Source of the DNA: Nitratiruptor sp. SB155-2
GTDB taxonomy: Bacteria; Campylobacterota; Campylobacteria; Campylobacterales; Nitratiruptoraceae
Assembly: GCF_000010325.1 (NCBI RefSeq)
Contig: NC_009662.1
Location: forward strand, 62,001-126,000
Direction of reading: 5' to 3'
Length of the DNA: 64,000 nucleotides
Below are positions 1 through 64,000 of the stretch, one piece after another; position 1 is the first letter of the stretch, and each line of letters opens with the position of its first letter. The notes under the pieces were generated by a model that was not told where the DNA came from, made no database searches, and worked only from the letters and a program-made list of their open reading frames with translations. Both the position numbers and the translations under genes were made by a program.

Positions 1-402
1 GGCAGTTTGGGCAGAAGACTCTATGTGAAGGTGAAAGATTTGATGCGAACACAAAACCTTCCTATCATCAACGAGGAGACTCCTCTCAAAGAGGCTATCG
101 TTGTTATGAGTGAAGGAAAACTTGGTAATGTTTTGATCAAAAATGGGGAAGGAAAATTGGTAGGAGTTTTGAGTGACGGCGATCTTAGAAGAGCTTTAAT
201 GAGCCAAAACTTTTCATTGGATACTCCTGCTATAGAGTATGCGACCAAGAGTCCAAAGATGATTGATGATGAGAATATGCTTGCAAGTGATGCACTGAAA
301 CTTATTGAAGAGTACAAGATTCAGATGCTGGTTATCGTGAAAAACGGCCATATCGAAGGCGTACTCCATATTCATGATTTGGTAGAGGCTGGAATCAAAT
401 GA
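1..402 (+). CDS. kdsD: Arabinose-5-phosphate isomerase, C-terminal CBS pair (partial)
   Basis: The frame is open at the left edge (it reads GSLGRRL before the first possible internal start), so this is the 3' part of a longer gene. What remains is two CBS motifs (roughly residues 10-65 and 75-130 of the visible part). In KpsF/KdsD enzymes a SIS isomerase domain is followed by a GRRL linker and such a CBS pair; the enzyme converts ribulose-5-phosphate to arabinose-5-phosphate for the Kdo of lipopolysaccharide. The SIS domain is outside the window, so the isomerase call rests on the linker and CBS resemblance. Its stop overlaps the rluB start by 4 bp (ATGA). Confidence 0.8.
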   Translation, partial: GSLGRRLYVKVKDLMRTQNLPIINEETPLKEAIVVMSEGKLGNVLIKNGEGKLVGVLSDGDLRRALMSQNFSLDTPAIEYATKSPKMIDDENMLASDALKLIEEYKIQMLVIVKNGHIEGVLHIHDLVEAGIK

Positions 403-1181
403 GACTCAATAAATATATTTCACACAATACGACCTACTCCAGGCGTGAAGCCGACAGGCTGATACAAGAGGGCTTTGTCAAAGTGAATCGTCAAATCGTC
501 AAAGAGCCATTTTACGATGTACAAGAGGGTGATAAGGTTTTTGTAAAAGGTAAGCTTATAAAACCGAAAGTGGACTATACAGTCATCGTTTACAATAAAC
601 CAAAGGGAGAGCTTGTAACCAAAAAGGATGACAGGGGGCGAAAAACGATCTATGACTCCTTGCCTAAAAAGTTTGCTCACTATATTCCGGTAGGGAGACT
701 CGATTTTGCAAGCGAGGGGCTTTTGCTTCTTACAGATTCTCCAAAGATTGCCCAGGCTCTCATGGAAAGCGATATTCCAAGAGTTTATAACGTAAAAATC
801 AAAGGGGAAGTGACACCAAAAATGGAAGAGGCGATGCGTGAAGGACTAGAGCTTGAGGACGCTACGGCGGGCGGACATGAGAAAAGCAGAGTTACTTCTA
901 TGAAGTTTGCTCCCTTTTTCGCCTACAGGATAGATAAAAACGCCCCTACGTTCAGTAAACTTAAAGTTGCACTGACTGAAGGGAAAAATAGGGAAATAAG
1001 ACGATTTTTTGCTCATTTTGGCAAAGATGTGGTAGACTTAAAAAGAGTGGAATATGGCTGGATCAAACTCAACGCCCTACCAACGGGCAAAACGAGGTAT
1101 TTGAGTAAAAAAGAGTATGAAAAGCTTCGAGAATTTTTAAAGGAATTGAATGCAAACAATTCAGCTAAAAACAAGTCATAA
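399..1181 (+). CDS. rluB: 23S rRNA pseudouridine synthase, RluB/RsuA family
   Basis: A 260-residue protein with an N-terminal S4 RNA-binding domain (residues 1-50, RLNKYIS and RREADRLI) followed by an RsuA-type catalytic domain. The catalytic aspartate is visible in GRLDFASEGLLLL, at about residue 102, and the family motif NREIRR lies near residue 207. Family members isomerise one uridine of ribosomal RNA; RluB acts on 23S rRNA U2605 in E. coli. The choice between RluB, RluE and RsuA is inferred from length and S4 domain. It is translationally coupled to kdsD upstream and overlaps the next gene by 32 bp. Confidence 0.85.
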   Translation: MRLNKYISHNTTYSRREADRLIQEGFVKVNRQIVKEPFYDVQEGDKVFVKGKLIKPKVDYTVIVYNKPKGELVTKKDDRGRKTIYDSLPKKFAHYIPVGRLDFASEGLLLLTDSPKIAQALMESDIPRVYNVKIKGEVTPKMEEAMREGLELEDATAGGHEKSRVTSMKFAPFFAYRIDKNAPTFSKLKVALTEGKNREIRRFFAHFGKDVVDLKRVEYGWIKLNALPTGKTRYLSKKEYEKLREFLKELNANNSAKNKS

Positions 1182-1545
1182 ATCGGAGATGATTGAGATC
1201 ACGGAGATTGTAAAAGAGGCTGTGATTCGCAGTGGCGTGAGCAATGGCAGCTGTATCGTTTACTCCCCTCATACCACTACAGGTGTTTTACTTTTTGAAA
1301 ATGTCGATCCAAACTTGCAACGAGATTATTTGGCTCACATGAGCCGACTTGTGCCAAAAAGCGATCGATATGCCCATGGCACCAATGCCGATGCTCACTT
1401 GAAAAGTGCTCTTTGCGGCAATAGCGTCAGTATTCCCGTAGTCGATGCGAAACTGATGCTTGGCCAGTGGCAAGGGATATTTTTTTGTGAGTTTGATGGA
1501 CCAAGAGATGAGCGTACTCTATATATAAAAGTGGTTAATGGATAG
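1150..1545 (+). CDS. YjbQ/UPF0047 family protein (first of two copies)
   Basis: A 131-residue single-domain protein matching the YjbQ family: SPHTTTGVLLFEN near the N-terminus, HLKSALCGNSVSIPV in the middle and LGQWQGIFFCEFDGPR at the C-terminus, all around the family's conserved His and Arg pocket. Family members have been linked to weak thiamine-phosphate synthase activity, but their cellular role is unsettled. The ATG at 1150 follows an AAGGAA ribosome site inside the rluB end. A second paralogue lies at 57383-57802. Confidence 0.85.
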   Translation: MQTIQLKTSHKSEMIEITEIVKEAVIRSGVSNGSCIVYSPHTTTGVLLFENVDPNLQRDYLAHMSRLVPKSDRYAHGTNADAHLKSALCGNSVSIPVVDAKLMLGQWQGIFFCEFDGPRDERTLYIKVVNG

Positions 1546-2713
1546 ATACCGTCCAAAAAGTTTAGAAGAGTTTATAGGACAACGACAGCTTCTTGCTCCC
1601 GAAGCACCTTTTTATAAGCTTTTAAAACAAAGAGCCCTCCCCCACTCTTTTTTCTTTGGACCTCCAGGAACTGGTAAAACTACCCTTGCTAGAATCGTCG
1701 CCAAAGAGTATGAGAGCGATTTTTTCGAACTCAATGCAACAAGCCTAAAAATAGAAGAGATTCGAAAGATTGTTCATCGCTATAAAGGAAGCTTTATAAA
1801 GCCTTTGCTCTTTATCGATGAAGTACATAGGCTTTCCAAAAATCAGCAAGAGGTTTTACTTCCAATTATGGAAAAAGAGGAGGCTCTCATTTTGGGAGCG
1901 AGTACAGAAAATCCTTTCTTTTCCTTGACTGCCGCTATTCGTTCCCGCTCTATGCTTTTTGAGTTTCGACCATTAAATGAAGAGGATTTAAATCAATTGG
2001 TGCATAGGGTATGTCAAAACGAGGAATGCAGTATCGATGAGGAGGCGAAGGAGTATATTATTCGTATTTCCCAAGGAGATGCAAGAAATTTGCTGAAGTT
2101 TTTAACAAAAGCCTCCCTTATTGAAAGCCATATCACACTTCAACTGCTTCGTTCTTTAGCGCCAATGAGCTATCATGAAGGGAGTAATTCGAAAGAGACG
2201 CATTACGATTTGGCAAGCGCACTTATCAAAAGTATCCGAGGAAGCGATGTAGATGCTGCTCTATACTATCTAGCAAGACTGATTGAAGGGGGCGAGCCTC
2301 CCGAATTTATTGCAAGACGGCTTGTTATTTTTGCCAGTGAAGATATCGGCAATGCAAATCCCAACGCACTCAATCTTGCTACATCTACGATGATAGCTGT
2401 AAAACACATAGGTTATCCAGAAGCAAGAATTATTTTGTCCCAGTGCGTTATCTATCTTGCATCTTCTCCAAAATCCAATGCAGCCTACAAAGCGATCAAC
2501 AAAGCGATGGAAATGGTTAAGGATGGAGAGATCTATCCCATTCCGGAGCATCTCAAGCCACCAAAGTTTCAGGGATACAAATATCCTCACGATTATGGAG
2601 GATGGGTGGAACAGGCATATACGACAAAACCACTAAAGATTTACGAAAGCAGTGGTATCGGATATGAAAAGCGGCTTTTAGATTGGTTGGAAAAGATCAA
2701 AAAGGTCCAGTAG
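1538..2713 (+). CDS. rarA: Replication-associated recombination protein RarA (MgsA)
   Basis: A 391-residue AAA+ ATPase. Walker A GPPGTGKTT is at residues 41-49 and Walker B LLFIDEVHR at 90-97, followed by sensor 1 (GASTENPFF) and the C-terminal MgsA domain with ARRLVIFASEDIG and the ending motif PPKFQGYKYPHDYGG. RarA acts at stalled replication forks together with SSB. Length is slightly shorter than E. coli RarA (447) because the N-terminal SSB-contacting region is reduced. It overlaps the yjbQ stop by 8 bp, completing a kdsD-rluB-yjbQ-rarA transcription unit. Confidence 0.92.
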   Translation: MDRYRPKSLEEFIGQRQLLAPEAPFYKLLKQRALPHSFFFGPPGTGKTTLARIVAKEYESDFFELNATSLKIEEIRKIVHRYKGSFIKPLLFIDEVHRLSKNQQEVLLPIMEKEEALILGASTENPFFSLTAAIRSRSMLFEFRPLNEEDLNQLVHRVCQNEECSIDEEAKEYIIRISQGDARNLLKFLTKASLIESHITLQLLRSLAPMSYHEGSNSKETHYDLASALIKSIRGSDVDAALYYLARLIEGGEPPEFIARRLVIFASEDIGNANPNALNLATSTMIAVKHIGYPEARIILSQCVIYLASSPKSNAAYKAINKAMEMVKDGEIYPIPEHLKPPKFQGYKYPHDYGGWVEQAYTTKPLKIYESSGIGYEKRLLDWLEKIKKVQ

Positions 2714-2800
2714 CGCCAAAATTCTCATCTCGCTTTCAAAAAGAGGAGTAAAGAGATTTTTCGAGCAGGATGTTAAACCCGACAAAATTGATTGAATTAG

Positions 2801-2830
2801 TTGACAATAGTATCTTTTTTTGTGTACACT
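2801..2830 (+). promoter_or_regulatory. Sigma-70-like promoter of the FadL-like gene
   Basis: TTGACA at 2801-2806, an 18-base spacer and TACACT at 2825-2830. A transcript from here would start about 2837, directly ahead of an AAGGTG ribosome site and the ATG at 2849, giving a very short leader. This also argues against the upstream in-frame start at 2801, which lies inside the promoter. Confidence 0.6.
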
Positions 2831-2848
2831 TTGCAAAAAAGGTGTACT

Positions 2849-3955
2849 ATGAAAAAGCTGCTTCTCTTTGTCCCATTGGCTCTTTTTGCTACAGTTGGAG
2901 ACAATTTGGTGGGCGCAGGTGCGAAGTCGAGAGGTGTTGCTGGTGCCGGTATCGCTTCATACCAGGGAGCTGAATCTATCTTTATCAACCCATCTTTAAT
3001 TTCCTTTGCGCAAAGAAGCAGTGTGGAAATAGGAACTACTTTTTTCATGCCAAAAGTGTATGCCAATGGGTATAAAAGCAGGGCCGATTTCGAGTTGATA
3101 CCCTATTTTGGATATATCAAGCCTTTGGATAGAGAAAGTACTGTCGGTTTAGGCTTGTTTAGTGTCAGCGGAATGGGTGTGGAATATCCGGTCTCTTCGC
3201 TTGCGTATATGAAAACGCAGTTTGGCTATGCAAAATTGATCGGAGCCTATGCAAAACAGTGGGGAAATTTAGGTATTGGGATTGGATGTAATATTTCGTA
3301 TGGTGCTCTACGTATTGCGGCACGCATGCCAAACCAGCTTGGTGATAGGTTGAGCAAAGATATCGGATTTGGGCTCAATGTGGGATTGCATTATAGCTGG
3401 GAAGATATCACTTTGGCAACTACCCTCACCTCTCCCGTATCTATGAAGTACAGTCGTGTTTTTGACTTCAATCATGACGGGAAAAAAGAGAGTTTCCATC
3501 TTACTCAACCAGCGGAAGCGGGTGTAGGCATTGCCTATCATAAGAATGGATGGTTTGTTATGGGAGATTATAAAAGGATATTTTGGTCTCATGCGAAAGG
3601 ATATAAAGATTTTAATTGGAAGAGTCAAAATGTCTATACCATTGGGATTCAAAAACGTTTTGCAAATTTTTCTGTACGTACCGGATACAGTTATGCTACA
3701 AAAGTTATGAACGGCTTTACGGACAGCAATGTAGAAGGGGTTTCTTTTCGGGCCCAAGATATTGCGTTTTTCAATCTCGTAGGGTTTCCTGCTATAACAA
3801 GAAGACACATAAGTGTTGGAATGACAATGGGTCTTAAACCTTATAAAATCAATCTTGCATGGCTTTATGCTCCAAAAGAGCATCTATCAAGTGGCTCTTT
3901 GCAAGCTTCCAATAGGCAAAGTTCACTCACTATAGGGATAGAGTACAGCTTTTAG
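2849..3955 (+). CDS. FadL/OmpP1-type outer-membrane transport protein
   Basis: A 368-residue protein beginning with a signal peptide (MKKLLLFVPLALFA) and followed by the N-terminal hatch features of OmpP1/FadL/TodX proteins (GAGAKSRGVAGAGIA, then an NPSLI motif). The rest has the alternating aromatic and hydrophobic pattern of a beta-barrel and ends in a C-terminal phenylalanine (IGIEYSF), typical of BAM substrates. Family members carry long-chain fatty acids or other hydrophobic compounds across the outer membrane; the substrate cannot be read from sequence. The ATG at 2849 is chosen because it starts the signal peptide and has a ribosome site. It is monocistronic. Confidence 0.8.
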   Translation: MKKLLLFVPLALFATVGDNLVGAGAKSRGVAGAGIASYQGAESIFINPSLISFAQRSSVEIGTTFFMPKVYANGYKSRADFELIPYFGYIKPLDRESTVGLGLFSVSGMGVEYPVSSLAYMKTQFGYAKLIGAYAKQWGNLGIGIGCNISYGALRIAARMPNQLGDRLSKDIGFGLNVGLHYSWEDITLATTLTSPVSMKYSRVFDFNHDGKKESFHLTQPAEAGVGIAYHKNGWFVMGDYKRIFWSHAKGYKDFNWKSQNVYTIGIQKRFANFSVRTGYSYATKVMNGFTDSNVEGVSFRAQDIAFFNLVGFPAITRRHISVGMTMGLKPYKINLAWLYAPKEHLSSGSLQASNRQSSLTIGIEYSF

Positions 3956-3965
3956 CTGCTCTATC
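3937..3965. terminator. Hairpin between convergent genes
   Basis: GATAGAG-TAC-AGC-TTTTA-GCT-G-CTCTATC: ten base pairs with a small internal loop, spanning the end of the FadL-like gene and the gap before the oppositely oriented 3989-4456 gene. It could serve transcripts from both sides. There is no long T tract. Confidence 0.5.
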
Positions 3966-3988
3966 TTAATAGCACTGATTGAAATCCC

Positions 3989-4456
3989 TCATACTTTTGC
4001 CCAACCATGCATCTTTTTTGCCGTTAATGCTGTTTTACCTTGATATTCGATCGGATTGATCGCTACGTAATTGAGCTCTTGTAAGAGGAACTCTAAAGGT
4101 TCTACATCTTCATTGTCAACTATGATAATCAGATCGGCTGCATTTTTCATCATACGGTATATCTTTCGAAAAAAGAGCTCTTTGTCATCGAGTCTGTTGA
4201 TGTCATAAGGGACAAAGATGGTATCAAACATCATGGAGCGTTGATTGTAGCGCTCTTTGGTTTCATCGATTCTGCGAAGTTTCCCTTCCAGCCCTTGCAA
4301 GGCGTCAAAAATCTCATCTTCCAAAGCGGCAACTTCAAGATAGTGCCCTTTTCCTTGGCAAAATTGAGCAAGTTCTTCGGCATGTTCTTTTGTATCGGCA
4401 AAAAGATAGACACGAACTCCCGGGAGATTTGGTATGATCGAAAAAAGTTCTTTCAT
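3989..4456 (-). CDS. Conserved unknown protein, methyltransferase-like context
   Basis: A 155-residue soluble protein that I do not recognise by name. It contains an alternating beta/alpha pattern (VRVYLFAD, HYLEVAALED, MMFDTIFVPYDI, DLIIIVDNED) resembling a Rossmann-like or methyltransferase-like fold, but no clear SAM-binding glycine motif. It is the last gene of the minus-strand unit dtd - laccase-fold gene - this gene, and its start overlaps the previous stop by 4 bp, so it is translated with them. Confidence 0.6.
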   Translation of the reverse strand: MKELFSIIPNLPGVRVYLFADTKEHAEELAQFCQGKGHYLEVAALEDEIFDALQGLEGKLRRIDETKERYNQRSMMFDTIFVPYDINRLDDKELFFRKIYRMMKNAADLIIIVDNEDVEPLEFLLQELNYVAINPIEYQGKTALTAKKMHGWAKV

Positions 4457-5118
4457 GATTCCTCCATCCAGATGAGTGAAACAAATCTTCCAGTTGGGCC
4501 ATCACGCCTATAGGAAAAATAATCACTGTTGCAACAGGTACAGATATTGTAATCTTGAATCGATTCTACCCCACCCTCTTTTAACTGTTCATAAATCATA
4601 GCAGGTATATCTAAAAATCGATTTCGTTTTATAAATCTTTTTGGATAGGTTTGTGCCATCTCCAACGCGATTTCGTAGCAGCAACTGTGAATACCGGGAG
4701 AAAGGATTGCTTTGATGCTGTTTGCACCAAGATTTTTCATCTGTTTGATCGCTTTGCCAACTATTTTTTTCGTTGCTCCTGCTCTACCTGCGTGCAATGC
4801 TGCGATTATCCCCTTTTCATCATATAAAAGTACACCAAAACAGTCCGCACTCATAACAGCCAGTCCCAAATTTGGAGTTGTCGTTATCAACCCATCACAG
4901 GATGGAGGTTTTTGCAACGTATCGATCACAACAATTTTGTCTGAATGGATTTGATTGGCAAACTGAATCTCGGAAAGCCCGGTTTTTTCCTTCAATATTG
5001 CTCTATTTTTTTGTACATCCAAAGGATTGTCACCTACATGTAATGCCAGGTTGAATGTATCGTATGGCGGTTTGCTCACCCCACCCCATCGATTGGTAAT
5101 AAATCTTCTTATCTTCAT
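4453..5118 (-). CDS. pgeF: Laccase-fold purine nucleoside phosphorylase/polyphenol oxidase (YfiH/PgeF type)
   Basis: A 221-residue protein of the multicopper-oxidase-like laccase domain (formerly DUF152). The family's metal/active-site residues are visible: His in NQIHSDKI, Cys in MSADCFGVLLYD and His in ALHAGRAGATK. Members have been shown to phosphorolyse adenosine and inosine (LACC1 family), and E. coli YfiH has been implicated in peptidoglycan quality control. It is coupled to dtd upstream and the unknown gene downstream by 4-bp overlaps. Length is typical. Confidence 0.85.
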   Translation of the reverse strand: MKIRRFITNRWGGVSKPPYDTFNLALHVGDNPLDVQKNRAILKEKTGLSEIQFANQIHSDKIVVIDTLQKPPSCDGLITTTPNLGLAVMSADCFGVLLYDEKGIIAALHAGRAGATKKIVGKAIKQMKNLGANSIKAILSPGIHSCCYEIALEMAQTYPKRFIKRNRFLDIPAMIYEQLKEGGVESIQDYNICTCCNSDYFSYRRDGPTGRFVSLIWMEES

Positions 5119-5558
5119 AGTTTCTTACTATCAAGAATCAAAGTGACTGGACCATCATTGATGATGCCCACCTCCATCATGGCTCCAAATAGACCTGTTT
5201 GAACCGGGAGATGGAGTGATAATTTTTGGCAAAAGTGATCATACAGCTCTTTTGCTTCCTTTGGTGGCATCGCTGCGGTGAAATCCGGGCGATTTCCTTT
5301 TTTAGCATTCCCTGCCAGAGTGAACTGGGACACAACCAGAACAGAGCCCTTCACTTCTAAGATATTTTTATCCATTTTTCCAGATTCGTTGGGGAAGAGG
5401 CGGAGTTTTACAATTTTTTTGATCAATTTTTCGATATCCTTTGTGGTATCCTCTTTCATCACACCAAGCAAAATATTGTATCCTTTGCCAATTTTGGCAA
5501 TCTCCGTTCCATCTATTTTGACCCAAGACTCTTTTACTCTTTGTATGAGTGCTACCAT
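5115..5558 (-). CDS. dtd: D-aminoacyl-tRNA deacylase
   Basis: A 147-residue DTD protein of standard length. Both hallmark active-site motifs are present: SQFTLAGNAKKGNRPDF near the middle and NDGPVTLIL at the C-terminus. It hydrolyses D-amino acids (and glycine from tRNA-Ala) from mischarged tRNA. The gene is first in a three-gene minus-strand unit; an AAAGGAG ribosome site lies just upstream of the ATG and a TATAAT box just beyond, in a compact divergent promoter region shared with the phosphoribosyltransferase gene. Confidence 0.93.
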   Translation of the reverse strand: MVALIQRVKESWVKIDGTEIAKIGKGYNILLGVMKEDTTKDIEKLIKKIVKLRLFPNESGKMDKNILEVKGSVLVVSQFTLAGNAKKGNRPDFTAAMPPKEAKELYDHFCQKLSLHLPVQTGLFGAMMEVGIINDGPVTLILDSKKL

Positions 5559-5608
5559 TGCTCTCCTTTTGTGCTATATTATAAAAAAAGCTCAAAAAAG
5601 GAAAGACC
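5559..5608. promoter_or_regulatory. Divergent promoter region between dtd and the phosphoribosyltransferase gene
   Basis: Only 50 bases separate the two start codons. The near-palindromic TATATTATAA at about 5575-5584 offers a -10 box on both strands (TATAAT toward dtd, TATATT/TATTAT toward the right). Each gene has its own ribosome site (AAAGGAG and AAAGGAAAG). Confidence 0.5.
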
Positions 5609-6235
5609 ATGATCTTTAGCGATAGATTTGAAGCAGGAGAGCTTTTGGCGCAAAAACTGCAAGGGTATAGAGATGATTCGCAGACCATAGTAGTGGCCCT
5701 TCCTAGAGGGGGCGTGCCGGTAGCCTATGTGATTGCGAAGCAGCTTAACCTTCCCATGGATATCTTTTTTGTCAAAAAGATTCCATCACCTTACAATCCC
5801 GAAGCCGCGATTGGAGCCATCAGTGAAAACGGGCTTGAGTATCTCAACGAAAGGGCTGTGATGATGCTCAATGTCTCCAGGCCCTATGTAGATGAGCATG
5901 CAAGAAAGATTATGGAAAAGATGAAAGAAAAAAGGGCTCTTTATCAAAAGAGGAGGATATCAGTAGCAGGAAAAAGAGTGATTTTAGTCGATGATGGCGT
6001 GGCGACGGGAGCAAGTATGTATCTGGCTGCAAGAGCTTTGAAAGATGAGGGAGCCAAAGAAGTGGTTATTGCCGTTCCGGTTGCGCCTCCGGATAGTTTG
6101 GCTCTTTTGAAAGAGGTAGCCGACAGGGTGATTGTACTGCAAACACCACCAGACTTTATGGCTGTAGGCCAGTTTTATCGAGATTTTCATCAACTAAATG
6201 ATGAAGAGGTAATGGAGTTGCTATCCAAAGTTTAA
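5609..6235 (+). CDS. Phosphoribosyltransferase-family protein
   Basis: A 208-residue type I phosphoribosyltransferase-like protein. The PRPP-binding loop is visible as VILVDDGVATGASM at about residues 124-137, and an N-terminal ALPRGGVPVAYVIA segment matches the family found in many bacteria as stand-alone PRTase proteins of unknown substrate. It sits alone between divergent dtd and convergent marC-like genes, so context gives no pathway. The annotation is limited to fold and likely PRPP binding. Confidence 0.8.
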   Translation: MIFSDRFEAGELLAQKLQGYRDDSQTIVVALPRGGVPVAYVIAKQLNLPMDIFFVKKIPSPYNPEAAIGAISENGLEYLNERAVMMLNVSRPYVDEHARKIMEKMKEKRALYQKRRISVAGKRVILVDDGVATGASMYLAARALKDEGAKEVVIAVPVAPPDSLALLKEVADRVIVLQTPPDFMAVGQFYRDFHQLNDEEVMELLSKV

Positions 6236-6880
6236 TCAAGCTTCCCAAAGTCCTTTGATACCGCTTATGAGAAATTGGGCTGCGATCGCTCCGACGATAA
6301 GCCCCATGATTCGTGTCAGGATCTTAATGCCGGTGACTCCTAATGCTTTATTGATAATACTTGCATAGCGTAAAGTGAGATAGGTTGCCAATGATGCGAT
6401 CAAAATAGCGATGCTTAAAAGTATATAGGAAAGAGCTGGATGGAGCTGGCTAGAATTATTATGGCTTAAGACTACAATAGTCGCTATAACGCCTGGACCA
6501 AACAGGATAGGAATACCGAGAGGGACAATCGCGATATCCTCTTTTTCTTGTGCTTCTTGTGCTTCTTCCGGAGAGTGTCTGTTTTTGGCTCCGTGTCCAT
6601 AGGCCATATTGATGGCGATGAGCATCAATATAATGCCCCCTATAATTTTAATGGAGTATATGTTTATCCCAAAAAACTGAAAGACAACCTCTCCACCAAA
6701 AAGGGTAACAAAAGATGCTGCAAAAACTGTCAATGTGGCTTTTCTTGCCACATCTGCAATAGCGGATGCGGTTGGTGGCGAAATCATCGATATCATAATA
6801 GAAGCAGCTGCAATTGGGTTGATAATAGTTATAAGTGCAATTATGTCATGAAGTAAAATCGAGATAAAAATAGAGTTCAT
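6236..6880 (-). CDS. MarC-family integral membrane protein
   Basis: A 214-residue protein with about six hydrophobic segments and the MarC/UPF0056 signatures NPIAAASIMISMISPP near the N-terminus and VPLGIPILFGPGVIAT in the second half. MarC proteins are widespread inner-membrane proteins without proven function; the early link to antibiotic resistance was not upheld. It abuts the phosphoribosyltransferase stop directly. Its own start faces the TetR gene across a 106-bp region. Confidence 0.85.
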   Translation of the reverse strand: MNSIFISILLHDIIALITIINPIAAASIMISMISPPTASAIADVARKATLTVFAASFVTLFGGEVVFQFFGINIYSIKIIGGIILMLIAINMAYGHGAKNRHSPEEAQEAQEKEDIAIVPLGIPILFGPGVIATIVVLSHNNSSQLHPALSYILLSIAILIASLATYLTLRYASIINKALGVTGIKILTRIMGLIVGAIAAQFLISGIKGLWEA

Positions 6881-6952
6881 TCATACCCTTTTTTATCGTA
6901 AATCGTATCATAATTTTTATAAGAATTAAGAATAAATTAATAAACTCTTTGT

Positions 6953-6977
6953 TATAGTTACTTACTGTTAGGTAAGT
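6953..6977 (+). promoter_or_regulatory. Promoter and palindromic operator of the TetR gene
   Basis: A -10 box TATAGT at 6953-6958 is followed directly by ACTTAC-TGTTAG-GTAAGT (6960-6977), a perfect 6-bp inverted repeat with a 6-bp centre. It covers the expected transcription start, 10 bases before the start codon, the usual place for autorepression by a TetR dimer. GGAG at 6977-6980 serves as ribosome site. Confidence 0.65.
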
Positions 6978-6986
6978 GGAGTAAAT

Positions 6987-7592
6987 ATGAGTAAAAAAAT
7001 GGATCTATTGCAGATCGCTGCAAGACATTTCGCCAACTATGGATATAGTGGTGTCTCTTTGGACAAGATTGCCAAAGAGGCTGGAGTAACAAAGCCGGCA
7101 ATCTATTACCATTTCAAAAATAAGGATGAGTTGTATGAAGCGGTATTGATGTACCGTTTTGATACTCTTTTACACCATTTGGAAAAGAAAATAGCGGCTC
7201 GTATGCCGGCACAGAAACTGGTGCAATATATTGAAGGGTTTGGGGAGTATTTGCAACAAAACCCTTGCTTTGCGGCTATTTTGGCACATGAATTTGCTGA
7301 TAACGGCAAACATATGAGCGATAGTGCTGCGAAGCAACTCTCGAAAACGCTCAACATGCTTACATCCATTCTCAACGAAGGAATCGCAAAAGAAGAGTTT
7401 GCAATAGAAAACCCTATGGTAGTTCAGATGATGATCGTAAGCTCGCTTATCATGCATCAAACAACTAAAGAGCTCCGCGGTCGCGTAGCAAATTTTGTGG
7501 AAGGGTATAAGATCTTGCCTGACCCCAATATCGAGGATTTTGCAAAACTCTTAGCAAGAAAAATAGAAAAACTTATAAGGAAAGTCCCATGA
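6987..7592 (+). CDS. TetR/AcrR-family regulator of the RND pump
   Basis: A 201-residue TetR regulator. The N-terminal helix-turn-helix occupies residues 16-50 (GVSLDKIAKEAGVTKPAIYYHF), followed by the variable all-helical ligand domain. It is the first gene of a four-gene unit and overlaps the outer-membrane component by 4 bp, so it is co-translated with the pump it presumably represses. A perfect palindrome lies over its promoter. Inducing compounds are unknown. Confidence 0.9.
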   Translation: MSKKMDLLQIAARHFANYGYSGVSLDKIAKEAGVTKPAIYYHFKNKDELYEAVLMYRFDTLLHHLEKKIAARMPAQKLVQYIEGFGEYLQQNPCFAAILAHEFADNGKHMSDSAAKQLSKTLNMLTSILNEGIAKEEFAIENPMVVQMMIVSSLIMHQTTKELRGRVANFVEGYKILPDPNIEDFAKLLARKIEKLIRKVP

Positions 7593-8860
7593 ACAAAATG
7601 GTTCTCATCTCGGTTGTGACAGTTTTAAGCCTGCAAGCAACCGAACTCTCAGAACTTTTTAGGGCATTGAAGACAAAGCCCATAACGCAAGTGGATAGGA
7701 TTGCTATTGACATAGCAAAATTGCAAAAAAAGAGGGTAGAAGATAGTTTCTATCCCGATTTCAATCTTTTTGCCAGCTATGAGTATTATAACCGAGATAC
7801 AAACCTGCGACCGGTTCCTCCTCCAGAGGCAAACCGGCTTATAGCAAAAAAAGAGCCTCTTCCTTTTGCCAAAAACATTCAGCGCATCGGTGCCTCTTTT
7901 TCTGTGCCTCTTTTTGTCAAAAAGCTTTTTACGTTGCGCAAAAAGCTTGATTTCTTAATAGAGGCTGCGAAACTAAAAAAAGATCTCAATATCTATAAAA
8001 ATGAGGCGATACTCCTTGGAAGTTATGCAAATCTAAACTATCTAAAAGAACTCGAAATTGCTTTGAACGCAAGGAAACGGTCGCTACTGAAAACCTTTGA
8101 AGATACAAAGATAAAGGTTGAAAGTGGCAGAGCTGCACCGATTGCATTGGATAAGATCGAAACATTCCTTGACGGTTTAGATATTGCCTTAGAAAATGTC
8201 AAAACAAATGAAGCCAAAGCAAAAGAGGTGATAGAGAGTCTTACGGGAATGCATATAGATTCAATCCAACCAATAGTTCAAAAACAAGAGATCGAGCGAA
8301 AGGATCTTTTTGCACTCAAACTTTTTGATCAAAAGATAGAGGCCCAGGCTAAAGATGTGGAAGCTGCTAAAGACGAGTTTGTTCCAAAGCTTATTTTGCA
8401 AGGAAACTACAGTAAAGATTATGCGCAAAACGATGTGATGTTCAATAAAAGTATCGATACAGACTATGGAAGTTTGGCTTTGAAGCTTGTCGTACCTCTT
8501 TCAAAAGCGAATCTCACGCAAATCGAAATCGCAAAGACAAATCTTTTAAAAGAACAGAAGCAAAAAGCCCAAACAAAACTTGAATTGCAAGCTCAGGCAA
8601 AATCACTGCAAAAGCAGCTTACGATCAATATGAGAGCTCAAAGAATTGCCGAAGAAAAAGTGCAGCATCAGCGTGAACTGTTGAAATATGCAAAAACCGC
8701 GTATGATGTTGGCAGACTTACGCAAGAGGAGTATCTGCGGTATGAAGAGGCACTTTTGAATGCGGAGACAAATTTAGCTTCACTTAAGGCAAAAAAATGG
8801 CAAATAATTGCGAAACTTGCCGTACTCTATGGAAATGACTTAGAAAGGATTGTAGAATGA
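7589..8860 (+). CDS. TolC-family outer-membrane efflux component
   Basis: A 423-residue protein with a short signal peptide (MNKMVLISVVTVLSLQA) and two long helical repeats rich in Ala, Lys and Gln that match the outer-membrane efflux protein family; the repeats run roughly 30-220 and 240-420. It would form the trimeric outer-membrane channel of the tripartite pump encoded with it. ATGA overlaps join it to the TetR gene before and the membrane-fusion gene after. Confidence 0.88.
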   Translation: MNKMVLISVVTVLSLQATELSELFRALKTKPITQVDRIAIDIAKLQKKRVEDSFYPDFNLFASYEYYNRDTNLRPVPPPEANRLIAKKEPLPFAKNIQRIGASFSVPLFVKKLFTLRKKLDFLIEAAKLKKDLNIYKNEAILLGSYANLNYLKELEIALNARKRSLLKTFEDTKIKVESGRAAPIALDKIETFLDGLDIALENVKTNEAKAKEVIESLTGMHIDSIQPIVQKQEIERKDLFALKLFDQKIEAQAKDVEAAKDEFVPKLILQGNYSKDYAQNDVMFNKSIDTDYGSLALKLVVPLSKANLTQIEIAKTNLLKEQKQKAQTKLELQAQAKSLQKQLTINMRAQRIAEEKVQHQRELLKYAKTAYDVGRLTQEEYLRYEEALLNAETNLASLKAKKWQIIAKLAVLYGNDLERIVE

Positions 8861-9951
8861 AAAAGTGGATCAAAATAGCCCTATTCTTGCTCATTGTTGT
8901 ATTGCTCGTCATTGGTGCCGTTAGGCTGGTTAAAAAGAGAAAAGCCCAGGAAGCCGCCACTCCTATAGCAAAAGAGTATGCTGTACTTGTGCATACATTT
9001 CAGCCAAAAAGAGAAAAACTCACTCTAACTTCTGATTATATTGCTCTTGTAGAGAATGAAGCGAATACAAAAATTGCTTCCAAATATCCAGGAAGAGTGC
9101 TTCAACTTGCCAAGGTGGGCAGCAAGGTAAAGAAAGGTGATATCGTGGTACGTCTGGACGATACGCCGTTGCGCTCTAAACTCTCAAACTTGCGATACCA
9201 AAAAGAGGCGACCTTGCAAGCTATCGCCTCTACAAAAGTGGTTTTACATAATCTAGAAAAAATCCATGCAAGAACAAAAAAGCTCATGGATGTTAAGGGA
9301 GCATCGGTTGAACAGTATGAAAAAGAGCAAAATCAGATCAGTTCGACAAAAGCAAAACTGGCAAGCCTAAGAGCACAGCTTGCCTCTTTGAAAACAAATA
9401 TCGAAGAGATTCAAAATGAGCTCACCTATACAACACTGCGATCCAATGTGGATGGCGTTGTTGCCAAACGATTTGCCAATGAAGGTGATGTGGTGATGCC
9501 TGGAAAACCGCTTCTAGCAATCAATACCGATAAAGAGAGCTATCTTTTGATTCGAGTTCCAAAAGAGACGAAAATCTACGGCATTGTCTATAAAGGCAAA
9601 ACCTATCCTGTAACGCCACTGCAATCTACGTTCAACTCTTTGGCTGAATATAGGGCCAATGTGGAAAATGACTCTTTGGTTGCAGGGCAAAGAGTAGAGA
9701 CATCTGTTATCTTGTATCAAGGCGATGCGGAACTTCTGCCTCAAGATGCCATCTTAAACAGAGATGGAAAAAGCTATGTGTTGGTGGTCCAAGGCGATGG
9801 TGCCATAGCAAAAGAGGTGCATATTGTTGCAAGTGCCAACGAAGGTGTAGTGGTCAAAGAGTCACTGACTGGGCAAAAGATAGTCGTTGCAAAACCGGAT
9901 ATTTTGCTCAAACTCTTAAGTGGTATCAAGCTTAAAGAGATAAAAGGATAG
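8857..9951 (+). CDS. RND efflux periplasmic adaptor (membrane fusion protein)
   Basis: A 364-residue HlyD/AcrA-type adaptor. An N-terminal membrane anchor (residues 4-26) precedes the lipoyl half-motif (VLQLAKVGSKVKKGDIVVRLD), a coiled-coil hairpin (about 110-180) and the second lipoyl half (TTLRSNVDGVVAKRFANEG), then beta-barrel domains. It links the inner-membrane RND pump to the TolC-like channel. No lipobox cysteine is seen, so it appears anchored by its transmembrane helix. It lies 3 bases ahead of the pump gene. Confidence 0.9.
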   Translation: MKKWIKIALFLLIVVLLVIGAVRLVKKRKAQEAATPIAKEYAVLVHTFQPKREKLTLTSDYIALVENEANTKIASKYPGRVLQLAKVGSKVKKGDIVVRLDDTPLRSKLSNLRYQKEATLQAIASTKVVLHNLEKIHARTKKLMDVKGASVEQYEKEQNQISSTKAKLASLRAQLASLKTNIEEIQNELTYTTLRSNVDGVVAKRFANEGDVVMPGKPLLAINTDKESYLLIRVPKETKIYGIVYKGKTYPVTPLQSTFNSLAEYRANVENDSLVAGQRVETSVILYQGDAELLPQDAILNRDGKSYVLVVQGDGAIAKEVHIVASANEGVVVKESLTGQKIVVAKPDILLKLLSGIKLKEIKG

Positions 9952-9954
9952 TGT

Positions 9955-12900
9955 ATGTTTGAATATTTTTATCAACGTCCCTATCTGCTATTCAGTTTGA
10001 TTGTCGGTTTTTTTGCAATGGGGATAATTGGATTGAAATCCCTTCCAAAAAATCTATTCCCAGATGCCAACAGACCGCAGGTTGTCGTCATTACTTCAGT
10101 TCCCGGAGCAACGGCAGAGGTTGCTGCCAATACGGTAAGCAAGCCGATCGAAGAGGAGATTAGCCGTATTAGTCTCGTACGAGATGTAAGTAGTGTCAAT
10201 GTGGCTAATTTCTCTATCGTAAAAGCGGAATTCGAGTATGAAAAGGGCTTGGAAGCGGCTGCGGTGGATGTGGCGAATGCTTTGTCTATTGCACGGGGGA
10301 AACTGCCTAAAAATGCCAATCCATCGGTCTATACTGTGGGCGATTTTACCCTTCCTGTCGAGGTGGTGGCACTTAGTCCAAAAAATAGCAATATCAGCTT
10401 GCAAGAAATCAGAAAAATCGCCGAATCGCATATAAAACCATACCTTTTGGCCAATCCGCACATAGGAAACGTGGAAGTGTTTGGCGGGTATCAAAGTGCT
10501 ATCAATATCGAAGTGGATCCATTCAAAGCCAAAAAGTATGGCGTCGATTTTGACACATTGGCCAAAGTACTGTTTGCTCTCAATAAAGATATTCCTATAG
10601 GCTTTACCAAAAGCAAAGAGAGCTTCTACACCATCACCTACTATGGGGAAAAAGACAATATAGAAAAACTCAAAAATCTCCATATCCTCCCAAATGTAAA
10701 ACTGAGTGACATTGCGAAAGTGAGTTGGAGCTATAAAAAACGGACGAGCGGCTATCTTGGAAACGGCAAAAATGCGATTGCTTTATCTATTCAAAGAGCG
10801 CCTGCTGGAAGCGTTTTGGATGTAAGCGATGCAGCAAGAGCCGAGATTAAAAAACTGCAAAAGCTCTATCCGAATATCGACTTTCAAATAGCCGATACAC
10901 AAAGAACGCTCATAGAAACGGCAAACGAAAATATGCTTGAAGCCTTAAGGGATGCGATTGTGTACACTCTTTTGGTACTGCTTTTCTTCCTTGGAAACTT
11001 TCGAGCGATTATTGCCGCTGGAATCTCCATTCCACTCGTTTTCTTTGGCACCATAGCCATTATCTGGCTAGGAGGTGGAGAGCTCAATATCGTTATCTAT
11101 ACCGCTATCATTTTGGCATTAGGGATGCTCGTGGACGATGCGGTTGTTGTACTGGAAAACATCGAAAGGCATCTAGAGCTCAACGAAGATATGCAAACGG
11201 CAATTGTCAACGGGACAAAAGAGGTTTTAGGACCGGTCTTCGCCGGAACTGTAGGAACTATCGCCATCATTTTCCCACTCATGTTTGTAGGCGATTTTCC
11301 AGAGCATATATTTAGGCCCCTCATTTCCACTTTGATTATTGCACTGCTTGTGAGCTATTTTCTCTCTATTACTTTTATTCCACGGTTTTCCGCGGTGCTT
11401 TACAAAAATGGAACAGGCAAAACAAAAATAGAGCAGTGGTTTGAAGATGTCTATAAATATACTATCGGGCAGCTCATTGGCCCATATATCAGTGTTTTGA
11501 AGTTTTCCAACGGCAAATGGTGGGCGCTTAGACGTATGCTTTTAACTGCTGCTGTGGTGCTGACTTTTGTATTGAGCCTCAAAAATGTTATGCCGCTCAT
11601 CGGTAAGGACGTTATGCCTCCTATGGATACGGGGATTATCAAAGCGCAAGTGGCATTCAGTGCCAATGAGACGGTAGATAGTGCTGAAAAGAAGCTGCAC
11701 AAATTTTTGGTTTGGCTTCATAAACAGCCATGGGTGAAATCGAGTTCTGTTGCCTTTGGTAGCGAGTCTGGGGTTTTAAGCCTAGGGAGCGGAAATCTTC
11801 CAAGTGAAGCGACGATCACTATCAATGCAGTAGATAGATTCCACAGGAACAAAACTATTTGGCAGCTCGAAGATGAGATACGTGACAAAATTGCAGAGCT
11901 TCCGGGTGTGAAGAAAAACGATGTTTTTGATTTTGGTGCAACTGCCCTTTCAACCATTAAAGCGCCTCTTGATATTCGTATAAAAGCTGCCGATTACGAG
12001 AAACTGCCGGATAAGGCAAAAGAGATTATCGATGCGATACGAAACGTAAAAGGACTTACTTCTATTAGTCAAAGCTGGGATAAAGATTTTCAAGAGGTGG
12101 TTATCAACATTGATAAAAATAGAGCGCTCTCTTACGGGGTGACACCGTATCAAATCGCTATGCAGATTCCACTCAAAGGGCAAGTCGTATCACTGGCCGC
12201 CGATATGGCTACGATGAATACGCAGTTTGTAAGGATGTATCTCAAAGGCAAGTTCAATGAAAATATCCAAAGTTTAAAACTTCTTCCAATCAAAACGAAG
12301 TTTGGTGAAATACCATTGAGTGAACTTGCGAAAGTATCCTATCAACTTACCCCTGCAAAGATTGAGCGGGACAAATTGCTTTACAGTGTGGATGTGAGCG
12401 GTTATCGATCAAAAAGGCCGGTAACACATATTACAGATGATGCAAATGCAGCGCTTGCAAAAGTGGATACAACCGGTTTTGTGGTAACACAAGAGGGAGA
12501 TATTGCACAGCTTCATGACAGTTTCAAACGAATGATCAAAGCGATTGCCATCGGTGTTATCATTCTTATTATGACGCTTACAGCTATCTATGAGTCTGTA
12601 AGACTGGCAATCATTATGATTTTGGTCCTGCCGCTCTCTATGATAGGGGCTGCGTGGGGTATGCTTATTTTCCACAAACCAAGCTGTATGCCAAGTATGG
12701 TGGGGTTACTGCTTCTGTTTGGTATCATCATCAAAAATGCAGTACTGCTTATAGACTTTTACAAAGAGTATGAAAAAGAGGGCAAATCTCCATTTGAAGC
12801 GGCGATCGAGAGTGTTCGGGTTCGATTTCGTCCTGTTATGATGACAGCTTTTGGAACGATTGCCGGGATGATTCCAATAGCATTGGAGCAAGCAGTAGGG

Positions 12901-13059
12901 CTTGAGAGACTAAGTCCGCTAGCAGATGTGGCAATCGGAGGGCTTTTGGTAGGAACCCTTCTAACACTTATCTATGTGCCGATGTATGCCTATGCAACTG
13001 ATCCAAGAAACAGAAAAACAAATCCGATAGAAAAAGTTGAAGAGTATATCGAAGAATAA
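9955..13059 (+). CDS. RND-family efflux pump, HAE1-like
   Basis: A 1034-residue inner-membrane transporter with the RND layout: one N-terminal helix, a large periplasmic loop, six helices, a second loop and six helices. The proton-relay pair is present in GMLVDDAVVVLENIERH, at about residues 390-406, and favours the multidrug HAE1 class over metal pumps. The N-terminal PYLLFSLIVGFFAMGIIGL and PKNLFPD motifs are typical. It completes a TetR-TolC-adaptor-pump unit; substrate not deducible. Confidence 0.93.
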   Translation: MFEYFYQRPYLLFSLIVGFFAMGIIGLKSLPKNLFPDANRPQVVVITSVPGATAEVAANTVSKPIEEEISRISLVRDVSSVNVANFSIVKAEFEYEKGLEAAAVDVANALSIARGKLPKNANPSVYTVGDFTLPVEVVALSPKNSNISLQEIRKIAESHIKPYLLANPHIGNVEVFGGYQSAINIEVDPFKAKKYGVDFDTLAKVLFALNKDIPIGFTKSKESFYTITYYGEKDNIEKLKNLHILPNVKLSDIAKVSWSYKKRTSGYLGNGKNAIALSIQRAPAGSVLDVSDAARAEIKKLQKLYPNIDFQIADTQRTLIETANENMLEALRDAIVYTLLVLLFFLGNFRAIIAAGISIPLVFFGTIAIIWLGGGELNIVIYTAIILALGMLVDDAVVVLENIERHLELNEDMQTAIVNGTKEVLGPVFAGTVGTIAIIFPLMFVGDFPEHIFRPLISTLIIALLVSYFLSITFIPRFSAVLYKNGTGKTKIEQWFEDVYKYTIGQLIGPYISVLKFSNGKWWALRRMLLTAAVVLTFVLSLKNVMPLIGKDVMPPMDTGIIKAQVAFSANETVDSAEKKLHKFLVWLHKQPWVKSSSVAFGSESGVLSLGSGNLPSEATITINAVDRFHRNKTIWQLEDEIRDKIAELPGVKKNDVFDFGATALSTIKAPLDIRIKAADYEKLPDKAKEIIDAIRNVKGLTSISQSWDKDFQEVVINIDKNRALSYGVTPYQIAMQIPLKGQVVSLAADMATMNTQFVRMYLKGKFNENIQSLKLLPIKTKFGEIPLSELAKVSYQLTPAKIERDKLLYSVDVSGYRSKRPVTHITDDANAALAKVDTTGFVVTQEGDIAQLHDSFKRMIKAIAIGVIILIMTLTAIYESVRLAIIMILVLPLSMIGAAWGMLIFHKPSCMPSMVGLLLLFGIIIKNAVLLIDFYKEYEKEGKSPFEAAIESVRVRFRPVMMTAFGTIAGMIPIALEQAVGLERLSPLADVAIGGLLVGTLLTLIYVPMYAYATDPRNRKTNPIEKVEEYIEE

Positions 13060-13068
13060 GGAGGGGAT

Positions 13069-13434
13069 ATGCAAACACCAACACCAGAGCAAGTTATGAA
13101 TATGATGAAAGATCGCTTTGGAAAGTTGCCAAAATCAATCGAAGAGGCAGCGGAAGTGGATCCAAGCTTGATAGTAGAACAAGCTATCAGTTCAAAATTA
13201 AGCATGCAAAGCGAAAAAAATGCACTTGATCCAAAAACAAGTACACTTGTATTCTTGGCAGCTGCTTTGGCCCTAGGCAATGAGGAGTGCGTAGAGCTCA
13301 ATACAAAAGCGGCCAAAAAGATGGGTGCGACCAATGAAGAGATTCTTTCAGTCATTCGTATTGTTCGCCATGCAGCTGCAAGTGGAATCGTTGGAACTGC
13401 CGAAGCGGCATTAAAAAATTTAAAAGAAGAGTGA
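13069..13434 (+). CDS. Carboxymuconolactone decarboxylase-like protein
   Basis: A 121-residue helical protein of the CMD/AhpD superfamily, recognised by the segment ALALGNEECVELNTKAAKKMGATNEEI. The CXXC of peroxidase-active AhpD is reduced to a single Cys here, so a disulfide-reductase role is not supported by what I see. It lies 9 bases behind the RND pump and ends in a good terminator, so it is the last gene of the pump operon. Confidence 0.75.
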   Translation: MQTPTPEQVMNMMKDRFGKLPKSIEEAAEVDPSLIVEQAISSKLSMQSEKNALDPKTSTLVFLAAALALGNEECVELNTKAAKKMGATNEEILSVIRIVRHAAASGIVGTAEAALKNLKEE

Positions 13435-13447
13435 AAGCTCTTCTTTT
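13422..13447 (+). terminator. Terminator of the RND efflux operon
   Basis: AAAAGAAGAG-TGAAAG-CTCTTCTTTT: a perfect 10-bp hairpin with a six-base loop that ends in T residues and includes the stop codon of the CMD-like gene. It separates the efflux operon from the CDF gene that begins 15 bases later. Confidence 0.7.
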
Positions 13448-13461
13448 GAAATGAGATATCT

Positions 13462-14367
13462 ATGGCTCACCACCATCATCATGTGAAGGGTAAAAATCTT
13501 TTTATCACCATTATCTTAAATATCATCATTACCCTCTCTCAAATAGTTGGCGGCATTTACGCAAACTCTTTATCACTTCTGAGTGATGCTATGCATAATC
13601 TCAGTGATGTTCTTTCTTTGGTGATTGCTTGGGCTGCAAATACGATAGCCGCCAAACCCTCAACCAAAAGCTATACTTTTGGTCTAAAAAGAGCAGAGAT
13701 AATTGCGGCACTCTTTAACGCCTCACTCCTTCTTGGAATCGCTATCTTTTTAGTTATCGAAGCCTTCCACAAATTTTTTCATCCCCAAAGCGTCGATTCA
13801 CTCTGGGTTATTTGGCTAGGGGGTTTGAGTATTCTTTTAAATACTCTTAGTGTTCTGCTTGTGAAAAAAGATTCGGAAAAAAACATCAATATCAAAGCTG
13901 CCTACTTGCATCTGCTAACCGATGTTTTTACTTCAATAGCCGTTGTGGTAGGTGGACTGCTTATGCAGTTCTATCACATCTACTGGGTGGATCCGGCTGT
14001 CTCTCTTCTCATAGCTTTTTATCTCATATATGCTTCAATTGATATTGTAAAAGAGTCCATTGCCATTTTGATGGAGTTCGCGCCAAAATCTATCGATATA
14101 GAAAAGATTGCGGATGAGGTGAAAAAGATAGAAAAGGTTGAAAATATTCATCATATCCATATCTGGAGACTTGGAGAGCATGATATCTTTTTGGAAGCCC
14201 ATATCGATTTTAAAGAGAATCTTCCTTTACAAGAGGTGACGCAAATCATTGCAGATATCGAAAAACTTTTACGTGAAAAATTTTACATATCGCATGTCAC
14301 ACTGCAGCCCGAGTTTCAAAGAGATGATGATAAATCGATAGTAGTACAAAGGGATCCAGGTGCCTGA
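13462..14367 (+). CDS. Cation diffusion facilitator (CDF) metal exporter
   Basis: A 301-residue CDF/ZitB-type transporter with six membrane helices and a C-terminal cytoplasmic metal-binding domain. The conserved HxxxD metal sites are visible in SLLSDAMHNLSDVLSL (helix 2) and AAYLHLLTDVFTS (helix 5). The protein begins MAHHHHHVKGK, a natural His cluster usual in zinc exporters. Predicted function is Zn2+ (or Co2+/Cd2+) efflux driven by protons. Its stop overlaps the next gene's GTG start by 8 bp, making it the head of the long plus-strand run. Confidence 0.9.
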   Translation: MAHHHHHVKGKNLFITIILNIIITLSQIVGGIYANSLSLLSDAMHNLSDVLSLVIAWAANTIAAKPSTKSYTFGLKRAEIIAALFNASLLLGIAIFLVIEAFHKFFHPQSVDSLWVIWLGGLSILLNTLSVLLVKKDSEKNINIKAAYLHLLTDVFTSIAVVVGGLLMQFYHIYWVDPAVSLLIAFYLIYASIDIVKESIAILMEFAPKSIDIEKIADEVKKIEKVENIHHIHIWRLGEHDIFLEAHIDFKENLPLQEVTQIIADIEKLLREKFYISHVTLQPEFQRDDDKSIVVQRDPGA

Positions 14368-15061
14368 GTGGATAGATACATTTATAGCTTCCCATTCGGC
14401 ATTGGCTTTTTTGGCTTCTTTTGTTGCAGGAAGTCTTACTGCAGCTGCCCCTTGCTCTTTGGTATCCGTACCACTGCTTGTAGGGAGTGCAATTGCCCTC
14501 AATAAAGATCTGAAAGGCCGCAAAAAAATATTGTTCACCTATGCATTTTCTGTACTTTTTGCTTTGGGAGTAGTGGTGAGCTTTTCTATTTTGGCTTTTT
14601 TGGTAGCGAAGTTTGGTCTCTTTTTCTCTATCGCTCCTATGTGGGCATATCTGATTGCTGCAGTTGTTAGCATCATGGTTGGACTCTACGCTTGGGGCGT
14701 TTTTAGCGAAATCAATAAATCTGTACTCATAGAGAAGTTTATTCGCTTTCGGCTTTTTGGAGGTTTTTTGATAGGCATCGTGTTTGGGCTTGTCAGTACT
14801 CCTTGTGCCTCCGCTCCACTTGTTGCGATTATAAGCGCTGCTGCAAACAGCCACTATATCTATGCCTACATGCTGGTTTTAACCTTTGCTTTTGGTCACT
14901 CTTTGCTTCTGCTGATAGCAGGAGTTTCTGTCGGATTTGCCCAACAGCTTATCTCAAACAAAACGGTAGCCAGACTTTCCAATGCTCTCAACAAAAGTTT
15001 TGCTCTCGTTTTGGTGGGGTTTGGTTTTTACTTTTTTTACAGAGCGTTAGAGCAGATATGA
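14360..15061 (+). CDS. CcdA/DsbD-like membrane thiol-electron transporter
   Basis: A 233-residue protein with six membrane helices. The two cysteines expected of CcdA/DsbD-beta proteins are placed in TAAAPCSLVSVPLLVG (helix 1) and VSTPCASAPLVA (helix 4), each next to Pro as in the family. Such proteins move electrons from cytoplasmic thioredoxin to periplasmic thiol proteins, and the next gene encodes a secreted thioredoxin-like protein. The GTG at 14360 overlaps the CDF stop. Role in cytochrome c maturation or in sulfur handling is inferred. Confidence 0.82.
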   Translation: MPEWIDTFIASHSALAFLASFVAGSLTAAAPCSLVSVPLLVGSAIALNKDLKGRKKILFTYAFSVLFALGVVVSFSILAFLVAKFGLFFSIAPMWAYLIAAVVSIMVGLYAWGVFSEINKSVLIEKFIRFRLFGGFLIGIVFGLVSTPCASAPLVAIISAAANSHYIYAYMLVLTFAFGHSLLLLIAGVSVGFAQQLISNKTVARLSNALNKSFALVLVGFGFYFFYRALEQI

Positions 15062-15071
15062 AAGGAAAAAG

Positions 15072-15437
15072 ATGAAAAGATTATTGTTAGCTGCTGTGTT
15101 TGGCTTGTCTCTTTTTGCAGAGGCAAAAATGCTGCCTTCCACTCCATTTGCAGCGATTCAAGAAGCGATCGCTTCAGGGAAACGGGTATTTGTAGAAGTT
15201 GGATCAGATCACTGTTTTAGTTGTCAAAAGATGGGAAGAGTGCTCTATAAAATAAAACAGGAGTATCCCGATTCCCAGATATTTTTCTTAAATATCGAAA
15301 AGAACAGAGATGCAGCAAACCGGTTAAAAATCGTGCTTATTCCAACACAGATTCTGTATGAAAACAAAAAAGAGGTCTACCGTTATATCGGTTTGCTTTC
15401 AAAAGATGAAATTGTACATCTACTAAAAGGAAGATGA
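15072..15437 (+). CDS. Periplasmic thioredoxin-like protein
   Basis: A 121-residue protein with a signal peptide (MKRLLLAAVFGLSLFAEA) and a thioredoxin fold whose active site is CFSC in GSDHCFSCQKMG (about residues 51-54); the cis-Pro loop is IVLIPTQ. It is probably the reduced partner of the CcdA-like membrane protein encoded just upstream, equivalent to DsbD-gamma or a CcmG-like protein. Its stop overlaps the first rhodanese start. Confidence 0.85.
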   Translation: MKRLLLAAVFGLSLFAEAKMLPSTPFAAIQEAIASGKRVFVEVGSDHCFSCQKMGRVLYKIKQEYPDSQIFFLNIEKNRDAANRLKIVLIPTQILYENKKEVYRYIGLLSKDEIVHLLKGR

Positions 15438-15823
15438 TGGAGTTTGATGCATATTTGAAACGTTTCGATTACGAGGAGCGAAAGGCTATGAAGATAGGGC
15501 TCGATGAGATGTTCGAGCTTTTACAAAAAGATGAGGCACAGGTTGTGGATATCAGATTTCATGAAGAGTACGAAGCGTGGCATGTGGGATTTGGGTTGCA
15601 TATTCCACTCAATGAACTGCCAGATAGATTGAATGAGCTTGATAGAAGCAAAACGATCATTACCATGTGTCCTCATTACGATAGGGCAGAGATTGCAAGA
15701 CTCTATCTGACACTTAAAGGTTTTCATGCAAGATATTTGACCGATGGGATGCTGAAAGTGGTGGATTTTCTAAGAGGCGATAAAGCAAGAGATATGATGG
15801 AAAAAATCAGAGGAGGTAAGTGA
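15437..15823 (+). CDS. Rhodanese-domain protein 1
   Basis: A cytoplasmic single-domain rhodanese of about 128 residues (no signal peptide). The predicted persulfide cysteine lies in TIITMCPHYDRAEIARLYL, with CPHYDR forming the active-site loop, and DIRFHEEYEAWHVGF is the substrate-side motif. Rhodaneses carry sulfane sulfur as a cysteine persulfide. The second ATG at 15437 is preferred because AAGGA sits 5 bases upstream; an ATG one codon earlier is possible. It is adjacent to a second, divergent rhodanese. Confidence 0.85.
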   Translation: MEFDAYLKRFDYEERKAMKIGLDEMFELLQKDEAQVVDIRFHEEYEAWHVGFGLHIPLNELPDRLNELDRSKTIITMCPHYDRAEIARLYLTLKGFHARYLTDGMLKVVDFLRGDKARDMMEKIRGGK

Positions 15824-16182
15824 TGGAGTTTATCAAAAAAGTGGTTCCCAGTGAGATGAAAAATATACGAATCTCGGTGGAGGAGTTTATCGAGCTCTAT
15901 AACAAGGGTGAAGCAGAGCTTGTGGATATCAGGATGCCTTTTGAAACAGCTGTATGGCAAGTCAATTTTGGATTGAAAATCCCGGCACCACAGCTGCCAG
16001 AAAGAGCCCATGAGCTTCCGAAAGAGAAGCTCATCGTTGTTGCCTGTCCGAAAACAGATAGAGCAAATATGGCAAGAGTATGGCTGACAGAGCAAGGGTT
16101 TGATGCAAGATATCTTGATGGAGGTTTGTTGAATCTCATGGATTGCCTTCGGGGTGGAAAAGCCAAGGATATAAAGCTGTAA
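15823..16182 (+). CDS. Rhodanese-domain protein 2
   Basis: A 119-residue rhodanese with the active-site loop CPKTDR in IVVACPKTDRANMARVWL and the upstream motif DIRMPFETAVWQVNF. It is clearly related to the preceding gene: both start MEF, share VDIR-(M/F)-P/H-E and end with an LRGGKA/LRGDKA element, which indicates tandem duplication followed by divergence. ATG at 15823 overlaps the previous stop (TGATG). A TauE-type exporter starts 1 base after its stop. Confidence 0.85.
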   Translation: MEFIKKVVPSEMKNIRISVEEFIELYNKGEAELVDIRMPFETAVWQVNFGLKIPAPQLPERAHELPKEKLIVVACPKTDRANMARVWLTEQGFDARYLDGGLLNLMDCLRGGKAKDIKL

Positions 16183-16183
16183 G

Positions 16184-16936
16184 ATGAGTGCCGATATTAT
16201 CCATTACGCAATATACTTTTTCTTAACATTGGTTCTTTCCACCCTCTTTGCCATGGGTGGAGTTGGAAGTGCCATCGCTCTTGTACCGCTATTTTCAATG
16301 ATGGGTATGCCTATCAATTTAGCAAAAGCGATTGGGCTTTTTATCAACTCGGCATCTACCATCACAGCTTCTGTTATGAACTTTTTTAGAGGAGTGCTGG
16401 ATATCAAATTTGCCCTTCCGCTCATTATCTCTATAATGGTTGCTACGCCTATTGGAGCTTGGAGCAGCCAATATGTCCAAAAAGAGATCATTGAGTGGAT
16501 GTTGGTTGCATTTTTATTGATAAGTTCCACTCTTTTGCTCTTTAGCAACAAAAAACCAAAAGTTGTGTATGACAAAGTTTGGGTGTTGTATGTAATAGGT
16601 GGCAGTGTGGGGATTGTTTCAGGTATGATTGGCGTTGGCGGGGGTTCCCTTATTATGCCGCTACTTATTTTACTAGGGTTCGATGCAAAAAAAGCGGCTT
16701 ATGCGATAAGTTTTGTTATTCCTTTTTCGACTCTGGGAGCCTTTTTTACCTATCTTGGCTTCGTTCATATGGATTGGATACTCCTTGGAGTTGTTACAGT
16801 CGCAGCAATCATTGGAGGATATCTTGGGGATTTTATTATGCATTACCGTTTAACCCCAAATCAGATAAAAAAGCTTATTGCGGTCGTTCTTCTTTTACTG
16901 GCTTTAAAAATGGTTTATCAATTACTAGGAGCGTAA
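16184..16936 (+). CDS. TauE/SafE-family sulfur-compound membrane transporter
   Basis: A 250-residue membrane protein with about eight helices in two related halves. The family's duplicated motif is seen as AMGGVGSAIALVPLFSMMG in the first half and GMIGVGGGSLIMPLLILLG in the second. TauE/SafE proteins move sulfite, sulfoacetate, thiosulfate or related anions. Its place directly after two rhodaneses makes an inorganic sulfur substrate likely, but this is inference. Confidence 0.88.
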   Translation: MSADIIHYAIYFFLTLVLSTLFAMGGVGSAIALVPLFSMMGMPINLAKAIGLFINSASTITASVMNFFRGVLDIKFALPLIISIMVATPIGAWSSQYVQKEIIEWMLVAFLLISSTLLLFSNKKPKVVYDKVWVLYVIGGSVGIVSGMIGVGGGSLIMPLLILLGFDAKKAAYAISFVIPFSTLGAFFTYLGFVHMDWILLGVVTVAAIIGGYLGDFIMHYRLTPNQIKKLIAVVLLLLALKMVYQLLGA

Positions 16937-16937
16937 G

Positions 16938-17183
16938 ATGCTACATATTTTAAAAAAAATTGCAGACTGGATTATAGAGCATGAAAAGAGTGCGGCACTT
17001 GATTGCAGTGTACCCGATGAGATTATCGATGAGTGGCTTGAGACGATTGAAGAGCGAAAACAAGAGATGGAAGAGGAGGGCCACACCGATTCTGAACAGT
17101 ATGAGATGCTTTTAGATCTTGAAAAAAGAGTCAAAGAGATCAAAGAGATGAGGAAAAAGAGGTGCCTTATAAAGAAAAAATAA
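16938..17183 (+). CDS. Small acidic unknown protein
   Basis: An 81-residue charged protein, unrecognised. It has a short N-terminal amphipathic helix (LHILKKIADWIIEHEKS) and then a Glu/Lys-rich predicted coiled coil up to the C-terminus. The gene starts 1 base after the TauE stop and is followed 10 bases later by a small membrane-protein gene, so it belongs to the same transcript. Coding status is supported by this tight spacing and biased composition only. Confidence 0.6.
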   Translation: MLHILKKIADWIIEHEKSAALDCSVPDEIIDEWLETIEERKQEMEEEGHTDSEQYEMLLDLEKRVKEIKEMRKKRCLIKKK

Positions 17184-17193
17184 AGGGTTTTTT

Positions 17194-17430
17194 ATGAAGC
17201 CAAAAAGAAGAGTATTTGGAAAGAGTAAAGAAAACAACCAAAACCTTCACTCAAGAGGGATAGCCGCACTTTTTGCAGCTTTTGGCGCTGTGGCATTTTG
17301 GCGAGGAAGCTGGATGCTTATGGATAGGTATCTTTTTCCAAATAACGATCTATTAAGTGCTGTTGTGAGCATTGTAGGCGGAATTGCGATAATTTTGTTT
17401 TTAAACTATAAATTTGAGGATCTCTTTTGA
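17194..17430 (+). CDS. Small two-helix membrane protein, unknown
   Basis: A 78-residue protein with a basic N-terminus (MKPKRRVFGKSKEN) and two predicted membrane helices (about 24-45 and 53-72). Unrecognised. Its stop overlaps the ClC start by 4 bp, so it is translationally coupled to the channel and could be an accessory subunit; that is only a contextual guess. Confidence 0.6.
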   Translation: MKPKRRVFGKSKENNQNLHSRGIAALFAAFGAVAFWRGSWMLMDRYLFPNNDLLSAVVSIVGGIAIILFLNYKFEDLF

Positions 17431-18697
17431 GCCTATCTATTGATATATCAAAACTAAAATGTATCGGTTATGCCACATTTATCGGTATTGTTATGGGCGT
17501 TTTGATAGCGTTGATGATAAAGCTTCTTTTTTTCATGATAGATCTCTCAAAGGATCTACCGTTTGAGAGTTTTTATCTTGCACCTATCATTTTGCCGCTC
17601 GTTTGGTATCTCAATAGATGGCTTTCAAAAAAAGAGATCGTTTTTCAAGAAGATGAGATCAAAGAGATATATGATTATATAGAATTGAACAAAGATGAAA
17701 AACCGCACTATCTACATTATGTTTTTGCGAAAATTTTTCTTTTTTTTGCGACAGTTTTCGTCGGTGGTTCCGTGGGTCCAGAAAGACAGGGGATTCAACT
17801 GGGAGCCGGGATGTGCCAGTTCTTTGCAAAAGTTTTTTCTTGCAAAGGATTTGATAGAAGAAGTCTGGTTGTAGCGGGCATCGCTGCGGCTTTTTCTGTT
17901 ATTCTTGGAGCACCGATAGCTGCACCTGTTATTGCGATAGAGCTGATGGCGGTGCATATCGTGGTTTATGAGACGCTTCTAGCTGCTACGATAGCAAGTT
18001 TTTTCGCATTTTTAAGTGCGAAGTTTTTGCATATCGATTATCACTATTTTGAGCCTTTGCCACACTTTTTCCCCCAGTATGAATGGTCGCTCTTTTTGCC
18101 CGTTATTCTTGCCGGTCTTTTTTTTGCCTTGCTCTCTTTTGTGATTGTTCGATTTTTTAGAGTGTTATCTTTTTTCAATGTGGCTACTGCAGTCCATCCT
18201 GTTTTGAAAGCAGTTTTTGTAGGTTCTTTTATTATGTTGCTTGGGAGCTACGGATTGACATCTCCTCTTGGGCTTGGAGTCGATGAGATAGAGTCTACAT
18301 TCAAAGCTACAGAGAATGTGGCATGGTATCTGCCGTTACTCAAAATTGTAGCGACTGCTTTTACCTTGGAGTTTGGAGGAGAAGGGGGAGTGTTTACTCC
18401 ACTTTTATATGTTGGCAGCATGAGTGGACACTGGTTCGGCCAGTTCATTGGAGGAAATGCTCCTTTTTTTGCCGCTTTGGGATTTGTCTCTGTTATAGCT
18501 GCAACGATGAGAATACCTGTATCCTCTGCCATACTCGCAGCTGAACTTTTTGGCGTAAAAAGGCCCATTTTGCCTTCATTACCATTTTGATAGCCTATAT
18601 TGTCAACAAAAACCATACCCTTTTTGAAGCGCAAGGAGAAGCGATCAAAAAGTCCGATGCGTTGATAGCTGAGATGAAAAGATTTTTAAAGATGTAA
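17427..18697 (+). CDS. ClC-type chloride channel/antiporter, frameshifted near the C-terminus
   Basis: A ClC-family protein with the glutamate-gate region GSVGPERQGIQLGAG (about residue 115) and the second anion motif GGEGGVFTPLLYVGS (about residue 315). As written the frame stops at 18590 (387 residues), but the frame one base back continues from 18563 to TAA at 18697 and encodes a hydrophobic segment AHFAFITILIAYIVNKNHT and a charged tail, matching the last ClC helix. One extra A in the A5 run at 18557-18561 restores a single 424-residue protein. Residues flanking the gate (Pro-Glu-Arg-Gln) differ from the classical Arg-Glu-Gly-Pro, so ion selectivity is uncertain. Confidence 0.8.
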
Positions 18698-18717
18698 ACC
18701 AAACAAAGGAGCCAAAA

Positions 18718-19764
18718 ATGCCAGATCCAAGATTTTTAAAGCCGTGGCACGGAATACCAAGAGAGGAGATAGACTGGCATCCAACAGTGGATCATGACAA
18801 ATGTATAGGGTGCGCAACATGTGTGACAGGTTGTAACAGGCTCGTGTATAGATACGATTTCGAAAATGAAAAATCGATCGTTTATGATCCGTTAAACTGT
18901 CTTGTAGGATGTACCACTTGCCACAATACTTGCCCGGTGGATGCCATATCCTTTCCGCCATTTGATGTGGTTTTCGATCTGGAGAAAAGAGTGGATGAGC
19001 ATCACGCTGTTGAAGATGATCTTTTTACAAGAAGAGATATTTTGGAATACAAAGAGGCAGAGCCTGCGCCAAAAGAGCAGGCAAAAGTGATGTATAAAGA
19101 GATAAGAGGTGATGTTACAATCCTAAGATGTGATCTTGAAAATTTGCAAAATATACGAGCCGGACGCTATATGGAGCTTGAAATTCCAGGCAAAAACTGG
19201 CTTGGAAGAAGTTATTCCGTTGCGAATGTTCCTTTCAATGACGGATATGTAGAGTTTCACATCAAAAGAGTTCCGGGAGGAAGATTTAGCGAATATGCCT
19301 ACAACGATTTACAAATAGAAGATACCTTCACCGCAAAAGGCCCTTACGGGAAATTTGTATACGATTCGCAAAACAGACTCTATTTCGTAGCTCTTGGTGT
19401 TGGACTTGCACCGCTTGTGGGAATGATAAGAGAGGTACTGTTGCACGATCCACAGAGGGATATCAAACTTTTTTGGGGAGTGAACCGATCAAAAGATTTT
19501 TACTATCTCGATGAGATTAACGAGCTTGCCCAAACATATAAAAATTTTAAACCTGTTTTGGTAGCAAAAGAGTATGATGTGGCATTCAAACTGCCAAAAC
19601 ATGGGCAGTTTTTCAAAAAAAGAGCACTGGAAGCTTTCATAGAAGAGATTTTTGATACCGATAGGGACTACTATATAGCGGGACCTTTTGGAGCATTGAA
19701 TACGTTTAAAAAGGTACTTGTGAAAAACGGAGTGGATGAGAGCAAGATATTTACAGAGATATAA
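18718..19764 (+). CDS. Ferredoxin-domain/FNR-type flavoprotein reductase
   Basis: A 348-residue fusion. The first 90 residues hold two [4Fe-4S] clusters (CIGCATCVTGC at about 29-39 and CLVGCTTCHNTCP at about 61-73). From about residue 125 follows an FAD/NAD(P)-binding module: RSYSVANVP (flavin), GPYGKFV, then ALGVGLAPLVGMI (nucleotide-binding) and YYIAGPFGAL. It is soluble, so it should pass electrons between NAD(P)H and a ferredoxin-like or membrane acceptor. It stands between a ClC gene and a split membrane permease; partner unknown. Confidence 0.82.
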   Translation: MPDPRFLKPWHGIPREEIDWHPTVDHDKCIGCATCVTGCNRLVYRYDFENEKSIVYDPLNCLVGCTTCHNTCPVDAISFPPFDVVFDLEKRVDEHHAVEDDLFTRRDILEYKEAEPAPKEQAKVMYKEIRGDVTILRCDLENLQNIRAGRYMELEIPGKNWLGRSYSVANVPFNDGYVEFHIKRVPGGRFSEYAYNDLQIEDTFTAKGPYGKFVYDSQNRLYFVALGVGLAPLVGMIREVLLHDPQRDIKLFWGVNRSKDFYYLDEINELAQTYKNFKPVLVAKEYDVAFKLPKHGQFFKKRALEAFIEEIFDTDRDYYIAGPFGALNTFKKVLVKNGVDESKIFTEI

Positions 19765-19767
19765 AAA

Positions 19768-20181
19768 ATGATAGAGACACTTTATACATCTTTGAAAAGC
19801 TTTTTCAAGATAACTCCAATGCTCTTAGGCGTTATCGGAATTGTCGGTATTTTCAAAGTTTTTATAACCCCCGATCTGCTTGCATCTTTTTTTACCAAAA
19901 ACCCTTTTTATGATACGTTTATAGGCCTTTTTGCCGGAGCGATTGCCGTTGGCCAAGCGATTGTGAGCTATCTTCTGGGTGGAGAGCTTTTAAGAAGCGG
20001 TGTCTCGCTTTATGGGGTGACAGCGTTTATTTTGGCTTGGGTTACCCTCGGAATCGTACAGTTGCCACTGGAAGCCAGCGTATTGGGTATTCGGTTCACT
20101 GTTTTAAGAAATGTTTTGGCTTTGATTTTTACCTTTTTGGTCACTCTCGCTACTGTCTGGACGCTGGAGCTTTTGGGATGA
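19768..20181 (+). CDS. Split permease (YraQ/UPF0718-like), first half
   Basis: A 137-residue membrane protein with four hydrophobic segments. GLFAGAIAVGQAIVSYLLGGELLRSGVSL and the following TLGIVQLPLEA resemble one half of YraQ/ArsP-like permeases (PF03773), which normally have two such halves in one chain of about 300 residues. The next gene overlaps by 4 bp and encodes a similar second half, so the two probably assemble as one permease. Substrate unknown. The family assignment is by motif resemblance only. Confidence 0.65.
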   Translation: MIETLYTSLKSFFKITPMLLGVIGIVGIFKVFITPDLLASFFTKNPFYDTFIGLFAGAIAVGQAIVSYLLGGELLRSGVSLYGVTAFILAWVTLGIVQLPLEASVLGIRFTVLRNVLALIFTFLVTLATVWTLELLG

Positions 20182-20657
20182 GAGGGAAATGGTTTTTACT
20201 GGCTGTAATTGCAATCTATATTGCTCTTTTTTTCTTGTACCCCCAAAAAGTCACTTTGGCTTTAGAGGAGTCTTTTCATCTTTTGATCAAAATCGCGCCT
20301 ATTTTAGCCCTCGTCGTTTTAATCAATGCGCTTATAAATTTTTTTATAGACCCGAAAACATTGGCAAAACATCTAAGCCGCGAGAGTGGAAAAAAGGCTT
20401 GGATTATCGCACTTCTGGCTGGAGTTTTGAGTCACGGCCCTATGTATGCGTGGTATCCTTTGATAGAGGATTTAAAGAAAAAGGGTCTTCGAGATTCGCT
20501 TATAGCCCTCTTTTTTTATGCAAGGGCTGTAAAACTGCCACTGCTGCCTTTGATGGTACACTATTTTGGGCTAAAATTTACTATAGTTGTCAATATCTAT
20601 ATCGTCGTAGCGGCATTATTGCAAGGGATAATAGTTGAAAAAATTGAAAATAGCTGA
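20178..20657 (+). CDS. Split permease (YraQ/UPF0718-like), second half
   Basis: A 159-residue membrane protein with four or five helices. The segment GVLSHGPMYAWYPLIEDLKKKG followed by FYARAVKLPLLPLM matches the conserved core of YraQ-type permeases. The ATG at 20178 overlaps the upstream stop (ATGA); an open frame extends further upstream inside the first half but lacks a reason for earlier start. It overlaps the K+ channel's TTG start by 23 bp. Confidence 0.65.
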   Translation: MRGKWFLLAVIAIYIALFFLYPQKVTLALEESFHLLIKIAPILALVVLINALINFFIDPKTLAKHLSRESGKKAWIIALLAGVLSHGPMYAWYPLIEDLKKKGLRDSLIALFFYARAVKLPLLPLMVHYFGLKFTIVVNIYIVVAALLQGIIVEKIENS

Positions 20658-21738
20658 TTTTAGCTTAGCCACGCTCTATATTCTTGTATATGTACTTTTC
20701 TTATTTTTGGCCTCCTTGTTCATGGAGTATATCGAGCCAAATAACTTTCAAAATTTTTTTGATAGTTTTTGGTGGTCCATTGTTACAGCAACGACCGTTG
20801 GGTATGGAGATATAGTCCCTCATACTTTTGTGGGAAAAATTATCGCTCTTTTGATCATAATTGGCGGTGTAATTGCAGTGGCAGTTTTTACAGCGACCAT
20901 GACAAGCAAACTGGTAGCCATGAGTATCTTTTCAAAAAAGGATTATGAGATGTTAGACTCCTTGAACAAGCACCTTGTTATTTGTGGATTCAAAACACCC
21001 AGAATTGAGGTGCTAAGAAGTTTTCAAGCCCATTATGGTGACAATATCGTCATCATATATCCAGAACTTGTTCCAGAACTCAAAAAGATCTTGGAGGAGT
21101 ACAATCTCAAATGGGCACAAGGCGAATACAATGATGAAGCTGTTTTGAAAGAAGCCCATATAGAAAGGGCGGATAAAGTGATGATTTTGAATTTGCATGA
21201 TGAGTTTGCAGACGCAAGGGTACTGGAAACTGTCATAGTGATTCGCTCATTGAATCCCCATGTCTATATTACAGCAGAAATCATCGATCCAAAGTATGAA
21301 AACTACCTTATCAAAAGTAAATGCAACGAGATTATCATGAGCGAAGAGTACAACAGGTTTTTGCTTTCAAAATCTGTCACAGAGCCTGGTATGTCCAAGG
21401 TTATCCGGAAGCTTCTTAGAACGCAAAATATCCATATCCAAACGAAACACTCCTATGTAGGAATCTCTTATAAAGCGGCTTTTGAGGAGAGTTTGCAAAA
21501 AGGGGAGATACTCATAGGCATCGTAAAAAACTATATAACGGAGAGTGAACTGAAAAAGATTGTTTTAAAAAAGCTGCAGTTTGGAGGTGATGTGGAAAAG
21601 TATAAAAAGCTTCTCACAAAAATCAAAAGAAACGAAGTTGAGATGGAAGTGGTCATCAATCCGGATGATGATATGATCATTCCAGAATTTGCTGCTTTGA
21701 TAGTTATGGAGAGGAAACATGGAAAATCCGATATTTGA
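20635..21738 (+). CDS. Potassium channel with RCK/TrkA domains
   Basis: A 367-residue two-helix channel. The selectivity filter TVGYGD is at residues 54-59 between helices at about 12-30 and 70-92. From residue 105 a TrkA-N-like RCK domain follows (HLVICGFKTPR, AHIERADKVMILNLHDE), and residues 265-367 form a TrkA-C-like tail. The start is TTG at 20635, because no ATG lies before the first helix. It probably sets membrane potential or K+ flux in response to a ligand bound by the RCK domain. The next gene overlaps by 20 bp. Confidence 0.85.
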   Translation: MKKLKIADFSLATLYILVYVLFLFLASLFMEYIEPNNFQNFFDSFWWSIVTATTVGYGDIVPHTFVGKIIALLIIIGGVIAVAVFTATMTSKLVAMSIFSKKDYEMLDSLNKHLVICGFKTPRIEVLRSFQAHYGDNIVIIYPELVPELKKILEEYNLKWAQGEYNDEAVLKEAHIERADKVMILNLHDEFADARVLETVIVIRSLNPHVYITAEIIDPKYENYLIKSKCNEIIMSEEYNRFLLSKSVTEPGMSKVIRKLLRTQNIHIQTKHSYVGISYKAAFEESLQKGEILIGIVKNYITESELKKIVLKKLQFGGDVEKYKKLLTKIKRNEVEMEVVINPDDDMIIPEFAALIVMERKHGKSDI

Positions 21739-22165
21739 AGGTTTGAACGAAGAGGAAAAGAGAAGTTTTTTGTCTCTTTTTACAAAAAAAGAGGTGCAAA
21801 AAGGTGATGTGATAAAACAAGAGGGGGATCGCTTAAAAAAGGGTTTCTTTTTAGAAAACGGAAGGCTTGTTGTAAAAAAACATTCTTCTGAAGGAGAGAT
21901 AGAGGTCGCTACTATCAGTGACAGCAGTCTCTTTTTCTCTCTTACTTGCCTTGTTGATGGAGGGAAAAGTTTAACGACGGTAGAAGCTCAAGAAAACTCC
22001 ACTATCTTAGAGATTTCGCAAAAGGAGTTTTTTGCTTTTTGTCAAAAAAATCCAGCAACTGGCGTAAAAATTCTAAAAAACATAACCTTGCTTCTTGCAA
22101 AATATCTAAGAAAAAGCGATGAAAAAATTGTCCAAATGTATAAAACTTTAGAAGAGGTGCTGTGA
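21719..22165 (+). CDS. Stand-alone cyclic-nucleotide-binding domain protein
   Basis: A 148-residue protein made of one CNB/cupin domain (residues 8-130, with the beta-roll segment GDVIKQEGDRLKKGFFLENGRLVV) and a final helix. There is no helix-turn-helix, so it is not a Crp-type DNA binder. The phosphate-binding Arg/Glu motif of true cAMP sites is not obvious, so the ligand is unknown. It overlaps the K+ channel gene and is coupled (TGATG) to the globin-sensor gene; it may supply the regulatory domain that other channels carry in cis. Confidence 0.75.
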   Translation: MENPIFEGLNEEEKRSFLSLFTKKEVQKGDVIKQEGDRLKKGFFLENGRLVVKKHSSEGEIEVATISDSSLFFSLTCLVDGGKSLTTVEAQENSTILEISQKEFFAFCQKNPATGVKILKNITLLLAKYLRKSDEKIVQMYKTLEEVL

Positions 22166-23259
22166 TGAATGCAAAAATTGAACTGGTAAAAGAGATCTAC
22201 CAACTGCAAGACAATGATCTGCAAGAAAGAAAAAAAGCATTAAAGAAAATAGAACCCTATGTAGATGAGATAATGGATCAGTTTTATAAGAGGCTTTTGC
22301 AAAAAGAGGATTTTGCCAAATTTATTTCTGTAGAGAGAATTCCAGAACTCAAAAGAAAACAGATCAAGTTTCTTGTCCAGCTTCTTTCAGAGCCTTTTGA
22401 TGAAAAACTCTATAAAAGAATCGCAAAAGTGGCTATTGTACACTACCATATACAACTAGATCCCATCTATATGTCCTATGGATACCATATTTTAAGTGAA
22501 CTTATATTGGCGCAATCACAAAAAGATCCCTCTATTTTGCCCTATCTGAAACTGATTATCAAATATTTGAAAGTTTCAGAGGAGATTATGAAAGAGGAGT
22601 ATTTTGCACAAAAAATGCTTGCCGAGTCTCCATATAGGGCGAACGATCTCTTTATCGCGGTCAATAGCCTTCATATGGCATATATCCGATGCAAAAGCTC
22701 CTTTGAGAATTTGAGGGTGGATGAAAAAGCAAAAGAGCTTTTTGAAAAGAGCTTGGAGGAGTTAAAAGAGTACAAAGATGTCTTGGAAGAGGCCGGATTT
22801 CATCTTGCAACCATTAAACGATTTTGTACACAGTTTTCCAATGAACCAAATGAGAAGAATTTAGAGGCGTTGAAAAATGCCATTGTAAAGCCTTTGAATA
22901 ACGTCAACGTTACCGCCTATCTCTCTTTGACAAGCTCCCTTGCCACCATGCGTGCGATGACAGATATCGTCTATAAAAGAACTATTGTAAATGAAAAAGA
23001 GTTAACAATAAAGAGCGTACAGCACAAAATATTTACACTGTTCAGTGAAAATTACGGCTGGGCAATATCGGATATAGAGTTTTTAGACAAGGAGCCCGAA
23101 TCCGGATACGAGATAGTGAAGTATATGGCTTTTCGTGAAAAGATATTTTTCCTCTGTATCAATGTCAGAGATGTTATCAACAAGTTATATGTTGTTGAAG
23201 GAATCGATCTTTTGGCTGAAGCCATGAAGCTGACACTCTATAACAGAAGCAAGGAGTAG
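22165..23259 (+). CDS. Globin-coupled sensor (protoglobin domain) with unknown output
   Basis: A 364-residue cytoplasmic protein. Residues 1-155 match the protoglobin/globin-sensor fold; the proximal-heme signature reads HYHIQLDPIYMSYGY, in register with the family pattern HxxIxLxPxWY. Residues 160-364 are helical then mixed alpha/beta and match no output domain that I recognise; it is not a methyl-acceptor, kinase or GGDEF domain. It likely binds heme and senses O2, NO or CO. ATG at 22165 overlaps the CNB stop (TGATG). The small unknown gene and feoAB follow. Confidence 0.75.
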   Translation: MNAKIELVKEIYQLQDNDLQERKKALKKIEPYVDEIMDQFYKRLLQKEDFAKFISVERIPELKRKQIKFLVQLLSEPFDEKLYKRIAKVAIVHYHIQLDPIYMSYGYHILSELILAQSQKDPSILPYLKLIIKYLKVSEEIMKEEYFAQKMLAESPYRANDLFIAVNSLHMAYIRCKSSFENLRVDEKAKELFEKSLEELKEYKDVLEEAGFHLATIKRFCTQFSNEPNEKNLEALKNAIVKPLNNVNVTAYLSLTSSLATMRAMTDIVYKRTIVNEKELTIKSVQHKIFTLFSENYGWAISDIEFLDKEPESGYEIVKYMAFREKIFFLCINVRDVINKLYVVEGIDLLAEAMKLTLYNRSKE

Positions 23260-23260
23260 G

Positions 23261-23581
23261 ATGAGTTTAGAATATTGTTATCCTCTTAAAGAGGGCGAAA
23301 TACTTCATGAAGAGCATGATGAGTGGCCTTTGTTTGATGTAACGATCCATGGAAGTGATACGGAGCGGGTGAAACTGGCCAAAAGGCTTGTCTGTTCTGT
23401 CAAACATATGCCGCTTCGATTGAGAATTCACTATGAAAAGGATGCAGTAAAATCGATCGAAAAGGGTGTGGGGAAAGATCCAACGTTAGAGTGTCAAGGC
23501 AAAATCTTGGCTGAGGGGCTTGTGAGTGCAGAGGAACTGACACAGATTTTTGAAAGGCTTTTGGAACAAAACAATGAGTAG
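23261..23581 (+). CDS. Small unknown protein preceding FeoA, thioredoxin-like in its C-terminus
   Basis: A 106-residue cytoplasmic protein. The second half (DPTLECQGKILAEGLVSAEELTQIF) resembles the last strand-helix unit of thioredoxin-like proteins, but no CXXC is present; Cys residues occur singly (YCYP, LVCSV, LECQ). I cannot name a family. It begins 1 base after the globin-sensor stop and overlaps feoA, which ties it to iron uptake. Confidence 0.6.
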   Translation: MSLEYCYPLKEGEILHEEHDEWPLFDVTIHGSDTERVKLAKRLVCSVKHMPLRLRIHYEKDAVKSIEKGVGKDPTLECQGKILAEGLVSAEELTQIFERLLEQNNE

Positions 23582-23828
23582 AAGGCTCCTGTCTCAGATG
23601 AAACCAAAAGAGCGAGGGATCATCAAAAAAATCGGCGATATTGGTGAGCTGAAACGACGGCTTTTAGAACTTGGTGCGCTTACAAAGGTTCCTATAGAGG
23701 TGGTTCGGATAGCTCCTTTTGGTGATCCCATCGAGATAAAAATAGGCAATACCTATTTGGCGCTGCGTAAAAGCGAAGCAAACAAAATTGAGGTGGAACT
23801 TTTTAAGGATAAAGCATGTTCACCGTAG
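23574..23828 (+). CDS. feoA: Ferrous iron transport protein A
   Basis: An 84-residue SH3-like FeoA protein: LSQMKPKERGIIKKIG, then LKRRLLELGALTKVPIEVVRIAPFGDPIEIKIG and an ALRKSEANKIEVE ending, the standard FeoA core. It assists the FeoB GTPase-permease. ATG at 23574 is chosen since it overlaps the previous stop and begins the domain; the longer frame from 23550 has no support. It overlaps feoB by 13 bp. Confidence 0.92.
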   Translation: MSRRLLSQMKPKERGIIKKIGDIGELKRRLLELGALTKVPIEVVRIAPFGDPIEIKIGNTYLALRKSEANKIEVELFKDKACSP

Positions 23829-25936
23829 CATTTGTCGGCAATCCCAATGTAGGTAAAACGGCACTCATCAACGATATTGCCGGAAGCGATCTACAAGTAG
23901 GTAACTGGCCTGGGGTGACGGTAGAGAAAAAAGAGGTGACATTTACCTATCACGATGAGAAGATCCATCTTGTTGATCTTCCAGGGACCTATACTCTCAC
24001 ACCATATTCACTGGAAGAGAAGATTACAAGAAATGTTATCTGCTCCGAACAGATTGATGGCATTATCAATGTTGTGGATGTTACGGATATCAGACGTAAC
24101 ATGTATTTGACATTAGAACTCGTTGATCTGCAAAAGCCTTTGGTTGTAGCGCTGAATATGTTCGACGAATTTACCAAAAGAGGGTATGCGCTTGATATTG
24201 AGAGATTAGAGGCAATCTTGGGTGCCCCTTGTGTACCCACGATAGGATCCAAGGGAATAGGGACGAAGAGGCTTGTTAAAGAGATGTATGACGCAATCAA
24301 AGAGGAAAGAAAACCAAAAGTCATTCCTTATCAAGAGCATATTGAAAAAGAGATAGCCTTTTTGATCAAAAAGATGGAGAGGGAAGATTGCCAGTTAAAA
24401 AGATTTTTTGCCATAAAGCTTTTAGAAGAAGATGAATTTGCCACTAAGAGAGTAGAGCAGATGGACCCTTCTATCGTGCAGGCAGCCAAGGAGGCAAGAG
24501 AGCGGTTGCAACGACATTTTGGCATGAGTGTCAAAGAGTTCATCGTACAAGACAGATATCAAAAAATAGACAAGATTTTAGATGAGGTGCTCAAAAAACC
24601 GTTGATTGATAGAGTCCTTTTGAGTGATAAAATCGACAATTTCGCACTGCATCAATGGTTTGGCATTCCTCTTTTTGTAGTGATTATGTTTTTGATGTTT
24701 AAGATAACCTTCGATGGCAGTGCTCCGATAGTGGATTGGATGAGTGGATTTTTCGAAAACTTTTTAGGGCCTCATCTAAGAGCTTCCATGCATCCCTTGC
24801 CGCCTTGGATGGTTTCGCTGCTTGTAGATGGAGTTCTGAGTGGCGTGGGGCTGGTTCTTTCTTTTTTACCCCTTTTAGCCTTTTTATACTTTTTCATGGC
24901 TCTTTTGGAAGAGAGCGGCTATATGGCAAGAGTGAGCTTTTTGCTTGATAGGTTGGCTGCTGGGCTTGGAGTGAAGGGAAATGCCTTTATATCTTTGATT
25001 GTCGGATTTGGCTGCAATGTACCGGCAGTCTATTCTACAAGAACTTTAAGTTCGCTTCGAGAGCGCATAATCGTGACATTGATGATTCCGTTTATGAGCT
25101 GCAGTGCGAGATTGCCTATCTATGCCCTTTTTACCGCACTCTTTTTTAGGCATCATCAGGCTTTGATCATTTTATCGATGTACCTGTTGGGAATTATTGT
25201 TGCATTGGCGATTGGATTTTTGGCGAACAAGCTTTTGCCAATGCAAGATTCAAAACCTTTTTTTCTAGAACTCCCTACCTATCATATGCCGACGTTCCAT
25301 GCAATATGGCGGTCGATGAAACCAAGACTTGCCGATTTTATTACGCGAGCCGGTACCGTGATTGTCGCAGCTTCCATAGTTGTATGGGCCATTATGAGCC
25401 TGCCTCCTTCATCCACTCCTCAAACATCCTATTTGGCAAGAACTGCTCAAAAGATTGCTCCCCTTTTTAAGCCTCTTGGTTTTGGTGAGCATTGGGAGCC
25501 TGTAGCGGCACTCATTCCTGGGACTTTAGCCAAAGAGGTGGTGATAGGCTCTCTTGGAACTATTTATGGTGTGGAAAATGCGAAAAAAAAGGTAGCTAAA
25601 ACTTCATGGCTCGATGATCTTTGGGATCAAGTAAAAGCGTTGGGAAGAGCGTTAAAAGATTCGATACTCAATATAACAACCCTGCAGATTGCTTCCCTGC
25701 AAAGTGAGCAAACCTCAAGCCTGCTGATGCAAAAACTGCGTAGTCAGATTGCCACACCAGCTGCTGCACTATCCTATATGATTTTTGTTTTGCTCTATAT
25801 TCCATGTGTCTCAACAATGGCGGCCATCAAAGAAGAGTTTGGCTGGAAACTTATGGTGTTTGAAGTGCTGTTTTTGCCGGTTTTAGCCTATTTTATTACC
25901 TTTTTTCTCTACTCGGTAGTAAAATATTTTCTTTAG
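23816..25936 (+). CDS. feoB: Ferrous iron transporter FeoB
   Basis: A 706-residue FeoB. The N-terminal G domain shows G1 GNPNVGKTALIN (7-18), switch region GNWPGVTVEKKE, G3 DLPGTYTL and G4 NMFDE; a helical GDI domain follows, then two gate regions with conserved Cys in GFGCNVPA and SCSARLPIY. FeoB imports Fe2+ through the inner membrane and is the main iron route in microaerobes. It closes the long plus-strand run and converges with nosD, overlapping by 4 bp. Confidence 0.95.
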   Translation: MFTVAFVGNPNVGKTALINDIAGSDLQVGNWPGVTVEKKEVTFTYHDEKIHLVDLPGTYTLTPYSLEEKITRNVICSEQIDGIINVVDVTDIRRNMYLTLELVDLQKPLVVALNMFDEFTKRGYALDIERLEAILGAPCVPTIGSKGIGTKRLVKEMYDAIKEERKPKVIPYQEHIEKEIAFLIKKMEREDCQLKRFFAIKLLEEDEFATKRVEQMDPSIVQAAKEARERLQRHFGMSVKEFIVQDRYQKIDKILDEVLKKPLIDRVLLSDKIDNFALHQWFGIPLFVVIMFLMFKITFDGSAPIVDWMSGFFENFLGPHLRASMHPLPPWMVSLLVDGVLSGVGLVLSFLPLLAFLYFFMALLEESGYMARVSFLLDRLAAGLGVKGNAFISLIVGFGCNVPAVYSTRTLSSLRERIIVTLMIPFMSCSARLPIYALFTALFFRHHQALIILSMYLLGIIVALAIGFLANKLLPMQDSKPFFLELPTYHMPTFHAIWRSMKPRLADFITRAGTVIVAASIVVWAIMSLPPSSTPQTSYLARTAQKIAPLFKPLGFGEHWEPVAALIPGTLAKEVVIGSLGTIYGVENAKKKVAKTSWLDDLWDQVKALGRALKDSILNITTLQIASLQSEQTSSLLMQKLRSQIATPAAALSYMIFVLLYIPCVSTMAAIKEEFGWKLMVFEVLFLPVLAYFITFFLYSVVKYFL

Positions 25937-27159
25937 TGATTCACTGGCTCCATTCGGGGGAGCCTGTCTTCCAAAAGCTTTTCTGGTTCGCTAAAAGGTG
26001 CGAGACGCTCGATAAAGTCTAAAAGTGAAAAGATTGGAGTAGCATAGAAAAACTGCAGGTGGTGATCGTTTTGCCAAAGTCTATCGGCATAGAGAAGGAT
26101 TTGGTAGGGGATATCACCAAAGCCGTCTTTGTTTTGATCAAATCCTTGGTAGCGATCCCAGTAGTTTTTTTCGATGATATTGTTTGCTTTTTTGATTTTT
26201 GATAGATCCCTGACCACATCGTTTAAGTTACCGAGAAAGTCGTTGTTTGTAATGGTGTTGTTGCAAATGGCAGAATGAAAATGCAAAGCTGTGAAGTTAT
26301 TGGAAAATATATTGTGCTCAATATATCGACGCATACCAAGCTCGGCCGGAGATGAATCGATATAGATTCCCTGGGCACAGCCATAGACTCTGTTGTTTTT
26401 TACGAAAATATCTTTGCCGTGTGCAAGTAAAATACCAGTTCCCGTTGCAAGGCGTGTATCGAAAATTGTATTGTGATCGAATGTGATGCGCGAACCACCT
26501 TTGAGATAGATACCCGCATAGATATCATGGATGTTATTTGCTGAGGCTGTGAGATTATGATCCATCATAGCCAAAATACCGTATCTTGCATGTTCAATTT
26601 GATTATTTTTTACCAAGATATTTTTCGATCGATTGATGGAGAGATCTCTTCCTTGAAAAAAGCGGTTGTTCTGTATAAGGATATTTTTGCATCCCCACAA
26701 ACGAACAAAGTCTCCACGATTATCTACAACTTTTTCCAGGAAAGATGCAATGGCGTTGTTTTTGAAAATAAGATGATTGCTATAGTGTGCAACAATGCCA
26801 AAGAGTGCATTATCGATTGTGCAATCTTGTATAGATACATTACGGACATTTTCCATCGTTATTGCAGCATCCATTGTGTCCCGGCGTTTGCCACTTCCTT
26901 GAATATGAAGTCCGTTGATATGTACATCGGATGCTTTGATCGTAATGACACTACCTTTTTCAGCGCCTACAATCGTACAATTTTTGGCTTTGATAGTGAG
27001 TGGTTTATCGATTACAATAGTTTCATGGAAGGAGCCCCCAGCGAGATTGATAATGGAGCCAGGTTTTGCGTTATCGATTGTATTTTGCAAAATACCGCTA
27101 TGGCTATATATCAAAATGGTAAAAAAGATAAAGAGATATCGTACGACTATGCTATCCAT
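25933..27159 (-). CDS. nosD: NosD-like periplasmic copper-processing protein, orphan
   Basis: A 408-residue secreted protein with an N-terminal signal helix and a right-handed parallel beta-helix (PbH1/CASH repeats from about 40 to 330: HINGLHIQGSG, VSIQDCTIDNALFGI, NILIQNNRFFQGRDLSINRS and further turns). The C-terminal NYWDRYQGFDQNKDGFGDIPY motif is typical of NosD, needed for CuZ-site assembly of nitrous oxide reductase. No nosZ, nosF or nosY is in the window, so it could also be a general copper-pathway beta-helix protein. It stands between feoB and dedA. Confidence 0.82.
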   Translation of the reverse strand: MDSIVVRYLFIFFTILIYSHSGILQNTIDNAKPGSIINLAGGSFHETIVIDKPLTIKAKNCTIVGAEKGSVITIKASDVHINGLHIQGSGKRRDTMDAAITMENVRNVSIQDCTIDNALFGIVAHYSNHLIFKNNAIASFLEKVVDNRGDFVRLWGCKNILIQNNRFFQGRDLSINRSKNILVKNNQIEHARYGILAMMDHNLTASANNIHDIYAGIYLKGGSRITFDHNTIFDTRLATGTGILLAHGKDIFVKNNRVYGCAQGIYIDSSPAELGMRRYIEHNIFSNNFTALHFHSAICNNTITNNDFLGNLNDVVRDLSKIKKANNIIEKNYWDRYQGFDQNKDGFGDIPYQILLYADRLWQNDHHLQFFYATPIFSLLDFIERLAPFSEPEKLLEDRLPRMEPVNH

Positions 27160-27281
27160 ATATTTATCATAACGAAATTTTTGTGCTTTTCACTACGTAA
27201 CCATTTTGTAATCGGATTGTTTTGCACTATTTGTGATGCGTTATCTTTCAAATACACTTATGAGTCGAGCTTGGTAAGCTC

Positions 27282-27857
27282 TTAAACCTTCTCTTTTCTC
27301 AGCTCTTTGAAAACATAGATACTTGCCGTCAAAATAACAAATCCTAGTAAAAGCAAACTGAACCATATCTCCATGCTATGTGCTTTTTTCCCTTCTCCAA
27401 AAAGATATCCAATCAGTAGCATAAACCCTACCCAGATGAGGTTGGCTAAAAAAGTTAAAGGTATGAAGCTTGCAAGAGGCATATGAGAAATTCCGGCAGG
27501 GATGGAGATATATTGCCCGAGTCCTGGTGTAAGAGGCGCCAAAAAGACAGAGATCTTTCCATGATGCTTGAAAAAAAGAATCGTTTTTTGAATCATCTTT
27601 TTATGGCGATATTTTTGAACAAGCCATTTTGCAAGATGATAGTTCAGCAGTGCCCCACTCAAACTTCCAAGGGCCCCACTGAGGAGAAGTCCCCAGTAGT
27701 TCTTTGCGCCTATGGAAGCGAGATATCCGGAAGGAATAAGCAAAATTTCACTTGGTACGGGAATAAAAGTGCCCACCAAAAACATATAAAGATATACTCC
27801 AAAATATCCTGCTTGCTGGGCAAAATGTACAAGCAAAGAAGCGATTTGTTCAATCAT
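27282..27857 (-). CDS. DedA-family membrane protein
   Basis: A 191-residue inner-membrane protein of the DedA/SNARE-associated family: VGTFIPVPSEILLIPSGYLA and FLAPLTPGLGQYISIPAGISH carry the conserved acidic and Arg/Gly-Pro features, though the usual R in FxPxxR is replaced by TPG. DedA proteins are thought to flip lipid carriers such as undecaprenyl phosphate. It overlaps the YdcF-type gene by 8 bp and is the last gene of the purM unit. Confidence 0.85.
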   Translation of the reverse strand: MIEQIASLLVHFAQQAGYFGVYLYMFLVGTFIPVPSEILLIPSGYLASIGAKNYWGLLLSGALGSLSGALLNYHLAKWLVQKYRHKKMIQKTILFFKHHGKISVFLAPLTPGLGQYISIPAGISHMPLASFIPLTFLANLIWVGFMLLIGYLFGEGKKAHSMEIWFSLLLLGFVILTASIYVFKELRKEKV

Positions 27858-28551
27858 CGATATTCCTCAAAATCAGGCTCAGCAGTCCCACATATTCATG
27901 AATGGCAATATAGCTTTTTTTTAGGCCTTCCATAGATGGAAAAAGATCCCATACTTTTATATCATCTTTTGTTTGATAATCACATGAAACAGGCGTTATC
28001 GAAAATCCAAAATGTCTAAAAAGTTTGTATGCTCTTGGCATATGATAGGCTGAAGTTACGAGACAGATCGATTTTTGTGGAAGTTTTTGTGCTGTAAAAG
28101 CAGCATTTTGGTAGGTGTTGAGACTTTTGACTTCATACCGTATTGATAATTTCAAAGAAAAGGTTTTTTGTAAAGTATGGATTGTACGCTTTGCATACTC
28201 GGCTTCCAATCCTGTAAAAAGGAGGGGGAGACCCTTTTGTTGCGCAGTCAGTAAACCTGTCAAGATTCGCTCTGTAGAAGATGCAGATGTAGGAAAGAAC
28301 TTTCCACGATCATAGCCTCCTCCAAGAACGACAACATATTTTGGCTCTACATTGGAAGGCGCAAACTTCCAGTTTTCCAATGGAGCGAGGAGCCATCTGC
28401 CTGCAATATCGGTGGATAATAGATATAAAAGCAGGGCAAGCATAAATGCAACTTTTTTATAGTGCTTGAAACCAAGAAGAAAAAAGCCCCAGACAAAAAG
28501 TGCCGGGGGCAAAAGGGAATAAGTAAAAAGTTTGGATAGGATGTAGATCAA
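27850..28551 (-). CDS. YdcF/ElyC-type DUF218 membrane protein
   Basis: A 233-residue protein with two N-terminal membrane helices and a periplasmic DUF218 domain: VVVLGGGYDRG, then LLFTGLEAEYA and LVTSAYHMPRAYKLFRHFG. ElyC and SanA of this family act in envelope and peptidoglycan maintenance in E. coli. It overlaps purM by 4 bp and dedA by 8 bp, and with DedA suggests lipid-carrier recycling (inference). Confidence 0.82.
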   Translation of the reverse strand: MIYILSKLFTYSLLPPALFVWGFFLLGFKHYKKVAFMLALLLYLLSTDIAGRWLLAPLENWKFAPSNVEPKYVVVLGGGYDRGKFFPTSASSTERILTGLLTAQQKGLPLLFTGLEAEYAKRTIHTLQKTFSLKLSIRYEVKSLNTYQNAAFTAQKLPQKSICLVTSAYHMPRAYKLFRHFGFSITPVSCDYQTKDDIKVWDLFPSMEGLKKSYIAIHEYVGLLSLILRNIDD

Positions 28552-29540
28552 AGAAGTTCGACTCCCTTTGTACCTTCTTGAAGAGATCCAATGATGTAGC
28601 CATCACTTTGTGCTAAAACAGCATCTACATCTTTTGAATCAACTACCAAAATCATGCCAACACCCATATTGAATGTTTTGTACATCTCCTCTTCATCCAC
28701 ATATTGGGCAATAAAATCAAAAATAGGCAATCTCTTTATTTTTTGTTTTTCGATCACTGCTTTGAGATTGTTCGGTAACACTCTAGGTAGATTTTCTACG
28801 ATGCCCCCGCCTGTGATGTGCGCTAGAGCTTTAATATGGTTTTTGAGTTTTTTATAGGTTTGTACGTAGATTCTTGTAGGCTCCAGCAAAACCTCTTTGA
28901 GAGGCTTACCCTCAAACTCATCATCCAAACTTTTTCCTAGCTTTTCAAAGAAGAGTTTTCGTACCAGTGAGTAGCCATTGGAATGGATGCCAGAAGAGGG
29001 AAGGGCGATCAAAGGATCTCCCGCTTTCAGTTCCGGTCTGTTTTCAAGTTCACTTCTTTCAGCTATGCCCACTGCAAAACCAGCCAGATCAAAATCCCCC
29101 TCTTTATACATCCCTGGCATCTCGGCAGTCTCTCCTCCGATCAAAGCGCACTGGGCCTCTTCGCAGCCCTTTGCAATCCCTTTGATCACCTCTTTGGCTT
29201 CATCCACATCCAGTTTTGCCGTTGCGTAGTAATCGAGAAAGAAAAGGGGTTCGGCAAAACTGCAGATGAGGTCATTGACGCACATGGCTACCAGATCGAT
29301 ACCAACTGTATCGAACTTTTTTGCTTCAATGGCGAGTTTGAGCTTTGTACCCACGCCATCTGTGGCTCCGAACAGTACAGGCTCGCTGTATCCTTTTGGA
29401 AGGGCGAAACCTCCTGCAAATCCTCCTATGTTTCCCAGAACATTTTGATTGAAGGTGGCCTGGACAAAGGGCTTGATCTCTTCAACCAGTTTCGCTCCCG
29501 CATCGATATCGACACCGCTCTCTTTATAGCTGATACTCAT
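28548..29540 (-). CDS. purM: Phosphoribosylformylglycinamidine cyclo-ligase
   Basis: A 330-residue AIR synthetase. Recognisable family motifs include YKESGVDIDAGAKLVEEI, FGATDGVGTKLKLA, GIDLVAMCVNDL, ALIGGETAEMPGMY and LPSSGIHSNGYSLVR. It closes the imidazole ring of AIR in purine synthesis. A 79-residue small membrane gene ends 4 bp inside its start and the YdcF-type gene follows with a 4-bp overlap. Together with purT at 57799-58965 this shows de novo purine synthesis. Confidence 0.95.
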   Translation of the reverse strand: MSISYKESGVDIDAGAKLVEEIKPFVQATFNQNVLGNIGGFAGGFALPKGYSEPVLFGATDGVGTKLKLAIEAKKFDTVGIDLVAMCVNDLICSFAEPLFFLDYYATAKLDVDEAKEVIKGIAKGCEEAQCALIGGETAEMPGMYKEGDFDLAGFAVGIAERSELENRPELKAGDPLIALPSSGIHSNGYSLVRKLFFEKLGKSLDDEFEGKPLKEVLLEPTRIYVQTYKKLKNHIKALAHITGGGIVENLPRVLPNNLKAVIEKQKIKRLPIFDFIAQYVDEEEMYKTFNMGVGMILVVDSKDVDAVLAQSDGYIIGSLQEGTKGVELL

Positions 29541-29761
29541 TTTTCATCCCAGTTGCATTTGCCAAAGATTTTATTGAAAAACCACAGACTTGGACAAAAA
29601 TTTGTAAAGGCAAAAATCAAAAGCATGATGATCACAAAAGTCTGGATAATGACTGCTATTTTAAACATCAAAGCGTTTCCCTGTACTCCCATAGCAAAAA
29701 GATACATGGTAAATCCAAGTACGATGGCCATCAGGATTCGTTGCATTTTATCGCCGCACAT
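29537..29761 (-). CDS. Small membrane protein, DUF-type, unknown
   Basis: A 74-residue protein with two membrane helices and a conserved-looking ending CPSLWFFNKIFGKCNW, resembling short two-helix proteins common in Campylobacterota. The ATG at 29761 is chosen: a strong AAGGGGGAG ribosome site precedes it, whereas the in-frame TTG at 29776 would lie on top of that site. A TATAAT box on the minus strand lies just upstream. It leads the purM unit. Confidence 0.6.
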   Translation of the reverse strand: MCGDKMQRILMAIVLGFTMYLFAMGVQGNALMFKIAVIIQTFVIIMLLIFAFTNFCPSLWFFNKIFGKCNWDEK

Positions 29762-29791
29762 ATTCTCCCCCTTCAAAATTTTTAATATAAA

Positions 29792-29825
29792 TTATAACAT
29801 TTAACAGGTGAAGTTTTTGTATAAT
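29792..29825. promoter_or_regulatory. Back-to-back -10 boxes between the small membrane gene and speE
   Basis: ATTATA near 29792-29797 reads TATAAT on the minus strand, toward the small membrane gene and purM; TATAAT at 29820-29825 reads rightward, about 50 bases before speE. Neither has a clear -35 box, as is usual for this phylum. Confidence 0.5.
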
Positions 29826-29875
29826 TTAGCAATTTTTGTTAAAATCAGACAAATTTTATCTGAAATGGAGCATCT

Positions 29876-30715
29876 ATGTGGTTCGAAGAGGTTCATAACG
29901 ATTTTTTTAAACAGGGCGTAAAAGTAGAATCGAAAATCTATGAGACAAAGAGTAAATATCAGACTATCGAGGTGTATGAGAGTAAAGAGTTTGGCAAGAT
30001 TTTGGTAATAGACGGGCATGGGATGCTCTGTGAAAAAGATGAGTTTATCTACCATGAGATGATGGCGCATGTACCGGCGTGTACCCATAAAGAGCCAAAA
30101 AGAGCGTTGGTAATCGGTGGTGGTGATGGAGGTGTGGCGAAAGAGCTGCTCAGACACCCTGAACTCCAAGTAGACTTGGTAGAGATCGATGAAGAAGTAG
30201 TCAATGTTTGCAAGGAGTATTTTCCAAATATAGGCGATTGGGACAATCCAAGACTCAATCTCCTGATAGAAGATGGGATCGAGTATATTAAAAATGTACC
30301 GGCAGATACATATGATTTGATTTTGGTGGATTCCACCGATCCTGAAGGACCGGCTGAAGGGCTTTTTAATAGAACCTTTTATGCTCATGTTTTTAAAGCG
30401 TTGAAAGAGGATGGTATCGTCGTGGCCCAAGGAGAGAGTTGGTGGATCGATATGCCGCTGCATAAAGAGATTATGGGTGTGATTGGAGAGTTCTTCAAGA
30501 TCGTCATGCCCTATCGGTTTGAGATGTATATGTATCCAGGATGCAACTGGAATTTTATTCTGGGAAGCAAACTCTACCATCCAACAGCGGATATGATATT
30601 GCAGCGAGCAGACTTGATTGAAGGACTCAAATATTACAACTCAGATATCCATAAAGCCTCTTTTGTCCTTCCAAATTACGTAAAACAAGAACTTGGAGAT
30701 CTGTATAAGTGGTAG
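29876..30715 (+). CDS. speE: Polyamine aminopropyltransferase (spermidine synthase)
   Basis: A 279-residue SpeE: WFEEVHNDFFKQG at the N-terminus, the nucleotide-binding motif VIGGGDGGVAKELLRH (about 78-93) and the catalytic segment LVDSTDPEGPAEGLF with its key Asp (about 150). It transfers an aminopropyl group from decarboxylated SAM to a diamine. The unusual DPEGPAEGLF flank is the family norm. The stop overlaps the coaE start by 7 bp. Confidence 0.93.
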   Translation: MWFEEVHNDFFKQGVKVESKIYETKSKYQTIEVYESKEFGKILVIDGHGMLCEKDEFIYHEMMAHVPACTHKEPKRALVIGGGDGGVAKELLRHPELQVDLVEIDEEVVNVCKEYFPNIGDWDNPRLNLLIEDGIEYIKNVPADTYDLILVDSTDPEGPAEGLFNRTFYAHVFKALKEDGIVVAQGESWWIDMPLHKEIMGVIGEFFKIVMPYRFEMYMYPGCNWNFILGSKLYHPTADMILQRADLIEGLKYYNSDIHKASFVLPNYVKQELGDLYKW

Positions 30716-31314
30716 ACCCTTTTCAACACGCAATCGCTCTTACCGGTGGTATCGCTACTGGCAAGAGTACTGTTTGTAATCTTTTAAAACTGCATGGTTT
30801 TCATATCATTGATGCCGATGAGGTGGCACATCAAGTTTTGGATGCCTCCTGGGAGGCAATAGCGAAAATGTTTGGCAAAGAGTTTGTCCAGAATGGAAAA
30901 GTGGATCGAAAAGCTCTAGGGAAAGTGGTATTTCATGATAGTGCCAAAAGAAAAGCTTTAGAGCATCTGTTGCACCCAAAGATCAAACAAAAAATTACGG
31001 AGCTTGCCAAAAAAGAGGAGCGATTTAAAGTTCCTTATATTATCGACATCCCTCTCTTTTTTGAGACAAAAAATTACGACATATCGCCAGTGGTAGTGGT
31101 TTATGCGCCAAAAGAGCAGCAGATCCAACGGTTGATGAAACGAGAAAGACTCCCATCGGAAGAGGCGAAAAGAAGAGTCGCTTTACAGATGGATATTGAA
31201 GAGAAAAAGCGACTAGCCGATTTCGTTATCGACAACTCCAAGGATCTGAAACATCTACAAAAAGAGGTGGAGAAGTTTGTCGAGCTCATAAAGGACAGGT
31301 ATGCAGTTAGTTAA
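30709..31314 (+). CDS. coaE: Dephospho-CoA kinase
   Basis: A 201-residue P-loop kinase: GGIATGKSTVCNLL is the P-loop (13-26) and HIIDADEVAHQVL the following substrate motif. It phosphorylates dephospho-CoA in the last step of CoA synthesis. Translation starts with GTG at 30709, inside the end of speE. It overlaps dapF by 14 bp. Confidence 0.93.
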   Translation: MVDPFQHAIALTGGIATGKSTVCNLLKLHGFHIIDADEVAHQVLDASWEAIAKMFGKEFVQNGKVDRKALGKVVFHDSAKRKALEHLLHPKIKQKITELAKKEERFKVPYIIDIPLFFETKNYDISPVVVVYAPKEQQIQRLMKRERLPSEEAKRRVALQMDIEEKKRLADFVIDNSKDLKHLQKEVEKFVELIKDRYAVS

Positions 31315-32053
31315 ATATAGCGCTAGTGGCAACGACTTTGTCATCTATCACACATTTGTAAAAAAAGATAGAAGTGAACTTGCAAAACTGCTTTGCCATA
31401 GACACGAAGGAATAGGAGCGGATGGTCTGATCGTCCTTTTGCCCCATAGCAGGTACGATTTTGAGTGGCAGTTTTACAATGCCGATGGGAGTGAAGCCGA
31501 AATGTGCGGCAATGGAAGCAGAGCGGCAGCTCACTATGCTTACTCATATGGTCTGGCTTCGAAACAGATGCGTTTTTTGACACTGGCCGGTGTGATTGAA
31601 GCAAGTGTGGAGGCGGATGTAGTAGAGTCCCAGCTCACAAAACCAAAAATTTTGGATCGCAAGATTGAAGAAAACGGAAAGCGATGGTGGCTTATCGATA
31701 CAGGGGTGCCTCACCTTGTCACATTTGTGGAAGATTTGAATCAGTTTGATAAAAATGAGTCAAAAAGACTCAGAAATAAATACAATGCTAATGTAAATTA
31801 TGGTATAATCCGGGATTTGGAAAATGTAGGGGTCCGCACCTATGAGCGGGGTGTGGAAGATGAGACCCTTGCATGTGGGACCGGAATGGCTGCAACCTTT
31901 TTACGAGCTTTTGAAGAAGGGGTTGTAAACCCTACGGTTACGGTGGTTCCAAAAAGTGGAGAAGAATTACAGCTTCGATACGAAAATGAAAAGCTCTTCT
32001 TCAAGGGAAGAGTGAAAAAAGTGTTTGAAACCTTTAAGGAGGGTATTTGGTAA
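31301..32053 (+). CDS. dapF: Diaminopimelate epimerase
   Basis: A 250-residue DapF with the two catalytic cysteines in AEMCGNGSR (about residue 69) and ACGTGMAATF (about residue 190). It converts LL- to meso-diaminopimelate for peptidoglycan and lysine. Typical lengths are 250-280. The start is ATG at 31301 within the coaE end, and the next gene overlaps by 7 bp. Confidence 0.94.
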   Translation: MQLVKYSASGNDFVIYHTFVKKDRSELAKLLCHRHEGIGADGLIVLLPHSRYDFEWQFYNADGSEAEMCGNGSRAAAHYAYSYGLASKQMRFLTLAGVIEASVEADVVESQLTKPKILDRKIEENGKRWWLIDTGVPHLVTFVEDLNQFDKNESKRLRNKYNANVNYGIIRDLENVGVRTYERGVEDETLACGTGMAATFLRAFEEGVVNPTVTVVPKSGEELQLRYENEKLFFKGRVKKVFETFKEGIW

Positions 32054-32772
32054 GAAGAGTATTCGTAGTACTTGCATTTTTGGCAACATTCGCGGTAGCG
32101 GGTCTGCCACAGTGGTACTACTCGATCAAAGATACAAAAATTCAAAAAGAGGAGTTTTTTCATATTTTAAAGCCTCTTGTGGAGAAAGAGAACCAGAAAG
32201 TTCTTATGGAAAGAGCCTTTATCATAGCCTATTTTCAATATAAGAAGCGACATAAAGAGATATCTTTGCCACTCAAAGAAAAATTTGAGGCAATTGTGAA
32301 AAAATATCGCATCAAAAACAGAGAAAATATGGAAGAGTTCTTGCAAAAGATAGATGCGATTCCAGTTTCATTAGTGTTGGCCCAAGCTGCATTGGAAAGT
32401 GGCTGGGGGAAAAGTCGGTTTGCCAAAGAAGCCAATAACCTTTTTGGAGAGTGGACTTATGGGAAAAAGGGGCTTGTTCCAAAAAACAGAAAGCCCGGTC
32501 AAAAACATAAGATACGAATTTTCAATTCTATTCAAGACTCCATTGCCTCGTATATGCTTAATCTCAACAGGCATGCGGCTTACAAAGAGTTTCGAATGGC
32601 TAGATACTTGGCAAGAAAGTCTGGAAAACAGTTTTCAGGACTGCAGGCAGCTATGACAATGGAACACTACTCTGGGATAGGTGAGAGATACAACTATCTT
32701 GTTCGATCCATCATTAAAAAACACGCTTTACACCGACTGGAAGAGAGAGCCACTTACGTCACGGCTCTCTAA
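32047..32772 (+). CDS. Bax-like/FlgJ-type glucosaminidase, secreted
   Basis: A 241-residue secreted protein. After a signal peptide (VRRVFVVLAFLATFAVAG) the catalytic region shows LVLAQAALESGWGKSRFAKEANNLFGEW (catalytic Glu in LESGWG), then YMLNLNRHAAYKEFR, the Bax/FlgJ glucosaminidase pattern. It likely cleaves peptidoglycan in the periplasm. The start is TTG at 32047, read 7 bp inside dapF. Confidence 0.8.
   Translation: MVRRVFVVLAFLATFAVAGLPQWYYSIKDTKIQKEEFFHILKPLVEKENQKVLMERAFIIAYFQYKKRHKEISLPLKEKFEAIVKKYRIKNRENMEEFLQKIDAIPVSLVLAQAALESGWGKSRFAKEANNLFGEWTYGKKGLVPKNRKPGQKHKIRIFNSIQDSIASYMLNLNRHAAYKEFRMARYLARKSGKQFSGLQAAMTMEHYSGIGERYNYLVRSIIKKHALHRLEERATYVTAL
32744..32770. terminator. Hairpin between convergent bax-like and prfA genes
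   Basis: AGAGAGCC at 32744-32751 and GGCTCTCT at 32763-32770 form a perfect 8-bp stem with an 11-base loop at the very end of the glucosaminidase gene, ahead of the convergent prfA stop. No strong T tract. Confidence 0.5.
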
Positions 32773-32780
32773 TCTTCTTT

Positions 32781-33845
32781 CTACAGACCCGCTTCTTGTA
32801 TTTTTTGTGCTTGATAATGGGCAATAAGAGGCTCAATGATTTGATCAAGATCTCCTTGCATGACTTCTTCAAGCTTGTATAGTGTCAGTCCGATTCTGTG
32901 GTCTGTGACCCTGTTTTGAGGAAAGTTGTATGTTCGGATCCGTTCGCTTCTATCACCACTCCCAACCTGCTCTTTTCTATCTTTTGCTAAAGCTTCTTGC
33001 TGTTCGCGCATTCTTTTTTCAAAGATTCGAGCTTTCAAGATTTTAAGAGCTTTCTCTTTGTTTTTGTGTTGGCTCTTTTCATCCTGCATTGCAACAACAA
33101 TACCTGTAGGAATATGGGTGATACGAACGGCACTATCAGTTGTGTTTACAGACTGTCCACCGTGTCCGCTGGAGCGGTAGACGTCGATTTTGAGATCGTT
33201 GGGGTTGATTTCTACATCCACATCATCCACTTCTGGCATGATGGCTACGGTAACGGCGGAGGTATGAATACGTCCTTGTGATTCTGTTTCCGGAACTCTT
33301 TGGACTCTGTGAGTTCCTGCTTCATATTTGAGCCTACTGTAGACCCCTTGTCCCTTTATTTTTGCAATGATCTCTTTGTAGCCACCAGAGTCACTCTCGC
33401 TGGAACTTACAATTTCTACTCTCCAGCCCTTTTTTTCTGCATAGCGTGCATAGGCTTTAAAAAGATCGGATGCAAAGAGTGCAGCTTCTTCTCCTCCGGT
33501 TCCAGCTCTAATTTCTAGGTAGATATCTTTTTCATCGTTGGGGTCTTTTGAGATCAAAAGAACTTTAATCTCTTCTTCGAGTTGCTCTTTTTTCGGTTCA
33601 AGTTCTTTAAGCTCCTCTTTGGCAAGCTCTCCAAGCTCTTCATCTTCTATCAATGATCTGTTTTCTTCTATTGCTTCAAGAATATTCATATACTCTTTGG
33701 CTTTTTCCACAATAGGTTCTATTTCGGACTGCTCTTTCGATAGAGCCGTCATCTTTTTGATATCTTGTGTGATTTCAGGAGAGCTTAGAAGTTCGTTGAT
33801 CTCATTGTAGCGCTGTATAAAGGGGTGGAGTTTCTCTTTCAGCAT
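32781..33845 (-). CDS. prfA: Peptide chain release factor 1
   Basis: A 354-residue RF1 with the GGQ motif ([17 protein letters not shown], about residue 230) and the PxT-type stop-recognition region ([17 protein letters not shown]). It terminates translation at UAA and UAG. Start ATG at 33845. It is transcribed downstream of rpsT, 12 bases from its stop. Confidence 0.95.
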
Positions 33846-33857
33846 GGCAAGGGGGCG

Positions 33858-34130
33858 TTACGCCGCCTCGTTCATGGAGTTGACGAGTTTGTGAAGCTTG
33901 GATACTTTGCGAGCTGCGTTGTTTTTCTTGATGATACCCTTGCTTACATATTCATGGATTCGTTTGTTTGCTACTTTTAATGCTTCGATTGCAGCTGCTT
34001 TGTTACCACTTGCTACCGCTTCTTTTACATCTTTGATGATGTTTTTCATTCGTGTGCGGTAGAATCTATTTCGTTCTGTTCTCTTTTTTGTTTGGCGAAC
34101 TCGTTTGAGTGCGGATTTATGATTTGCCAT
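33858..34130 (-). CDS. rpsT: 30S ribosomal protein S20
   Basis: A 90-residue basic protein with the S20 pattern: [21 protein letters not shown] at the start and [17 protein letters not shown] at the end. It binds 16S rRNA. It is divergent from glmM and followed by prfA in one unit. Confidence 0.95.
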
Positions 34131-34234
34131 CGCTCTTCAATCCTTTTTTAAAGTATTTTAGGTTAGAATATTACCCCAATTAATATTAAATTTTCTTTAA
34201 ATTTAGATACTTTTAAGCTTTTATGGAGAGTGCA

Positions 34235-35572
34235 ATGGAACTTTTTGGAACGGATGGAGTTCGGGGAAAAGCGGGAAAACTTCTAAGTGCCCAACTTAGC
34301 ATGAGACTGGCAATGGCAGCTGGTATCTATTTTCGAAAAAATAGTAGAACAAATAAGATTGTTGTAGGCAAAGACACAAGGCGAAGTGGATATATGATAG
34401 AAAACGCACTGGTTAGCGGTTTAACCGCCGTTGGGTACAATGTAATTCAAGTTGGGCCTATGCCCACACCTGCCATCGCCTTTTTGACTGAAGATTTGCG
34501 ATGCGATGCGGGAATTATGATCAGTGCTTCGCATAATCCCTACTATGATAACGGTATCAAGTTTTTTAACCATCAGGGGGACAAACTTCAGCCAGAAGAT
34601 GAAAAAGCGATTGAAGCTATTTTTTTTGATGAACAAACGATAGAAGAAAATCAAAAAACCGATCAGGATATCGGTTCATCCAAGCGGATCGATGATGTGA
34701 TTGGACGATACATCGTCCATCTCAAAAACTCTTTTCCCAAAGACTTGACACTCAATGGACTTCGTGTAGTCATCGATACGGCCAATGGTGCGGCCTATAA
34801 AGTGGCTCCAACAGTATTTAGTGAACTTGGCGCAGAAGTATTCGTGATCAACGATGAGCCAAACGGTTTCAATATCAACGAAAAGTGTGGCGCTATGTAT
34901 CCTGGGGAGCTTGCCAAAAAGGTGAGAGAATATAGAGCCGATATCGGATTTGCACTGGATGGGGATGCAGATCGTCTGGTAGTTGTGGATGAAAAGGGAA
35001 AAATTGTTCCAGGAGATCTTGTCATCGGTGCTCTGGCAACCTATTTGAAGCAAGAGGGAATGCTTCAAGCCGATGCGATTGTTGCCACTGTCATGAGCAA
35101 CAAAGCTCTCGAAGACTATCTTGCGACTCTGGGAATCGAGCTTGTTCGAAGCAATGTAGGGGATAAATATGTCCTTGACGAGATGAAAAAAAGAGGGATC
35201 AATTTCGGAGGAGAATCGAGCGGTCATATCATTTTCGGAGACTATTCAAAAACAGGTGATGGTATCGTGACGGCTCTGCAGATTACAGCTTATATGCTTC
35301 GAAGTCAAAAGGGGGCAAGTGAAATTCTTTATCCATTTTCTCTGTATCCAAGCAAAATGGAAAATGTGACTGTGAAAGAGAAAAAACCCCTTGAAACGAT
35401 AGAGGAGTTTCCAGAACTTCAAAAGAGGATTGAAAAGAGCGGTATTCGCTCTTTGATCCGATATTCTGGTACAGAAAACAAATTGCGCATACTCCTTGAA
35501 GGCAAAGATCAAAAAAAGCTTGAAAAACTAATGGAAGAGTTGATCCAATTTTTCAAAGAGCGACTCAGTTGA
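34235..35572 (+). CDS. glmM: Phosphoglucosamine mutase
   Basis: A 445-residue alpha-phosphohexomutase. The active-site serine lies in [19 protein letters not shown], the metal loop is [10 protein letters not shown], the sugar loop [12 protein letters not shown] and the phosphate loop [11 protein letters not shown]. GlmM isomerises glucosamine-6-phosphate to glucosamine-1-phosphate for UDP-GlcNAc. The ATG at 34235 is preferred to the in-frame ATG at 34223, because GGAG (34225-34228) would be its ribosome site. It overlaps lspA by 1 bp (TGATG). Confidence 0.95.
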
Positions 35573-36003
35573 TGAAGCGGTTTTTTATATTTGTACTAAT
35601 GGCCATTGGCATTTTTTTCATTGATAGAGCAATAAAAGAGCTCTTTTTACAGGGGGCCTTTCTAGAGATCAAGTGCATCAGATTTGGTTATGTGCTCAAT
35701 AAAGGTGTCGCTTTTAGTCTGCTCTCTTTTTTAGGTCCCGCTCTTAAATGGATTATCCTGGCAATCGTTGGATTTTTTTTCGGGTATTTGATCAAAAAAA
35801 GATGGCTATTTGAGCATCCCATTCTTTTTGGAACACTTTTTGGGGCGGCTCTTGGTAATCTATATGATCGCTTTGTCTACGGGGGAGTGATCGATTACGT
35901 CTACTGGCATTGCGGGTTCGATTTTGCGGTGTTTAATTTTGCAGATGTGATGATCGATCTTTCTGTTGTACTTCTCATCTATTTACATTTAAAAAAAACT
36001 TGA
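35572..36003 (+). CDS. lspA: Lipoprotein signal peptidase
   Basis: A 143-residue protein with four helices and both catalytic Asp motifs: GNLYDRFVYGGVIDYV and FNFADVMIDLS. It cleaves lipoprotein signal peptides at the lipobox. ATG at 35572 overlaps the glmM stop; the TTG at 35569 one codon earlier is less likely. The N-terminus ([23 protein letters not shown]) carries the expected first helix. Confidence 0.92.
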   Translation: MKRFFIFVLMAIGIFFIDRAIKELFLQGAFLEIKCIRFGYVLNKGVAFSLLSFLGPALKWIILAIVGFFFGYLIKKRWLFEHPILFGTLFGAALGNLYDRFVYGGVIDYVYWHCGFDFAVFNFADVMIDLSVVLLIYLHLKKT

Positions 36004-36022
36004 TATAATTTCACTTGGATTT

Positions 36023-36097
36023 GGTCGCGTAGCTCAGGGGTAGAGCACTACGTTGACATCGTAGTGGTCAGAGGTTCGAATCCTCTCGCGACCACCA
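36023..36097 (+). tRNA. tRNA-Val (GAC)
   Basis: Acceptor stem GGTCGCG pairs with CGCGACC; the anticodon stem CTACG/CGTAG encloses TTGACAT with anticodon GAC; the T-arm is AGAGG-TTCGAAT-CCTCT; CCA is encoded at 36095-36097. The thrS frame opens inside this tRNA but is not used there. Confidence 0.95.
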
Positions 36098-36156
36098 TAG
36101 TCGTTGGTTACTGTCCACAGAAGTGGCCAGTGACAAATGACTATCAAAGGAGTTTT

Positions 36157-37998
36157 TTGGATCCGATAGCTATAGAAAAAGATGGAGAGATACTAGACCT
36201 CCAGACTGCACAAGCGAAAAATATCGATATAGAATCTGCAAAAAAAATCTATCCTGAAAACAATCCCGAAGCACTAGAAGTTATACGACACTCCACAGCC
36301 CATCTCATGGCTCAGGCGATCAAAGAGCTCTACCCGGATGCGAAGTTTTTTGTAGGTCCTGTAGTGGATGAGGGGTTTTACTACGATTTTAGAACTTCTC
36401 AAAAGATCAGTGAAGAGGATTTGCCGAAAATCGAAAAGAAGATGCAAGAGATTGCAAAAAGAAAACTCGATATCACCCGTTACGAGATTCCAAAATCTGA
36501 AGCAATTGAGAAGTTCAAAGAAGATGATCTGAAGCAAGAGGTTCTAAAATCGATTCCAAGCGATGTGGTTTCTATTTACAAACAGGGCGACTTCGAGGAT
36601 CTTTGTAGAGGGCCTCATGTACCAAATACCAAATATCTGAAACATTTTAAATTGACCAGAGTAGCCGGAGCCTATCTTGGCGGTGATGAGACAAAAGAGA
36701 TGCTCACCCGTATCTATGGCGTGGCGTTTGCTGACAAGAAGTCTTTAAAAGACTATCTCACGATGATCGAAGAGGCCAAAAAGCGTGACCATAGGAAGCT
36801 TGGCAGTGAGATGGAACTTTTTATGTTCAGCGAAGAGGTAGGTGCAGGACTTCCTATATGGCTTCCTAAAGGAGCCAGGCTTCGAAGTAAACTTGAATCA
36901 CTTCTTTTCGCTGCTCATAGAAAACGAGGGTATGAGCCGGTACGTGGGCCGGAGATATTGAAAAGTGATCTATGGAAAAAAAGTGGTCACTATCAAAACT
37001 ACAAAGAGAATATGTACTTCACAGAAATTTGTGATGACGAGACGAAAAAGGAGACCTGTGTAGAGTATGGCATCAAGCCGATGAACTGCGTCGGTCACAT
37101 CATGATCTACAAATCAAAAAAGAGAAGCTACAGAGAACTTCCACTTAAATTTTTCGAATATGGAGTCGTGCATCGACACGAAAAGAGCGGGGTACTGCAT
37201 GGACTTTTCCGAGTGCGAGAGTTTACCCAAGATGATGCCCATATCTTCTGTAAACCTGAGCAGATCAAAGATATCGTTATAGAGGTACTCGGTTTTGTCG
37301 ATGAGATAATGCGCAGTTTCAACTTCAAATATGAAATGGAGATCTCTACAAAGCCGAAAAAAGCGATCGGTGATGATGCGATATGGGAGATTGCCACACA
37401 AGCGCTCAAAGAGGCCCTTGACGAGAATGGACATGAATATGGTATCGATGAAGGCGGCGGCGCTTTTTATGGACCAAAGATCGATATCAAAATAACCGAT
37501 GCTATCGGGCGAAAATGGCAGTGTGGAACGATCCAGGTGGATTTCAACCTGCCTGAGCGGTTTGAGCTGGAATTTACCGATAGTGACAACAGTGCAAAAA
37601 GACCCGTTATGATCCACAGAGCCATTTTAGGCTCTTTCGAGCGATTTATCGGAATCTTGATCGAGCATTACGCCGGAGAGTTCCCATTCTTTATCGCTCC
37701 GACGCAGATCATTTTTGTTCCGATTGCCGATTCGCATGTAGCCTATGCCAAAGAGTTACAGGATAAACTATTGCAAATGGACGTAGATAGTGAAATTTAT
37801 GATTCCAAAGATAGTCTCAACAAACGAATACGAAATGCAGAAAAACAGAAAGTTCCTATGGTTGCAATCATTGGAGATAAGGAAGTTGAGAGCAAAAGTT
37901 TGGCTATAAGGGACAGGAGAGAAAAAACGCAGTATAATATAACTGAAAGTGAATTTTTCACTAAAATCAAGGAGAAACTAAGTGAGGTACGCTTTTGA
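36157..37998 (+). CDS. thrS: Threonyl-tRNA synthetase
   Basis: A 613-residue class II synthetase. The editing HxxxH is in [11 protein letters not shown] (about residue 44), close to the N-terminus, so the TGS domain seen in E. coli (HxxxH at about 73) is shortened. Zinc ligands are in [16 protein letters not shown] and the C-terminal [15 protein letters not shown] motif 3. The frame is open back into the tRNA, but the TTG at 36157 after AAAGGAG is the best start. The stop overlaps infC by 4 bp. Confidence 0.9.
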
Positions 37999-38528
37999 GT
38001 AAGAAGAAAGATCAGGTGCTCCTCAATGAACAGATAGATGCACCAGAGGTTCGATGTGTAGGTGATGACGGTACGCAGTACGGGATTGTTAGTCGTGATG
38101 AGGCGTTGAAAATCGCAGAGCAAAAGGGTTTAGACCTTGTCCTCATAGCCCCTAATGCCAATCCGCCTGTTTGTAAGATAATGGATTATGGCAAGTTTAA
38201 ATATCAGCAAGAGAAGAAACTGAAAGAAGCCAAGAAAAAACAGACAAAAATAGAGGTTAAAGAGATCAAACTCTCTGTCAAAATTGCCCAAAACGATATT
38301 GATTATAAAGTCAAACATGCAAGAGAGTTTCTCGAAAAAGGAAAACACGTGAAGTTTCGCGTTTTCTTGAGAGGTCGAGAAATGGCTCATCCTGAAGCGG
38401 GCGTAGAGGTACTTGAAAAGATTATCCCATTGATCGAGGATATCGGAGTTGTTGAAAAGAAACCCCATCTTGAAGGCCGATATGTCAATATGCTCGTTAT
38501 ACCTAAAAAAGAGGAAAAGAAGAAGTAA
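37995..38528 (+). CDS. infC: Translation initiation factor IF-3
   Basis: A 177-residue IF-3: N-terminal [17 protein letters not shown], then [19 protein letters not shown] at the linker and [21 protein letters not shown] near the end. It starts with TTG, overlapping the thrS stop (TTGA). IF-3 discriminates against non-AUG initiation and is autoregulated in E. coli through an AUU start, so a rare start codon is in keeping with the gene's known self-control. Confidence 0.94.
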
Positions 38529-38546
38529 CCCCTTCTCCTCTTTTTT
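38505..38546 (+). terminator. Terminator after infC
   Basis: AAAGAGG-AAA-AGAAG pairs with CTTCT-CCTCTTT, followed by a run of six T's (about 38541-38546). It ends the thrS-infC transcript ahead of the separate rpmI promoter. Confidence 0.6.
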
Positions 38547-38587
38547 ATCTACCCATATTTTTTAATCTCAAATTCAAGAACTTCGGC

Positions 38588-38593
38588 TATAAT
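38588..38593 (+). promoter_or_regulatory. -10 box of rpmI-rplT
   Basis: TATAAT, 31 bases ahead of the rpmI ATG; no convincing -35 box. It gives the ribosomal protein pair its own promoter, downstream of the infC terminator. Confidence 0.55.
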
Positions 38594-38624
38594 TTCTGCC
38601 TTGAATTCTATAAAGGGAGAAGCC

Positions 38625-38819
38625 ATGCCAAAGATGAAAACCCATCGCGGTGCAGCAAAACGGTTCAAAAAGACCAAAAACAAAATCAAAAGAGGAAGCG
38701 CTTTTCGAAGCCATATATTGACGAAGAAAAGCCCGAAGACTAAAAGACACTTGAGAGCTCCTCACTATGTGAGCAAAGTGGATGAGCCACGCGTAATCGA
38801 GTTGATATCTACATACTAA
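38625..38819 (+). CDS. rpmI: 50S ribosomal protein L35
   Basis: A 64-residue basic protein beginning [17 protein letters not shown], the L35 signature. The ATG at 38625 has an AAGGGAG ribosome site; an in-frame TTG upstream at 38601 is not supported. It lies upstream of rplT in the usual pair. Confidence 0.95.
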
Positions 38820-38897
38820 GATAGCGACTCCACCCAAACAGGGTCAAGTCCGTGTCAAACGGCACCTCAAAATTCAAAAAGGTAAAGGGAGTAAAGA

Positions 38898-39248
38898 ATG
38901 AGAGTAAAAACAGGAACAGTTCGAAGAAGAAGACATAAAAAGATCCTCAAGCAGGCAAAAGGTTTTTATAGCGGTAGAAGAAAACATTTTAGAAAAGCAA
39001 AAGAGCAGTTAGAGAGAAGTCTCGTATATGCATACCGCGATAGAAAACAGAAAAAGAGAGAATTTAGAAAGCTTTGGATAACAAGAATCAATGCTGCATG
39101 CCGACTCAATGACATCAGCTATTCACGATTTATTCATGGACTCAGTAAAGCTGGCATCGAACTCGATAGAAAAATCTTGGCAGATATGGCTATGAACGAA
39201 CCAGAGGCTTTTAAAGCAGTTGTAGAAAAAGCGAAAGCCGCACTTTAA
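38898..39248 (+). CDS. rplT: 50S ribosomal protein L20
   Basis: A 116-residue L20: [18 protein letters not shown] at the start and [21 protein letters not shown] in the middle. It binds 23S rRNA and in other bacteria represses its own operon. Downstream is a clear terminator. The 78-base gap after rpmI holds no gene. Confidence 0.95.
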
Positions 39249-39253
39249 TCTTC

Positions 39254-39274
39254 AAAGCGCCTTTTGGCGCTTTT
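39254..39274. terminator. Terminator after rplT, shared with the convergent ABC gene
   Basis: AAAGCGCC-TTTT-GGCGCTTT: a perfect 8-bp GC-rich hairpin with A's on one side and T's on the other, so it can end transcripts from both directions. Confidence 0.8.
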
Positions 39275-40010
39275 AGATAATCTTCACATCTTCTCTTTTT
39301 TCCACCACTTTTTTATTTTTAATCGTTAAGACTCTATCGCAATAGGAGAGAAGCCTCTCATCATGGGTTACCATAATCACAGCAACATTTTGCTCAACTG
39401 CCAGTTTTTTAAGCATTTTAACAACATCGATAGCTCGTGCCATATCAAGCGCAGCAGTTGGTTCATCCGCCAAAATAATTTGCGGATCATTAGAAAGTGC
39501 TCTGGCAATTGCCGCGCGTTGGTTTTGACCGCCGCTAAGCTCGCTTGGCATATTATAGGCTTTATCTGCAATATCAAAATATTTCAAAAGCTCCATCGCT
39601 TTTTCTTCTGCTACTTTTCGAGGAATTCCATTGGTAAGAGGTATCAAAATCACATTTTCGATGACATTTAAAAAGGGGATAAGATAGTGTGCTTGAAAAA
39701 TAAACCCCAGTTTCTCACAGCGTATACGCCTGGTATCTGGAATACTCCAGTGATCCTCATTCCACACAAGATCATTGCCAAGCCATATTTTGCCGCTTGT
39801 AGGCTTTTCCACACATCCTATCATCATAAGAAGGGTGGTTTTTCCAGCTCCACTTGGTGCTACCAGTGCAACAAATTCTCCCTTTTTTATCTCAAAAGAG
39901 GCATTTTTCAAGATAGTAAATGCCGCTTCTCCTGTTCCAAAAGTTTTGCTTAAGTTTTCAACTTTTATTCCTATATTTTCCACTTTATCCTCCGATAGCT
40001 TGGCGCTCAT
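39273..40010 (-). CDS. ABC exporter ATPase (DevA/LolD-like)
   Basis: A 245-residue ATPase. The P-loop reads APSGAGKTT (about residues 52-60), in which the first Gly of the usual GxxxxGKT is Ala; the signature is LSGGQNQRAAIARAL, Walker B IILADEP and the D-loop TAALD, the last typical of DevA-type exporters. It works with the FtsX-like permease 26 bp upstream. Whether the P-loop substitution impairs activity is unknown. It is the last gene of the minus-strand exporter operon. Confidence 0.85.
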   Translation of the reverse strand: MSAKLSEDKVENIGIKVENLSKTFGTGEAAFTILKNASFEIKKGEFVALVAPSGAGKTTLLMMIGCVEKPTSGKIWLGNDLVWNEDHWSIPDTRRIRCEKLGFIFQAHYLIPFLNVIENVILIPLTNGIPRKVAEEKAMELLKYFDIADKAYNMPSELSGGQNQRAAIARALSNDPQIILADEPTAALDMARAIDVVKMLKKLAVEQNVAVIMVTHDERLLSYCDRVLTIKNKKVVEKREDVKII

Positions 40011-41136
40011 CCGCTTTTAAAGCTTTATAGACACCAAAGAGGCTTGCCAAAAATGAAGCCAGAAGAACTACACCAAATAGTCCCCAAGCATCTGGAGTCT
40101 GCAATACTACTCGTTTTGGGAATTTGTCATAGATGGTATGGGCAAAGATATTGGCAAAAATAAAAGCCAAAATTCCCAAGATTAGGGTCTCTTGCATAAT
40201 CATTTTAACAATCATAGAATTTGGAATTCCAATGAGCTTCATAATGGATATCTCTTTTATTTTTTCAAGTGTCATTGTATAGATAATCAGTGCAATGATA
40301 ATGGTTGAAACAGCAATTAAAATAACAGTAAACATACCAATCTGTTTTCTAGCCATCTCGATGACATTGACAGTTAAAATCCAGCGCTGCTGTTTATCTG
40401 TATAGACGCTTACATGCTTCCAGCGCTCTATTTTTTGTGCAACACTTTTAGGATCAAAGCCTGGTTTAAGGGTAGCTACAACTGCATTGACAAGATGGCT
40501 ATCTGATTTTACATTAAGTCCTCTTGCTCTATCGTTTCGTATGCGGGGATTAGAATAGAGAAACTGCAGTTTTTGGGCATCAGCTAAACTAAGATAGATT
40601 AAAGGTTCTCCACCTGAAGAGACAGTTCCTTTTGTAATTCCAACTACTGTATAAATATCTCTTCCCATAGGGATTTTATCTCCTAGTTGAAAGCCAAGTT
40701 TATCTGTCACTACCACCTCATAATGCTTCTTTTGAATGGCTCTTCCTGCGATGATTCTTTTTGGATTGATTGGTGAAATCTCCCCAAAGGGATCATAACC
40801 CACACTGTAAATTCGCTTCATTTGTCCATTTGGTGTTCGTATCTGAAATCCCATAAAAGCTAAAGCCGCTGTCTTTTGTATCCCTTCTTGCACTTTGAGC
40901 GTATTTTTTAAATCCTCATGAATCCTGGAGCTTTGCGCAAAGGGGCCAAGGCTGTTTTCTTGCACTATCCATAAATCGGCTCCTATATCATCAAGGAGTA
41001 CCTGAGCATCTATTATCAGCCCTCTATAGACACCAATCATGATAAGAACAATCCCAAGAAGCATTCCTAAACCCATTGCCGTGACGATAAATTTAAGCTT
41101 TGCATGTGCAATATCTTTTAGAGCCAAATTGATCAT
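39985..41136 (-). CDS. ABC exporter permease (DevC/MacB-like, FtsX domain)
   Basis: A 383-residue permease with an N-terminal helix (FIVTAMGLGMLLGIVLIMIG), a periplasmic MacB-type domain of about 200 residues (YDPFGEISPINPKR) and three C-terminal helices of the FtsX type (MFTVILIAVSTIIIALIIYTM). Along with a TolC-like channel and an HlyD-type adaptor it forms a tripartite exporter. Intact reading frame. It overlaps the adaptor gene by 4 bp. Confidence 0.88.
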   Translation of the reverse strand: MINLALKDIAHAKLKFIVTAMGLGMLLGIVLIMIGVYRGLIIDAQVLLDDIGADLWIVQENSLGPFAQSSRIHEDLKNTLKVQEGIQKTAALAFMGFQIRTPNGQMKRIYSVGYDPFGEISPINPKRIIAGRAIQKKHYEVVVTDKLGFQLGDKIPMGRDIYTVVGITKGTVSSGGEPLIYLSLADAQKLQFLYSNPRIRNDRARGLNVKSDSHLVNAVVATLKPGFDPKSVAQKIERWKHVSVYTDKQQRWILTVNVIEMARKQIGMFTVILIAVSTIIIALIIYTMTLEKIKEISIMKLIGIPNSMIVKMIMQETLILGILAFIFANIFAHTIYDKFPKRVVLQTPDAWGLFGVVLLASFLASLFGVYKALKADERQAIGG

Positions 41137-42265
41137 AGAAAAACTTTTGTCCCTTCACTAAGAGGTTTTTTATGGAGGTCTGGTATCAATATCTTCGTCC
41201 CAGCTTTCAAACCATCTACCGCAACTTTATCATTTTTTGTTGCTAACACTTTTACTTTTTGGAAGTGGACTTTCCCATTTTTGTATACCCAAACACCACC
41301 ATGTATCAATACTTTTGCTGGAATAATGACTACATTTTTTAGTTTTCCTACATAAATTGTAGCTTCAGCCTGTTCGTTGAGAAAAAAGGGTTTAGGTACT
41401 TTAGCACACGCAATATCAACTACGCGCTCTTCAGTTACTGGATCACTTTTTGGCTCAATTCGTGCGACATAACCATCAAAAAGCTTTTTAGATTGAGAGC
41501 GAAGCCTAATTTTTGCTTTTTGATGAAGCTTAACAGCACCTGCCTTTCGCTCATCAATATAGATACGCACCCAAACATCCTTTGGCTGAACAATCGTGAT
41601 AATGGGCTGTTGTGGTGCAATGCTTTGAAAAGCTTGAGCATCTTTGGAAACGACATATCCATCAAGGGTGCATAAACAGAAAGACGGGTAAGACGCTCTT
41701 GTAAAGCAAAGATGGTATGTTTTGCTTTAGTGGCTTCAGCCTTTGCAGCTTTGATTTGTGCTTTTAGGCTCTCTATCTGGGCAGTGATAGTTTGTAGATC
41801 AGTTTTTGCTTTGTCATATTCTGCCTTGGCTGCATATCCTTGAATGTTTAGCTTTTCATATCTTTTAAAGGTAATGAGGGCCAAATCTTTTTGGGCTTTC
41901 AGTGCTTTGAGGGATTTTTGAAGCGCTTCTATTTCAAGTTTGGCCTTTTGTAAAGAGGCTTTTAATGCTTTTAGCTGCTCATGCAAATCAATTGGATCAA
42001 GCTTTGCTACTAATTCTCCTTTTTTTACCCACTCTCCCTCATCTTTTAGCACTTCAAGGAGTTTGCCTCCCGTATTGGAGCAAAGAGGATAGAGATCTTT
42101 AGCACTCACTGTGCCTATACCAAAAACATTTACTTGCATATCCCCTTTTTTTACTTCAATATAGCTATATGTGGATTTTGGGATATAGACTTTTTGGTAA
42201 AAAAGCCAAGCTATAAAGAGAAGAAAAGCTCCTAAAAGTGTCCATTTGATCAATCTATTTCCCAT
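41133..42265 (-). pseudogene. HlyD-type membrane fusion protein, one-base frameshift
   Basis: An adaptor gene split by a frameshift. The 5' part (to about 41668) encodes a membrane anchor, lipoyl half, Lys/Ala-rich coiled coil (about 85-190) and SVYAPL. At that point the frame changes: read with one more base at the CCC (41668-41670, written GGG on the + strand), it continues DGYVVSKDAQAFQSIAPQQ and then the 145-residue C-terminal half starting RIYIDERK. The span is 1133 bases, one short of a multiple of three. Without correction the protein ends early or off-frame, so the exporter would lack its adaptor. Confidence 0.8.
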
Positions 42266-43550
42266 TTAAATACTCCAGTTTAAAAATAGATGCAGCTCTT
42301 TGGTAAAGAGCGTTTAACAATCCAAGTTTCACATGTAGCCATGCTGCTTGTGCATCAAGCACTTCTATATAGGTAGTTAGACCTACTTTATAGCGTGCGT
42401 TTAGAAGTTTTTTTGTCTCTATTAAAGCTCTCTCTTGTGCTTTTTGTGCTTCAATGCGAGACTCTATCTCCTCAAGATCTGCCATGATTTTTTTATGCTC
42501 TTCAATAATGGATCGTTTGATGCTCTCTGTGCGCTCTTTTGCAATCAGTGTTGCTATTTTTGCTTTTTGTGCCTGGGCACTCAATTTTCCACCGGTATAA
42601 AGAGGCAAAGAGTATTGTATTCCCAAAAGGGTAGTATCATAACTAGAAAGACTCTTTACATGGCTTATCTGAGCCAAAGCATCTATACTGCCCCACTTTA
42701 CATTTTTGGCAGCTTTTGCTTCTAAAGCCGTGGCTTGTATATCCTTTTGGGCAATTTTTGTTTGAAGATTGTTTGAAAGCAAAGTATGCAGATCTTTTGA
42801 AACTTCAAACTTTTGCATAAGGATACCACTATCCAATACGATATTGGTTGACAAATGAAGTCCCGTTAGCGCTTCAAGAGTAGCGATACTTTTTTTGTAA
42901 TCTGCGCGTGCTTGCGCCAGTGCATCTTCAGCCTCTTTGACACTGGCATAGAAGCGGTGCACATCGGCTTGGGTCTTGAGTCCTTGAGCATAGAGCGCTT
43001 GTGCTTGATGGTATAAAGCTTTTTTAGCTAAAAGATCTTTTTCTCTTGCTTCCAAAGCCTCTTTTTGTACTAGTAGCAGGGCATATATCATTTTTACTCG
43101 ATAGCGCAGAAGTGCCTTTGTATCTTTGAAACGTAGTTTTGCGATCTCTTTTTTCATTTTTGAAGATTTTATGAGGTTCGTAGTTTGAGAAAAATCATAG
43201 ATCTTTTGACGAACTTGCATTCCTACGCTCCATCCATCATTGTCGATAGTATGAAACTGCCCTGCTTGCGGCATTACATAGGTGCGTTGTAGGTCATATT
43301 CGGCTGATAAAGATAGCTGTGGCAAATAAGAGCTTTTTTGCAAAGATATATCTTTTTTTGCCTGCTCTGCCTTGAATCGTCCTGTTTTCACATCTGGATA
43401 ATTTTTGAGTGCTTTGTCGATACACTCTTGAAGCGAAAGAGTCTTGGCGGATAATGATATTGCAAAAAGGGACATTAGCACCAAAAGCTGTAAAGTTTTT
43501 TTCAATATTGTTGAGCCTTTTTTAAAGCTTTTGTGTATGCAATCATTCAT
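42255..43550 (-). CDS. TolC-like outer-membrane efflux protein
   Basis: A 431-residue protein with a signal segment (TLQLLVLMSLFAISLSAK) and the two-helical-repeat TolC pattern (LSLQECIDKALKNYPDV near residue 40; LTTYIEVLDAQ in the second half). It is intact. The ATG at 43550 is chosen: the longer frame upstream only reads the end of the heme-protein gene in another frame. It overlaps the adaptor gene by 11 bp. Confidence 0.82.
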   Translation of the reverse strand: MNDCIHKSFKKGSTILKKTLQLLVLMSLFAISLSAKTLSLQECIDKALKNYPDVKTGRFKAEQAKKDISLQKSSYLPQLSLSAEYDLQRTYVMPQAGQFHTIDNDGWSVGMQVRQKIYDFSQTTNLIKSSKMKKEIAKLRFKDTKALLRYRVKMIYALLLVQKEALEAREKDLLAKKALYHQAQALYAQGLKTQADVHRFYASVKEAEDALAQARADYKKSIATLEALTGLHLSTNIVLDSGILMQKFEVSKDLHTLLSNNLQTKIAQKDIQATALEAKAAKNVKWGSIDALAQISHVKSLSSYDTTLLGIQYSLPLYTGGKLSAQAQKAKIATLIAKERTESIKRSIIEEHKKIMADLEEIESRIEAQKAQERALIETKKLLNARYKVGLTTYIEVLDAQAAWLHVKLGLLNALYQRAASIFKLEYLNGK

Positions 43551-43991
43551 CTTCCTCCTCTTTTTCTTCTTCACCAAATGTTCGTTTGAGACCTTCAATA
43601 AATCTCTTTTTTTCATCATCACTTAACCGTGCCTCTGGATGCATCAAAGATAGGCTAAAGGTGGCATTTCCCCTTTCATTACCTCTTCGGCAGCATCTTC
43701 GCCTTCATTCTTTTTCTGATGGCCCCACATAGAGACATTGAAATGCTCCCGTCCTTCTTTTACATCATGGGCCACTAGCCATGATATAGGTGCGATATTG
43801 CTATACCATGGCCATTTGGTTTTATTGGAGTGGCAGTCACCGCAAGTGCGCATGAATGTTTGCCGTGTCCACTCATTAGCCCACTGGGGTTCTGCAACTA
43901 CAGGTGGATTAGTATGATCACGTCCATAAGGAACAAACTGAATGAGAATGAAAACTACTCCTGCTCAAATGAGCCATTTTTTCCATCTCAT
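43543..43991 (-). pseudogene. Heme-binding (haem_bd) protein with internal stop and frameshift
   Basis: Decayed gene. From ATG 43991 a signal peptide (RWKKWLI[18 protein letters not shown]) is interrupted by TGA at 43965-43967. The body contains [19 protein letters not shown], a c-type heme site typical of haem_bd proteins. After MPPLAYL a second lesion shifts the frame: with one more T at the AAA 43646-43648 it continues [15 protein letters not shown] and IEGLKRTFG, the family ending. Span 449 bases, one base short. It is first in the operon, before the TolC-like gene. Confidence 0.75.
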
Positions 43992-44029
43992 AGCAGCTTC
44001 TTTTTTTGAATTATTGCGAATATTAAGGA

Positions 44030-44061
44030 AGTATAATATTGTCTTATTAACGCATCGTTAA
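44030..44061 (-). promoter_or_regulatory. Promoter and palindromic operator of the exporter operon
   Basis: On the minus strand TTAACG-ATG-CGTTAA (44061 to 44047) is followed after 11 bases by TATACT (44035 to 44030), then the heme-protein start at 43991. The palindrome is perfect at 6+6 and overlaps the last codons of the kinase gene. The same palindrome occurs at the response-regulator promoter with the same layout. Confidence 0.7.
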
Positions 44062-45110
44062 GATGAAAAGGGCACCCCCATTTTCATTTATTTTAACATC
44101 GATATCAATCTGCATTGCCATAGCAAGACGTTTAACTATATCGAGTCCAAGTCCGCTGCTTCCACTTTCACTGTAATTGCGATGAAAGATTTTTTCGGGG
44201 TTTTCGATACCGATACCGCTATCTTCGATAATGAGAGAGCCTCCTTTGTAATAGACCTTTACATAGCCATTTGGTCGATTGTAACGGCATGCATTGGAGA
44301 CAATGTTTAATAGCATCTGTTTGAATGCTTTAGGATTGATAGTGGCTACAAAACTTCTACATTCAACTGTGAAAGTAAAATTTGGGTAAAGGGGTTTTTG
44401 TATCTCTACAACCTCTTTTACAATTGGACAGATATTAGTCTTTATTTTTTTGAAAGTTTTTTCTTCAAGGAATATTGTGAAATTTTCATGGAGTTCCGAA
44501 ATTGTTTGTACACTCTTTTGAAGTCTTTGGAGGATTCTGTTTTCTTTTAATTGTGGCATTTGATTGAGGAGTGTAAGATTGAGTTTTATTGAGGTTATAG
44601 GGGTGTTGAGATCATGAATCAAATCTTTTGAAAAACTATCGAGAAGTTCTATACTCTCTTTGAGTGGCTTTATAGCATTTTTAGCCAATTTGTAACTAAT
44701 AATGGCAAAAAGGAGTAACAGGAGAAGCTGTATTGCTACGATTTTATATGTAAGATTTCTGAGTTTTTTCTTAAAATCATGAATGGGTTTGCTTACCTCA
44801 AGATATTTGTCACCAAAACGCAATGGTATGAGTTTTACGAAACGATCTTTTTTTATTGTAAAGTTTCTAATATCGATATGACGTCCTTTTGCCAAGACAA
44901 AACGGTATTTGTATTCTTGGGAAAATTCATTTGGCGGTCCACCCATTTTTATATGACGGGCAAACTCTAACAGTGAGAACTCTTCATTTTTAAGTAGGTG
45001 TGCTTTGGATTGTTTGAAATAAAAAAACCTGCTGCTAATACCAGTATAGCTACACTGGTAAAATACATGAGAAAAAATTTCCAGAACGCTTGTTTTTCAT
45101 GATGTTTCAA
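44047..45110 (-). pseudogene. Sensor histidine kinase, one-base frameshift in the N-terminal region
   Basis: The 3' part (299 residues) has a membrane helix (YKIVAIQLLLLLLFAIISY), a phospho-acceptor box IHDLNTPITSIKL, N box NIVSNACRYN and G boxes EDSGIGI and GSSGLGLDIVKR, so it is a CA-domain kinase. The N-terminus begins at TTG 45110 (14 bp inside the regulator gene) with helix FWKFFLMYFTSVAILVLAAGFF; the frame then breaks at the A7 run 45021-45027. One additional base continues YFKQSKAHLLKNEEFSLLEF into the main frame. Span 1064 bases, one short of a multiple of three. The sensor segment before the break would be lost. Confidence 0.75.
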
Positions 45111-45753
45111 GCCGATACCCTATCCCTTTGACAGTCAAAATTGGCAGTCCAATTTTACGAAGTCTGTTGATATGGACTCTGAGTGCATTTTCACTTGCAA
45201 AAGTTCCTTCATTGAGTGTTTCAAGGAGCAACGATTTTTCTATCGTATGACCTCTTTGTTGGAAGAAGAGTCTTGTAAGTTTTAGTTCTGCTGGTGGTAG
45301 CGCAATATAATCACCATTTTTGTAAAGCTCATCTTTCCCTATATAAAAACGAAAATCTCCTATTACAATTTCATCAGCTCTTGTATGAAAAGTTTTGCGA
45401 AGTAGTGCTTCAATACGGATTAACAGTTCATCAAAGTCAAAGGGCTTTTTGAGATAATCATCAGCCCCCACTTCAAACCCCTGAGCCAATGAATCGATAT
45501 CGGTTCTAGCTGTTATAAAAATGGCAGGAGTAGTAATACCTCCATCTCTTAGGTTTTTAAGCAGATCAAAACCATTGATAGTTGGAACATTTACATCAAG
45601 TATTAAGAGATCAAACTCTTCTTGAAATGTTGCATCTAGCGCTTCTTCTCCGCTTATTACATGCTTTATAGAAAACCCACGGCTTTCAAGAATATCTACC
45701 ATAGTTTCTGATAAAACATTGTCGTCTTCAAGAAGTAGTATTTTTGTTTTCAT
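45097..45753 (-). CDS. OmpR-family response regulator
   Basis: A 218-residue regulator: receiver domain residues 1-120 with phospho-acceptor Asp in LILDVNVPTINGFDLL and Lys in DDYLKKPFDFDEL, then a winged-helix DNA-binding domain ending in VKGIGYRLETS. It is intact, whereas its cognate kinase is frameshifted. The gene lies upstream of a kinase and exporter operon, and the shared palindrome (44047-44061, 45779-45793) is its likely site. Confidence 0.9.
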   Translation of the reverse strand: MKTKILLLEDDNVLSETMVDILESRGFSIKHVISGEEALDATFQEEFDLLILDVNVPTINGFDLLKNLRDGGITTPAIFITARTDIDSLAQGFEVGADDYLKKPFDFDELLIRIEALLRKTFHTRADEIVIGDFRFYIGKDELYKNGDYIALPPAELKLTRLFFQQRGHTIEKSLLLETLNEGTFASENALRVHINRLRKIGLPILTVKGIGYRLETS

Positions 45754-45760
45754 AAAAACT

Positions 45761-45793
45761 ATTATAGAAAAATGTATGTTAACGCAACGTGAA
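45761..45793 (-). promoter_or_regulatory. Promoter and operator of the response-regulator gene
   Basis: On the minus strand TTCACG-TTG-CGTTAA (45793 to 45779) lies 12 bases before TATAAT (45766 to 45761), with the ATG only 7 bases beyond, so the transcript should be nearly leaderless. It matches the exporter-operon palindrome apart from one base. Confidence 0.65.
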
Positions 45794-45912
45794 CATATTT
45801 TAAAGAAAGGGAGGAAATAGGTTCAGTAAAAAAGATTCCACCAAGCGAAATATATGTCTTAGCTACAACTCAAAAGCCGTTTCATAGCCACTACTGTAAT
45901 ACACACTTATAA
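45794..45912. other. Gene-free remainder of the uppP-relic gap
   Basis: The gap from 45754 to 46066 holds the regulator promoter, the uppP relic and a hairpin. This part shows no complete gene or RNA that I can name. A very short stretch reads like degraded C-terminal uppP sequence. Confidence 0.4.
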
Positions 45913-46019
45913 CTAATGTTGTCGTTTTGCAGGTACAATCATATGGCCTGTAGAAGAGACAGGCAAAATTTTGTAACACTTTCTACAATGCCAAGAAGAA
46001 TAGATTCAAGAAGCGTCAT
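45913..46019 (-). pseudogene. uppP: Relic of the start of uppP (undecaprenyl-diphosphatase)
   Basis: From ATG 46019 the minus strand reads MTLLESILLGIVESVTKF and then, after one added T at the TTTT (about 45965), LPVSSTGHMIVPAKRQH and a stop. The pattern GIVEGLTEFLPVSSTGH is the catalytic N-terminal motif of UppP (BacA), altered here. Nothing of the rest is clear beyond 45913; a segment at about 45840-45890 (VVAMKRLLS) might be a trace of the C-terminus. Essential-gene status means another copy must exist elsewhere in the genome. Confidence 0.6.
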
Positions 46020-46060
46020 AGTCAACCTTTTTTAGAAAAAAAGTGTAACAAAGGTTGACT
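46020..46060 (-). terminator. Perfect hairpin after sufE
   Basis: AGTCAACCTTT (46020-46030) and AAAGGTTGACT (46050-46060) form a perfect 11-bp stem around a 19-base loop that contains TTTTTTTCTA on the minus strand. It lies 6 bases beyond the sufE stop and 1 base before the uppP relic ATG. Terminator is likely; an operator or old mobile-element end is possible. Confidence 0.5.
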
Positions 46061-46066
46061 AATGAG

Positions 46067-46489
46067 TTATTGATTCTCTTTACACTTTTGGGCAAACCCA
46101 TAGATTCGTTTTAAAAACGCCTCCATTCCCTGCAGTCTCGTTGGACTCAAGATCTTATCAAATCCTAAAGAGTAGAGCTTTTGTGGGTCAAAGGATAGAA
46201 TCTCATCAGGAGTTCTATCGTTAAAGATTTTGAGCATCAAAGGAATCATCCCCTTTGCCATTTCTGAGCTTCCCTCAACAGTAAAATGGCATTTTCCATC
46301 TTTGCATTCCTCTACCATCCATGCATCACTGGCGCATCCATGGATTTTTGTCTGGTCGTTTTTCAGTTCATCAGGCAATCTCATCTCGTTTGTTTGTCCT
46401 AATTCCAAAATATATTCGACAATTGCATTGGGATCCTGTAATAGATCGAAATCCTCTTTGATTTGTTGCAATGCTTCATCCATAGTCAT
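46067..46489 (-). CDS. sufE: SufE-family cysteine desulfurase partner
   Basis: A 140-residue SufE protein. The sulfur-accepting Cys lies in IHGCASDAW (C52), followed by EECKDGKCHFTVEGSSEMAKG and FFLKR-like RLQGMEAFLKRIY at the C-terminus. It takes persulfide sulfur from a SufS/NifS desulfurase for Fe-S cluster assembly. ATG at 46489 has AGGAG 5 bases upstream. It is the first gene of a minus-strand block running through the uppP relic. Confidence 0.88.
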   Translation of the reverse strand: MTMDEALQQIKEDFDLLQDPNAIVEYILELGQTNEMRLPDELKNDQTKIHGCASDAWMVEECKDGKCHFTVEGSSEMAKGMIPLMLKIFNDRTPDEILSFDPQKLYSLGFDKILSPTRLQGMEAFLKRIYGFAQKCKENQ

Positions 46490-46675
46490 AATGGCTCCTT
46501 ATTTCTATTTTTTTCAATATAGCTTAAATAAGATAAATTTACTCTTAATTTGAACTTTTGGGAAAATATTTATAAAAGTTATCTTTTATTTATTTCAAAG
46601 GATTATTATGGTTAGTTGATATGTTAGGATATATTAAAAAATTTAGGACAAGTTATCAAAATAGAGGATGAGGAT
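46490..46675. other. Divergent intergenic region
   Basis: 186 bases between sufE and the GGDEF/EAL gene, very AT-rich. The right side ends in a GAGGATGAGG ribosome site before the TTG/ATG starts at 46676 and 46682. I see no small gene or RNA in it. Confidence 0.4.
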
Positions 46676-48895
46676 TTGAGTATGGAAGTAATAAAAAAAG
46701 AGTTTTCAAAAAAGATCGAGGGACTGGTTCCAAAAGAGGCTCAAAAGCAGCTGCAGTTGATAGCCGATGATATAATCAACAAATGTGTGAGTTTCTATAC
46801 AGAGCGCGAAGCTTTGGTAATTTTGGACGAGAAAAGGAATGTCATAGAAATAGACGGGATATTTTCGCAATGGTTTAACATATCGAAAGCAGAAGTCGAA
46901 GAAGGCTCTTTTATAGATCTTTTCGATCTTGTGTATAAAAGTGTAATTGAGGATTTTTTGGATGAACTGCATCATAAAGGATATGCGAGTCTCAAAGGGA
47001 TCTATCTGAATCTGCACAATCATCGACTTTTTGTCGATTTGAAGGGTGAAGTGATAGAGATCGATGGAAGAAGATATTATATTCTATTTTTCAAAAACAA
47101 AGAGTTTGACGCTATCAATTTCAAACTCAACGAAATTGAGAGAGAAACTGCAAATCTCGTACTTCGGGTTAAAACATTTGAACCTATGATGAGAGTAGTA
47201 CTGGATATTTTTATCCGATCGGGTTTGTTTGATTTTGGTTGGGTAGCGAAAGTGGATCTTAAAAGAAAAAAGATTATCCCTTTGGTGGTCGATGGTGATT
47301 CGCACATAAGCCAAGAGTTTATGAAACAGATCTACGATTTTACTGCATTCAAGTCTATTTTGGATGTTCTGATTCATAAAGAGGATGTGATCACATCTGA
47401 AGATCTTCTTTCGAAAGATTTAAAAAGCCAGATCATCTTCCCTTTAAAACGAAAATGGGAGTTCGATAAAAGCGAAGAGGTGGCTTATCTCGTGTTAGTC
47501 GCTTCTAAGCAAAAGATCCGTTTCGATGAAGAGAAGAGAAACCGACTCCGGGAAGTGATGTACAAAATCAATATGGCGATCAGTGAAATAATGCTGCAGC
47601 AAAAAGCGGATTTGCTGCTTGCGACAGATCCTCTCACCGCACTGCCGACACGGGATATTTTTTTCAAAGAGATCGATGCCAATATCGAATATGAGCAACA
47701 TTTTGCTATTGTTCTTATTGATGTGGATAAGCTAAGAAAAGTAAACGATGTGATGGGGTTTTGGGCTGGAGATGAAGTATTGAAGCATTTGGCAAACTTT
47801 TTAACGAAGAAGCTCCCTGATCCTATCATTGCCCGTATCGGTACGGATGAGTTTGGAATTATTGTAAAAGGAGGGAAGAAGGAGATCTATCACGCTTTGG
47901 ATATATTAGAAAAATTTAATGAACAATATGTCAAAGTCGATGGAAAAAAACTTTATGTCTCTATCAGTATGGGTGTAGCTTTTTATCCTGAAGATAGAAG
48001 AAAAAAAGAGTCTCTTTTTTTATTGGCTGAGAAAGCTTTGAAAGAGGCGAAACGAAAAGGTGGCAAACAGATCGAGTTTGCCAATAAAAATATCACTTTT
48101 TTGCCAAAAGACTATCTCGATCTTGAACGTGAACTCAAAGAGGCAGTTTCCAAAAAAGAGTATCTGCTCTATTATCAACCGATCATTGATATTCGTAATG
48201 GCAGAGTATGGGGTGCAGAAGCACTGCTTCGATGGAACAGCAAAAAAAGAGGGTTGGTACCTCCAAATGTCTTCATCTCCATACTTGAAGAAAGCGCTCT
48301 TATCAATGAAGTGGGTGAATTAATCTTGGAAGATATATGCAAAACGGCTAAAGAGTTTGAGGAACACGATCTGCGTATAGCGTTTTCTATGAATCTCTCT
48401 GTGACCCAACTCCTCAACCGCAATATGGCACAAGAGATCATTATGGCGGTAGAACATCATGAGGTGAAACCACAGCAGCTTATTGTCGAGATAACAGAGT
48501 CTGTTTTGATGGAAAATGTCGATAGACTCAAATCCCAGCTTGAAGAACTACATGAAAATGGAATTCAAATAGAGATCGATGATTTCGGAACCGGATACAG
48601 TTCGCTGAGCTATCTGAAGCATCTACCTATTACGAATCTCAAAATCGATATGGAGTTTATTCGGTCCATGCCTTCTGATGAAGAGGATCGGGCCATTGTA
48701 GGAGCGATTATCTCGATGGCGAAAGCGCTGCAAAAAGGAACGATTGCCGAAGGGGTTGAACAAAAAGAGCAGCTTGATATCTTGACAAATCTTGGTGTGG
48801 ACTATATTCAAGGCTACTACTTTGCAAAACCGATGCCAAAAGAAGAGTTAAAGCAATTTTTGGATAGATTTGATATGAAAAACTATATCGTTTAA
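46676..48895 (+). CDS. PAS-GGDEF-EAL cyclic-di-GMP protein, probable phosphodiesterase
   Basis: A 739-residue protein: PAS-like sensor (about 35-140), GAF-like region (about 150-310), GGDEF domain (about 330-470) and EAL domain (about 480-735). The cyclase motif is degenerate (RIGTDEF for GGDEF), and the I-site is KLPD. The EAL domain keeps AEALLRW, NLSVTQL, EITES, DDFGTGYSS and EGVEQ, so hydrolysis of c-di-GMP is likely. No membrane segment. It starts at TTG 46676 or ATG 46682, both after GAGGATGAGG. A small protein gene follows 9 bases later. Confidence 0.88.
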   Translation: MSMEVIKKEFSKKIEGLVPKEAQKQLQLIADDIINKCVSFYTEREALVILDEKRNVIEIDGIFSQWFNISKAEVEEGSFIDLFDLVYKSVIEDFLDELHHKGYASLKGIYLNLHNHRLFVDLKGEVIEIDGRRYYILFFKNKEFDAINFKLNEIERETANLVLRVKTFEPMMRVVLDIFIRSGLFDFGWVAKVDLKRKKIIPLVVDGDSHISQEFMKQIYDFTAFKSILDVLIHKEDVITSEDLLSKDLKSQIIFPLKRKWEFDKSEEVAYLVLVASKQKIRFDEEKRNRLREVMYKINMAISEIMLQQKADLLLATDPLTALPTRDIFFKEIDANIEYEQHFAIVLIDVDKLRKVNDVMGFWAGDEVLKHLANFLTKKLPDPIIARIGTDEFGIIVKGGKKEIYHALDILEKFNEQYVKVDGKKLYVSISMGVAFYPEDRRKKESLFLLAEKALKEAKRKGGKQIEFANKNITFLPKDYLDLERELKEAVSKKEYLLYYQPIIDIRNGRVWGAEALLRWNSKKRGLVPPNVFISILEESALINEVGELILEDICKTAKEFEEHDLRIAFSMNLSVTQLLNRNMAQEIIMAVEHHEVKPQQLIVEITESVLMENVDRLKSQLEELHENGIQIEIDDFGTGYSSLSYLKHLPITNLKIDMEFIRSMPSDEEDRAIVGAIISMAKALQKGTIAEGVEQKEQLDILTNLGVDYIQGYYFAKPMPKEELKQFLDRFDMKNYIV

Positions 48896-48904
48896 GGAGG
48901 CTCG

Positions 48905-49126
48905 ATGCCGCATCACAAACATCATGAAAAACTCGAAAAACTCAAAGAGGCTATCAAAAACTCTTCCCATTTGAGTGAAGAGGAAAAAAGCAACGCATTG
49001 GCCCATATCGAAGAGTGGTACACCGAGGATCAAGCAGACAAAGTGGTCTGGGACATGCTCAAACAAAAGCTGCTTGATATCAGTGCCAAAATGGAGCCGA
49101 TATTGGCTGAACTCGGATTTTTGTAG
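48905..49126 (+). CDS. Small DUF4404-like helical protein
   Basis: A 73-residue protein (PHHKHHEKLEKLKEAIKNSS at the start, then HIEEWYTEDQADKVVWDML). Sequence features resemble short helical bundle proteins such as DUF4404, but the family call is tentative. Its spacing to the c-di-GMP gene (9 bases) and AAGGAGG ribosome site overlapping the upstream stop show co-transcription. Contains a His-rich N-terminus. Confidence 0.6.
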   Translation: MPHHKHHEKLEKLKEAIKNSSHLSEEEKSNALAHIEEWYTEDQADKVVWDMLKQKLLDISAKMEPILAELGFL

Positions 49127-49407
49127 GATTGGATTACACTCAACAAAGCATATTTTTCACATATGTGTGGATCAAAGGCTATAAAAACTGAAAGAATAGT
49201 TTGAAATCCGGATGCTTTATAGTTAGTTGCCAAAGGAATAGAATCAAAAGAAATTACATGAAAATTTTCAGTTATTCTGCCAAGCGACAGATCCAATTTC
49301 TTTAATGAATGCAGACTCTATTAAAGTTTTAAAATAGTCTGTTTTGTTTGTTTATGTTATAAAAGAGGTTTTTATCATAGTATTTTTGTGTGGAATTTTG
49401 TCTTGAA
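49127..49407. other. 281-base gap before the sirtuin gene
   Basis: No recognised gene. A minus-strand open stretch (49030-49296) reads LSLGRITENFHVISFDSIP and further plausible-looking residues, but it overlaps the small gene and has no ribosome site or family that I can place. It could be a worn gene relic. Confidence 0.3.
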
Positions 49408-50094
49408 ATGATAAAAAATATCTATATTCTCAGCGGTGCGGGACTATCTGCTCCAAGCGGCATTCCTACCTTTCGAGATGGCGGTCTTTGGGATAACATC
49501 AATATCGATGAGGTTGCAACCCATGAAGCCTGGCTGAAAAATCCCAAAAAAGTGATCGCATTTTTTGATCAAAGGCGAATAGAGCTCGCGCATTGTCAGC
49601 CAAACAGAGCCCACTATTTTTTTGCTTCACTCCCAAATGCTATTCATCTGACACAAAATGTGGATGATCTATGTGAAAAAGCCGGGGATAACCCTATCCA
49701 TCTGCATGGGAAGTTGACAGAGATTCGATGTGAAGTGTGTAAAAAGATTTGGGATATCGGATATACCGCTCAACCAAATAACTGCCACTTTTGTGGCAGT
49801 TTCAATGTCCGCCCTAATGTTATACTTTTTGGAGAAGTTGCATCCAACTATCGCTATTTGTATACAACGAAGGCCGATATTTTCATAGCGGTGGGAACAA
49901 GTGGCAAAGTGATCGATATAGCAGATATCGCTCAAAACTATCCTGTCTCTATTTTAATCAATCCAAAAAGAGAAAAACGCGTGACAATGTTTGGGGAGTT
50001 CGAAGAGTATATCGATGAGTACTTTACCTTTTTTATCCAAAAAAGCGCCGATGAAGCGATAAAAGATTTAAAAAAACTTTTAAAGGAATTGTGA
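49408..50094 (+). CDS. Sir2-family NAD-dependent deacylase
   Basis: A 228-residue sirtuin: SGAGLSAPSGIPTFRDGG (NAD loop), TQNVDDLCEKAG, catalytic HLHGKLTEIRC, a four-Cys zinc site (CEVC and CHFC) and GTSGKVIDIAD. It removes acyl groups from lysine, probably succinyl or acetyl, and the substrate range is not readable. ATG at 49408 is preferred over GTG at 49390, but neither has a good ribosome site. Its stop overlaps the iron-exporter start (TGATG). Confidence 0.87.
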   Translation: MIKNIYILSGAGLSAPSGIPTFRDGGLWDNINIDEVATHEAWLKNPKKVIAFFDQRRIELAHCQPNRAHYFFASLPNAIHLTQNVDDLCEKAGDNPIHLHGKLTEIRCEVCKKIWDIGYTAQPNNCHFCGSFNVRPNVILFGEVASNYRYLYTTKADIFIAVGTSGKVIDIADIAQNYPVSILINPKREKRVTMFGEFEEYIDEYFTFFIQKSADEAIKDLKKLLKEL

Positions 50095-50951
50095 TGGATA
50101 TGCAAAAAGTGCTGAAACAGCAGCAAAACGAAATAGATGAATATCATATCTATATGGCGTTATCGAAACTGGAAAAAGGCAAAAATAGCGAGATTCTTGC
50201 CCAAATTGCCCAAGATGAGTTGAAACATTACAACTTTTGGATCAAAGTGACAAAGCAAGAACTTAAGCCCAGAATGTGGCGTATTCGTCTGTATGTTACT
50301 TTGGCGAAACTGTTTGGTCTCAGTTTTGCTCTGAAAAAAATGGAGATGGGGGAAGAGGGAGCGGAACAGTTTTATCTAGAGGTTGCTAAAGAGTATCCAG
50401 AGGCTAAAACAATCTACGAAGATGAAGCAAGACATGAAACGATGCTTATCAACATGCTCCAAGATGAAAAGCTTGAATATGCCGGAGCCGTGGTTCTTGG
50501 TATGAACGATGCACTGGTAGAGCTGACAGGAACGCTCACAGGGGTAGCTTTGGCCTTTTCAAACGCTAAATATGTAGGAATTACGGGAGTCATCATGGGA
50601 ATTGCGGCTTCGCTTTCGATGGCCGGGAGTGCCTACTTGGAAGCGAGAGAAAATGCGGACAAGGGGATAGAGCCCAAAAAGTATGCCCTCTATACCGGGC
50701 TTTCCTATATTTTGACAACCATTATAGTGGTGCTGCCTTTCTTTATCTTTGATAGAGCTAAAGTGGCGTTGGTTTTTATGTTTATGGGTGCCGCACTTTC
50801 CATTCTTGTGTACAACTATTATATTGCAGTGGCTAGAGAAGAGGATTTTGCTAAACGGGTCAAAGAGATGTTTCTCATTACCTTTGGTGTAGCAGCTATC
50901 AGTTTTGTTATCGGATATCTCGTCAATCGCTATTTCGGTATAGAAATTTGA
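50094..50951 (+). CDS. Ferritin-like/VIT iron exporter (MbfA type)
   Basis: A 285-residue fusion. Residues 1-130 are an erythrin-type four-helix domain with metal ligands in DEYHIYMAL, QDELKHYNFW and YEDEARHETM; residues 135-285 are a VIT1/CCC1 membrane domain with GMNDALVELTGTLTGVALAF. MbfA proteins bind iron and export Fe2+ under iron excess or peroxide. It is coupled to the sirtuin gene by a 1-bp overlap and followed by an NnrS gene. Confidence 0.88.
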   Translation: MDMQKVLKQQQNEIDEYHIYMALSKLEKGKNSEILAQIAQDELKHYNFWIKVTKQELKPRMWRIRLYVTLAKLFGLSFALKKMEMGEEGAEQFYLEVAKEYPEAKTIYEDEARHETMLINMLQDEKLEYAGAVVLGMNDALVELTGTLTGVALAFSNAKYVGITGVIMGIAASLSMAGSAYLEARENADKGIEPKKYALYTGLSYILTTIIVVLPFFIFDRAKVALVFMFMGAALSILVYNYYIAVAREEDFAKRVKEMFLITFGVAAISFVIGYLVNRYFGIEI

Positions 50952-51009
50952 CCATGCTCAAGAACAAATATATCAAAGTTTGTTATAGTTTTGTGAAAAA
51001 GGGGAGGGT

Positions 51010-52200
51010 ATGATGCAGTTTTCTCAAGCAAAGTTATCAAAACGGGACTATTTCTTTTCCCAGCCACATCAGCCCTTTTTCGCACTTGGGATGATCAATG
51101 CACTTCTTTTTATGGCTCTTTTCATTCCGGCATTTCGAGGGCTTATTGATACGGATGCGAAGTTTTTACATGCTTATTCTATGATCTTTTTGGTTTTTAC
51201 CAATTTCTTTTTCGGTTTTTTATTCACTACTTTTCCAAGGTTTTCCGGCACACCCCCAATTGAGCCGAGGCGATATCTTTTGGTTTTTCTTCTCAACTTC
51301 CTGGCTTCACTTGTTTTTTTCATTGGCATCTGGGTGCCTTTTTTGTGGTTTATAGTACCACTCTTTATGGTCTTGTCATTGACGTTCACATTAAAAGAGT
51401 TCTATGGTATCTATCAAAAATGTATGATGCCAAAGCAGGATCAATATTGGCTTATCGTTGGCATAGGAACCGGAGCGATAAGCAATCTGCTTTTTTTACT
51501 CTCGCTCATTCCATGTAGTTGTAAATCGACTGTTTTTTACAATACGGCTGTCAATTTTGGGGTATATCTCTATCTTATCTTCGTTGCGTTTGTGGTGGCT
51601 TTTCGTATGGTACCGTTTTTTTCACACGTAATGGAGTATAAAAAAAGTAGATTTTTGTACGCTTCAGTCTTCGCTCTTTTCTTGCTCCACTCCTTTGTAA
51701 GTGGAATATATCCAAAAGCCCTCTTTTTGGTTGACCTCATTACAGCCTTGGTTATTGCGTATGAGATTAAGAAGATTCATCTTCCTTTTCCAAACAAGGA
51801 GCCGCTACTTTGGATACTGCACCTGGCACTATTTTGGCTGCCAACGGCACTATTTCTAGGCAGTATAACAGAGTTTTTTGAATCCTTTTATGGATGGTAC
51901 AGTTTTAAGCTGCCTTTGCATCTTTTGGCTCTTGGCTTTTTGATGACTGTGCTTATTGGTTTTGGCACAAGAGTTACTCTTGGACACTCCGGAAATGCTT
52001 TGAGAGTAGATAAAGCTGGAGTGTTGATCTTTTACTTTACGCAGATCGTCGTTCTTGGCCGTATCATGTTTAGCTTGGCCGCCTCATTTGGTCATGTGAC
52101 CCCGATGTTCGACATCAGTGCAACATTATGGATATTGTTGATAGTTGCATGGCTTTGGAAATATTTTGAAGTGTTGGCCTTTGGAAAGAGACTTGCCTAA
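51010..52200 (+). CDS. NnrS-family membrane protein
   Basis: A 396-residue polytopic membrane protein with about eleven to twelve hydrophobic segments. Family markers include HQPFFALGMINALLFM, FPRFSGTPPIEPRRYL, AFRMVPFFSH and GFGTRVTLGHSG, with the conserved His and Arg residues linked to heme and copper binding. NnrS protects against nitric oxide. ATG at 51010 or 51013 after GGGAGGG. The stop overlaps the convergent rsgA by 4 bp. Confidence 0.9.
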   Translation: MMQFSQAKLSKRDYFFSQPHQPFFALGMINALLFMALFIPAFRGLIDTDAKFLHAYSMIFLVFTNFFFGFLFTTFPRFSGTPPIEPRRYLLVFLLNFLASLVFFIGIWVPFLWFIVPLFMVLSLTFTLKEFYGIYQKCMMPKQDQYWLIVGIGTGAISNLLFLLSLIPCSCKSTVFYNTAVNFGVYLYLIFVAFVVAFRMVPFFSHVMEYKKSRFLYASVFALFLLHSFVSGIYPKALFLVDLITALVIAYEIKKIHLPFPNKEPLLWILHLALFWLPTALFLGSITEFFESFYGWYSFKLPLHLLALGFLMTVLIGFGTRVTLGHSGNALRVDKAGVLIFYFTQIVVLGRIMFSLAASFGHVTPMFDISATLWILLIVAWLWKYFEVLAFGKRLA

Positions 52201-53066
52201 CAGGGCAGTTCTTCCCAGTAATACTGCATGATTTTGAGATAGTTTTTAAATCGCTCACAGGCAATTTCACCACGTAAAACCGCCTCTTTGACTGCGCATC
52301 CTGGCTCGTTGGTATGGGTACAGTCCGGATATTTACAGGTATAGCGTAAAAACTCTTTGAAATAGCGATGCACCTCTTTTTTATCCATAAAATAGCTCGC
52401 TTCCACTTTGCTAAATCCAGGAGTGTCGGCGAGAAAAGAGGAATTATCAAAACGGTACAGTGTTACTGCGGTGGTTGTATGGCGCCCACGTCCTATTTTT
52501 TTATTTACTTGTCCTGTTTTAATCTCAACTCCTAAAAGTCTTGAAAGCAGTGTCGATTTTCCAGCCCCGCTTGGTCCTGCGACGATGGTGATATCTCCTT
52601 GGATATAGGATTTGATTTTCTCTATTCCATCACTGTTTTGTGCACTGATGGCAATCGTTTCATAGCCTACCGAGCTATAAAGCCTCATCCACTTTTCAAG
52701 CTCTTCTTTCTCTTCTAAAAGATCGATTTTATTAAAAACAATAACCGGTTCAATCCCTTTAAACTCATAGACTGCCAAGAAATTATCGAGTAGATAGCTA
52801 TCGAAATCCGGTGTTTTCATAGCCATCACGACCAAGACATTGTCTACATTGGCAACAGGTGGACGGGTGAGGAGATTGCGTCTTGGCTCGATGCTTTCAA
52901 TAACAAATTGATTATCAACTATTTCGCCTTTTACGTAGTCTCCCGCATAGATTTTCTCTTTTTTTACCTTTTTGCGTAGGATAGTAGGAAATGTTTCAAA
53001 CGTATCGAGTCTTGTAACTCGACTCGCAGCGGCGCTGCGGTAGGTTACGAGTCCTTTAACACTCAT
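52197..53066 (-). CDS. rsgA: Ribosome small-subunit-dependent GTPase
   Basis: A 289-residue circularly permuted GTPase: OB domain first, then FNKIDLLEE (G4), [16 protein letters not shown] (G1), DTPGFSKVE (G3) and a C-terminal zinc knuckle [16 protein letters not shown]. RsgA checks maturing 30S subunits. ATG at 53066 ([11 protein letters not shown]) is preferred over 53093, as the family begins with such a strand. It overlaps the end of ilvD by 11 bp. Confidence 0.92.
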
Positions 53067-54750
53067 CTTTGAGTACTGCACCGTTAGCCGCATTTGTTAC
53101 AAGGCTTCGATATTGTCTGAGCCATCTTCCTTTGATATCTTTTACTTTTGGTTTGAAGTTTTTACGGCGCTCTTCAAGCTCTTCATCGCTTAATTTCACC
53201 TCCAATGTATAGGTGTCCACATTGATGTAGATCTCATCTCCATCTTGCAAAAGTCCTATCACACCGCCTTCGGCAGCTTCCGGACTCACGTGGCCGATAC
53301 TAGCCCCTCTTGTTGCTCCGCTAAATCGCCCATCGGTAATGAGTGCAACTTTGTCGCCAAGATTCATTCCTGCGATCAGACTCGTAGGTGCAAGCATCTC
53401 TTGCATACCGGGCCCACCTTTTGGACCCTCGTAGCGGATTACTACCACATGCCCTGGTTTTACTTTTCCACCCAGTATCCCGTCGATTGCTTCTTGCTGG
53501 CTGTCAAAGCAGATGGCCTTTCCTGTAAACTCTCTCATATTTGGATCGATTCCAGCTGTTTTGACAACAGCTCCTTCTTCAGCCAGATTTCCAAAAAGGA
53601 TGGCAAGCCCTCCAACTTCGCTATATGGTTTATCGATAGGATGAATGATAGAGGTATCGATCACTTCTGCATCTTTGATGCGATCCCCTATCGTTCCACC
53701 CTCAATGACCGGATTGTCCAGGTAAAGAACCGTATCGCTTCGTTTGCTTGCCTCTTTCATCACGGCACTCACGCCACCGGCTTTGTTGATATCTTCCATA
53801 TGTACCGTTTGCAGGCTTGGAGAGATTTTTGCGATATGCGCTACATGTTTGCTGATTTCATTGAGTTTTGATAGAGGAAAATCGACCCCGGCCTCTTTGG
53901 AAATTGCCATCATATGAAGCACAGTATTGGTGCTTCCGCCCATTGCCATATCCACGACAAAGGCGTTGTGGATCGCTTTTTCGTTGAGAATATTCCTTAT
54001 TTTGTACTCTTGGGTGAGTTTTTCGTCCTTTGCGATCTCACAGATCCTTCGTGCCGCTTTTCGCAAAAGCTCTTCTCGCTCAGGAGTCAAAGCCAAAATG
54101 GTTCCATTGCCCTTCAAAGCGATTCCCATCGCTTCCATCAAAGTATTCATCGAGTTTGCGGTAAACATTCCTGAACAGCTTCCACCACTTGGACACGCTT
54201 CACACTCAATCTGGTAAAGCTCTTCTTCACTCATCTCTCCTTTTGCAACTTTGCCTACCGCTTCAAAGGCCGTAGCCAAATCGATCGGGGTTCCATCTGA
54301 TAATTTTCCGGCTTTCATTGGACCGCCGCTCACAAAAATAGTAGGTACATTAACCCTCAGTGCTCCCATGATCATACCAGGAGTGATCTTGTCACAGTTT
54401 GGAATACAGATAAGTGCATCGAGCTTATGGGCATTCATAACGGTTTCTATGGAGTTGGCGATGATCTCACGGCTCGGAAGCGAATAGAGCATCCCGTCAT
54501 GCCCCATGGCGATGCCATCATCAACACCGATAGTATTGAATTCAAATGGTACACATCCACATTTTCGTATCTCATCTTTGATGATGGCAGCATATTTGTT
54601 TAAGAAGAAGTGGCCCGGAATAATCTCGATAAACGAGTTGGCTACGCCAATAAAGGGTTTTTCAAAATCTTCATCCTTCAATCCTGTCGCTCGAAGAAGA
54701 CTTCTATGGGGTGCACGTTGAAACCCCTTTTTTATCTCATCACTTCGCAT
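53056..54750 (-). CDS. ilvD: Dihydroxy-acid dehydratase
   Basis: A 564-residue IlvD with Fe-S ligands in [11 protein letters not shown] and [20 protein letters not shown], and motifs [12 protein letters not shown] and [14 protein letters not shown]. It makes 2-keto acids for valine, isoleucine and leucine. Length is standard. It overlaps rsgA downstream, and the tRNA cluster begins 85 bases beyond its start. Confidence 0.96.
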
Positions 54751-54811
54751 TGTTTCTCCTAGTTTTTGTCAAATTATATCCCAAAAAAGTTTACAAAGAA
54801 AAAAAATATGC

Positions 54812-54817
54812 TATAAT
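54812..54817 (+). promoter_or_regulatory. -10 box of the tRNA cluster
   Basis: TATAAT, 17 bases before tRNA-Gly; no obvious -35 box. It may drive the whole Gly-Leu-Cys-Ser-Ser-SRP RNA run. Confidence 0.55.
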
Positions 54818-54834
54818 TGCAATCCAAAATTTAT

Positions 54835-54910
<76 letters not shown>

Positions 54911-54958
54911 GTGAACCATAATTTTTGAAGACAAAAATTATTATAAGGTACCCCGTCA

Positions 54959-55051
54959 AATCGGTGCAAGTATGCACATCGATTTGCCCAAAAAATCGCC
55001 AAACGACAAGCAGTTGTCGTTTTAAATTGCTAAAGCAATTTGCGATTTTTT
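54959..55051 (+). repeat. Branched hairpin cluster between tRNA-Gly and tRNA-Leu
   Basis: Three nested or tandem hairpins: ATCG-GTGC loop GCAC-AT-CGAT (about 54961-54984); an outer 10-bp stem AAAAAATCGC (54990-54999) with GCGATTTTTT (55042-55051) that encloses two perfect hairpins, AAACGACAA-GCAG-TTGTCGTTT (55001-55022) and AAATTGC-TAAA-GCAATTT (55024-55041). The outer stem ends exactly at the first base of tRNA-Leu. Confidence 0.7.
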
Positions 55052-55139
55052 GCCCGGGTGGCGGAATTGGTAGACGCAAGGGACTTAAAATCCCTCGGAG
55101 GTTTTCTCCGTGCCGGTTCAAGTCCGGCCTCGGGCACCA
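55052..55139 (+). tRNA. tRNA-Leu (UAA)
   Basis: Long variable arm tRNA: acceptor GCCCGGG with CTCGGGC (one G-U pair), anticodon loop CTTAAAA gives TAA, variable arm CGGAGGTTTTCTCCG, T-arm GCCGG-TTCAAGT-CCGGC, CCA encoded. Confidence 0.95.
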
Positions 55140-55151
55140 CAGCCCGGATAT

Positions 55152-55226
55152 GGCGCCATAGCCAAGTGGCTAAGGCAGGAGCCTGCAAAGCTCTGATCCC
55201 CGGTTCGAATCCGGGTGGCGCCTCCA
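55152..55226 (+). tRNA. tRNA-Cys (GCA)
   Basis: Acceptor GGCGCCA with TGGCGCC; anticodon loop CTGCAAA gives GCA; T-arm CCCGG-TTCGAAT-CCGGG; CCA encoded. Confidence 0.95.
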
Positions 55227-55240
55227 CATACGCTACCTCT

Positions 55241-55332
55241 GGGGAGGTGGCAGAGCTGGTTGAATGCACCGGTCTTGAAAACCGGCGTAGGTGATGAGCC
55301 TACCGTGGGTTCGAATCCCACCCTCCCCGCCA
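55241..55332 (+). tRNA. tRNA-Ser (UGA)
   Basis: Acceptor GGGGAGG with CCTCCCC; anticodon loop CTTGAAA gives TGA; long variable arm GTAGGTGATGAGCCTAC; CCA encoded. Confidence 0.95.
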
Positions 55333-55378
55333 CGATACTTTTCGTACTCCGAAAGTTCTTTTAGAGTGCTAAGAGTAT

Positions 55379-55469
55379 GGGGAGATGGCCGAGCGGTCGA
55401 AGGCGCACGCCTGGAACGCGTGTAGGGGTTAACAGCCCCTCGAGGGTTCGAATCCCTCTCTCTCCGCCA
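55379..55469 (+). tRNA. tRNA-Ser (GGA)
   Basis: Acceptor GGGGAGA with TCTCTCC (one G-U pair); anticodon loop CTGGAAC gives GGA; long variable arm AGGGGTTAACAGCCCCT; CCA encoded. Confidence 0.95.
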
Positions 55470-55473
55470 GAAT

Positions 55474-55509
55474 GGAGCACTCAGAAGAGGATCCTCTTTT
55501 GAATGCTCC
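55474..55509 (+). terminator. Long hairpin between tRNA-Ser and SRP RNA
   Basis: GGAGCA-C-TCA-G-AAGAG-GATC-CTCTT-T-TGA-A-TGCTCC: about 14 pairs plus one G-U, closing on a GATC loop. It may be a processing or termination element; it contains AAGAGGATCCTCTT, a 14-base palindrome. Confidence 0.5.
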
Positions 55510-55609
55510 GTTCAGACCCGTGCAACGGGCTTTCGCGGCAAAGCTTCAGGGCGGGAACGCAGCAGAGCACCGCGATTGCCCGGGTGCCGCGGGTATCTGG
55601 GCGGAGTCT
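55505..55609 (+). ncRNA. ffs: Signal recognition particle RNA (4.5S-type)
   Basis: The apical SRP domain is plain: TTCAGGGCGGGAACGCAGCAG, i.e. CAGG-GC-GGGAAC-GC-AGCAG with a GGAA tetraloop and the AGCAG asymmetric loop that binds Ffh. The two arms pair: CTCCGTTCAGACCCG with CGGGTATCTGGGCGGAG, and further TCGCGG with CCGCGA. Small bacterial form of about 105 bases. Exact ends are estimated from the pairing. It adjoins tRNA-Ser. Confidence 0.85.
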
Positions 55610-55616
55610 TTTGGTA

Positions 55617-55640
55617 AAATGCTCCAAAAACGGAGCATTT
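55617..55640 (+). promoter_or_regulatory. Hairpin over the phosphoesterase ribosome site
   Basis: AAATGCTCC-AAAAAC-GGAGCATTT, a perfect 9-bp stem directly before the ATG at 55642. Its right arm contains the only Shine-Dalgarno-like GGAG (55632-55635). It may terminate the SRP RNA or hide the ribosome site. Confidence 0.55.
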
Positions 55641-55641
55641 C

Positions 55642-56463
55642 ATGAAAAGACGAGATTTCCTCAAGGCAACATGTACGCTTCCATTTGCAATCCCACTTTT
55701 GGCACAAGAAAATAGAGTACTTCGTTTTTTACATATTACAGATTCCCATATGGACCTTTCTATGCCTCATACTGTCGAAGCTATGGAGCATCTCGTCGAT
55801 GTTGTCAATAGTCGCTTTGCTCATATCGATTTTGTTCTGTTTGGAGGAGACAACTTTAACAATACCGCTTCAGGTGACAAGGATACGAAAGTATTCAAGT
55901 CCATTTTGGATGGATTGAAGACTCCATACTACTGTGTGCGAGGCAATAAAGAGTCCACTCCAAAAGGGGATAATCAAATCGATGCCAAAGCGTTTGCACG
56001 ACTCTTTTTTGATCAAAAAGGGATGAAAGTCTCTGGTAGAGACTGGATGGTTCAGCACAATGGCTATGTCGTCCTGGGGCTGGATAGTACGATAGAACAT
56101 AGTGGAGCTGGAATCTATACGAAAGAGACGATCGCTTTTGCCAAAAAAGCACTTGACTTAGGAAAACCTACCATCATCCTCAATCACCATCCCTACCTCA
56201 ACTACTGGGGTGGAACGGATCCAAAAGATATACACAAATATGTTCTGCAAAATACAAAGGAAGTGCAAGAGAAGCTGTTTAGATATCCAAATCTTGTATT
56301 GACCCTATCGGGACACAAACATATCGACAATGTCAGTCAGATTGGTCATGTTCAGGTTATTGCTACCAGGGCCTTCAAAGCGGCTCAGACCCTGTATAGA
56401 AATCCGATGCGCTATATCGAAATCGATGGCAGTACCGTCACGCAAAAACTGATTACGACCTGA
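55642..56463 (+). CDS. Tat-exported metallophosphoesterase
   Basis: A 273-residue calcineurin-like phosphoesterase. The N-terminus has a twin-arginine signal (MKRRDFLKATCTLPF). Metal ligands are in HITDSHMD, FGGDNFNN, RGNKES, LNHHPYL and SGHKHIDN. It should act in the periplasm on an unknown phosphoester; metal cofactors are loaded in the cytoplasm, which fits Tat export. It converges with the hydroxyacid dehydrogenase, overlapping by 11 bp. Confidence 0.87.
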   Translation: MKRRDFLKATCTLPFAIPLLAQENRVLRFLHITDSHMDLSMPHTVEAMEHLVDVVNSRFAHIDFVLFGGDNFNNTASGDKDTKVFKSILDGLKTPYYCVRGNKESTPKGDNQIDAKAFARLFFDQKGMKVSGRDWMVQHNGYVVLGLDSTIEHSGAGIYTKETIAFAKKALDLGKPTIILNHHPYLNYWGGTDPKDIHKYVLQNTKEVQEKLFRYPNLVLTLSGHKHIDNVSQIGHVQVIATRAFKAAQTLYRNPMRYIEIDGSTVTQKLITT

Positions 56464-57382
56464 GAAAATTTTCTATATTTTCTATAATCGAGGCAAAAAG
56501 TCTCTCTCTTGCTTCAATGCTAGTCCATGCGATATGGGGAGTGATGAGAAGCCGGTCTTTGTTTTTTACTTTCAAAAGTGGTGAATCTTTCGGTAACGGC
56601 TCTTTTTGGGTCACATCGAGTCCCACGTAGATCTCTTTTTGATCAATAGTTTCGGCTAGATCCACCTCATCGATGATACCGCCTCTTCCAAGATTCAACA
56701 GCACTGCCTTGACCTGCAGTTTTTGAAGCTGCTCTTTTTTGATAAGACCTTTTGTGTGTTCATTGAGTGGAGCATGGATAGAGATGATATCGCTGGTACA
56801 AAGTAGGGTATCGAGGTCGAGATGCTTGAAAGGTTGATCAAGATTGCTTCCACTGGTAGAGTAATAGACCACATCGCATCCAAAACTTTGTACTACTTCG
56901 GCAACCCGTTTACCGATAGCCCCCATTCCTACGATACCCCAACGCTTGCCAAAAATTTCAAAAAATGGCCTGTCGATACAGGTAAAAAGTCCCGACTCAC
57001 TCCATTTTCCGCTTTTCACATACTCGTCGTAATAGCGCATCTGCTCTATGAGGTAAAAGGCCATGGCAAAGGTGTGTTGCACAACGCTTTCAGTAGAATA
57101 TCCTACAACGTTTTTGACTTCTATATTCTTTTCTTTGGCATACTCAAGGTCCACATTGTTCATCCCTGTTGCGGCGATGCAGATAAGCTTGAGATTGTCC
57201 GCATGATCCATAGCCTCTTTGTCTATTACCACTTTGTTGGTTATGATGATATCGGCATCTTTGATTCTTTGCAGTTTTTCATTCTCATTTGTAGTAGGAT
57301 AGACATCAACTTTACCAAATCGGTTCAATAAAGAAAAATCCACATCTCCTAACGTTGCTGCATCCAAAACGACTATTTTCAT
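56453..57382 (-). CDS. D-2-hydroxyacid dehydrogenase, HprA-like
   Basis: A 309-residue NAD-dependent enzyme: nucleotide motif VGMGAIGKRVAEVVQ, catalytic Arg in LNLGRGGIIDEVDLAE, Glu in DVTQKEPLPKDSPL and His in LITPHIAWTS. Likely glycerate dehydrogenase (hydroxypyruvate reductase), but the exact 2-hydroxyacid is uncertain. It directly follows the second yjbQ gene by one base. Confidence 0.87.
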   Translation of the reverse strand: MKIVVLDAATLGDVDFSLLNRFGKVDVYPTTNENEKLQRIKDADIIITNKVVIDKEAMDHADNLKLICIAATGMNNVDLEYAKEKNIEVKNVVGYSTESVVQHTFAMAFYLIEQMRYYDEYVKSGKWSESGLFTCIDRPFFEIFGKRWGIVGMGAIGKRVAEVVQSFGCDVVYYSTSGSNLDQPFKHLDLDTLLCTSDIISIHAPLNEHTKGLIKKEQLQKLQVKAVLLNLGRGGIIDEVDLAETIDQKEIYVGLDVTQKEPLPKDSPLLKVKNKDRLLITPHIAWTSIEARERLFASIIENIENFLRS

Positions 57383-57802
57383 CTACTCTCCTATGATTGT
57401 TGCATATACCTTTCTGTTTCCGGCAAAGTCCCTGTGTTCACAGAGGTAGATTCCCTGCCAAGTGCCAAGGACCATTCTCCCATCAGTTACAGGAATCGTC
57501 AAGGCATTGCCGTACAGGCTGCTTTTGATATGGGCCGGCATATCTTCACTGCCTTCTAAAATGTGCGTGTAATAGGGCTCGTTTTCCGGAACGAGTCGAT
57601 CGGTGAACTGTAAAAAGTCTCTTCGAACACTCGGATCGGCGTTTTCATTGATGGTGAGGCTTGCACTGGTGTGCATCAAAAAGAGGTGCAAAAGTCCGGC
57701 TTGGATATCTTGTAGATCCAAAGCTTCGACAATTTCATTTGTCACAAGATGGAATCCTCGTGATCGTGCTTTCAAGGTGATGAGTTTTTGAATGATTTTC
57801 AC
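57383..57802 (-). CDS. YjbQ/UPF0047 family protein (second copy)
   Basis: A 139-residue YjbQ protein with [36 protein letters not shown] and [15 protein letters not shown]. It is diverged from the copy at 1150-1545 (about one third of aligned positions by eye), so these look like two old lineages rather than a recent duplication. Coupled to purT by a 4-bp overlap. Confidence 0.85.
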
Positions 57803-58965
57803 TGGTCGCTCACTTTCGCAATAAGTTCGTTTGCTTTTTGTAGAGCCTGTTCGGCAGTTTCAGCCAAGGTCAAGACAACGGCCATACGTCTTCCTTCATG
57901 GGACTCAGGTTTTCCAAAAACGCGCAAGAAGCTCTCTTGATCAAATACAGACTCATCCGCTTCGATAACGGGAGTGAAGCTCTCATGTTTCGCTTTATAG
58001 GCAGCACTGGCTCCAGGTGTGTAAAAGGTAAATCCAAGCCCAAGACCCAAAACGGCTCGAACATGCAAAGCAAATTCGCTCTGGCTTTGGGTAATCATCG
58101 TAACCATTCCCGTATCGTGAGGACGCGGAGAGACTTCACTGAAATAGACCTCATCCCCTTTGACAAAAAGCTCAACGCCGAAAATCCCTCGTCCGCCAAG
58201 TCCATCGGTGATCGTTTTGGCTATCTCTTTTGCTTTTTGCAGCGCCGTTTCGCTCATCTGCATAGGCTGCCAGCTAAAGATGTAGTCTCCATCTTTTTGA
58301 ATGTGTCCAATAGGTGGACAAAAAACCGTTCCCGTTTCGTTTCGTGCTGTCAAAAGGGTAATCTCATAATCGAAATCGATAAACTCTTCGACGATCAGTT
58401 CACTTGCATCACCTCTTGCTTCTTTTGCAATCTCCCACGATCTTTCCAGATCTGCTTCATTTCGAGCGATACTTTGCCCGTGCCCGGAGGAACTCATCAC
58501 CGGTTTAATAACGCAAGGAAAACCAAGAGTACGTGCTGCTTCTTGAAGCCCTTCAAAGCTGGATACGAATCGATATTGGCTTGTTTTGAGGCCAAGTTCT
58601 TCGGCGGCAAATTTTCGGATATTTTTTCGATTCATCGTTTTGTTGACCGCTTCTGCATTTGGAATGACGCGAAACCCCCGTTCTTCGGCTTCAAAAAGAG
58701 CTTCTATATTGATAGCTTCGATCTCTGGAAGGATATAATCCGGTTTCTCTCGAAAAATCACTTCCAAAACCTGCTCTTTGCTTTTCATATCGATGACATA
58801 GCTTCTGTGTGCTACCAAATGAGCCGGTGCGTTTGGGTATCTATCTACCGCTACAACTTCTATTCCCAGTCGCTGCGCTTCGATTGCAACCTCTTTCCCA
58901 AGTTCACCACTGCCAAGGAGCAGAAATTTTATGGAATTGGATTTAAGTGGAGCTGGAAACTGCAT
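57799..58965 (-). CDS. purT: Formate-dependent GAR transformylase
   Basis: A 388-residue ATP-grasp enzyme: [52 protein letters not shown] and [14 protein letters not shown]. PurT makes formyl-GAR with formate and ATP instead of formyl-folate. Together with purM it shows purine synthesis. It overlaps the hypothetical gene upstream by 23 bp and the yjbQ start by 4 bp. Confidence 0.94.
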
Positions 58966-59419
58966 AGGACCCCTTTTTTTGACAAATTATAACTTTTTTT
59001 GGATTATGTTCTGAAGAAGGTATAGGAATTTGTTGATAGTTCCTGTTTTTTTTATCCTGCAAAAGATCATCCAATGAGATTTTCAAAGGAAAAGATGTGA
59101 TCATTTTTGCATCATCCAAAAATATCACTACCCATCTATCTTTTACAAAAAAGATTTTATCTCTCATATTGGGATTTCGCCCTTTGAGGTAGTAGATGAC
59201 ATTGGGTTTGCAAAGGGTTTGAATCGTTTTTTGAAAATAGTCTGCACGATTTTTTACATCTTCACGTTTGAGCCTTTTTTTGAGATGCTTTAAAAAATCT
59301 TTTTGGCTGACCCTGAGGCGTACAAAACTGTTTTGGTTGATTTTTCTCATTATTTGGATGATCTTTTTATCAATTTCCTCAAAATGGTGATAAATCTGGA
59401 GGTAATTTCTTACTTGCAT
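58943..59419 (-). CDS. Unknown soluble protein
   Basis: A 158-residue basic protein, unrecognised. The N-terminal half is helical ([33 protein letters not shown]); the C-terminal half has strands [23 protein letters not shown] that look like a small nuclease-like or barnase-type fold, though no active site is certain. It lies between purT and a methyltransferase gene, overlapping both, so all are one transcript. Confidence 0.5.
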
Positions 59420-60063
59420 TTTTTCGCCTTCAAAAGCCGCACATATCCTTGAAAGTAGAAATGTTCTTCAAGGTCGCAAAAACCAAAGTGTTCCAGCATC
59501 TTCTTAGTATCGCGATTGATAAAATCTTCGGCCAATGGGCACTCCACTTTTCTTATTGCAAATCGAACATACCAAGGAGCTTTGTCCACATCGAAATTAG
59601 CGTAATCTAAAATGGCAAAAATTCCTCCCGGCTTCAAAGCGTTGTAGGCATTTTGGATGATTGTTTCTCTTTTTTCCTGGATAAAGCCGTGGAGTACGAA
59701 AGAGATAAATGCCACATCAAATTGGTTGTGATAGGGAAGTGGTTCGTCAATACGTATATTTTGCAGTTTTATGTTTGGATGCGAGGAGCTCTTTTTTTGA
59801 AACTGCTCTTGCATCTCCTCGCCGATTTCCAGTCCAACAATTGCTCCATTTTGGCCGATGTACTCGCTCATCAGAAGCGCATTTCTCCCAGTTCCAGCCC
59901 CCATGTCAAGAATCTTTTGGCCCGGTTTAAGGTCCAGATCTTTGATCACTTTTCGTATGAAAAAAGGGTAGTATCCCAAAGTGATGAGATCCATGAGCCT
60001 GTCATAATATTTTGCTTCCCATCCTTTTACTTCCACTTTGCTCATATCCTGCGTTAGTTTCAA
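59410..60063 (-). CDS. Class I SAM-dependent methyltransferase, UbiE-like
   Basis: A 217-residue methyltransferase: SAM motif ILDMGAGTGRNALLMSEY, acidic GLEIGEEM and FDVAFISFVLHGFI. It resembles the UbiE/Methyltransf_11 group; substrate unknown. Start: TTG at 60063 after AAAAGGAG, because the -10 box TATAAT (60090 to 60085) puts the transcript start downstream of any earlier candidate. The ATG at 60162 that lengthens the frame lies beyond this promoter. Confidence 0.78.
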   Translation of the reverse strand: MKLTQDMSKVEVKGWEAKYYDRLMDLITLGYYPFFIRKVIKDLDLKPGQKILDMGAGTGRNALLMSEYIGQNGAIVGLEIGEEMQEQFQKKSSSHPNIKLQNIRIDEPLPYHNQFDVAFISFVLHGFIQEKRETIIQNAYNALKPGGIFAILDYANFDVDKAPWYVRFAIRKVECPLAEDFINRDTKKMLEHFGFCDLEEHFYFQGYVRLLKAKKCK

Positions 60064-60084
60064 TGTGACTCCTTTTCTAGGGAT

Positions 60085-60090
60085 ATTATA
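60085..60090 (-). promoter_or_regulatory. -10 box of the methyltransferase-purT unit
   Basis: TATAAT on the minus strand, with an expected start near 60078, 15 bases before the TTG start at 60063. Confidence 0.55.
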
Positions 60091-60142
60091 CGATTTTAAG
60101 TTCAAAGAGGGGATAATAGAAAAAAATTCATAAGGAATTTTT

Positions 60143-62488
60143 ATGAAAAAACTTTTGATCATCTCTCTTTTCAGCCTAGTTATATGGGCAAATAACTGTC
60201 TGGAGTGTCACAAAGGTATAGAAAATATCCGTGATCCTCATAGCGGTATGGCAAAGGCGATTGCCAAAAAGGCGGAAGAAGCCGGATTTACCGATAACAG
60301 CTGTATCGTCTGCCATGGAGGCAATCCAAAAGCTACTACCAAAGAAGAAGCCCACAATGGAACTATCGCTTACTTTTTGGAACATGAGGGTCCAAAAGAG
60401 TTCTATCCAGATCCCGGAAGTGCGTGGATCAATAAAAATACATGCGGGATGTGTCACAAAAAGCAGGTTGCCTCGCAGATGAACAACTTGATGAATACGG
60501 AGCAAGGTAAGATTCAAGGAGCTCTTTGGGGATTTGGATGGAATATACGGGAACACAAGTACGCAAACTATAATCTCACTAATTTGCACAAACGGTTTGG
60601 AACAACCGCCTATCAAAACTATATGCAGCAGCTTACACAAAAAGAGCCCCAGGTTTTTGTAAAAAAGACGATTGAATTGCCTCCGGCACCAACAGCAGAG
60701 GAAGTACAAAAAGATCCGAAACTAGCAGCCATCACCTATCTTCGCCAAGAGTGTCTCAGGTGCCATACGGCAAGCAAAGGCAGAAGCAGAAGAGGCGATT
60801 TTCGAGGAATGGGGTGCAGCAGCTGTCATATTCCATATTCCAATGACGGATTTTATGAAGGAGGCGATCCCACGATTCCCAAAAACGAGCCGGGACATCT
60901 GCTAACCCATCAGATCCAATCGAGCCGTGAAGCAAAAGTACATATTCATGGAGTCACATATAGTGGTATTCCGGTAGAGACCTGCACTACCTGTCACAAC
61001 AGAGGAAAACGGATAGGGGTGAGCTATCAAGGCCTTATGGAGACTGCATACAACCCAACTTACGATAAGCATGGCAATCCTCAGCCAAAACTCCATACAA
61101 AACACTATCTGCATATGAGTGAAGATGTACACTATAAAAAAGGGATGTTGTGCCAGGATTGTCATACCAGTATCGACGTACACGGGGATGGAGCGATTGC
61201 AGGATCCACACTGGGGCCTGTGGAGATCGAGTGTCAAGACTGCCACGGAACAGTCAAACGATATCCCTGGGAGCTTCCTTTGGGCTATTCGGAAGAGTTT
61301 GGAAGAAAGCTTCCCAATAAACCAAGAGGTGTAACAAAGACTCTTGCAGAGTATTTGAAAAAAGGAACATATTACGATCCAAAAGATGGGTATCTGCTCA
61401 GTGCGAGGGGTAATCCTTTGCCAAATGTGGTCAAAGTCGGTGATGAGGTGATTGTGCATCTGGCAAGTGGGAAAGATTTGAGGCTTACACCACTGAAAAA
61501 GCTTGCCAAAGAGCATAAACTCTCACAAGCGGGTGAAGTTGCTATGGGACAGATTGGAAAACATCTTGAGAAGATGGAGTGTTATGCCTGCCACGACACC
61601 TGGGCGCCGCAGTGCTACGGATGCCATGTGAAGGTGGATTACTCCAAGGGCAAAAAGCATGTAGATTGGTTGGCAGTCGCACACGATCACGATATCCACG
61701 GAACCGATGCAGCAAAAAGAAAAACCCTCAAAGAGCACCTGATCGCTGGACAGGTAACAGAAACCAGAAGCTATCTAAGATGGGAAGATCCTATTTTGGT
61801 ACAAAATGGAGAGGGGCGAATCGCCCCGGCGATTCCTGGATGCCAAACAACGGTTACGGTTATAGGAAAAGATGGCAAAGCGATAGTACAAAACCATATC
61901 TTTACCGGAACCGATAACGGCAAAGATGTTTTAGCTATCGATATGGCCCCCGTACATTCCCATACGGTACAAAAAGAGGCAAGAAGCTGTGAGAGTTGTC
62001 ACAACAATCCAAAAACGATGGGATACGGCATAGGAGGAGGAAAGCTTGTTGCAAGCCCCGGAGATACGTTGATAATTGATCTTATGACAGCCGATGGGAA
62101 AGTGATACCTAAAAAGATAACCATCCAAAAACCGGGAGTCGATGGGCTTACCTTTGATTGGAGCCGTATCATCGATGAGAATGCAACGCAGCTTGTAACC
62201 GTTGGACATCACTGGAGCCTGTCCAGAGCTCTCAACCAAAAAGAGCTTGACAAGCTCGATCGCAGAGGAGTCTGTATAAGCTGCCACAAAACGATGCCAG
62301 ATCGAGACTTGGCAGTCAGTTTAATGGTGCATGTGGCACAAGCGGCAAATGTAAAGATAGATAACGATATGCACAAAACCATTTTGCATAAAAACTTGCT
62401 GCTTAGTGCCTGGGTTCAAATCGTTGGGGGAATTTTATTGGTATTGGGAGTATTGTACTGGCTTGTTAGAAGAAACAAAAAATCCTAA
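60143..62488 (+). CDS. Twelve-heme membrane-anchored cytochrome c
   Basis: A 781-residue protein with a signal peptide (MKKLLIISLFSLVIWA), twelve CXXCH heme sites (CLECH, CIVCH, CGMCH, CLRCH, CSSCH, CTTCH, CQDCH twice, CYACH, CYGCH, CESCH, CISCH) and a C-terminal helix (AWVQIVGGILLVLGVLYWLV) with a basic cytoplasmic tail. The body lies in the periplasm. It does not match the octaheme hydroxylamine or nitrite reductase patterns that I know; an electron carrier or terminal reductase for a nitrogen or sulfur compound are both possible. No partner gene is adjacent. Confidence 0.85.
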   Translation: MKKLLIISLFSLVIWANNCLECHKGIENIRDPHSGMAKAIAKKAEEAGFTDNSCIVCHGGNPKATTKEEAHNGTIAYFLEHEGPKEFYPDPGSAWINKNTCGMCHKKQVASQMNNLMNTEQGKIQGALWGFGWNIREHKYANYNLTNLHKRFGTTAYQNYMQQLTQKEPQVFVKKTIELPPAPTAEEVQKDPKLAAITYLRQECLRCHTASKGRSRRGDFRGMGCSSCHIPYSNDGFYEGGDPTIPKNEPGHLLTHQIQSSREAKVHIHGVTYSGIPVETCTTCHNRGKRIGVSYQGLMETAYNPTYDKHGNPQPKLHTKHYLHMSEDVHYKKGMLCQDCHTSIDVHGDGAIAGSTLGPVEIECQDCHGTVKRYPWELPLGYSEEFGRKLPNKPRGVTKTLAEYLKKGTYYDPKDGYLLSARGNPLPNVVKVGDEVIVHLASGKDLRLTPLKKLAKEHKLSQAGEVAMGQIGKHLEKMECYACHDTWAPQCYGCHVKVDYSKGKKHVDWLAVAHDHDIHGTDAAKRKTLKEHLIAGQVTETRSYLRWEDPILVQNGEGRIAPAIPGCQTTVTVIGKDGKAIVQNHIFTGTDNGKDVLAIDMAPVHSHTVQKEARSCESCHNNPKTMGYGIGGGKLVASPGDTLIIDLMTADGKVIPKKITIQKPGVDGLTFDWSRIIDENATQLVTVGHHWSLSRALNQKELDKLDRRGVCISCHKTMPDRDLAVSLMVHVAQAANVKIDNDMHKTILHKNLLLSAWVQIVGGILLVLGVLYWLVRRNKKS

Positions 62489-62501
62489 TGATGGTTATGT
62501 T

Positions 62502-62536
62502 ACACAGAAAATGCACAAATCTGTGTTATAGTGCAT
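62502..62536 (+). promoter_or_regulatory. Interleaved inverted repeats at the DUF302 promoter
   Basis: ACACAGA (62502-62508) and TCTGTGT (62520-62526) form one palindrome, and ATGCAC (62511-62516) with GTGCAT (62531-62536) a second interleaved one. A -10 box TATAGT lies at 62527-62532. Together they look like an operator over a promoter, 23 bases before the DUF302 ATG. Confidence 0.5.
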
Positions 62537-62558
62537 CTAATCAATACAAAGGATCCCT

Positions 62559-62939
62559 ATGATTTATAAAACAACGACAAAAACGCTGATAGATAAGGTA
62601 AAAGAAGAGTTGCCAGACAAAGCAAAAACATTTGGATTTGGTATATTGGGTTCGTATGATTTTCAGCAAATATTGAAAAAGAAAGGGTATGACCTAAAAA
62701 CCCAAATTACAGTCTACGAGCTATGTAATCCCCCAGCAGCGTTTCAAGCTTTAACGACTATAAATGAAATATCGGTCTTTTTGCCATGCAGACTCTCTAT
62801 CTATAAAGAGAATGAAGAGACTGTTTTGGCAACGATAGGAATAGAAAATATACTCGAAGCAGTTCAAGCGGATGAAGTATTGAAAAAGCATATGAATGAA
62901 ATTTTTAGCAATTTGCGTAGTTTGATGAGCAGCTTCTAG
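62559..62939 (+). CDS. DUF302 domain protein
   Basis: A 126-residue cytoplasmic protein of the DUF302 family: TFGFGILGSYDFQQILKKKG, then YELCNPPAAFQAL and LPCRLSIYKE. No biochemical function is established; related proteins occur beside sulfur- or metal-related genes. It is alone, with its own promoter. Confidence 0.82.
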   Translation: MIYKTTTKTLIDKVKEELPDKAKTFGFGILGSYDFQQILKKKGYDLKTQITVYELCNPPAAFQALTTINEISVFLPCRLSIYKENEETVLATIGIENILEAVQADEVLKKHMNEIFSNLRSLMSSF

Positions 62940-63080
62940 AGCAAATAGAAGGCATCATTGAAAGGAAAAGACCTTTTATCCAAGTATTGAGAGATATTAT
63001 GTTCGATAGTCTACTTTAAGAGACTTTTGTATATTTTTTTCCTATACTGATTAGAGATAGCTTAATGAAAAAGATGTTAT
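62940..63080. other. Short gap before the terminal sensor gene
   Basis: 141 bases. No gene or strong hairpin seen. Confidence 0.3.
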
Positions 63081-64000
63081 ATGAGCCGAGGTGCTACGCA
63101 ATGGAAAATTTTCTCTCTTCTACTTCTTTTTGCAACAGTTATTCTGCTCCTTTTTATTGTAGTTGAAAATAGATTTCTTACTAAGAGTGTACAAAAGGCT
63201 GCTTTGGAGAATGCGATACAAAAAGCGAAGGAAAGAGAAGAGGTGTTTCGCACATTTCTCAATCAACAAAAAGATCTGTTACAGGCACTCAGACAATCCC
63301 ATACTGTCATACAAACATGCAATCAAAAAAAGATCAGTCCAAAGTTAGAAGATCTATTTATGACAATGATGCGAGCTAATCCGCAAATATCTCGTATACA
63401 GCTGGAAGTTCCAAAGGCCAATTTTGTCATTGGAGTCAAAAGACAAAAAAATCACTATATCAGTTTTAAAAAAGCATACAAAAAGTTTGTATATCCATCG
63501 AATCGATTGCATGACAAAGTGGTGTTTTCTTCTATCTTTTTAAAAAAAGATGAATCAAACACTACCATACCTTTCATTACAGCTTCACTTCCACTCTATG
63601 AGAAGAGTGTGTTAAAGGGGCTATTGAGTATTGATATCTCGATCGACACTTTTTTGCAACGATTGCTTCATATGCCACTATATGACACAGTACTTTTCGA
63701 TAATGAAGGCTATCCGCTTATTCATTACAATCATGATTACGACTGGGCTAGATACAACAATATAGCCTATACGATTTTTACTCAATATCCAGATTTTTAC
63801 AAAAAAATTTTACAAAATAGAATTTATAAAAGCGATTCTTTTGTTACTGCTAGGTTTGACCTTGATCTGAACGACTCTTTATATATGATGTTCAAGCTCA
63901 ATCGGGACTATTTAACACGACAAAAAGAGCAATTTGTAAAACAGATTTTAATTGTATCGGCCCTAGTCTTTTTTTTCACGATTGCGATTGCTTGGCTGCT
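63081..64000 (+). CDS. Membrane sensor protein with periplasmic domain (partial)
   Basis: The frame begins at ATG 63081 and stays open to the right edge (306 codons). An N-terminal helix (WKIFSLLLLFATVILLLFIVV) is followed by a periplasmic region of about 255 residues of dCACHE type (KAKEREEVFRTFLNQ, ISRIQLEVP, GLLSIDISIDTFLQRLL, DTVLFDNEGYPLIHYN) and a second helix (ILIVSALVFFFTIAIAWLL). The output domain lies outside the window; histidine kinase, GGDEF or methyl-acceptor are all possible. Confidence 0.8.
   Translation, partial: MSRGATQWKIFSLLLLFATVILLLFIVVENRFLTKSVQKAALENAIQKAKEREEVFRTFLNQQKDLLQALRQSHTVIQTCNQKKISPKLEDLFMTMMRANPQISRIQLEVPKANFVIGVKRQKNHYISFKKAYKKFVYPSNRLHDKVVFSSIFLKKDESNTTIPFITASLPLYEKSVLKGLLSIDISIDTFLQRLLHMPLYDTVLFDNEGYPLIHYNHDYDWARYNNIAYTIFTQYPDFYKKILQNRIYKSDSFVTARFDLDLNDSLYMMFKLNRDYLTRQKEQFVKQILIVSALVFFFTIAIAWL

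Follow-up and report, generated by a model that had tools for sequence, protein, structure and literature searches.

In the cst operon, a rhodanese-type sulfurtransferase adjoins a TauE-family sulfite exporter, a persulfide dioxygenase and the regulator CstR. ArsEFG, in which an ArsE-type thioredoxin occurs with a DsbD-family-like membrane protein, is said to confer organoarsenical resistance. Vent Campylobacterota live under high loads of both sulfur and metals. The bigR operon pairs Blh, a sulfurtransferase-dioxygenase, with a TauE-related sulfite transporter (PMC5823870). In Thioalkalivibrio a rhodanese-related gene is reported from an As(III)-induced operon adjoining ars genes (PMC6620896), so a link between rhodaneses and arsenic is not wholly new.

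The locus described here lies in Nitratiruptor sp. SB155-2, a bacterium of hot vents, in a window of 64,000 nucleotides (the whole stretch of DNA analysed). The initial annotation had set apart positions 14360-16936 as a block for sulfane-sulfur handling, made up of a CcdA/DsbD-like protein, a secreted thioredoxin, two rhodaneses (here R1 and R2) and a TauE exporter. All five genes occur at the claimed place on the + strand, Pfam scores agree with every name, and their coupling is well supported because the intergenic spacing is -4 to +10 nt throughout. The boundaries did not survive. They cut through a run of 23 co-directional + strand genes (6987-25936, Table 1), including TetR, RND efflux, a CDF exporter, ArsP-like half permeases and FeoAB; the block is the middle part of this longer run and not a unit of its own. 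The ClC channel annotated downstream is present, but its reading frame is apparently broken near 18557 and the 3' end lies in another frame. The small protein s81 recurs in 18 of the 25 loci that have both R1 and R2 (same strand, distance up to 8 kb), and its predicted structure has no PDB match at E<=0.001 (Foldseek). The best Foldseek match of c16 is 1ilo (MTH895, E 3.8e-4), and two relatives carry c16 fusions, one with R1 and one with R2 (loci L103 and L125).

Table 1. Features of the gene run and its upstream region, in window coordinates
Feature	Position	Strand	Evidence or remark
Palindrome ACTTAC-N6-GTAAGT	6960..6977	+	immediately before tetR; may be an autoregulatory operator
TetR/AcrR regulator, first gene of run	6987..7592	+	Pfam TetR_N 62.4 bits; NIS_RS00380 by gene order against PMC10092412 Table 1
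TolC-like OMP	7589-8860	+	Pfam OEP 110.1 bits
HlyD-like protein	8857-9951	+	Pfam HlyD_D23 36.3 bits
RND permease	9955-13059	+	ACR_tran 569.2 bits
AhpD/CMD-family protein	13069..13434	+	Pfam CMD 45.4 bits
CDF metal exporter, His-rich N-terminus	13462..14367	+	Pfam Cation_efflux 178.4 bits
CcdA/DsbD-type membrane electron carrier	14360..15061	+	DsbD_TM (PF02683) 37.8 bits, cut-off 27.1; membrane cysteine motifs AAAPC and STPC
Secreted thioredoxin, signal-like N-terminus, CFSC active site	15072..15437	+	Pfam Thioredoxin 42.8 bits
R1, single-domain rhodanese, active loop CPHYDRA, no signal peptide	15434..15823	+	Rhodanese (PF00581) 42.6 bits, cut-off 22.2
R2, single-domain rhodanese, active loop CPKTDRA, no signal peptide	15820..16182	+	Rhodanese (PF00581) 29.6 bits, cut-off 22.2
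TauE/SafE-family exporter	16184..16936	+	TauE (PF01925) 135.1 bits, cut-off 32.6
s81, small conserved protein, predicted three-helix bundle	16938..17183	+	AF2 pLDDT 87.1
s78, small membrane protein	17194..17430	+	Pfam Fuseless 39.8 bits over 49 residues, not trusted
ClC channel	17427..18590	+	Voltage_CLC 161 bits
4Fe-4S/FAD/NAD reductase	18718..19764	+	Pfam scan
Two half-size ArsP_1-like permease genes	19768-20181, 20178-20657	+	ArsP_1 22.4 (below cut-off), 37.5 bits
K channel with TrkA_N domain, cNMP-binding protein, protoglobin-domain protein	20635..23259	+	domain scan
c16, MTH895/ArsE-like thioredoxin fold without CxxC, conserved Cys6 and Cys45	23261..23581	+	AF2 pLDDT 85.4
FeoA and FeoB, run end	23574..25936	+	FeoA 76.7 bits; FeoB named from sequence alone

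Taken as a whole, the run resembles a metal-efflux operon of the TetR/RND/CDF kind. It showed no CsoR/BigR-type regulator, the regulator at its head being TetR. The tetR gene (NIS_RS00380) is induced by Cd and by Cu (log2FC 1.06 and 1.07), and CdS particles are reported for the strain (PMC10092412); the main text of that paper names no gene tagged NIS_RS004xx. The published induction is a small change. The palindrome is a perfect match; shuffles give 1.47 matches on average when 2 mismatches are allowed. Similar palindromes stand upstream of tetR in relatives, none of them significant singly: in 16 of the 19 upstream stretches, 7 or more of the 8 arm bases pair (6 in the window itself), and shuffles are often as good. 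Scans for promoters and terminators gave site numbers not above those of shuffles. The RND permease scores higher with a drug-pump model than with the CusA/CzcA metal-pump model (482.1 and 284.7 bits, all below cut-off). Of the R1+R2 loci, 17/25 have a same-strand RND gene within 8 kb, as do 11/17 R2-only loci; a CDF exporter is likewise placed in 17/25 R1+R2 loci. We favour, at about an even chance, a sulfane-sulfur/sulfite module within a TetR-headed metal(loid)-stress operon.

The active loop C-x4-R of the rhodaneses, with its catalytic cysteine, is kept in all 60 aligned R1/R2 rows; two R2-type open reading frames outside that alignment (L168:9122 and L175:9381) lack the CP-x3-R motif. Against the PDB, the R1/R2 profile matches the rhodanese domains of CoA-persulfide reductase and GlpE, and none of its 19 matches is named a phosphatase or arsenate reductase. 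The shared MEF starts, with the matching active-site loops, had been taken as a sign of duplication and specialisation. The MEF starts are coincidental, because they occupy different columns of the alignment and other R1/R2 proteins begin differently. The two proteins do form separate clades in a tree of 59 rows, divided by a branch with support 100/100; what stands of the duplication claim is an old split, and a recent tandem duplication was rejected. R1 copies linked to TauE are nested within those linked to ars genes, in a tree rooted only at its midpoint. Matches at E<=0.001 occur in 73 (R1) and 71 (R2) of the 199 genomes of the order. The majority of these genomes are without the rhodanese-TauE module. 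A plasmid-borne module was rejected, since plasmid records (27 and 11) hold only remote rhodaneses of <60% identity. At locus L107 a thiosulfate-dehydrogenase-like gene (PDB 4wqc, E 8.2e-33) sits between R1 and R2.

Neighbourhoods were counted in the 199 related genomes with chosen E cut-offs for CcdA (1e-45), thioredoxin (1e-17) and TauE (1e-28); R1 stands for the best 37 rows of the R1 search and R2-type for the other rows of the R1/R2 searches, down to about 1e-14. Hypergeometric P values for such counts take no account of relatedness among the genomes. TauE lies within 5 kb of 35/42 R2-type genes, always on the same strand, and within 100 bp of 23. Judged by this conservation of position and strand, the rhodanese-TauE module held up, and R2-TauE appears a firm sulfur pair among these genomes. 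TauE relatives without R1 or R2 within 5 kb number 38 of 71, a count that omits two second fragments of genes already counted (G147, G003). The TauE family as a whole has a broad substrate range.

The CcdA gene tells another story. Strong homologues occur in 22/199 genomes of the order, 19 of them with a thioredoxin within 1 kb (19/21 when counted per thioredoxin copy). CcdA lies within 5 kb of only 13/37 R1 genes and 5/42 R2-type genes, and within 8 kb of none of the 17 R2-only loci. By gene neighbourhood, CcdA and thioredoxin are a cassette separate from rhodanese-TauE, also found in arsenic operons. The initial annotation had drawn all five products into one line across the membrane, in which the rhodaneses would draw electrons from CcdA and thioredoxin, with TauE as the exit for the sulfur product. 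The coupling of all five genes speaks for it, as do an R1 or R2 within 15 kb of CcdA in 15/22 cases, a secreted thioredoxin 4 bp from a signal-bearing R1 at locus L109, and the weak similarity of relatives' CcdA and thioredoxin to the NCBIfam rhodanese/DsbD fusion selenoprotein TsoB (listed in PMC13188914). But R1 and R2 of the window are predicted to be in a different compartment from the thioredoxin, because they have no signal peptide and it has one. With CcdA absent from R2-only loci as well, the rhodanese-TauE part of this circuit stands and the single circuit is unlikely.

A cst/bigR-like detoxification of sulfide, in which rhodanese and persulfide dioxygenase make sulfite for export by TauE, is disfavoured and less likely again. 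The pairing in bigR is its precedent. No dioxygenase was found among the two proteins scanned of 5 metallo-beta-lactamase matches in the genome, one being GloB-like (Blh 23.3 bits against a cut-off of 625) and the other SoxH-related, and the run shows TetR in place of a CsoR/BigR-type regulator. Membership in cst/bigR was rejected on the lack of a dioxygenase among those two proteins.

In relatives, R1 is also a gene of ars operons. A signal-like N-terminus, called as a 12-residue hydrophobicity window >1.8 and not by SignalP, is present in 18/47 R1 copies; all 18 stand among ars genes, typically in the order ArsP-R1-ArsE. R1 copies adjoining R2/TauE, that of the window included, have none. 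(The R2 of L172 passed the test through a start that is likely misplaced and was not counted as secreted.) This split by context points to two predicted locations of one rhodanese lineage, the periplasm for copies in ars operons and the cytoplasm for those next to TauE. The survey covered 63 loci, of which ten contigs (L137-L146) may repeat species already in the genome set and L141 and L118 look like a single contig; with those ten dropped, 53 loci remain for the ArsC and MoaC counts. Among the rest, L097 and L098 have identical R1, and L160 and L162 belong to genomes with identical R1 scores. ArsC is found in 17/19 R1-only loci and in 1/34 that bear R2, and ars genes in 0/17 R2-only loci. 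ArsR, ArsC and ArsB do not stand beside the block in the window; the genome has its own ars operon (G000:C1, about 28.7-31.9 kb), which contains neither rhodanese nor CcdA.

These positions, with R1 between ArsP and ArsE in many ars operons, invite the view that R1 (or R2) reduces arsenate with a rhodanese fold, or has an accessory role in ArsEFG-like organoarsenical resistance. In plants, the HAC1 arsenate reductases are rhodanese-like and carry a CX4R site (PMC9454679); R1 and R2 have such a loop, a weak argument since it is common to sulfurtransferases too. The CcdA of four relatives, of the ars type, is weakly similar to ArsG (NF040495, 24 to 31 bits, cut-off 200); that of the window has no match at E<=0.01, and ArsG membership was rejected on these scores. 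A thioredoxin-type ArsC is already present in nearly all R1-only loci, ArsC chemistry is cytoplasmic while ars-linked R1 looks secreted, and R2-only loci are free of ars genes; oxyanion chemistry is improbable. A Cdc25/ACR2-type phosphatase-arsenate reductase, which needs HC-x5-R (PMC9454679), was rejected on the C-x4-R loop.

It is about equally improbable that CcdA and thioredoxin are SoxV/SoxW, reactivating a Sox system that the rhodaneses feed. Table 2 of PMC10092412 gives sox genes for the strain, and two adjacent rhodanese genes of Sulfurovum indicum rise about 2.8-fold on elemental sulfur (PMC10045233). Those genes were not matched to R1 or R2, SoxH and rhodanese positions in 5 genomes not fitting; the scanned genes of the run include no Sox family match, and CcdA-thioredoxin stands among ars genes in many relatives. 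The molybdenum or tRNA link that the initial annotation had named as telling against a sulfur role finds a partial echo in MoaC, a same-strand neighbour of R2-TauE at 8 loci, but all 8 belong to one family (f16) and MoaC was found neither in R1-only ars loci nor in the window's run, so that molybdenum-cofactor sulfur transfer or molybdate/tungstate handling is very improbable.

In the sulfur module of a metal(loid)-stress operon, a metal such as Cd(II) or Cu(II) would relieve TetR and raise RND and CDF efflux together with the rhodanese-TauE block. Cytoplasmic R1 and R2 would load sulfane sulfur of thiosulfate or polysulfide onto the catalytic cysteine and hand it to thiols, perhaps c16, giving persulfide or sulfide that could bind or precipitate thiophilic metals; TauE would export the sulfite left over from thiosulfate. 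CcdA and the secreted thioredoxin, as a separate cassette, may keep periplasmic thiols reduced under metal stress, and in the ars operons of relatives secreted R1 might carry out a sulfur-transfer step in the periplasm. The substrates, direction of transport, sulfur acceptor and benefit of the module are those that we infer. Support comes from the R2-TauE linkage, the intact C-x4-R loops, the CoA-persulfide reductase and GlpE matches and the L107 gene, and from the RND/CDF neighbours, the ArsC split, signal-bearing R1 among ars genes, tetR induction and the c16-rhodanese fusions. Against it stand the small tetR change, the breadth of TauE and its frequent occurrence without R1/R2, the drug-pump score, MoaC in f16, the two motif-less R2-type frames and the many genomes without the module.

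The data suggest that these bacteria rely in part on sulfur chemistry to cope with toxic metals. Should rhodanese and TauE form part of the metal-resistance gear, tolerance of metals and arsenic would include sulfur transfer. A bolder and rather doubtful extension is that one rhodanese lineage, on either side of the inner membrane, has an unrecognised part in metal(loid) resistance: in its secreted form, encoded between ArsP and the ArsE thioredoxin, it would thiolate arsenicals or metals in the periplasm, and unsecreted with R2, c16 and TauE it would supply persulfide sulfur in the cytoplasm and dispose of sulfite. If so, sulfur transfer would be a resistance mechanism in its own right (formation of thioarsenicals or metal sulfides), beyond housekeeping. 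The neat division of R1, with a signal in ars operons and with none next to TauE, offers a natural experiment on relocating one enzyme across a membrane.

Compared with described systems, the window resembles cst/bigR operons in having a rhodanese beside a TauE-family exporter; it differs in having no CstR/BigR, no dioxygenase found, a TetR-RND-CDF setting and two single-domain rhodaneses. CcdA and secreted thioredoxin of relatives sit in ars operons like published ones with the same three redox families, but relatives also have, between ArsP and ArsE, a rhodanese with a signal (the word rhodanese has 0 occurrences in that paper), and in the window CcdA-thioredoxin lies outside the ars operon. 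The likeness to ArsEFG is in the two families named at the outset, and the difference in the low ArsG scores. TsoB (NF045694) also joins a rhodanese with a DsbD-like membrane part, as a single fused selenoprotein, whereas the window has separate genes and cysteine in the rhodanese loop. GlpE and CoA-persulfide reductase have rhodanese domains among the nearest solved to R1 and R2, which unlike them are stand-alone, paired and marked by a CPxxDR loop of their own.

The five genes that the initial annotation joined into one sulfane-sulfur circuit (CcdA, a secreted thioredoxin, the rhodaneses R1 and R2, and TauE) are all present, with intergenic distances of -4 to +10 nt. They are part of a run of 23 genes on one strand, where gaps are at most 27 nt with the sole exception of 127 nt 3' of the ClC gene. 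Upstream of the block the run contains TolC, HlyD and RND genes, an AhpD-like gene and a CDF exporter. After it come two small genes, ClC, an iron-sulfur flavin reductase and two ArsP-like half permeases, then a K channel, a cNMP-binding protein, a protoglobin-domain protein, a small thioredoxin-fold protein (c16) and FeoAB. The ClC frame appears broken, with the expected C-terminal residues resuming in another frame, which reflects either a frameshift or a sequencing error. The neighbouring half permeases each match the C-terminal half of the ArsP_1 family, and the pair is found too in two same-genus genomes. One 78-aa membrane protein scores above the cut-off of Fuseless, an animal family, over 49 residues; this match is probably misleading.

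Coordinates of the features discussed (window positions unless a relative's locus is named)
Feature	Position	Remark
FadL-like gene	2801-3955	
Gene run	6987 (tetR) to 25936 (feoB)	
Five-gene block	14360-16936	
R1	15434-15823	
R2	15820-16182	
78-aa membrane protein	17194-17430	
ClC frame break	18500-18700	break near 18557; other frame to ~18697
Half-size permease pair	19768-20657	
c16	23261-23581	
R2 remnant	G018:C1:650405-650551	L163
Chromate transporter gene	L097:10136-11338	likewise in L098
CT0912-like protein	L098:5733-6728	and others
Cytochrome gene	L107:8262-9134	
R2-type ORFs lacking CP-x3-R	L168:9122; L175:9381	

Co-occurrence was examined by searching 199 genomes of the order with four proteins, R2 being an additional fifth search. 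By analyst-chosen cut-offs, on which the counts for all five families rest, CcdA was found in 22 genomes, the secreted thioredoxin in 21, and both together in 20. For 19 of the 22 CcdA genes the thioredoxin lies within 1 kb on the same strand. TauE occurs within 5 kb of 35 of the 42 R2-type genes, every one on the same strand, and within 100 bp in 23 cases. The 37 R1 genes have TauE (19), R2 (18) or CcdA (13) within 5 kb. R1 or R2 is found within 15 kb of CcdA in 15 of 22 cases, and 38 of 71 TauE relatives have neither rhodanese within 5 kb. These pair counts make R2-TauE and CcdA-thioredoxin each a firm pair and their union looser. A sulfur role is plausible, but the single circuit is too simple, and it overlooks the metal-resistance setting, the TetR/RND/CDF run surrounding the block. 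In one same-family genome an R2 remnant with several stops directly precedes an intact TauE, within the same TetR-TolC-HlyD-RND-AhpD-CDF run.

R1 is found in two settings. Same-strand neighbours within 8 kb were counted for 63 rhodanese-bearing loci. Loci with R1 only (n = 21) have ArsC in 17, ArsP in 15, ArsE in 13 and TauE in 3; those with R2 only (n = 17) have TauE in 13, RND in 11 and ars genes in none; those with both (n = 25) have TauE in 24, CDF and RND in 17 each, and CcdA in 8. With ten named contigs dropped, ArsC accompanies 17/19 R1-only versus 1/34 R2-bearing loci (Fisher P 9e-11, without correction for kinship). Where R1 is ars-linked, its immediate neighbours are usually ArsP on one side and ArsE on the other. 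A strongly hydrophobic, signal-like N-terminus (12-residue window >1.8) is present in 18 of 47 R1 proteins, and each of these 18 has two or more ars families no further than 8 kb away. Among the other 29, TauE is nearby in 27, the exceptions being L103, where R1 is next to R2, and L137, which lies at the end of a contig. In the tree a 100/100 branch divides R1 from R2, and with a midpoint root the TauE-linked R1 are nested within the ars-linked R1, a hint that cytoplasmic R1 may derive from secreted R1. The notable new element is this predicted use of one rhodanese lineage in two compartments.

Other genes are also found at these loci. Just 5' of R1, and in one run with it, two same-genus genomes carry a gene for a chromate transporter (PF02417; 245 bits in L097). 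Of the 25 loci with both rhodaneses, 8 encode near R1-R2-TauE a CT0912-like protein whose N-terminus is twin-arginine-like.

The C-x4-R motif is intact in all 60 rows of the R1/R2 alignment; two later-fetched R2-type ORFs lack CP-x3-R. The closest solved domains include those of CoA-persulfide reductase and GlpE. In a single locus R1 and R2 are separated by a gene for a thiosulfate-dehydrogenase-like cytochrome, and in another relative by an FmdE-like gene. c16 has an MTH895/ArsE-like fold without CxxC (59.2% probability in profile comparison with ArsE). One locus has a c16-R1 fusion and a different locus a fusion of c16 with R2, making c16 a candidate partner of the rhodaneses.

Exactly five genes separate tetR from a FadL-like gene (Pfam 18.2 bits, below cut-off), as between NIS_RS00380 (TetR/AcrR) and NIS_RS00350 (long-chain fatty acid transport) of Nitratiruptor sp. 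SB155-2 in Table 1 of PMC10092412. The genome's own ars operon, ArsR-ArsC-ArsE-ArsP-ArsB, provides a second agreement, with NIS_RS00160 to 00140. By gene order tetR would be NIS_RS00380, which that paper lists as induced, with log2FC values of 1.06 for Cd and 1.07 for Cu; counting on, the genes from the CDF exporter to s81, the first small gene after TauE, would be NIS_RS00405 to NIS_RS00435. Against a metal operon, this induction is weak and concerns tetR, and whether the RND pump handles metals is uncertain. A link of R2-TauE to molybdenum would draw on MoaC, nearby in 8 loci, all of one family (f16).

The findings together suggest that R1-R2-TauE is a sulfane-sulfur/sulfite unit. In the cytoplasm it would move sulfane sulfur and dispose of sulfite, within a probably metal-responsive efflux operon. 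CcdA-thioredoxin would be a periplasmic thiol-repair cassette, common to ars operons too. Although the dioxygenase of the bigR operon was not found here in a scan of two of the genome's five metallo-beta-lactamase hits, that operon, as described in PMC5823870, provides a precedent in which a sulfite-making sulfurtransferase lies beside a TauE-related exporter.

Follow-up and report, generated by a model that had tools for sequence, protein, structure and literature searches.

We find that the genes for a K+ channel (KCH), a free-standing protein with a cyclic-nucleotide-binding fold (CNB), and a protoglobin sensor without a kinase (GLOB) constitute a dedicated three-gene cassette in Nitratiruptor sp. 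SB155-2, which is conserved as a unit across distant families of Campylobacteria. The constant pairing of channel and CNB, usually joined by the kinase-less haem sensor, in some deep-sea-vent bacteria points to an ion channel under gas or redox control, a reading that we consider reasonable. The explanation that we favor (probability of about 45%) is that a globin responsive to O2, NO, or redox state and a nucleotide-independent CNB would control the K+ channel by protein contact. The analyzed window is a stretch of 64,000 nucleotides (NC_009662.1, positions 62,001 to 126,000), and its relevant features are listed here by their positions in the window.

6987..20657, + strand: upstream metal/sulfur-stress island, in the same unbroken run as KCH to FeoB
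20635..21738, + strand: KCH, K+ channel of 367 aa with a TTG start (Pfam, MthK alignment, orthologues in 10/397 genomes)
21719..22165, + strand: CNB, free-standing cyclic-nucleotide-binding-fold protein of 148 aa without HTH (Pfam PF00027)
21935..21982, + strand: phosphate-binding-cassette region of CNB, FSLTCLVDGGKSLTTV (16-protein alignment and alignment to 4ev0)
22162..23259, + strand: GLOB, protoglobin sensor without kinase (Pfam Protoglobin 1.1e-17; third gene in 8/10 genomes)
22168..22611, + strand: globin domain of GLOB (haem residues invariant in the family; aligned to AfGcHK)
22630..22920, + strand: C-terminal helical bundle predicted in GLOB, residues 156-252 (AlphaFold2, alignment, fold search)
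22921..23256, + strand: small GAF-like alpha/beta part predicted in GLOB, residues 253-364 (alignment, AlphaFold2, fold search)
23261..23581, + strand: p106, small conserved protein (in 28/397 genomes)
23574..23828, + strand: FeoA, a neighbour outside the unit (Pfam FeoA 1.5e-21)
23816..25936, + strand: FeoB, a neighbour outside the unit (Pfam FeoB_N 3e-60; TIGR00437 602 bits)

The string of overlapping or abutting genes on the + strand that the preliminary description reported is real, and every overlap it quoted is confirmed by ORF calls. Specifically, KCH and CNB overlap by 20 bp, CNB and GLOB by 1 bp if GLOB starts at ATG 22165 (364 aa) or by 4 bp if it starts at GTG 22162 (365 aa), a single base separates GLOB from p106, and the overlaps of p106 with FeoA and of FeoA with FeoB are 8 and 13 bp, respectively. 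Its start is not at 20635, as had been proposed; the string closes a longer uninterrupted + strand run from near 6987, and the permease gene located 5' of KCH overlaps it by 23 bp. Overlaps this tight are weak evidence by themselves, and it is the conservation of gene order that counts.

Among 397 Campylobacteria genomes, the KCH subfamily is present in exactly 10 (E<1e-60), spread over six families, and the next-best matches (E>1e-25) are ~530 aa long. A CNB orthologue lies directly next to KCH in all 10, with a spacing of -20 to +3 bp and usually an overlap, and GLOB is third in 8 of them, always right behind CNB. Seven of these genomes carry full-length GLOB and the eighth (G218) a globin-only form, while two loci (L069 and L076) keep KCH-CNB without GLOB, which indicates that KCH-CNB does not need GLOB to function. 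The three genes also occur together in 8/8 named MAG loci, and no member of the close GLOB family was found away from KCH-CNB in the 397 genomes or in a scan of genome contigs. A search of PLSDB (tblastn) likewise found no plasmid-borne GLOB. The genes 5' of the cassette vary by genome (permease, CDF, RND, thioredoxin-like, and oxidoreductase genes), i.e. the cassette stays together while its surroundings change. As such, the order channel-CNB-globin recurs in at least six Campylobacteria families (8 genomes with the globin, 10 with channel and CNB) and is not a peculiarity of this genome. Tree distances for the three proteins are correlated (r = 0.76-0.86, no control), a relationship that linked genes would also give and that is not taken as proof of interaction.

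KCH consists of two TM helices and a pore (TATTVGYGD; Ion_trans_2, PF07885, 7e-17 in Pfam), including the TVGYGD selectivity filter of a 2-TM pore (sequence TATTVGYGDIVP), followed by an RCK/TrkA_N domain at residues 115-235 (PF02254, 6e-11 in Pfam). The protein aligns to MthK across residues 17-251; RCK_C/TrkA_C (PF02080) has no match at E<=1, and the C-terminal tail is RCK_C-like by eye only. By its sequence, KCH is an MthK-like RCK K+ channel with predicted conduction. It shares with MthK-type channels the 2-TM pore with its TVGYGD filter and the cytoplasmic RCK domain behind it, but differs from these and from generic channels in forming a distinct subfamily of ~360 aa that always has a separate CNB-fold protein next to it.

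The CNB fold is recognized well above threshold (Pfam cNMP_binding PF00027, 48.3 bits vs a cut-off of 27.5, E 1e-12), and the C-terminal tail of the protein, MYKTLEEVL, is invariant or near-invariant. Alignment of 16 CNB proteins, together with alignment to 4ev0, places Phe-Ser at the cassette positions where cAMP-binding domains have Gly-Glu, and Ser where they have Arg. The phosphate-binding Arg is missing in 16/16 aligned sequences and the Glu in 15/16, the divergent G299 protein retaining Gly-Glu but not Arg. At the sequence level, the protein thus has a CNB fold without nucleotide-binding residues. Regarding CNB as the channel's missing ligand domain, as was previously suggested, does not agree with these data: KCH already carries an RCK domain, and CNB proteins as a family are without the nucleotide-binding Glu/Arg pair. 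CNB-like genes also sit beside recJ/pyrG in six f5 genomes, so that CNB is not exclusive to channels.

In MlotiK1 and SthK, a cAMP-binding CNBD forms one polypeptide with the pore. CNB is similar in that a CNB fold is associated with a K+ pore, but it is a separate protein and lacks the phosphate-binding residues. The CNB-homology domain of EAG/hERG (KCNH) channels also ties a CNB fold to a K+ channel, and its nucleotide site has been lost. CNB appears to resemble it in both respects, and differs in being a separate polypeptide whose putative partner is an RCK channel and not a voltage-sensor channel. A description of the hERG CNBHD is available (PMC4812329).

The proximal His93 (codon 22441-22443) and distal Tyr41 (codon 22285-22287; ATG numbering) of GLOB are invariant in all members of its family and align to His99 and Tyr45 of AfGcHK, the roles of which have been reported (PMC8697598). 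GLOB carries the haem ligands of O2-sensing globins, and binding of haem and O2 is predicted. In an hhalign comparison (E 7e-19), its C-terminal 200 residues match the middle module that leads from globin to kinase in protoglobin histidine kinases, and the protein ends where HisKA begins in the alignment with its kinase relatives. Domain searches found no C-terminal transmitter (kinase, GGDEF, EAL, or MCP) in GLOB, and the module of residues about 156-364 is absent from Pfam. Judging from this homology, these residues are an input-side sensor/transmission module without catalytic output. The preliminary description had seen in them a possibly undescribed output domain, a reading that is rejected in view of their homology to the module that precedes HisKA in the globin kinases.

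GLOB shares its proximal His and distal Tyr with AfGcHK and the protoglobin-CZB-like-HisKA kinases of f8, f10, and f11 genomes (L038-L044), and also the module of 200-260 residues after the globin. Unlike the globin-coupled histidine kinases, it stops before HisKA, has no kinase or receiver, and has lost the zinc ligands. The helical bundle (residues 156-252) is the counterpart of the CZB-like domain in these kinases and occupies the same place as CZB, but is without the 3His/1Cys motif that defines it (PMC8262984). The zinc-ligand His and Cys are present in the kinase relatives, one of which (L043) matches CZB weakly and below the cut-off (E=0.0024), and they are missing at the matching GLOB positions in the alignment. 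G218 retains only the globin half of GLOB, an observation that we count against our favored explanation.

The AlphaFold2 model of the C-terminal part has a mean pLDDT of 90.9, while the full-length model is of low quality in its globin half (pLDDT 34-65), which was left out of use. Fold searches with the helical bundle, which is predicted with high confidence, gave Z 7-8 solely to other helical sensor bundles; CZB is absent among the structure-search matches, an absence that excludes nothing. The alpha/beta part resembles many independent GAF chains over about 100 residues, a resemblance defined by VIA-align scores alone (Z 5-7) and involving just 3 strands. Foldseek at E<=0.001 returned nothing for the whole of GLOB or its C-terminal part, and searches of solved structures with two profiles gave no sequence-level match.

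Under our preferred explanation, GLOB would bind O2 (or NO, CO) or change its haem redox state and would then change shape, as in globin kinases, and this change would reach CNB and/or the cytoplasmic RCK ring of the channel through direct contact. The role of CNB would be that of the nucleotide-insensitive CNB-homology domain in EAG/hERG channels, but exerted in trans. The gas or redox state would in this way set K+ flux and, through it, the membrane potential and the pH of the cytoplasm, and such K+ control may belong to the response of vent bacteria to metal, sulfur, and redox stress. Further points count against this explanation: co-members of an operon need not touch one another, CNB could bind some other ligand, two loci have the pair without GLOB, and CNB-like genes are found beside recJ/pyrG as well. 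We propose more tentatively that KCH, CNB, and GLOB form one complex, i.e. a channel whose gating in trans depends on two partners, a nucleotide-independent CNB subunit and a haem-globin gas sensor derived from a histidine kinase that lost its kinase part.

A possible, if doubtful, alternative is that the genes share only a co-regulated stress island, in which KCH and CNB make up one device, and GLOB, a soluble protein apart from it, scavenges O2/NO or serves as a sensor for another partner and is co-transcribed under the same stress. The best reading of the surroundings indeed places the cassette in or near a metal/sulfur-stress island, and the long run around it encodes RND efflux, CMD, CDF, DsbD-like, thioredoxin, two rhodaneses, TauE/SafE, ClC, a ferredoxin-FAD reductase, and two ArsP-like permease halves. 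The lack of GLOB in 2/10 genomes, its reduction to the globin in another, and the existence of single-domain protoglobins also fit this view. However, p106, RND, and CDF mix freely among genomes, whereas the tie of GLOB to KCH-CNB is stricter, and GLOB retains a signal-transmission module that a scavenger does not need. The rhodaneses, thioredoxin, DsbD-like, TauE/SafE, RND, and CDF genes could serve a Kef-kind K+ efflux safety valve, opened when electrophile, sulfane-sulfur, or metal stress is sensed by RCK/CNB, with GLOB as an accessory redox input. An SQR-like oxidoreductase gene directly upstream of the cassette in G009 and a peroxiredoxin-like gene before KCH-CNB in G299 are in line with such a valve. 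We nevertheless find it improbable, as KCH is not a KefB/C-type antiporter and shows no sign of thiol-adduct binding; it departs from our preferred explanation mainly in the stimulus.

Classical control, with CNB binding cAMP or cGMP and exerting in trans the gating that the MlotiK1 and SthK CNBD performs in cis, would suit the clear CNB fold and its strict pairing with the channel, but is very improbable given the replaced Gly-Glu and Arg in KCH-linked CNB proteins (in G299, the Arg alone). Searches with positive controls, which covered class I and class III, found no adenylyl cyclase of either class in the genome, and no diadenylate cyclase of the DAC family was found either; as far as these classes go, control by cAMP or c-di-AMP is rejected. 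The least probable reading is the original one of a gas- or redox-controlled module for ion and iron import that includes FeoAB. The genes are contiguous and overlapping here and in G029, and FeoAB lies about 8-9 kb from the cassette in G218 and G073, but the present genome and G029 are the only 2/10 in which FeoAB abuts the cassette. Moreover, p106-FeoA-FeoB is a unit of its own: G257 has it but no KCH, and in G073 it lies away from KCH-CNB-GLOB. A FeoB >60% identical is missing from 6/10 cassette genomes (G031, G374, G057, G009, G104, and G299, where it is seen not whole but only in fragments on contigs), whereas 2 genomes of the Nitratiruptor family that lack the cassette do carry it. The gene order and the distribution of FeoB thus reject FeoAB as a member of the unit: FeoA and FeoB are ordinary members of the known ferrous iron uptake system, linked to p106 and not to the channel, and FeoAB is an independent neighbour of the cassette. 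The p106 protein is possibly thioredoxin-fold (TIGR00412 E=0.0098, far below the cut-off); most of its 28 genomes are without KCH, and its ties are to the efflux/metal island and p106-FeoAB, with only a loose one to the cassette.

We found no open-access paper on a K+ channel of prokaryotes that has a CNB-fold protein as an obligatory separate partner or shares its operon with a globin sensor (weak evidence of absence), none usefully joining Nitratiruptor and K+ channels, and none on stand-alone CNB proteins with RCK channels. If the three proteins form one complex, bacteria would have a K+ channel gated directly by O2, NO, or redox state, the CNB-homology subunit of which is encoded by a gene of its own. 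If the parts interact, they would offer a compact system with soluble partners for studying nucleotide-free gating of a pore by a CNB fold, the same issue as for hERG-type channels, and would show the route that the signal of a globin sensor takes after removal of the kinase. Such interaction would also tie K+ flux to O2/redox in vent bacteria living between anoxic fluid and oxygenated seawater. Most KCH-bearing genomes also have the generic ~530 aa channel found in most Campylobacteria.

All six genes of the string at 20635-25936, and every overlap quoted for it in the preliminary description, are found in the window sequence, and Pfam/NCBIfam searches confirm their families:

20635..21738 (+), K+ channel (KCH)
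21719..22165 (+), free-standing cyclic-nucleotide-binding-fold protein (CNB)
22162..23259 (+), protoglobin sensor without kinase (GLOB), 364 aa from ATG 22165
23261..23581 (+), small conserved protein (p106)
23574..23828 (+), FeoA
23816..25936 (+), FeoB

KCH combines a 2-TM pore, which bears the TVGYGD filter, with an RCK domain (Pfam), and MthK aligns to KCH over residues 17-251; therefore, it is not a channel missing its ligand domain. At E<1e-60, its subfamily occurs in 10 of 397 Campylobacteria genomes (split over two contigs in one of them), while the next-best matches (E>1e-25) are the common ~530 aa channel. CNB directly follows KCH in all 10 genomes, i.e. G000, G029, G031, and G374 from the window's genus, and G073, G057, G218, G009, G104 (L069), and G299 (L076), which together span six family labels (f1, f4, f5, f8, f11, and f12). 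Spacing between the two genes ranges from -20 to +3 bp; in G299, whose pair is the most divergent (33% and 29% identity), the overlap is still 17 bp. CNB orthologues without a channel are present in six f5 genomes (L070-L075), beside recJ and pyrG.

Of the 397 genomes, seven encode full-length GLOB and G218 a form with the globin alone, in all eight cases directly behind CNB. The channel-CNB-globin-feo order recurs for its first three genes, but FeoAB abuts them in G000 and G029 only. The G218 sensor, in a MAG from Lamellibrachia satsuma, is cut down to a globin of 164 aa (L037:1027-1521). Two conserved GLOB peptides, patterns that detect close relatives only, matched eight loci among 84,980 species genomes, all in Campylobacterota MAGs and all with KCH-CNB-GLOB, partly repeating the 397-genome set (L080 ~ G374, L084 ~ G218); close GLOB relatives occur in MAGs labelled Nitratiruptor. 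Two haem residues never vary in GLOB, the proximal His93 and the distal Tyr41 (ATG numbering); in the alignment, their counterparts in the globin-coupled histidine kinase AfGcHK are His99, its axial ligand, and Tyr45, its O2-recognition residue (PMC8697598).

FeoB orthologues (>60% identity to the window FeoB) lie ~8-9 kb from the cassette in G218 and G073 and are absent from G031, G374, G057, G009, and G104, with partial matches at contig ends only in G299. Because p106-FeoA-FeoB is present in G257, which has no cassette, and is separate from the cassette in G073, FeoAB travels with p106 and does not belong to a channel/globin module. This trio recurs as its own unit (window 23261-25936; L051, L052). 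p106 itself (106 aa, with a weak thioredoxin-like match but no assigned family) is present in 28 of 397 genomes, mostly adjoining efflux genes. The gene directly before KCH also varies (permease, CDF, RND, thioredoxin-like, SQR-like oxidoreductase, or peroxiredoxin-like), which supports KCH-CNB-GLOB as a unit.

No Pfam family was found for the C-terminal 200 residues of GLOB, previously suggested as a possibly undescribed output domain. Together with the globin, they align to the N-terminal half of larger proteins (670-790 aa), which go on into HisKA and HATPase_c and, in most, a receiver domain. The profile of residues 161-365 matches the kinase module preceding HisKA with an hhalign probability of 99.1 (E 6.7e-19, 206 columns); in the joint alignment, the WAI motif and module end are common to both, and GLOB ends immediately ahead of where the kinases have HisKA. 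The module lies on a kinase's input side and is no catalytic output. In the kinase counterparts, a helical stretch resembles CZB (chemoreceptor zinc-binding; motif as in PMC8262984), with a below-cut-off CZB match in L043 (E=0.0024), and bears His/Cys ligands that are lost in GLOB. AlphaFold2 models the C-terminal part alone as a helical bundle and then an alpha/beta part (mean pLDDT 90.9, pTM 0.85). With VIA-align, the first resembles the helical sensor bundles of McpS, NasR, and QseE (Z 6-8), and the second, over about 100 residues, numerous GAF domains (Z 5-7). We label the modelled alpha/beta part GAF-like only tentatively, because Foldseek returned no significant match for the C-terminal part. 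The hybrid kinases L038-L044 (~670-790 aa), which combine protoglobin, the ligand-bearing CZB-like stretch, a GAF-like part, HisKA, HATPase_c, and usually a receiver, are by their domains apparent combined gas and zinc/oxidant sensors.

Classical cyclic-nucleotide sensing by CNB is unlikely. The phosphate-binding cassette Arg is absent in 16 of 16 aligned members and the Glu in 15 of 16 (alignment and pairwise alignment), and searches of the genome for class III adenylyl cyclase, class I adenylyl cyclase, and diadenylate cyclase, each with positive controls, found none. Conservation in the 16-member alignment peaks at the C-terminal end, (M)YKTLEEVL, a candidate contact site.

In a globin kinase, the haem state is passed via the middle module to HisKA; with HisKA lost in GLOB, protein contact would be the remaining signal route, and CNB and KCH are the only constant partners. 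We give gating of KCH by globin and CNB a probability of about 0.45. The conserved linkage of the three genes and the sequence features described above are observed, whereas complex formation, signalling direction, and stimulus are inferred. Against such gating, two genomes have KCH-CNB without GLOB, and the globin of another has no transmission module. GLOB might instead act separately from the channel, which we consider less likely, and each remaining explanation ranks lower still.

Around the cassette, most of the genomes that carry it encode RND efflux, CDF, rhodaneses, TauE/SafE, a DsbD-like protein, thioredoxin, and chromate and ArsP-like permeases, which suggests a metal/sulfur/redox stress island. 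The source genome is a single contig of 1,877,931 bases (class Campylobacteria), where the string is the tail of a longer plus-strand run starting near 6987. This unbroken run (6987-25936, ~25 genes) comprises genes for efflux and for the handling of sulfur and thiols (RND, CMD, CDF, DsbD-like, thioredoxin, two rhodaneses, TauE/SafE, ClC, ferredoxin-FAD reductase, and permease halves), and its components recur, reshuffled, across many vent Campylobacteria. Convergent with FeoB is a NosD-family gene (25933-27159, minus strand; TIGR04247, 314.6 bits, just over cut-off), with no other nos genes recognised among the neighbours examined. At 19768-20657, two consecutive small permeases each match ArsP_1 in the latter half of the profile, by which they are a putative split or duplicated half-permease pair, present too in G029, G031, G218, G013, and G257.
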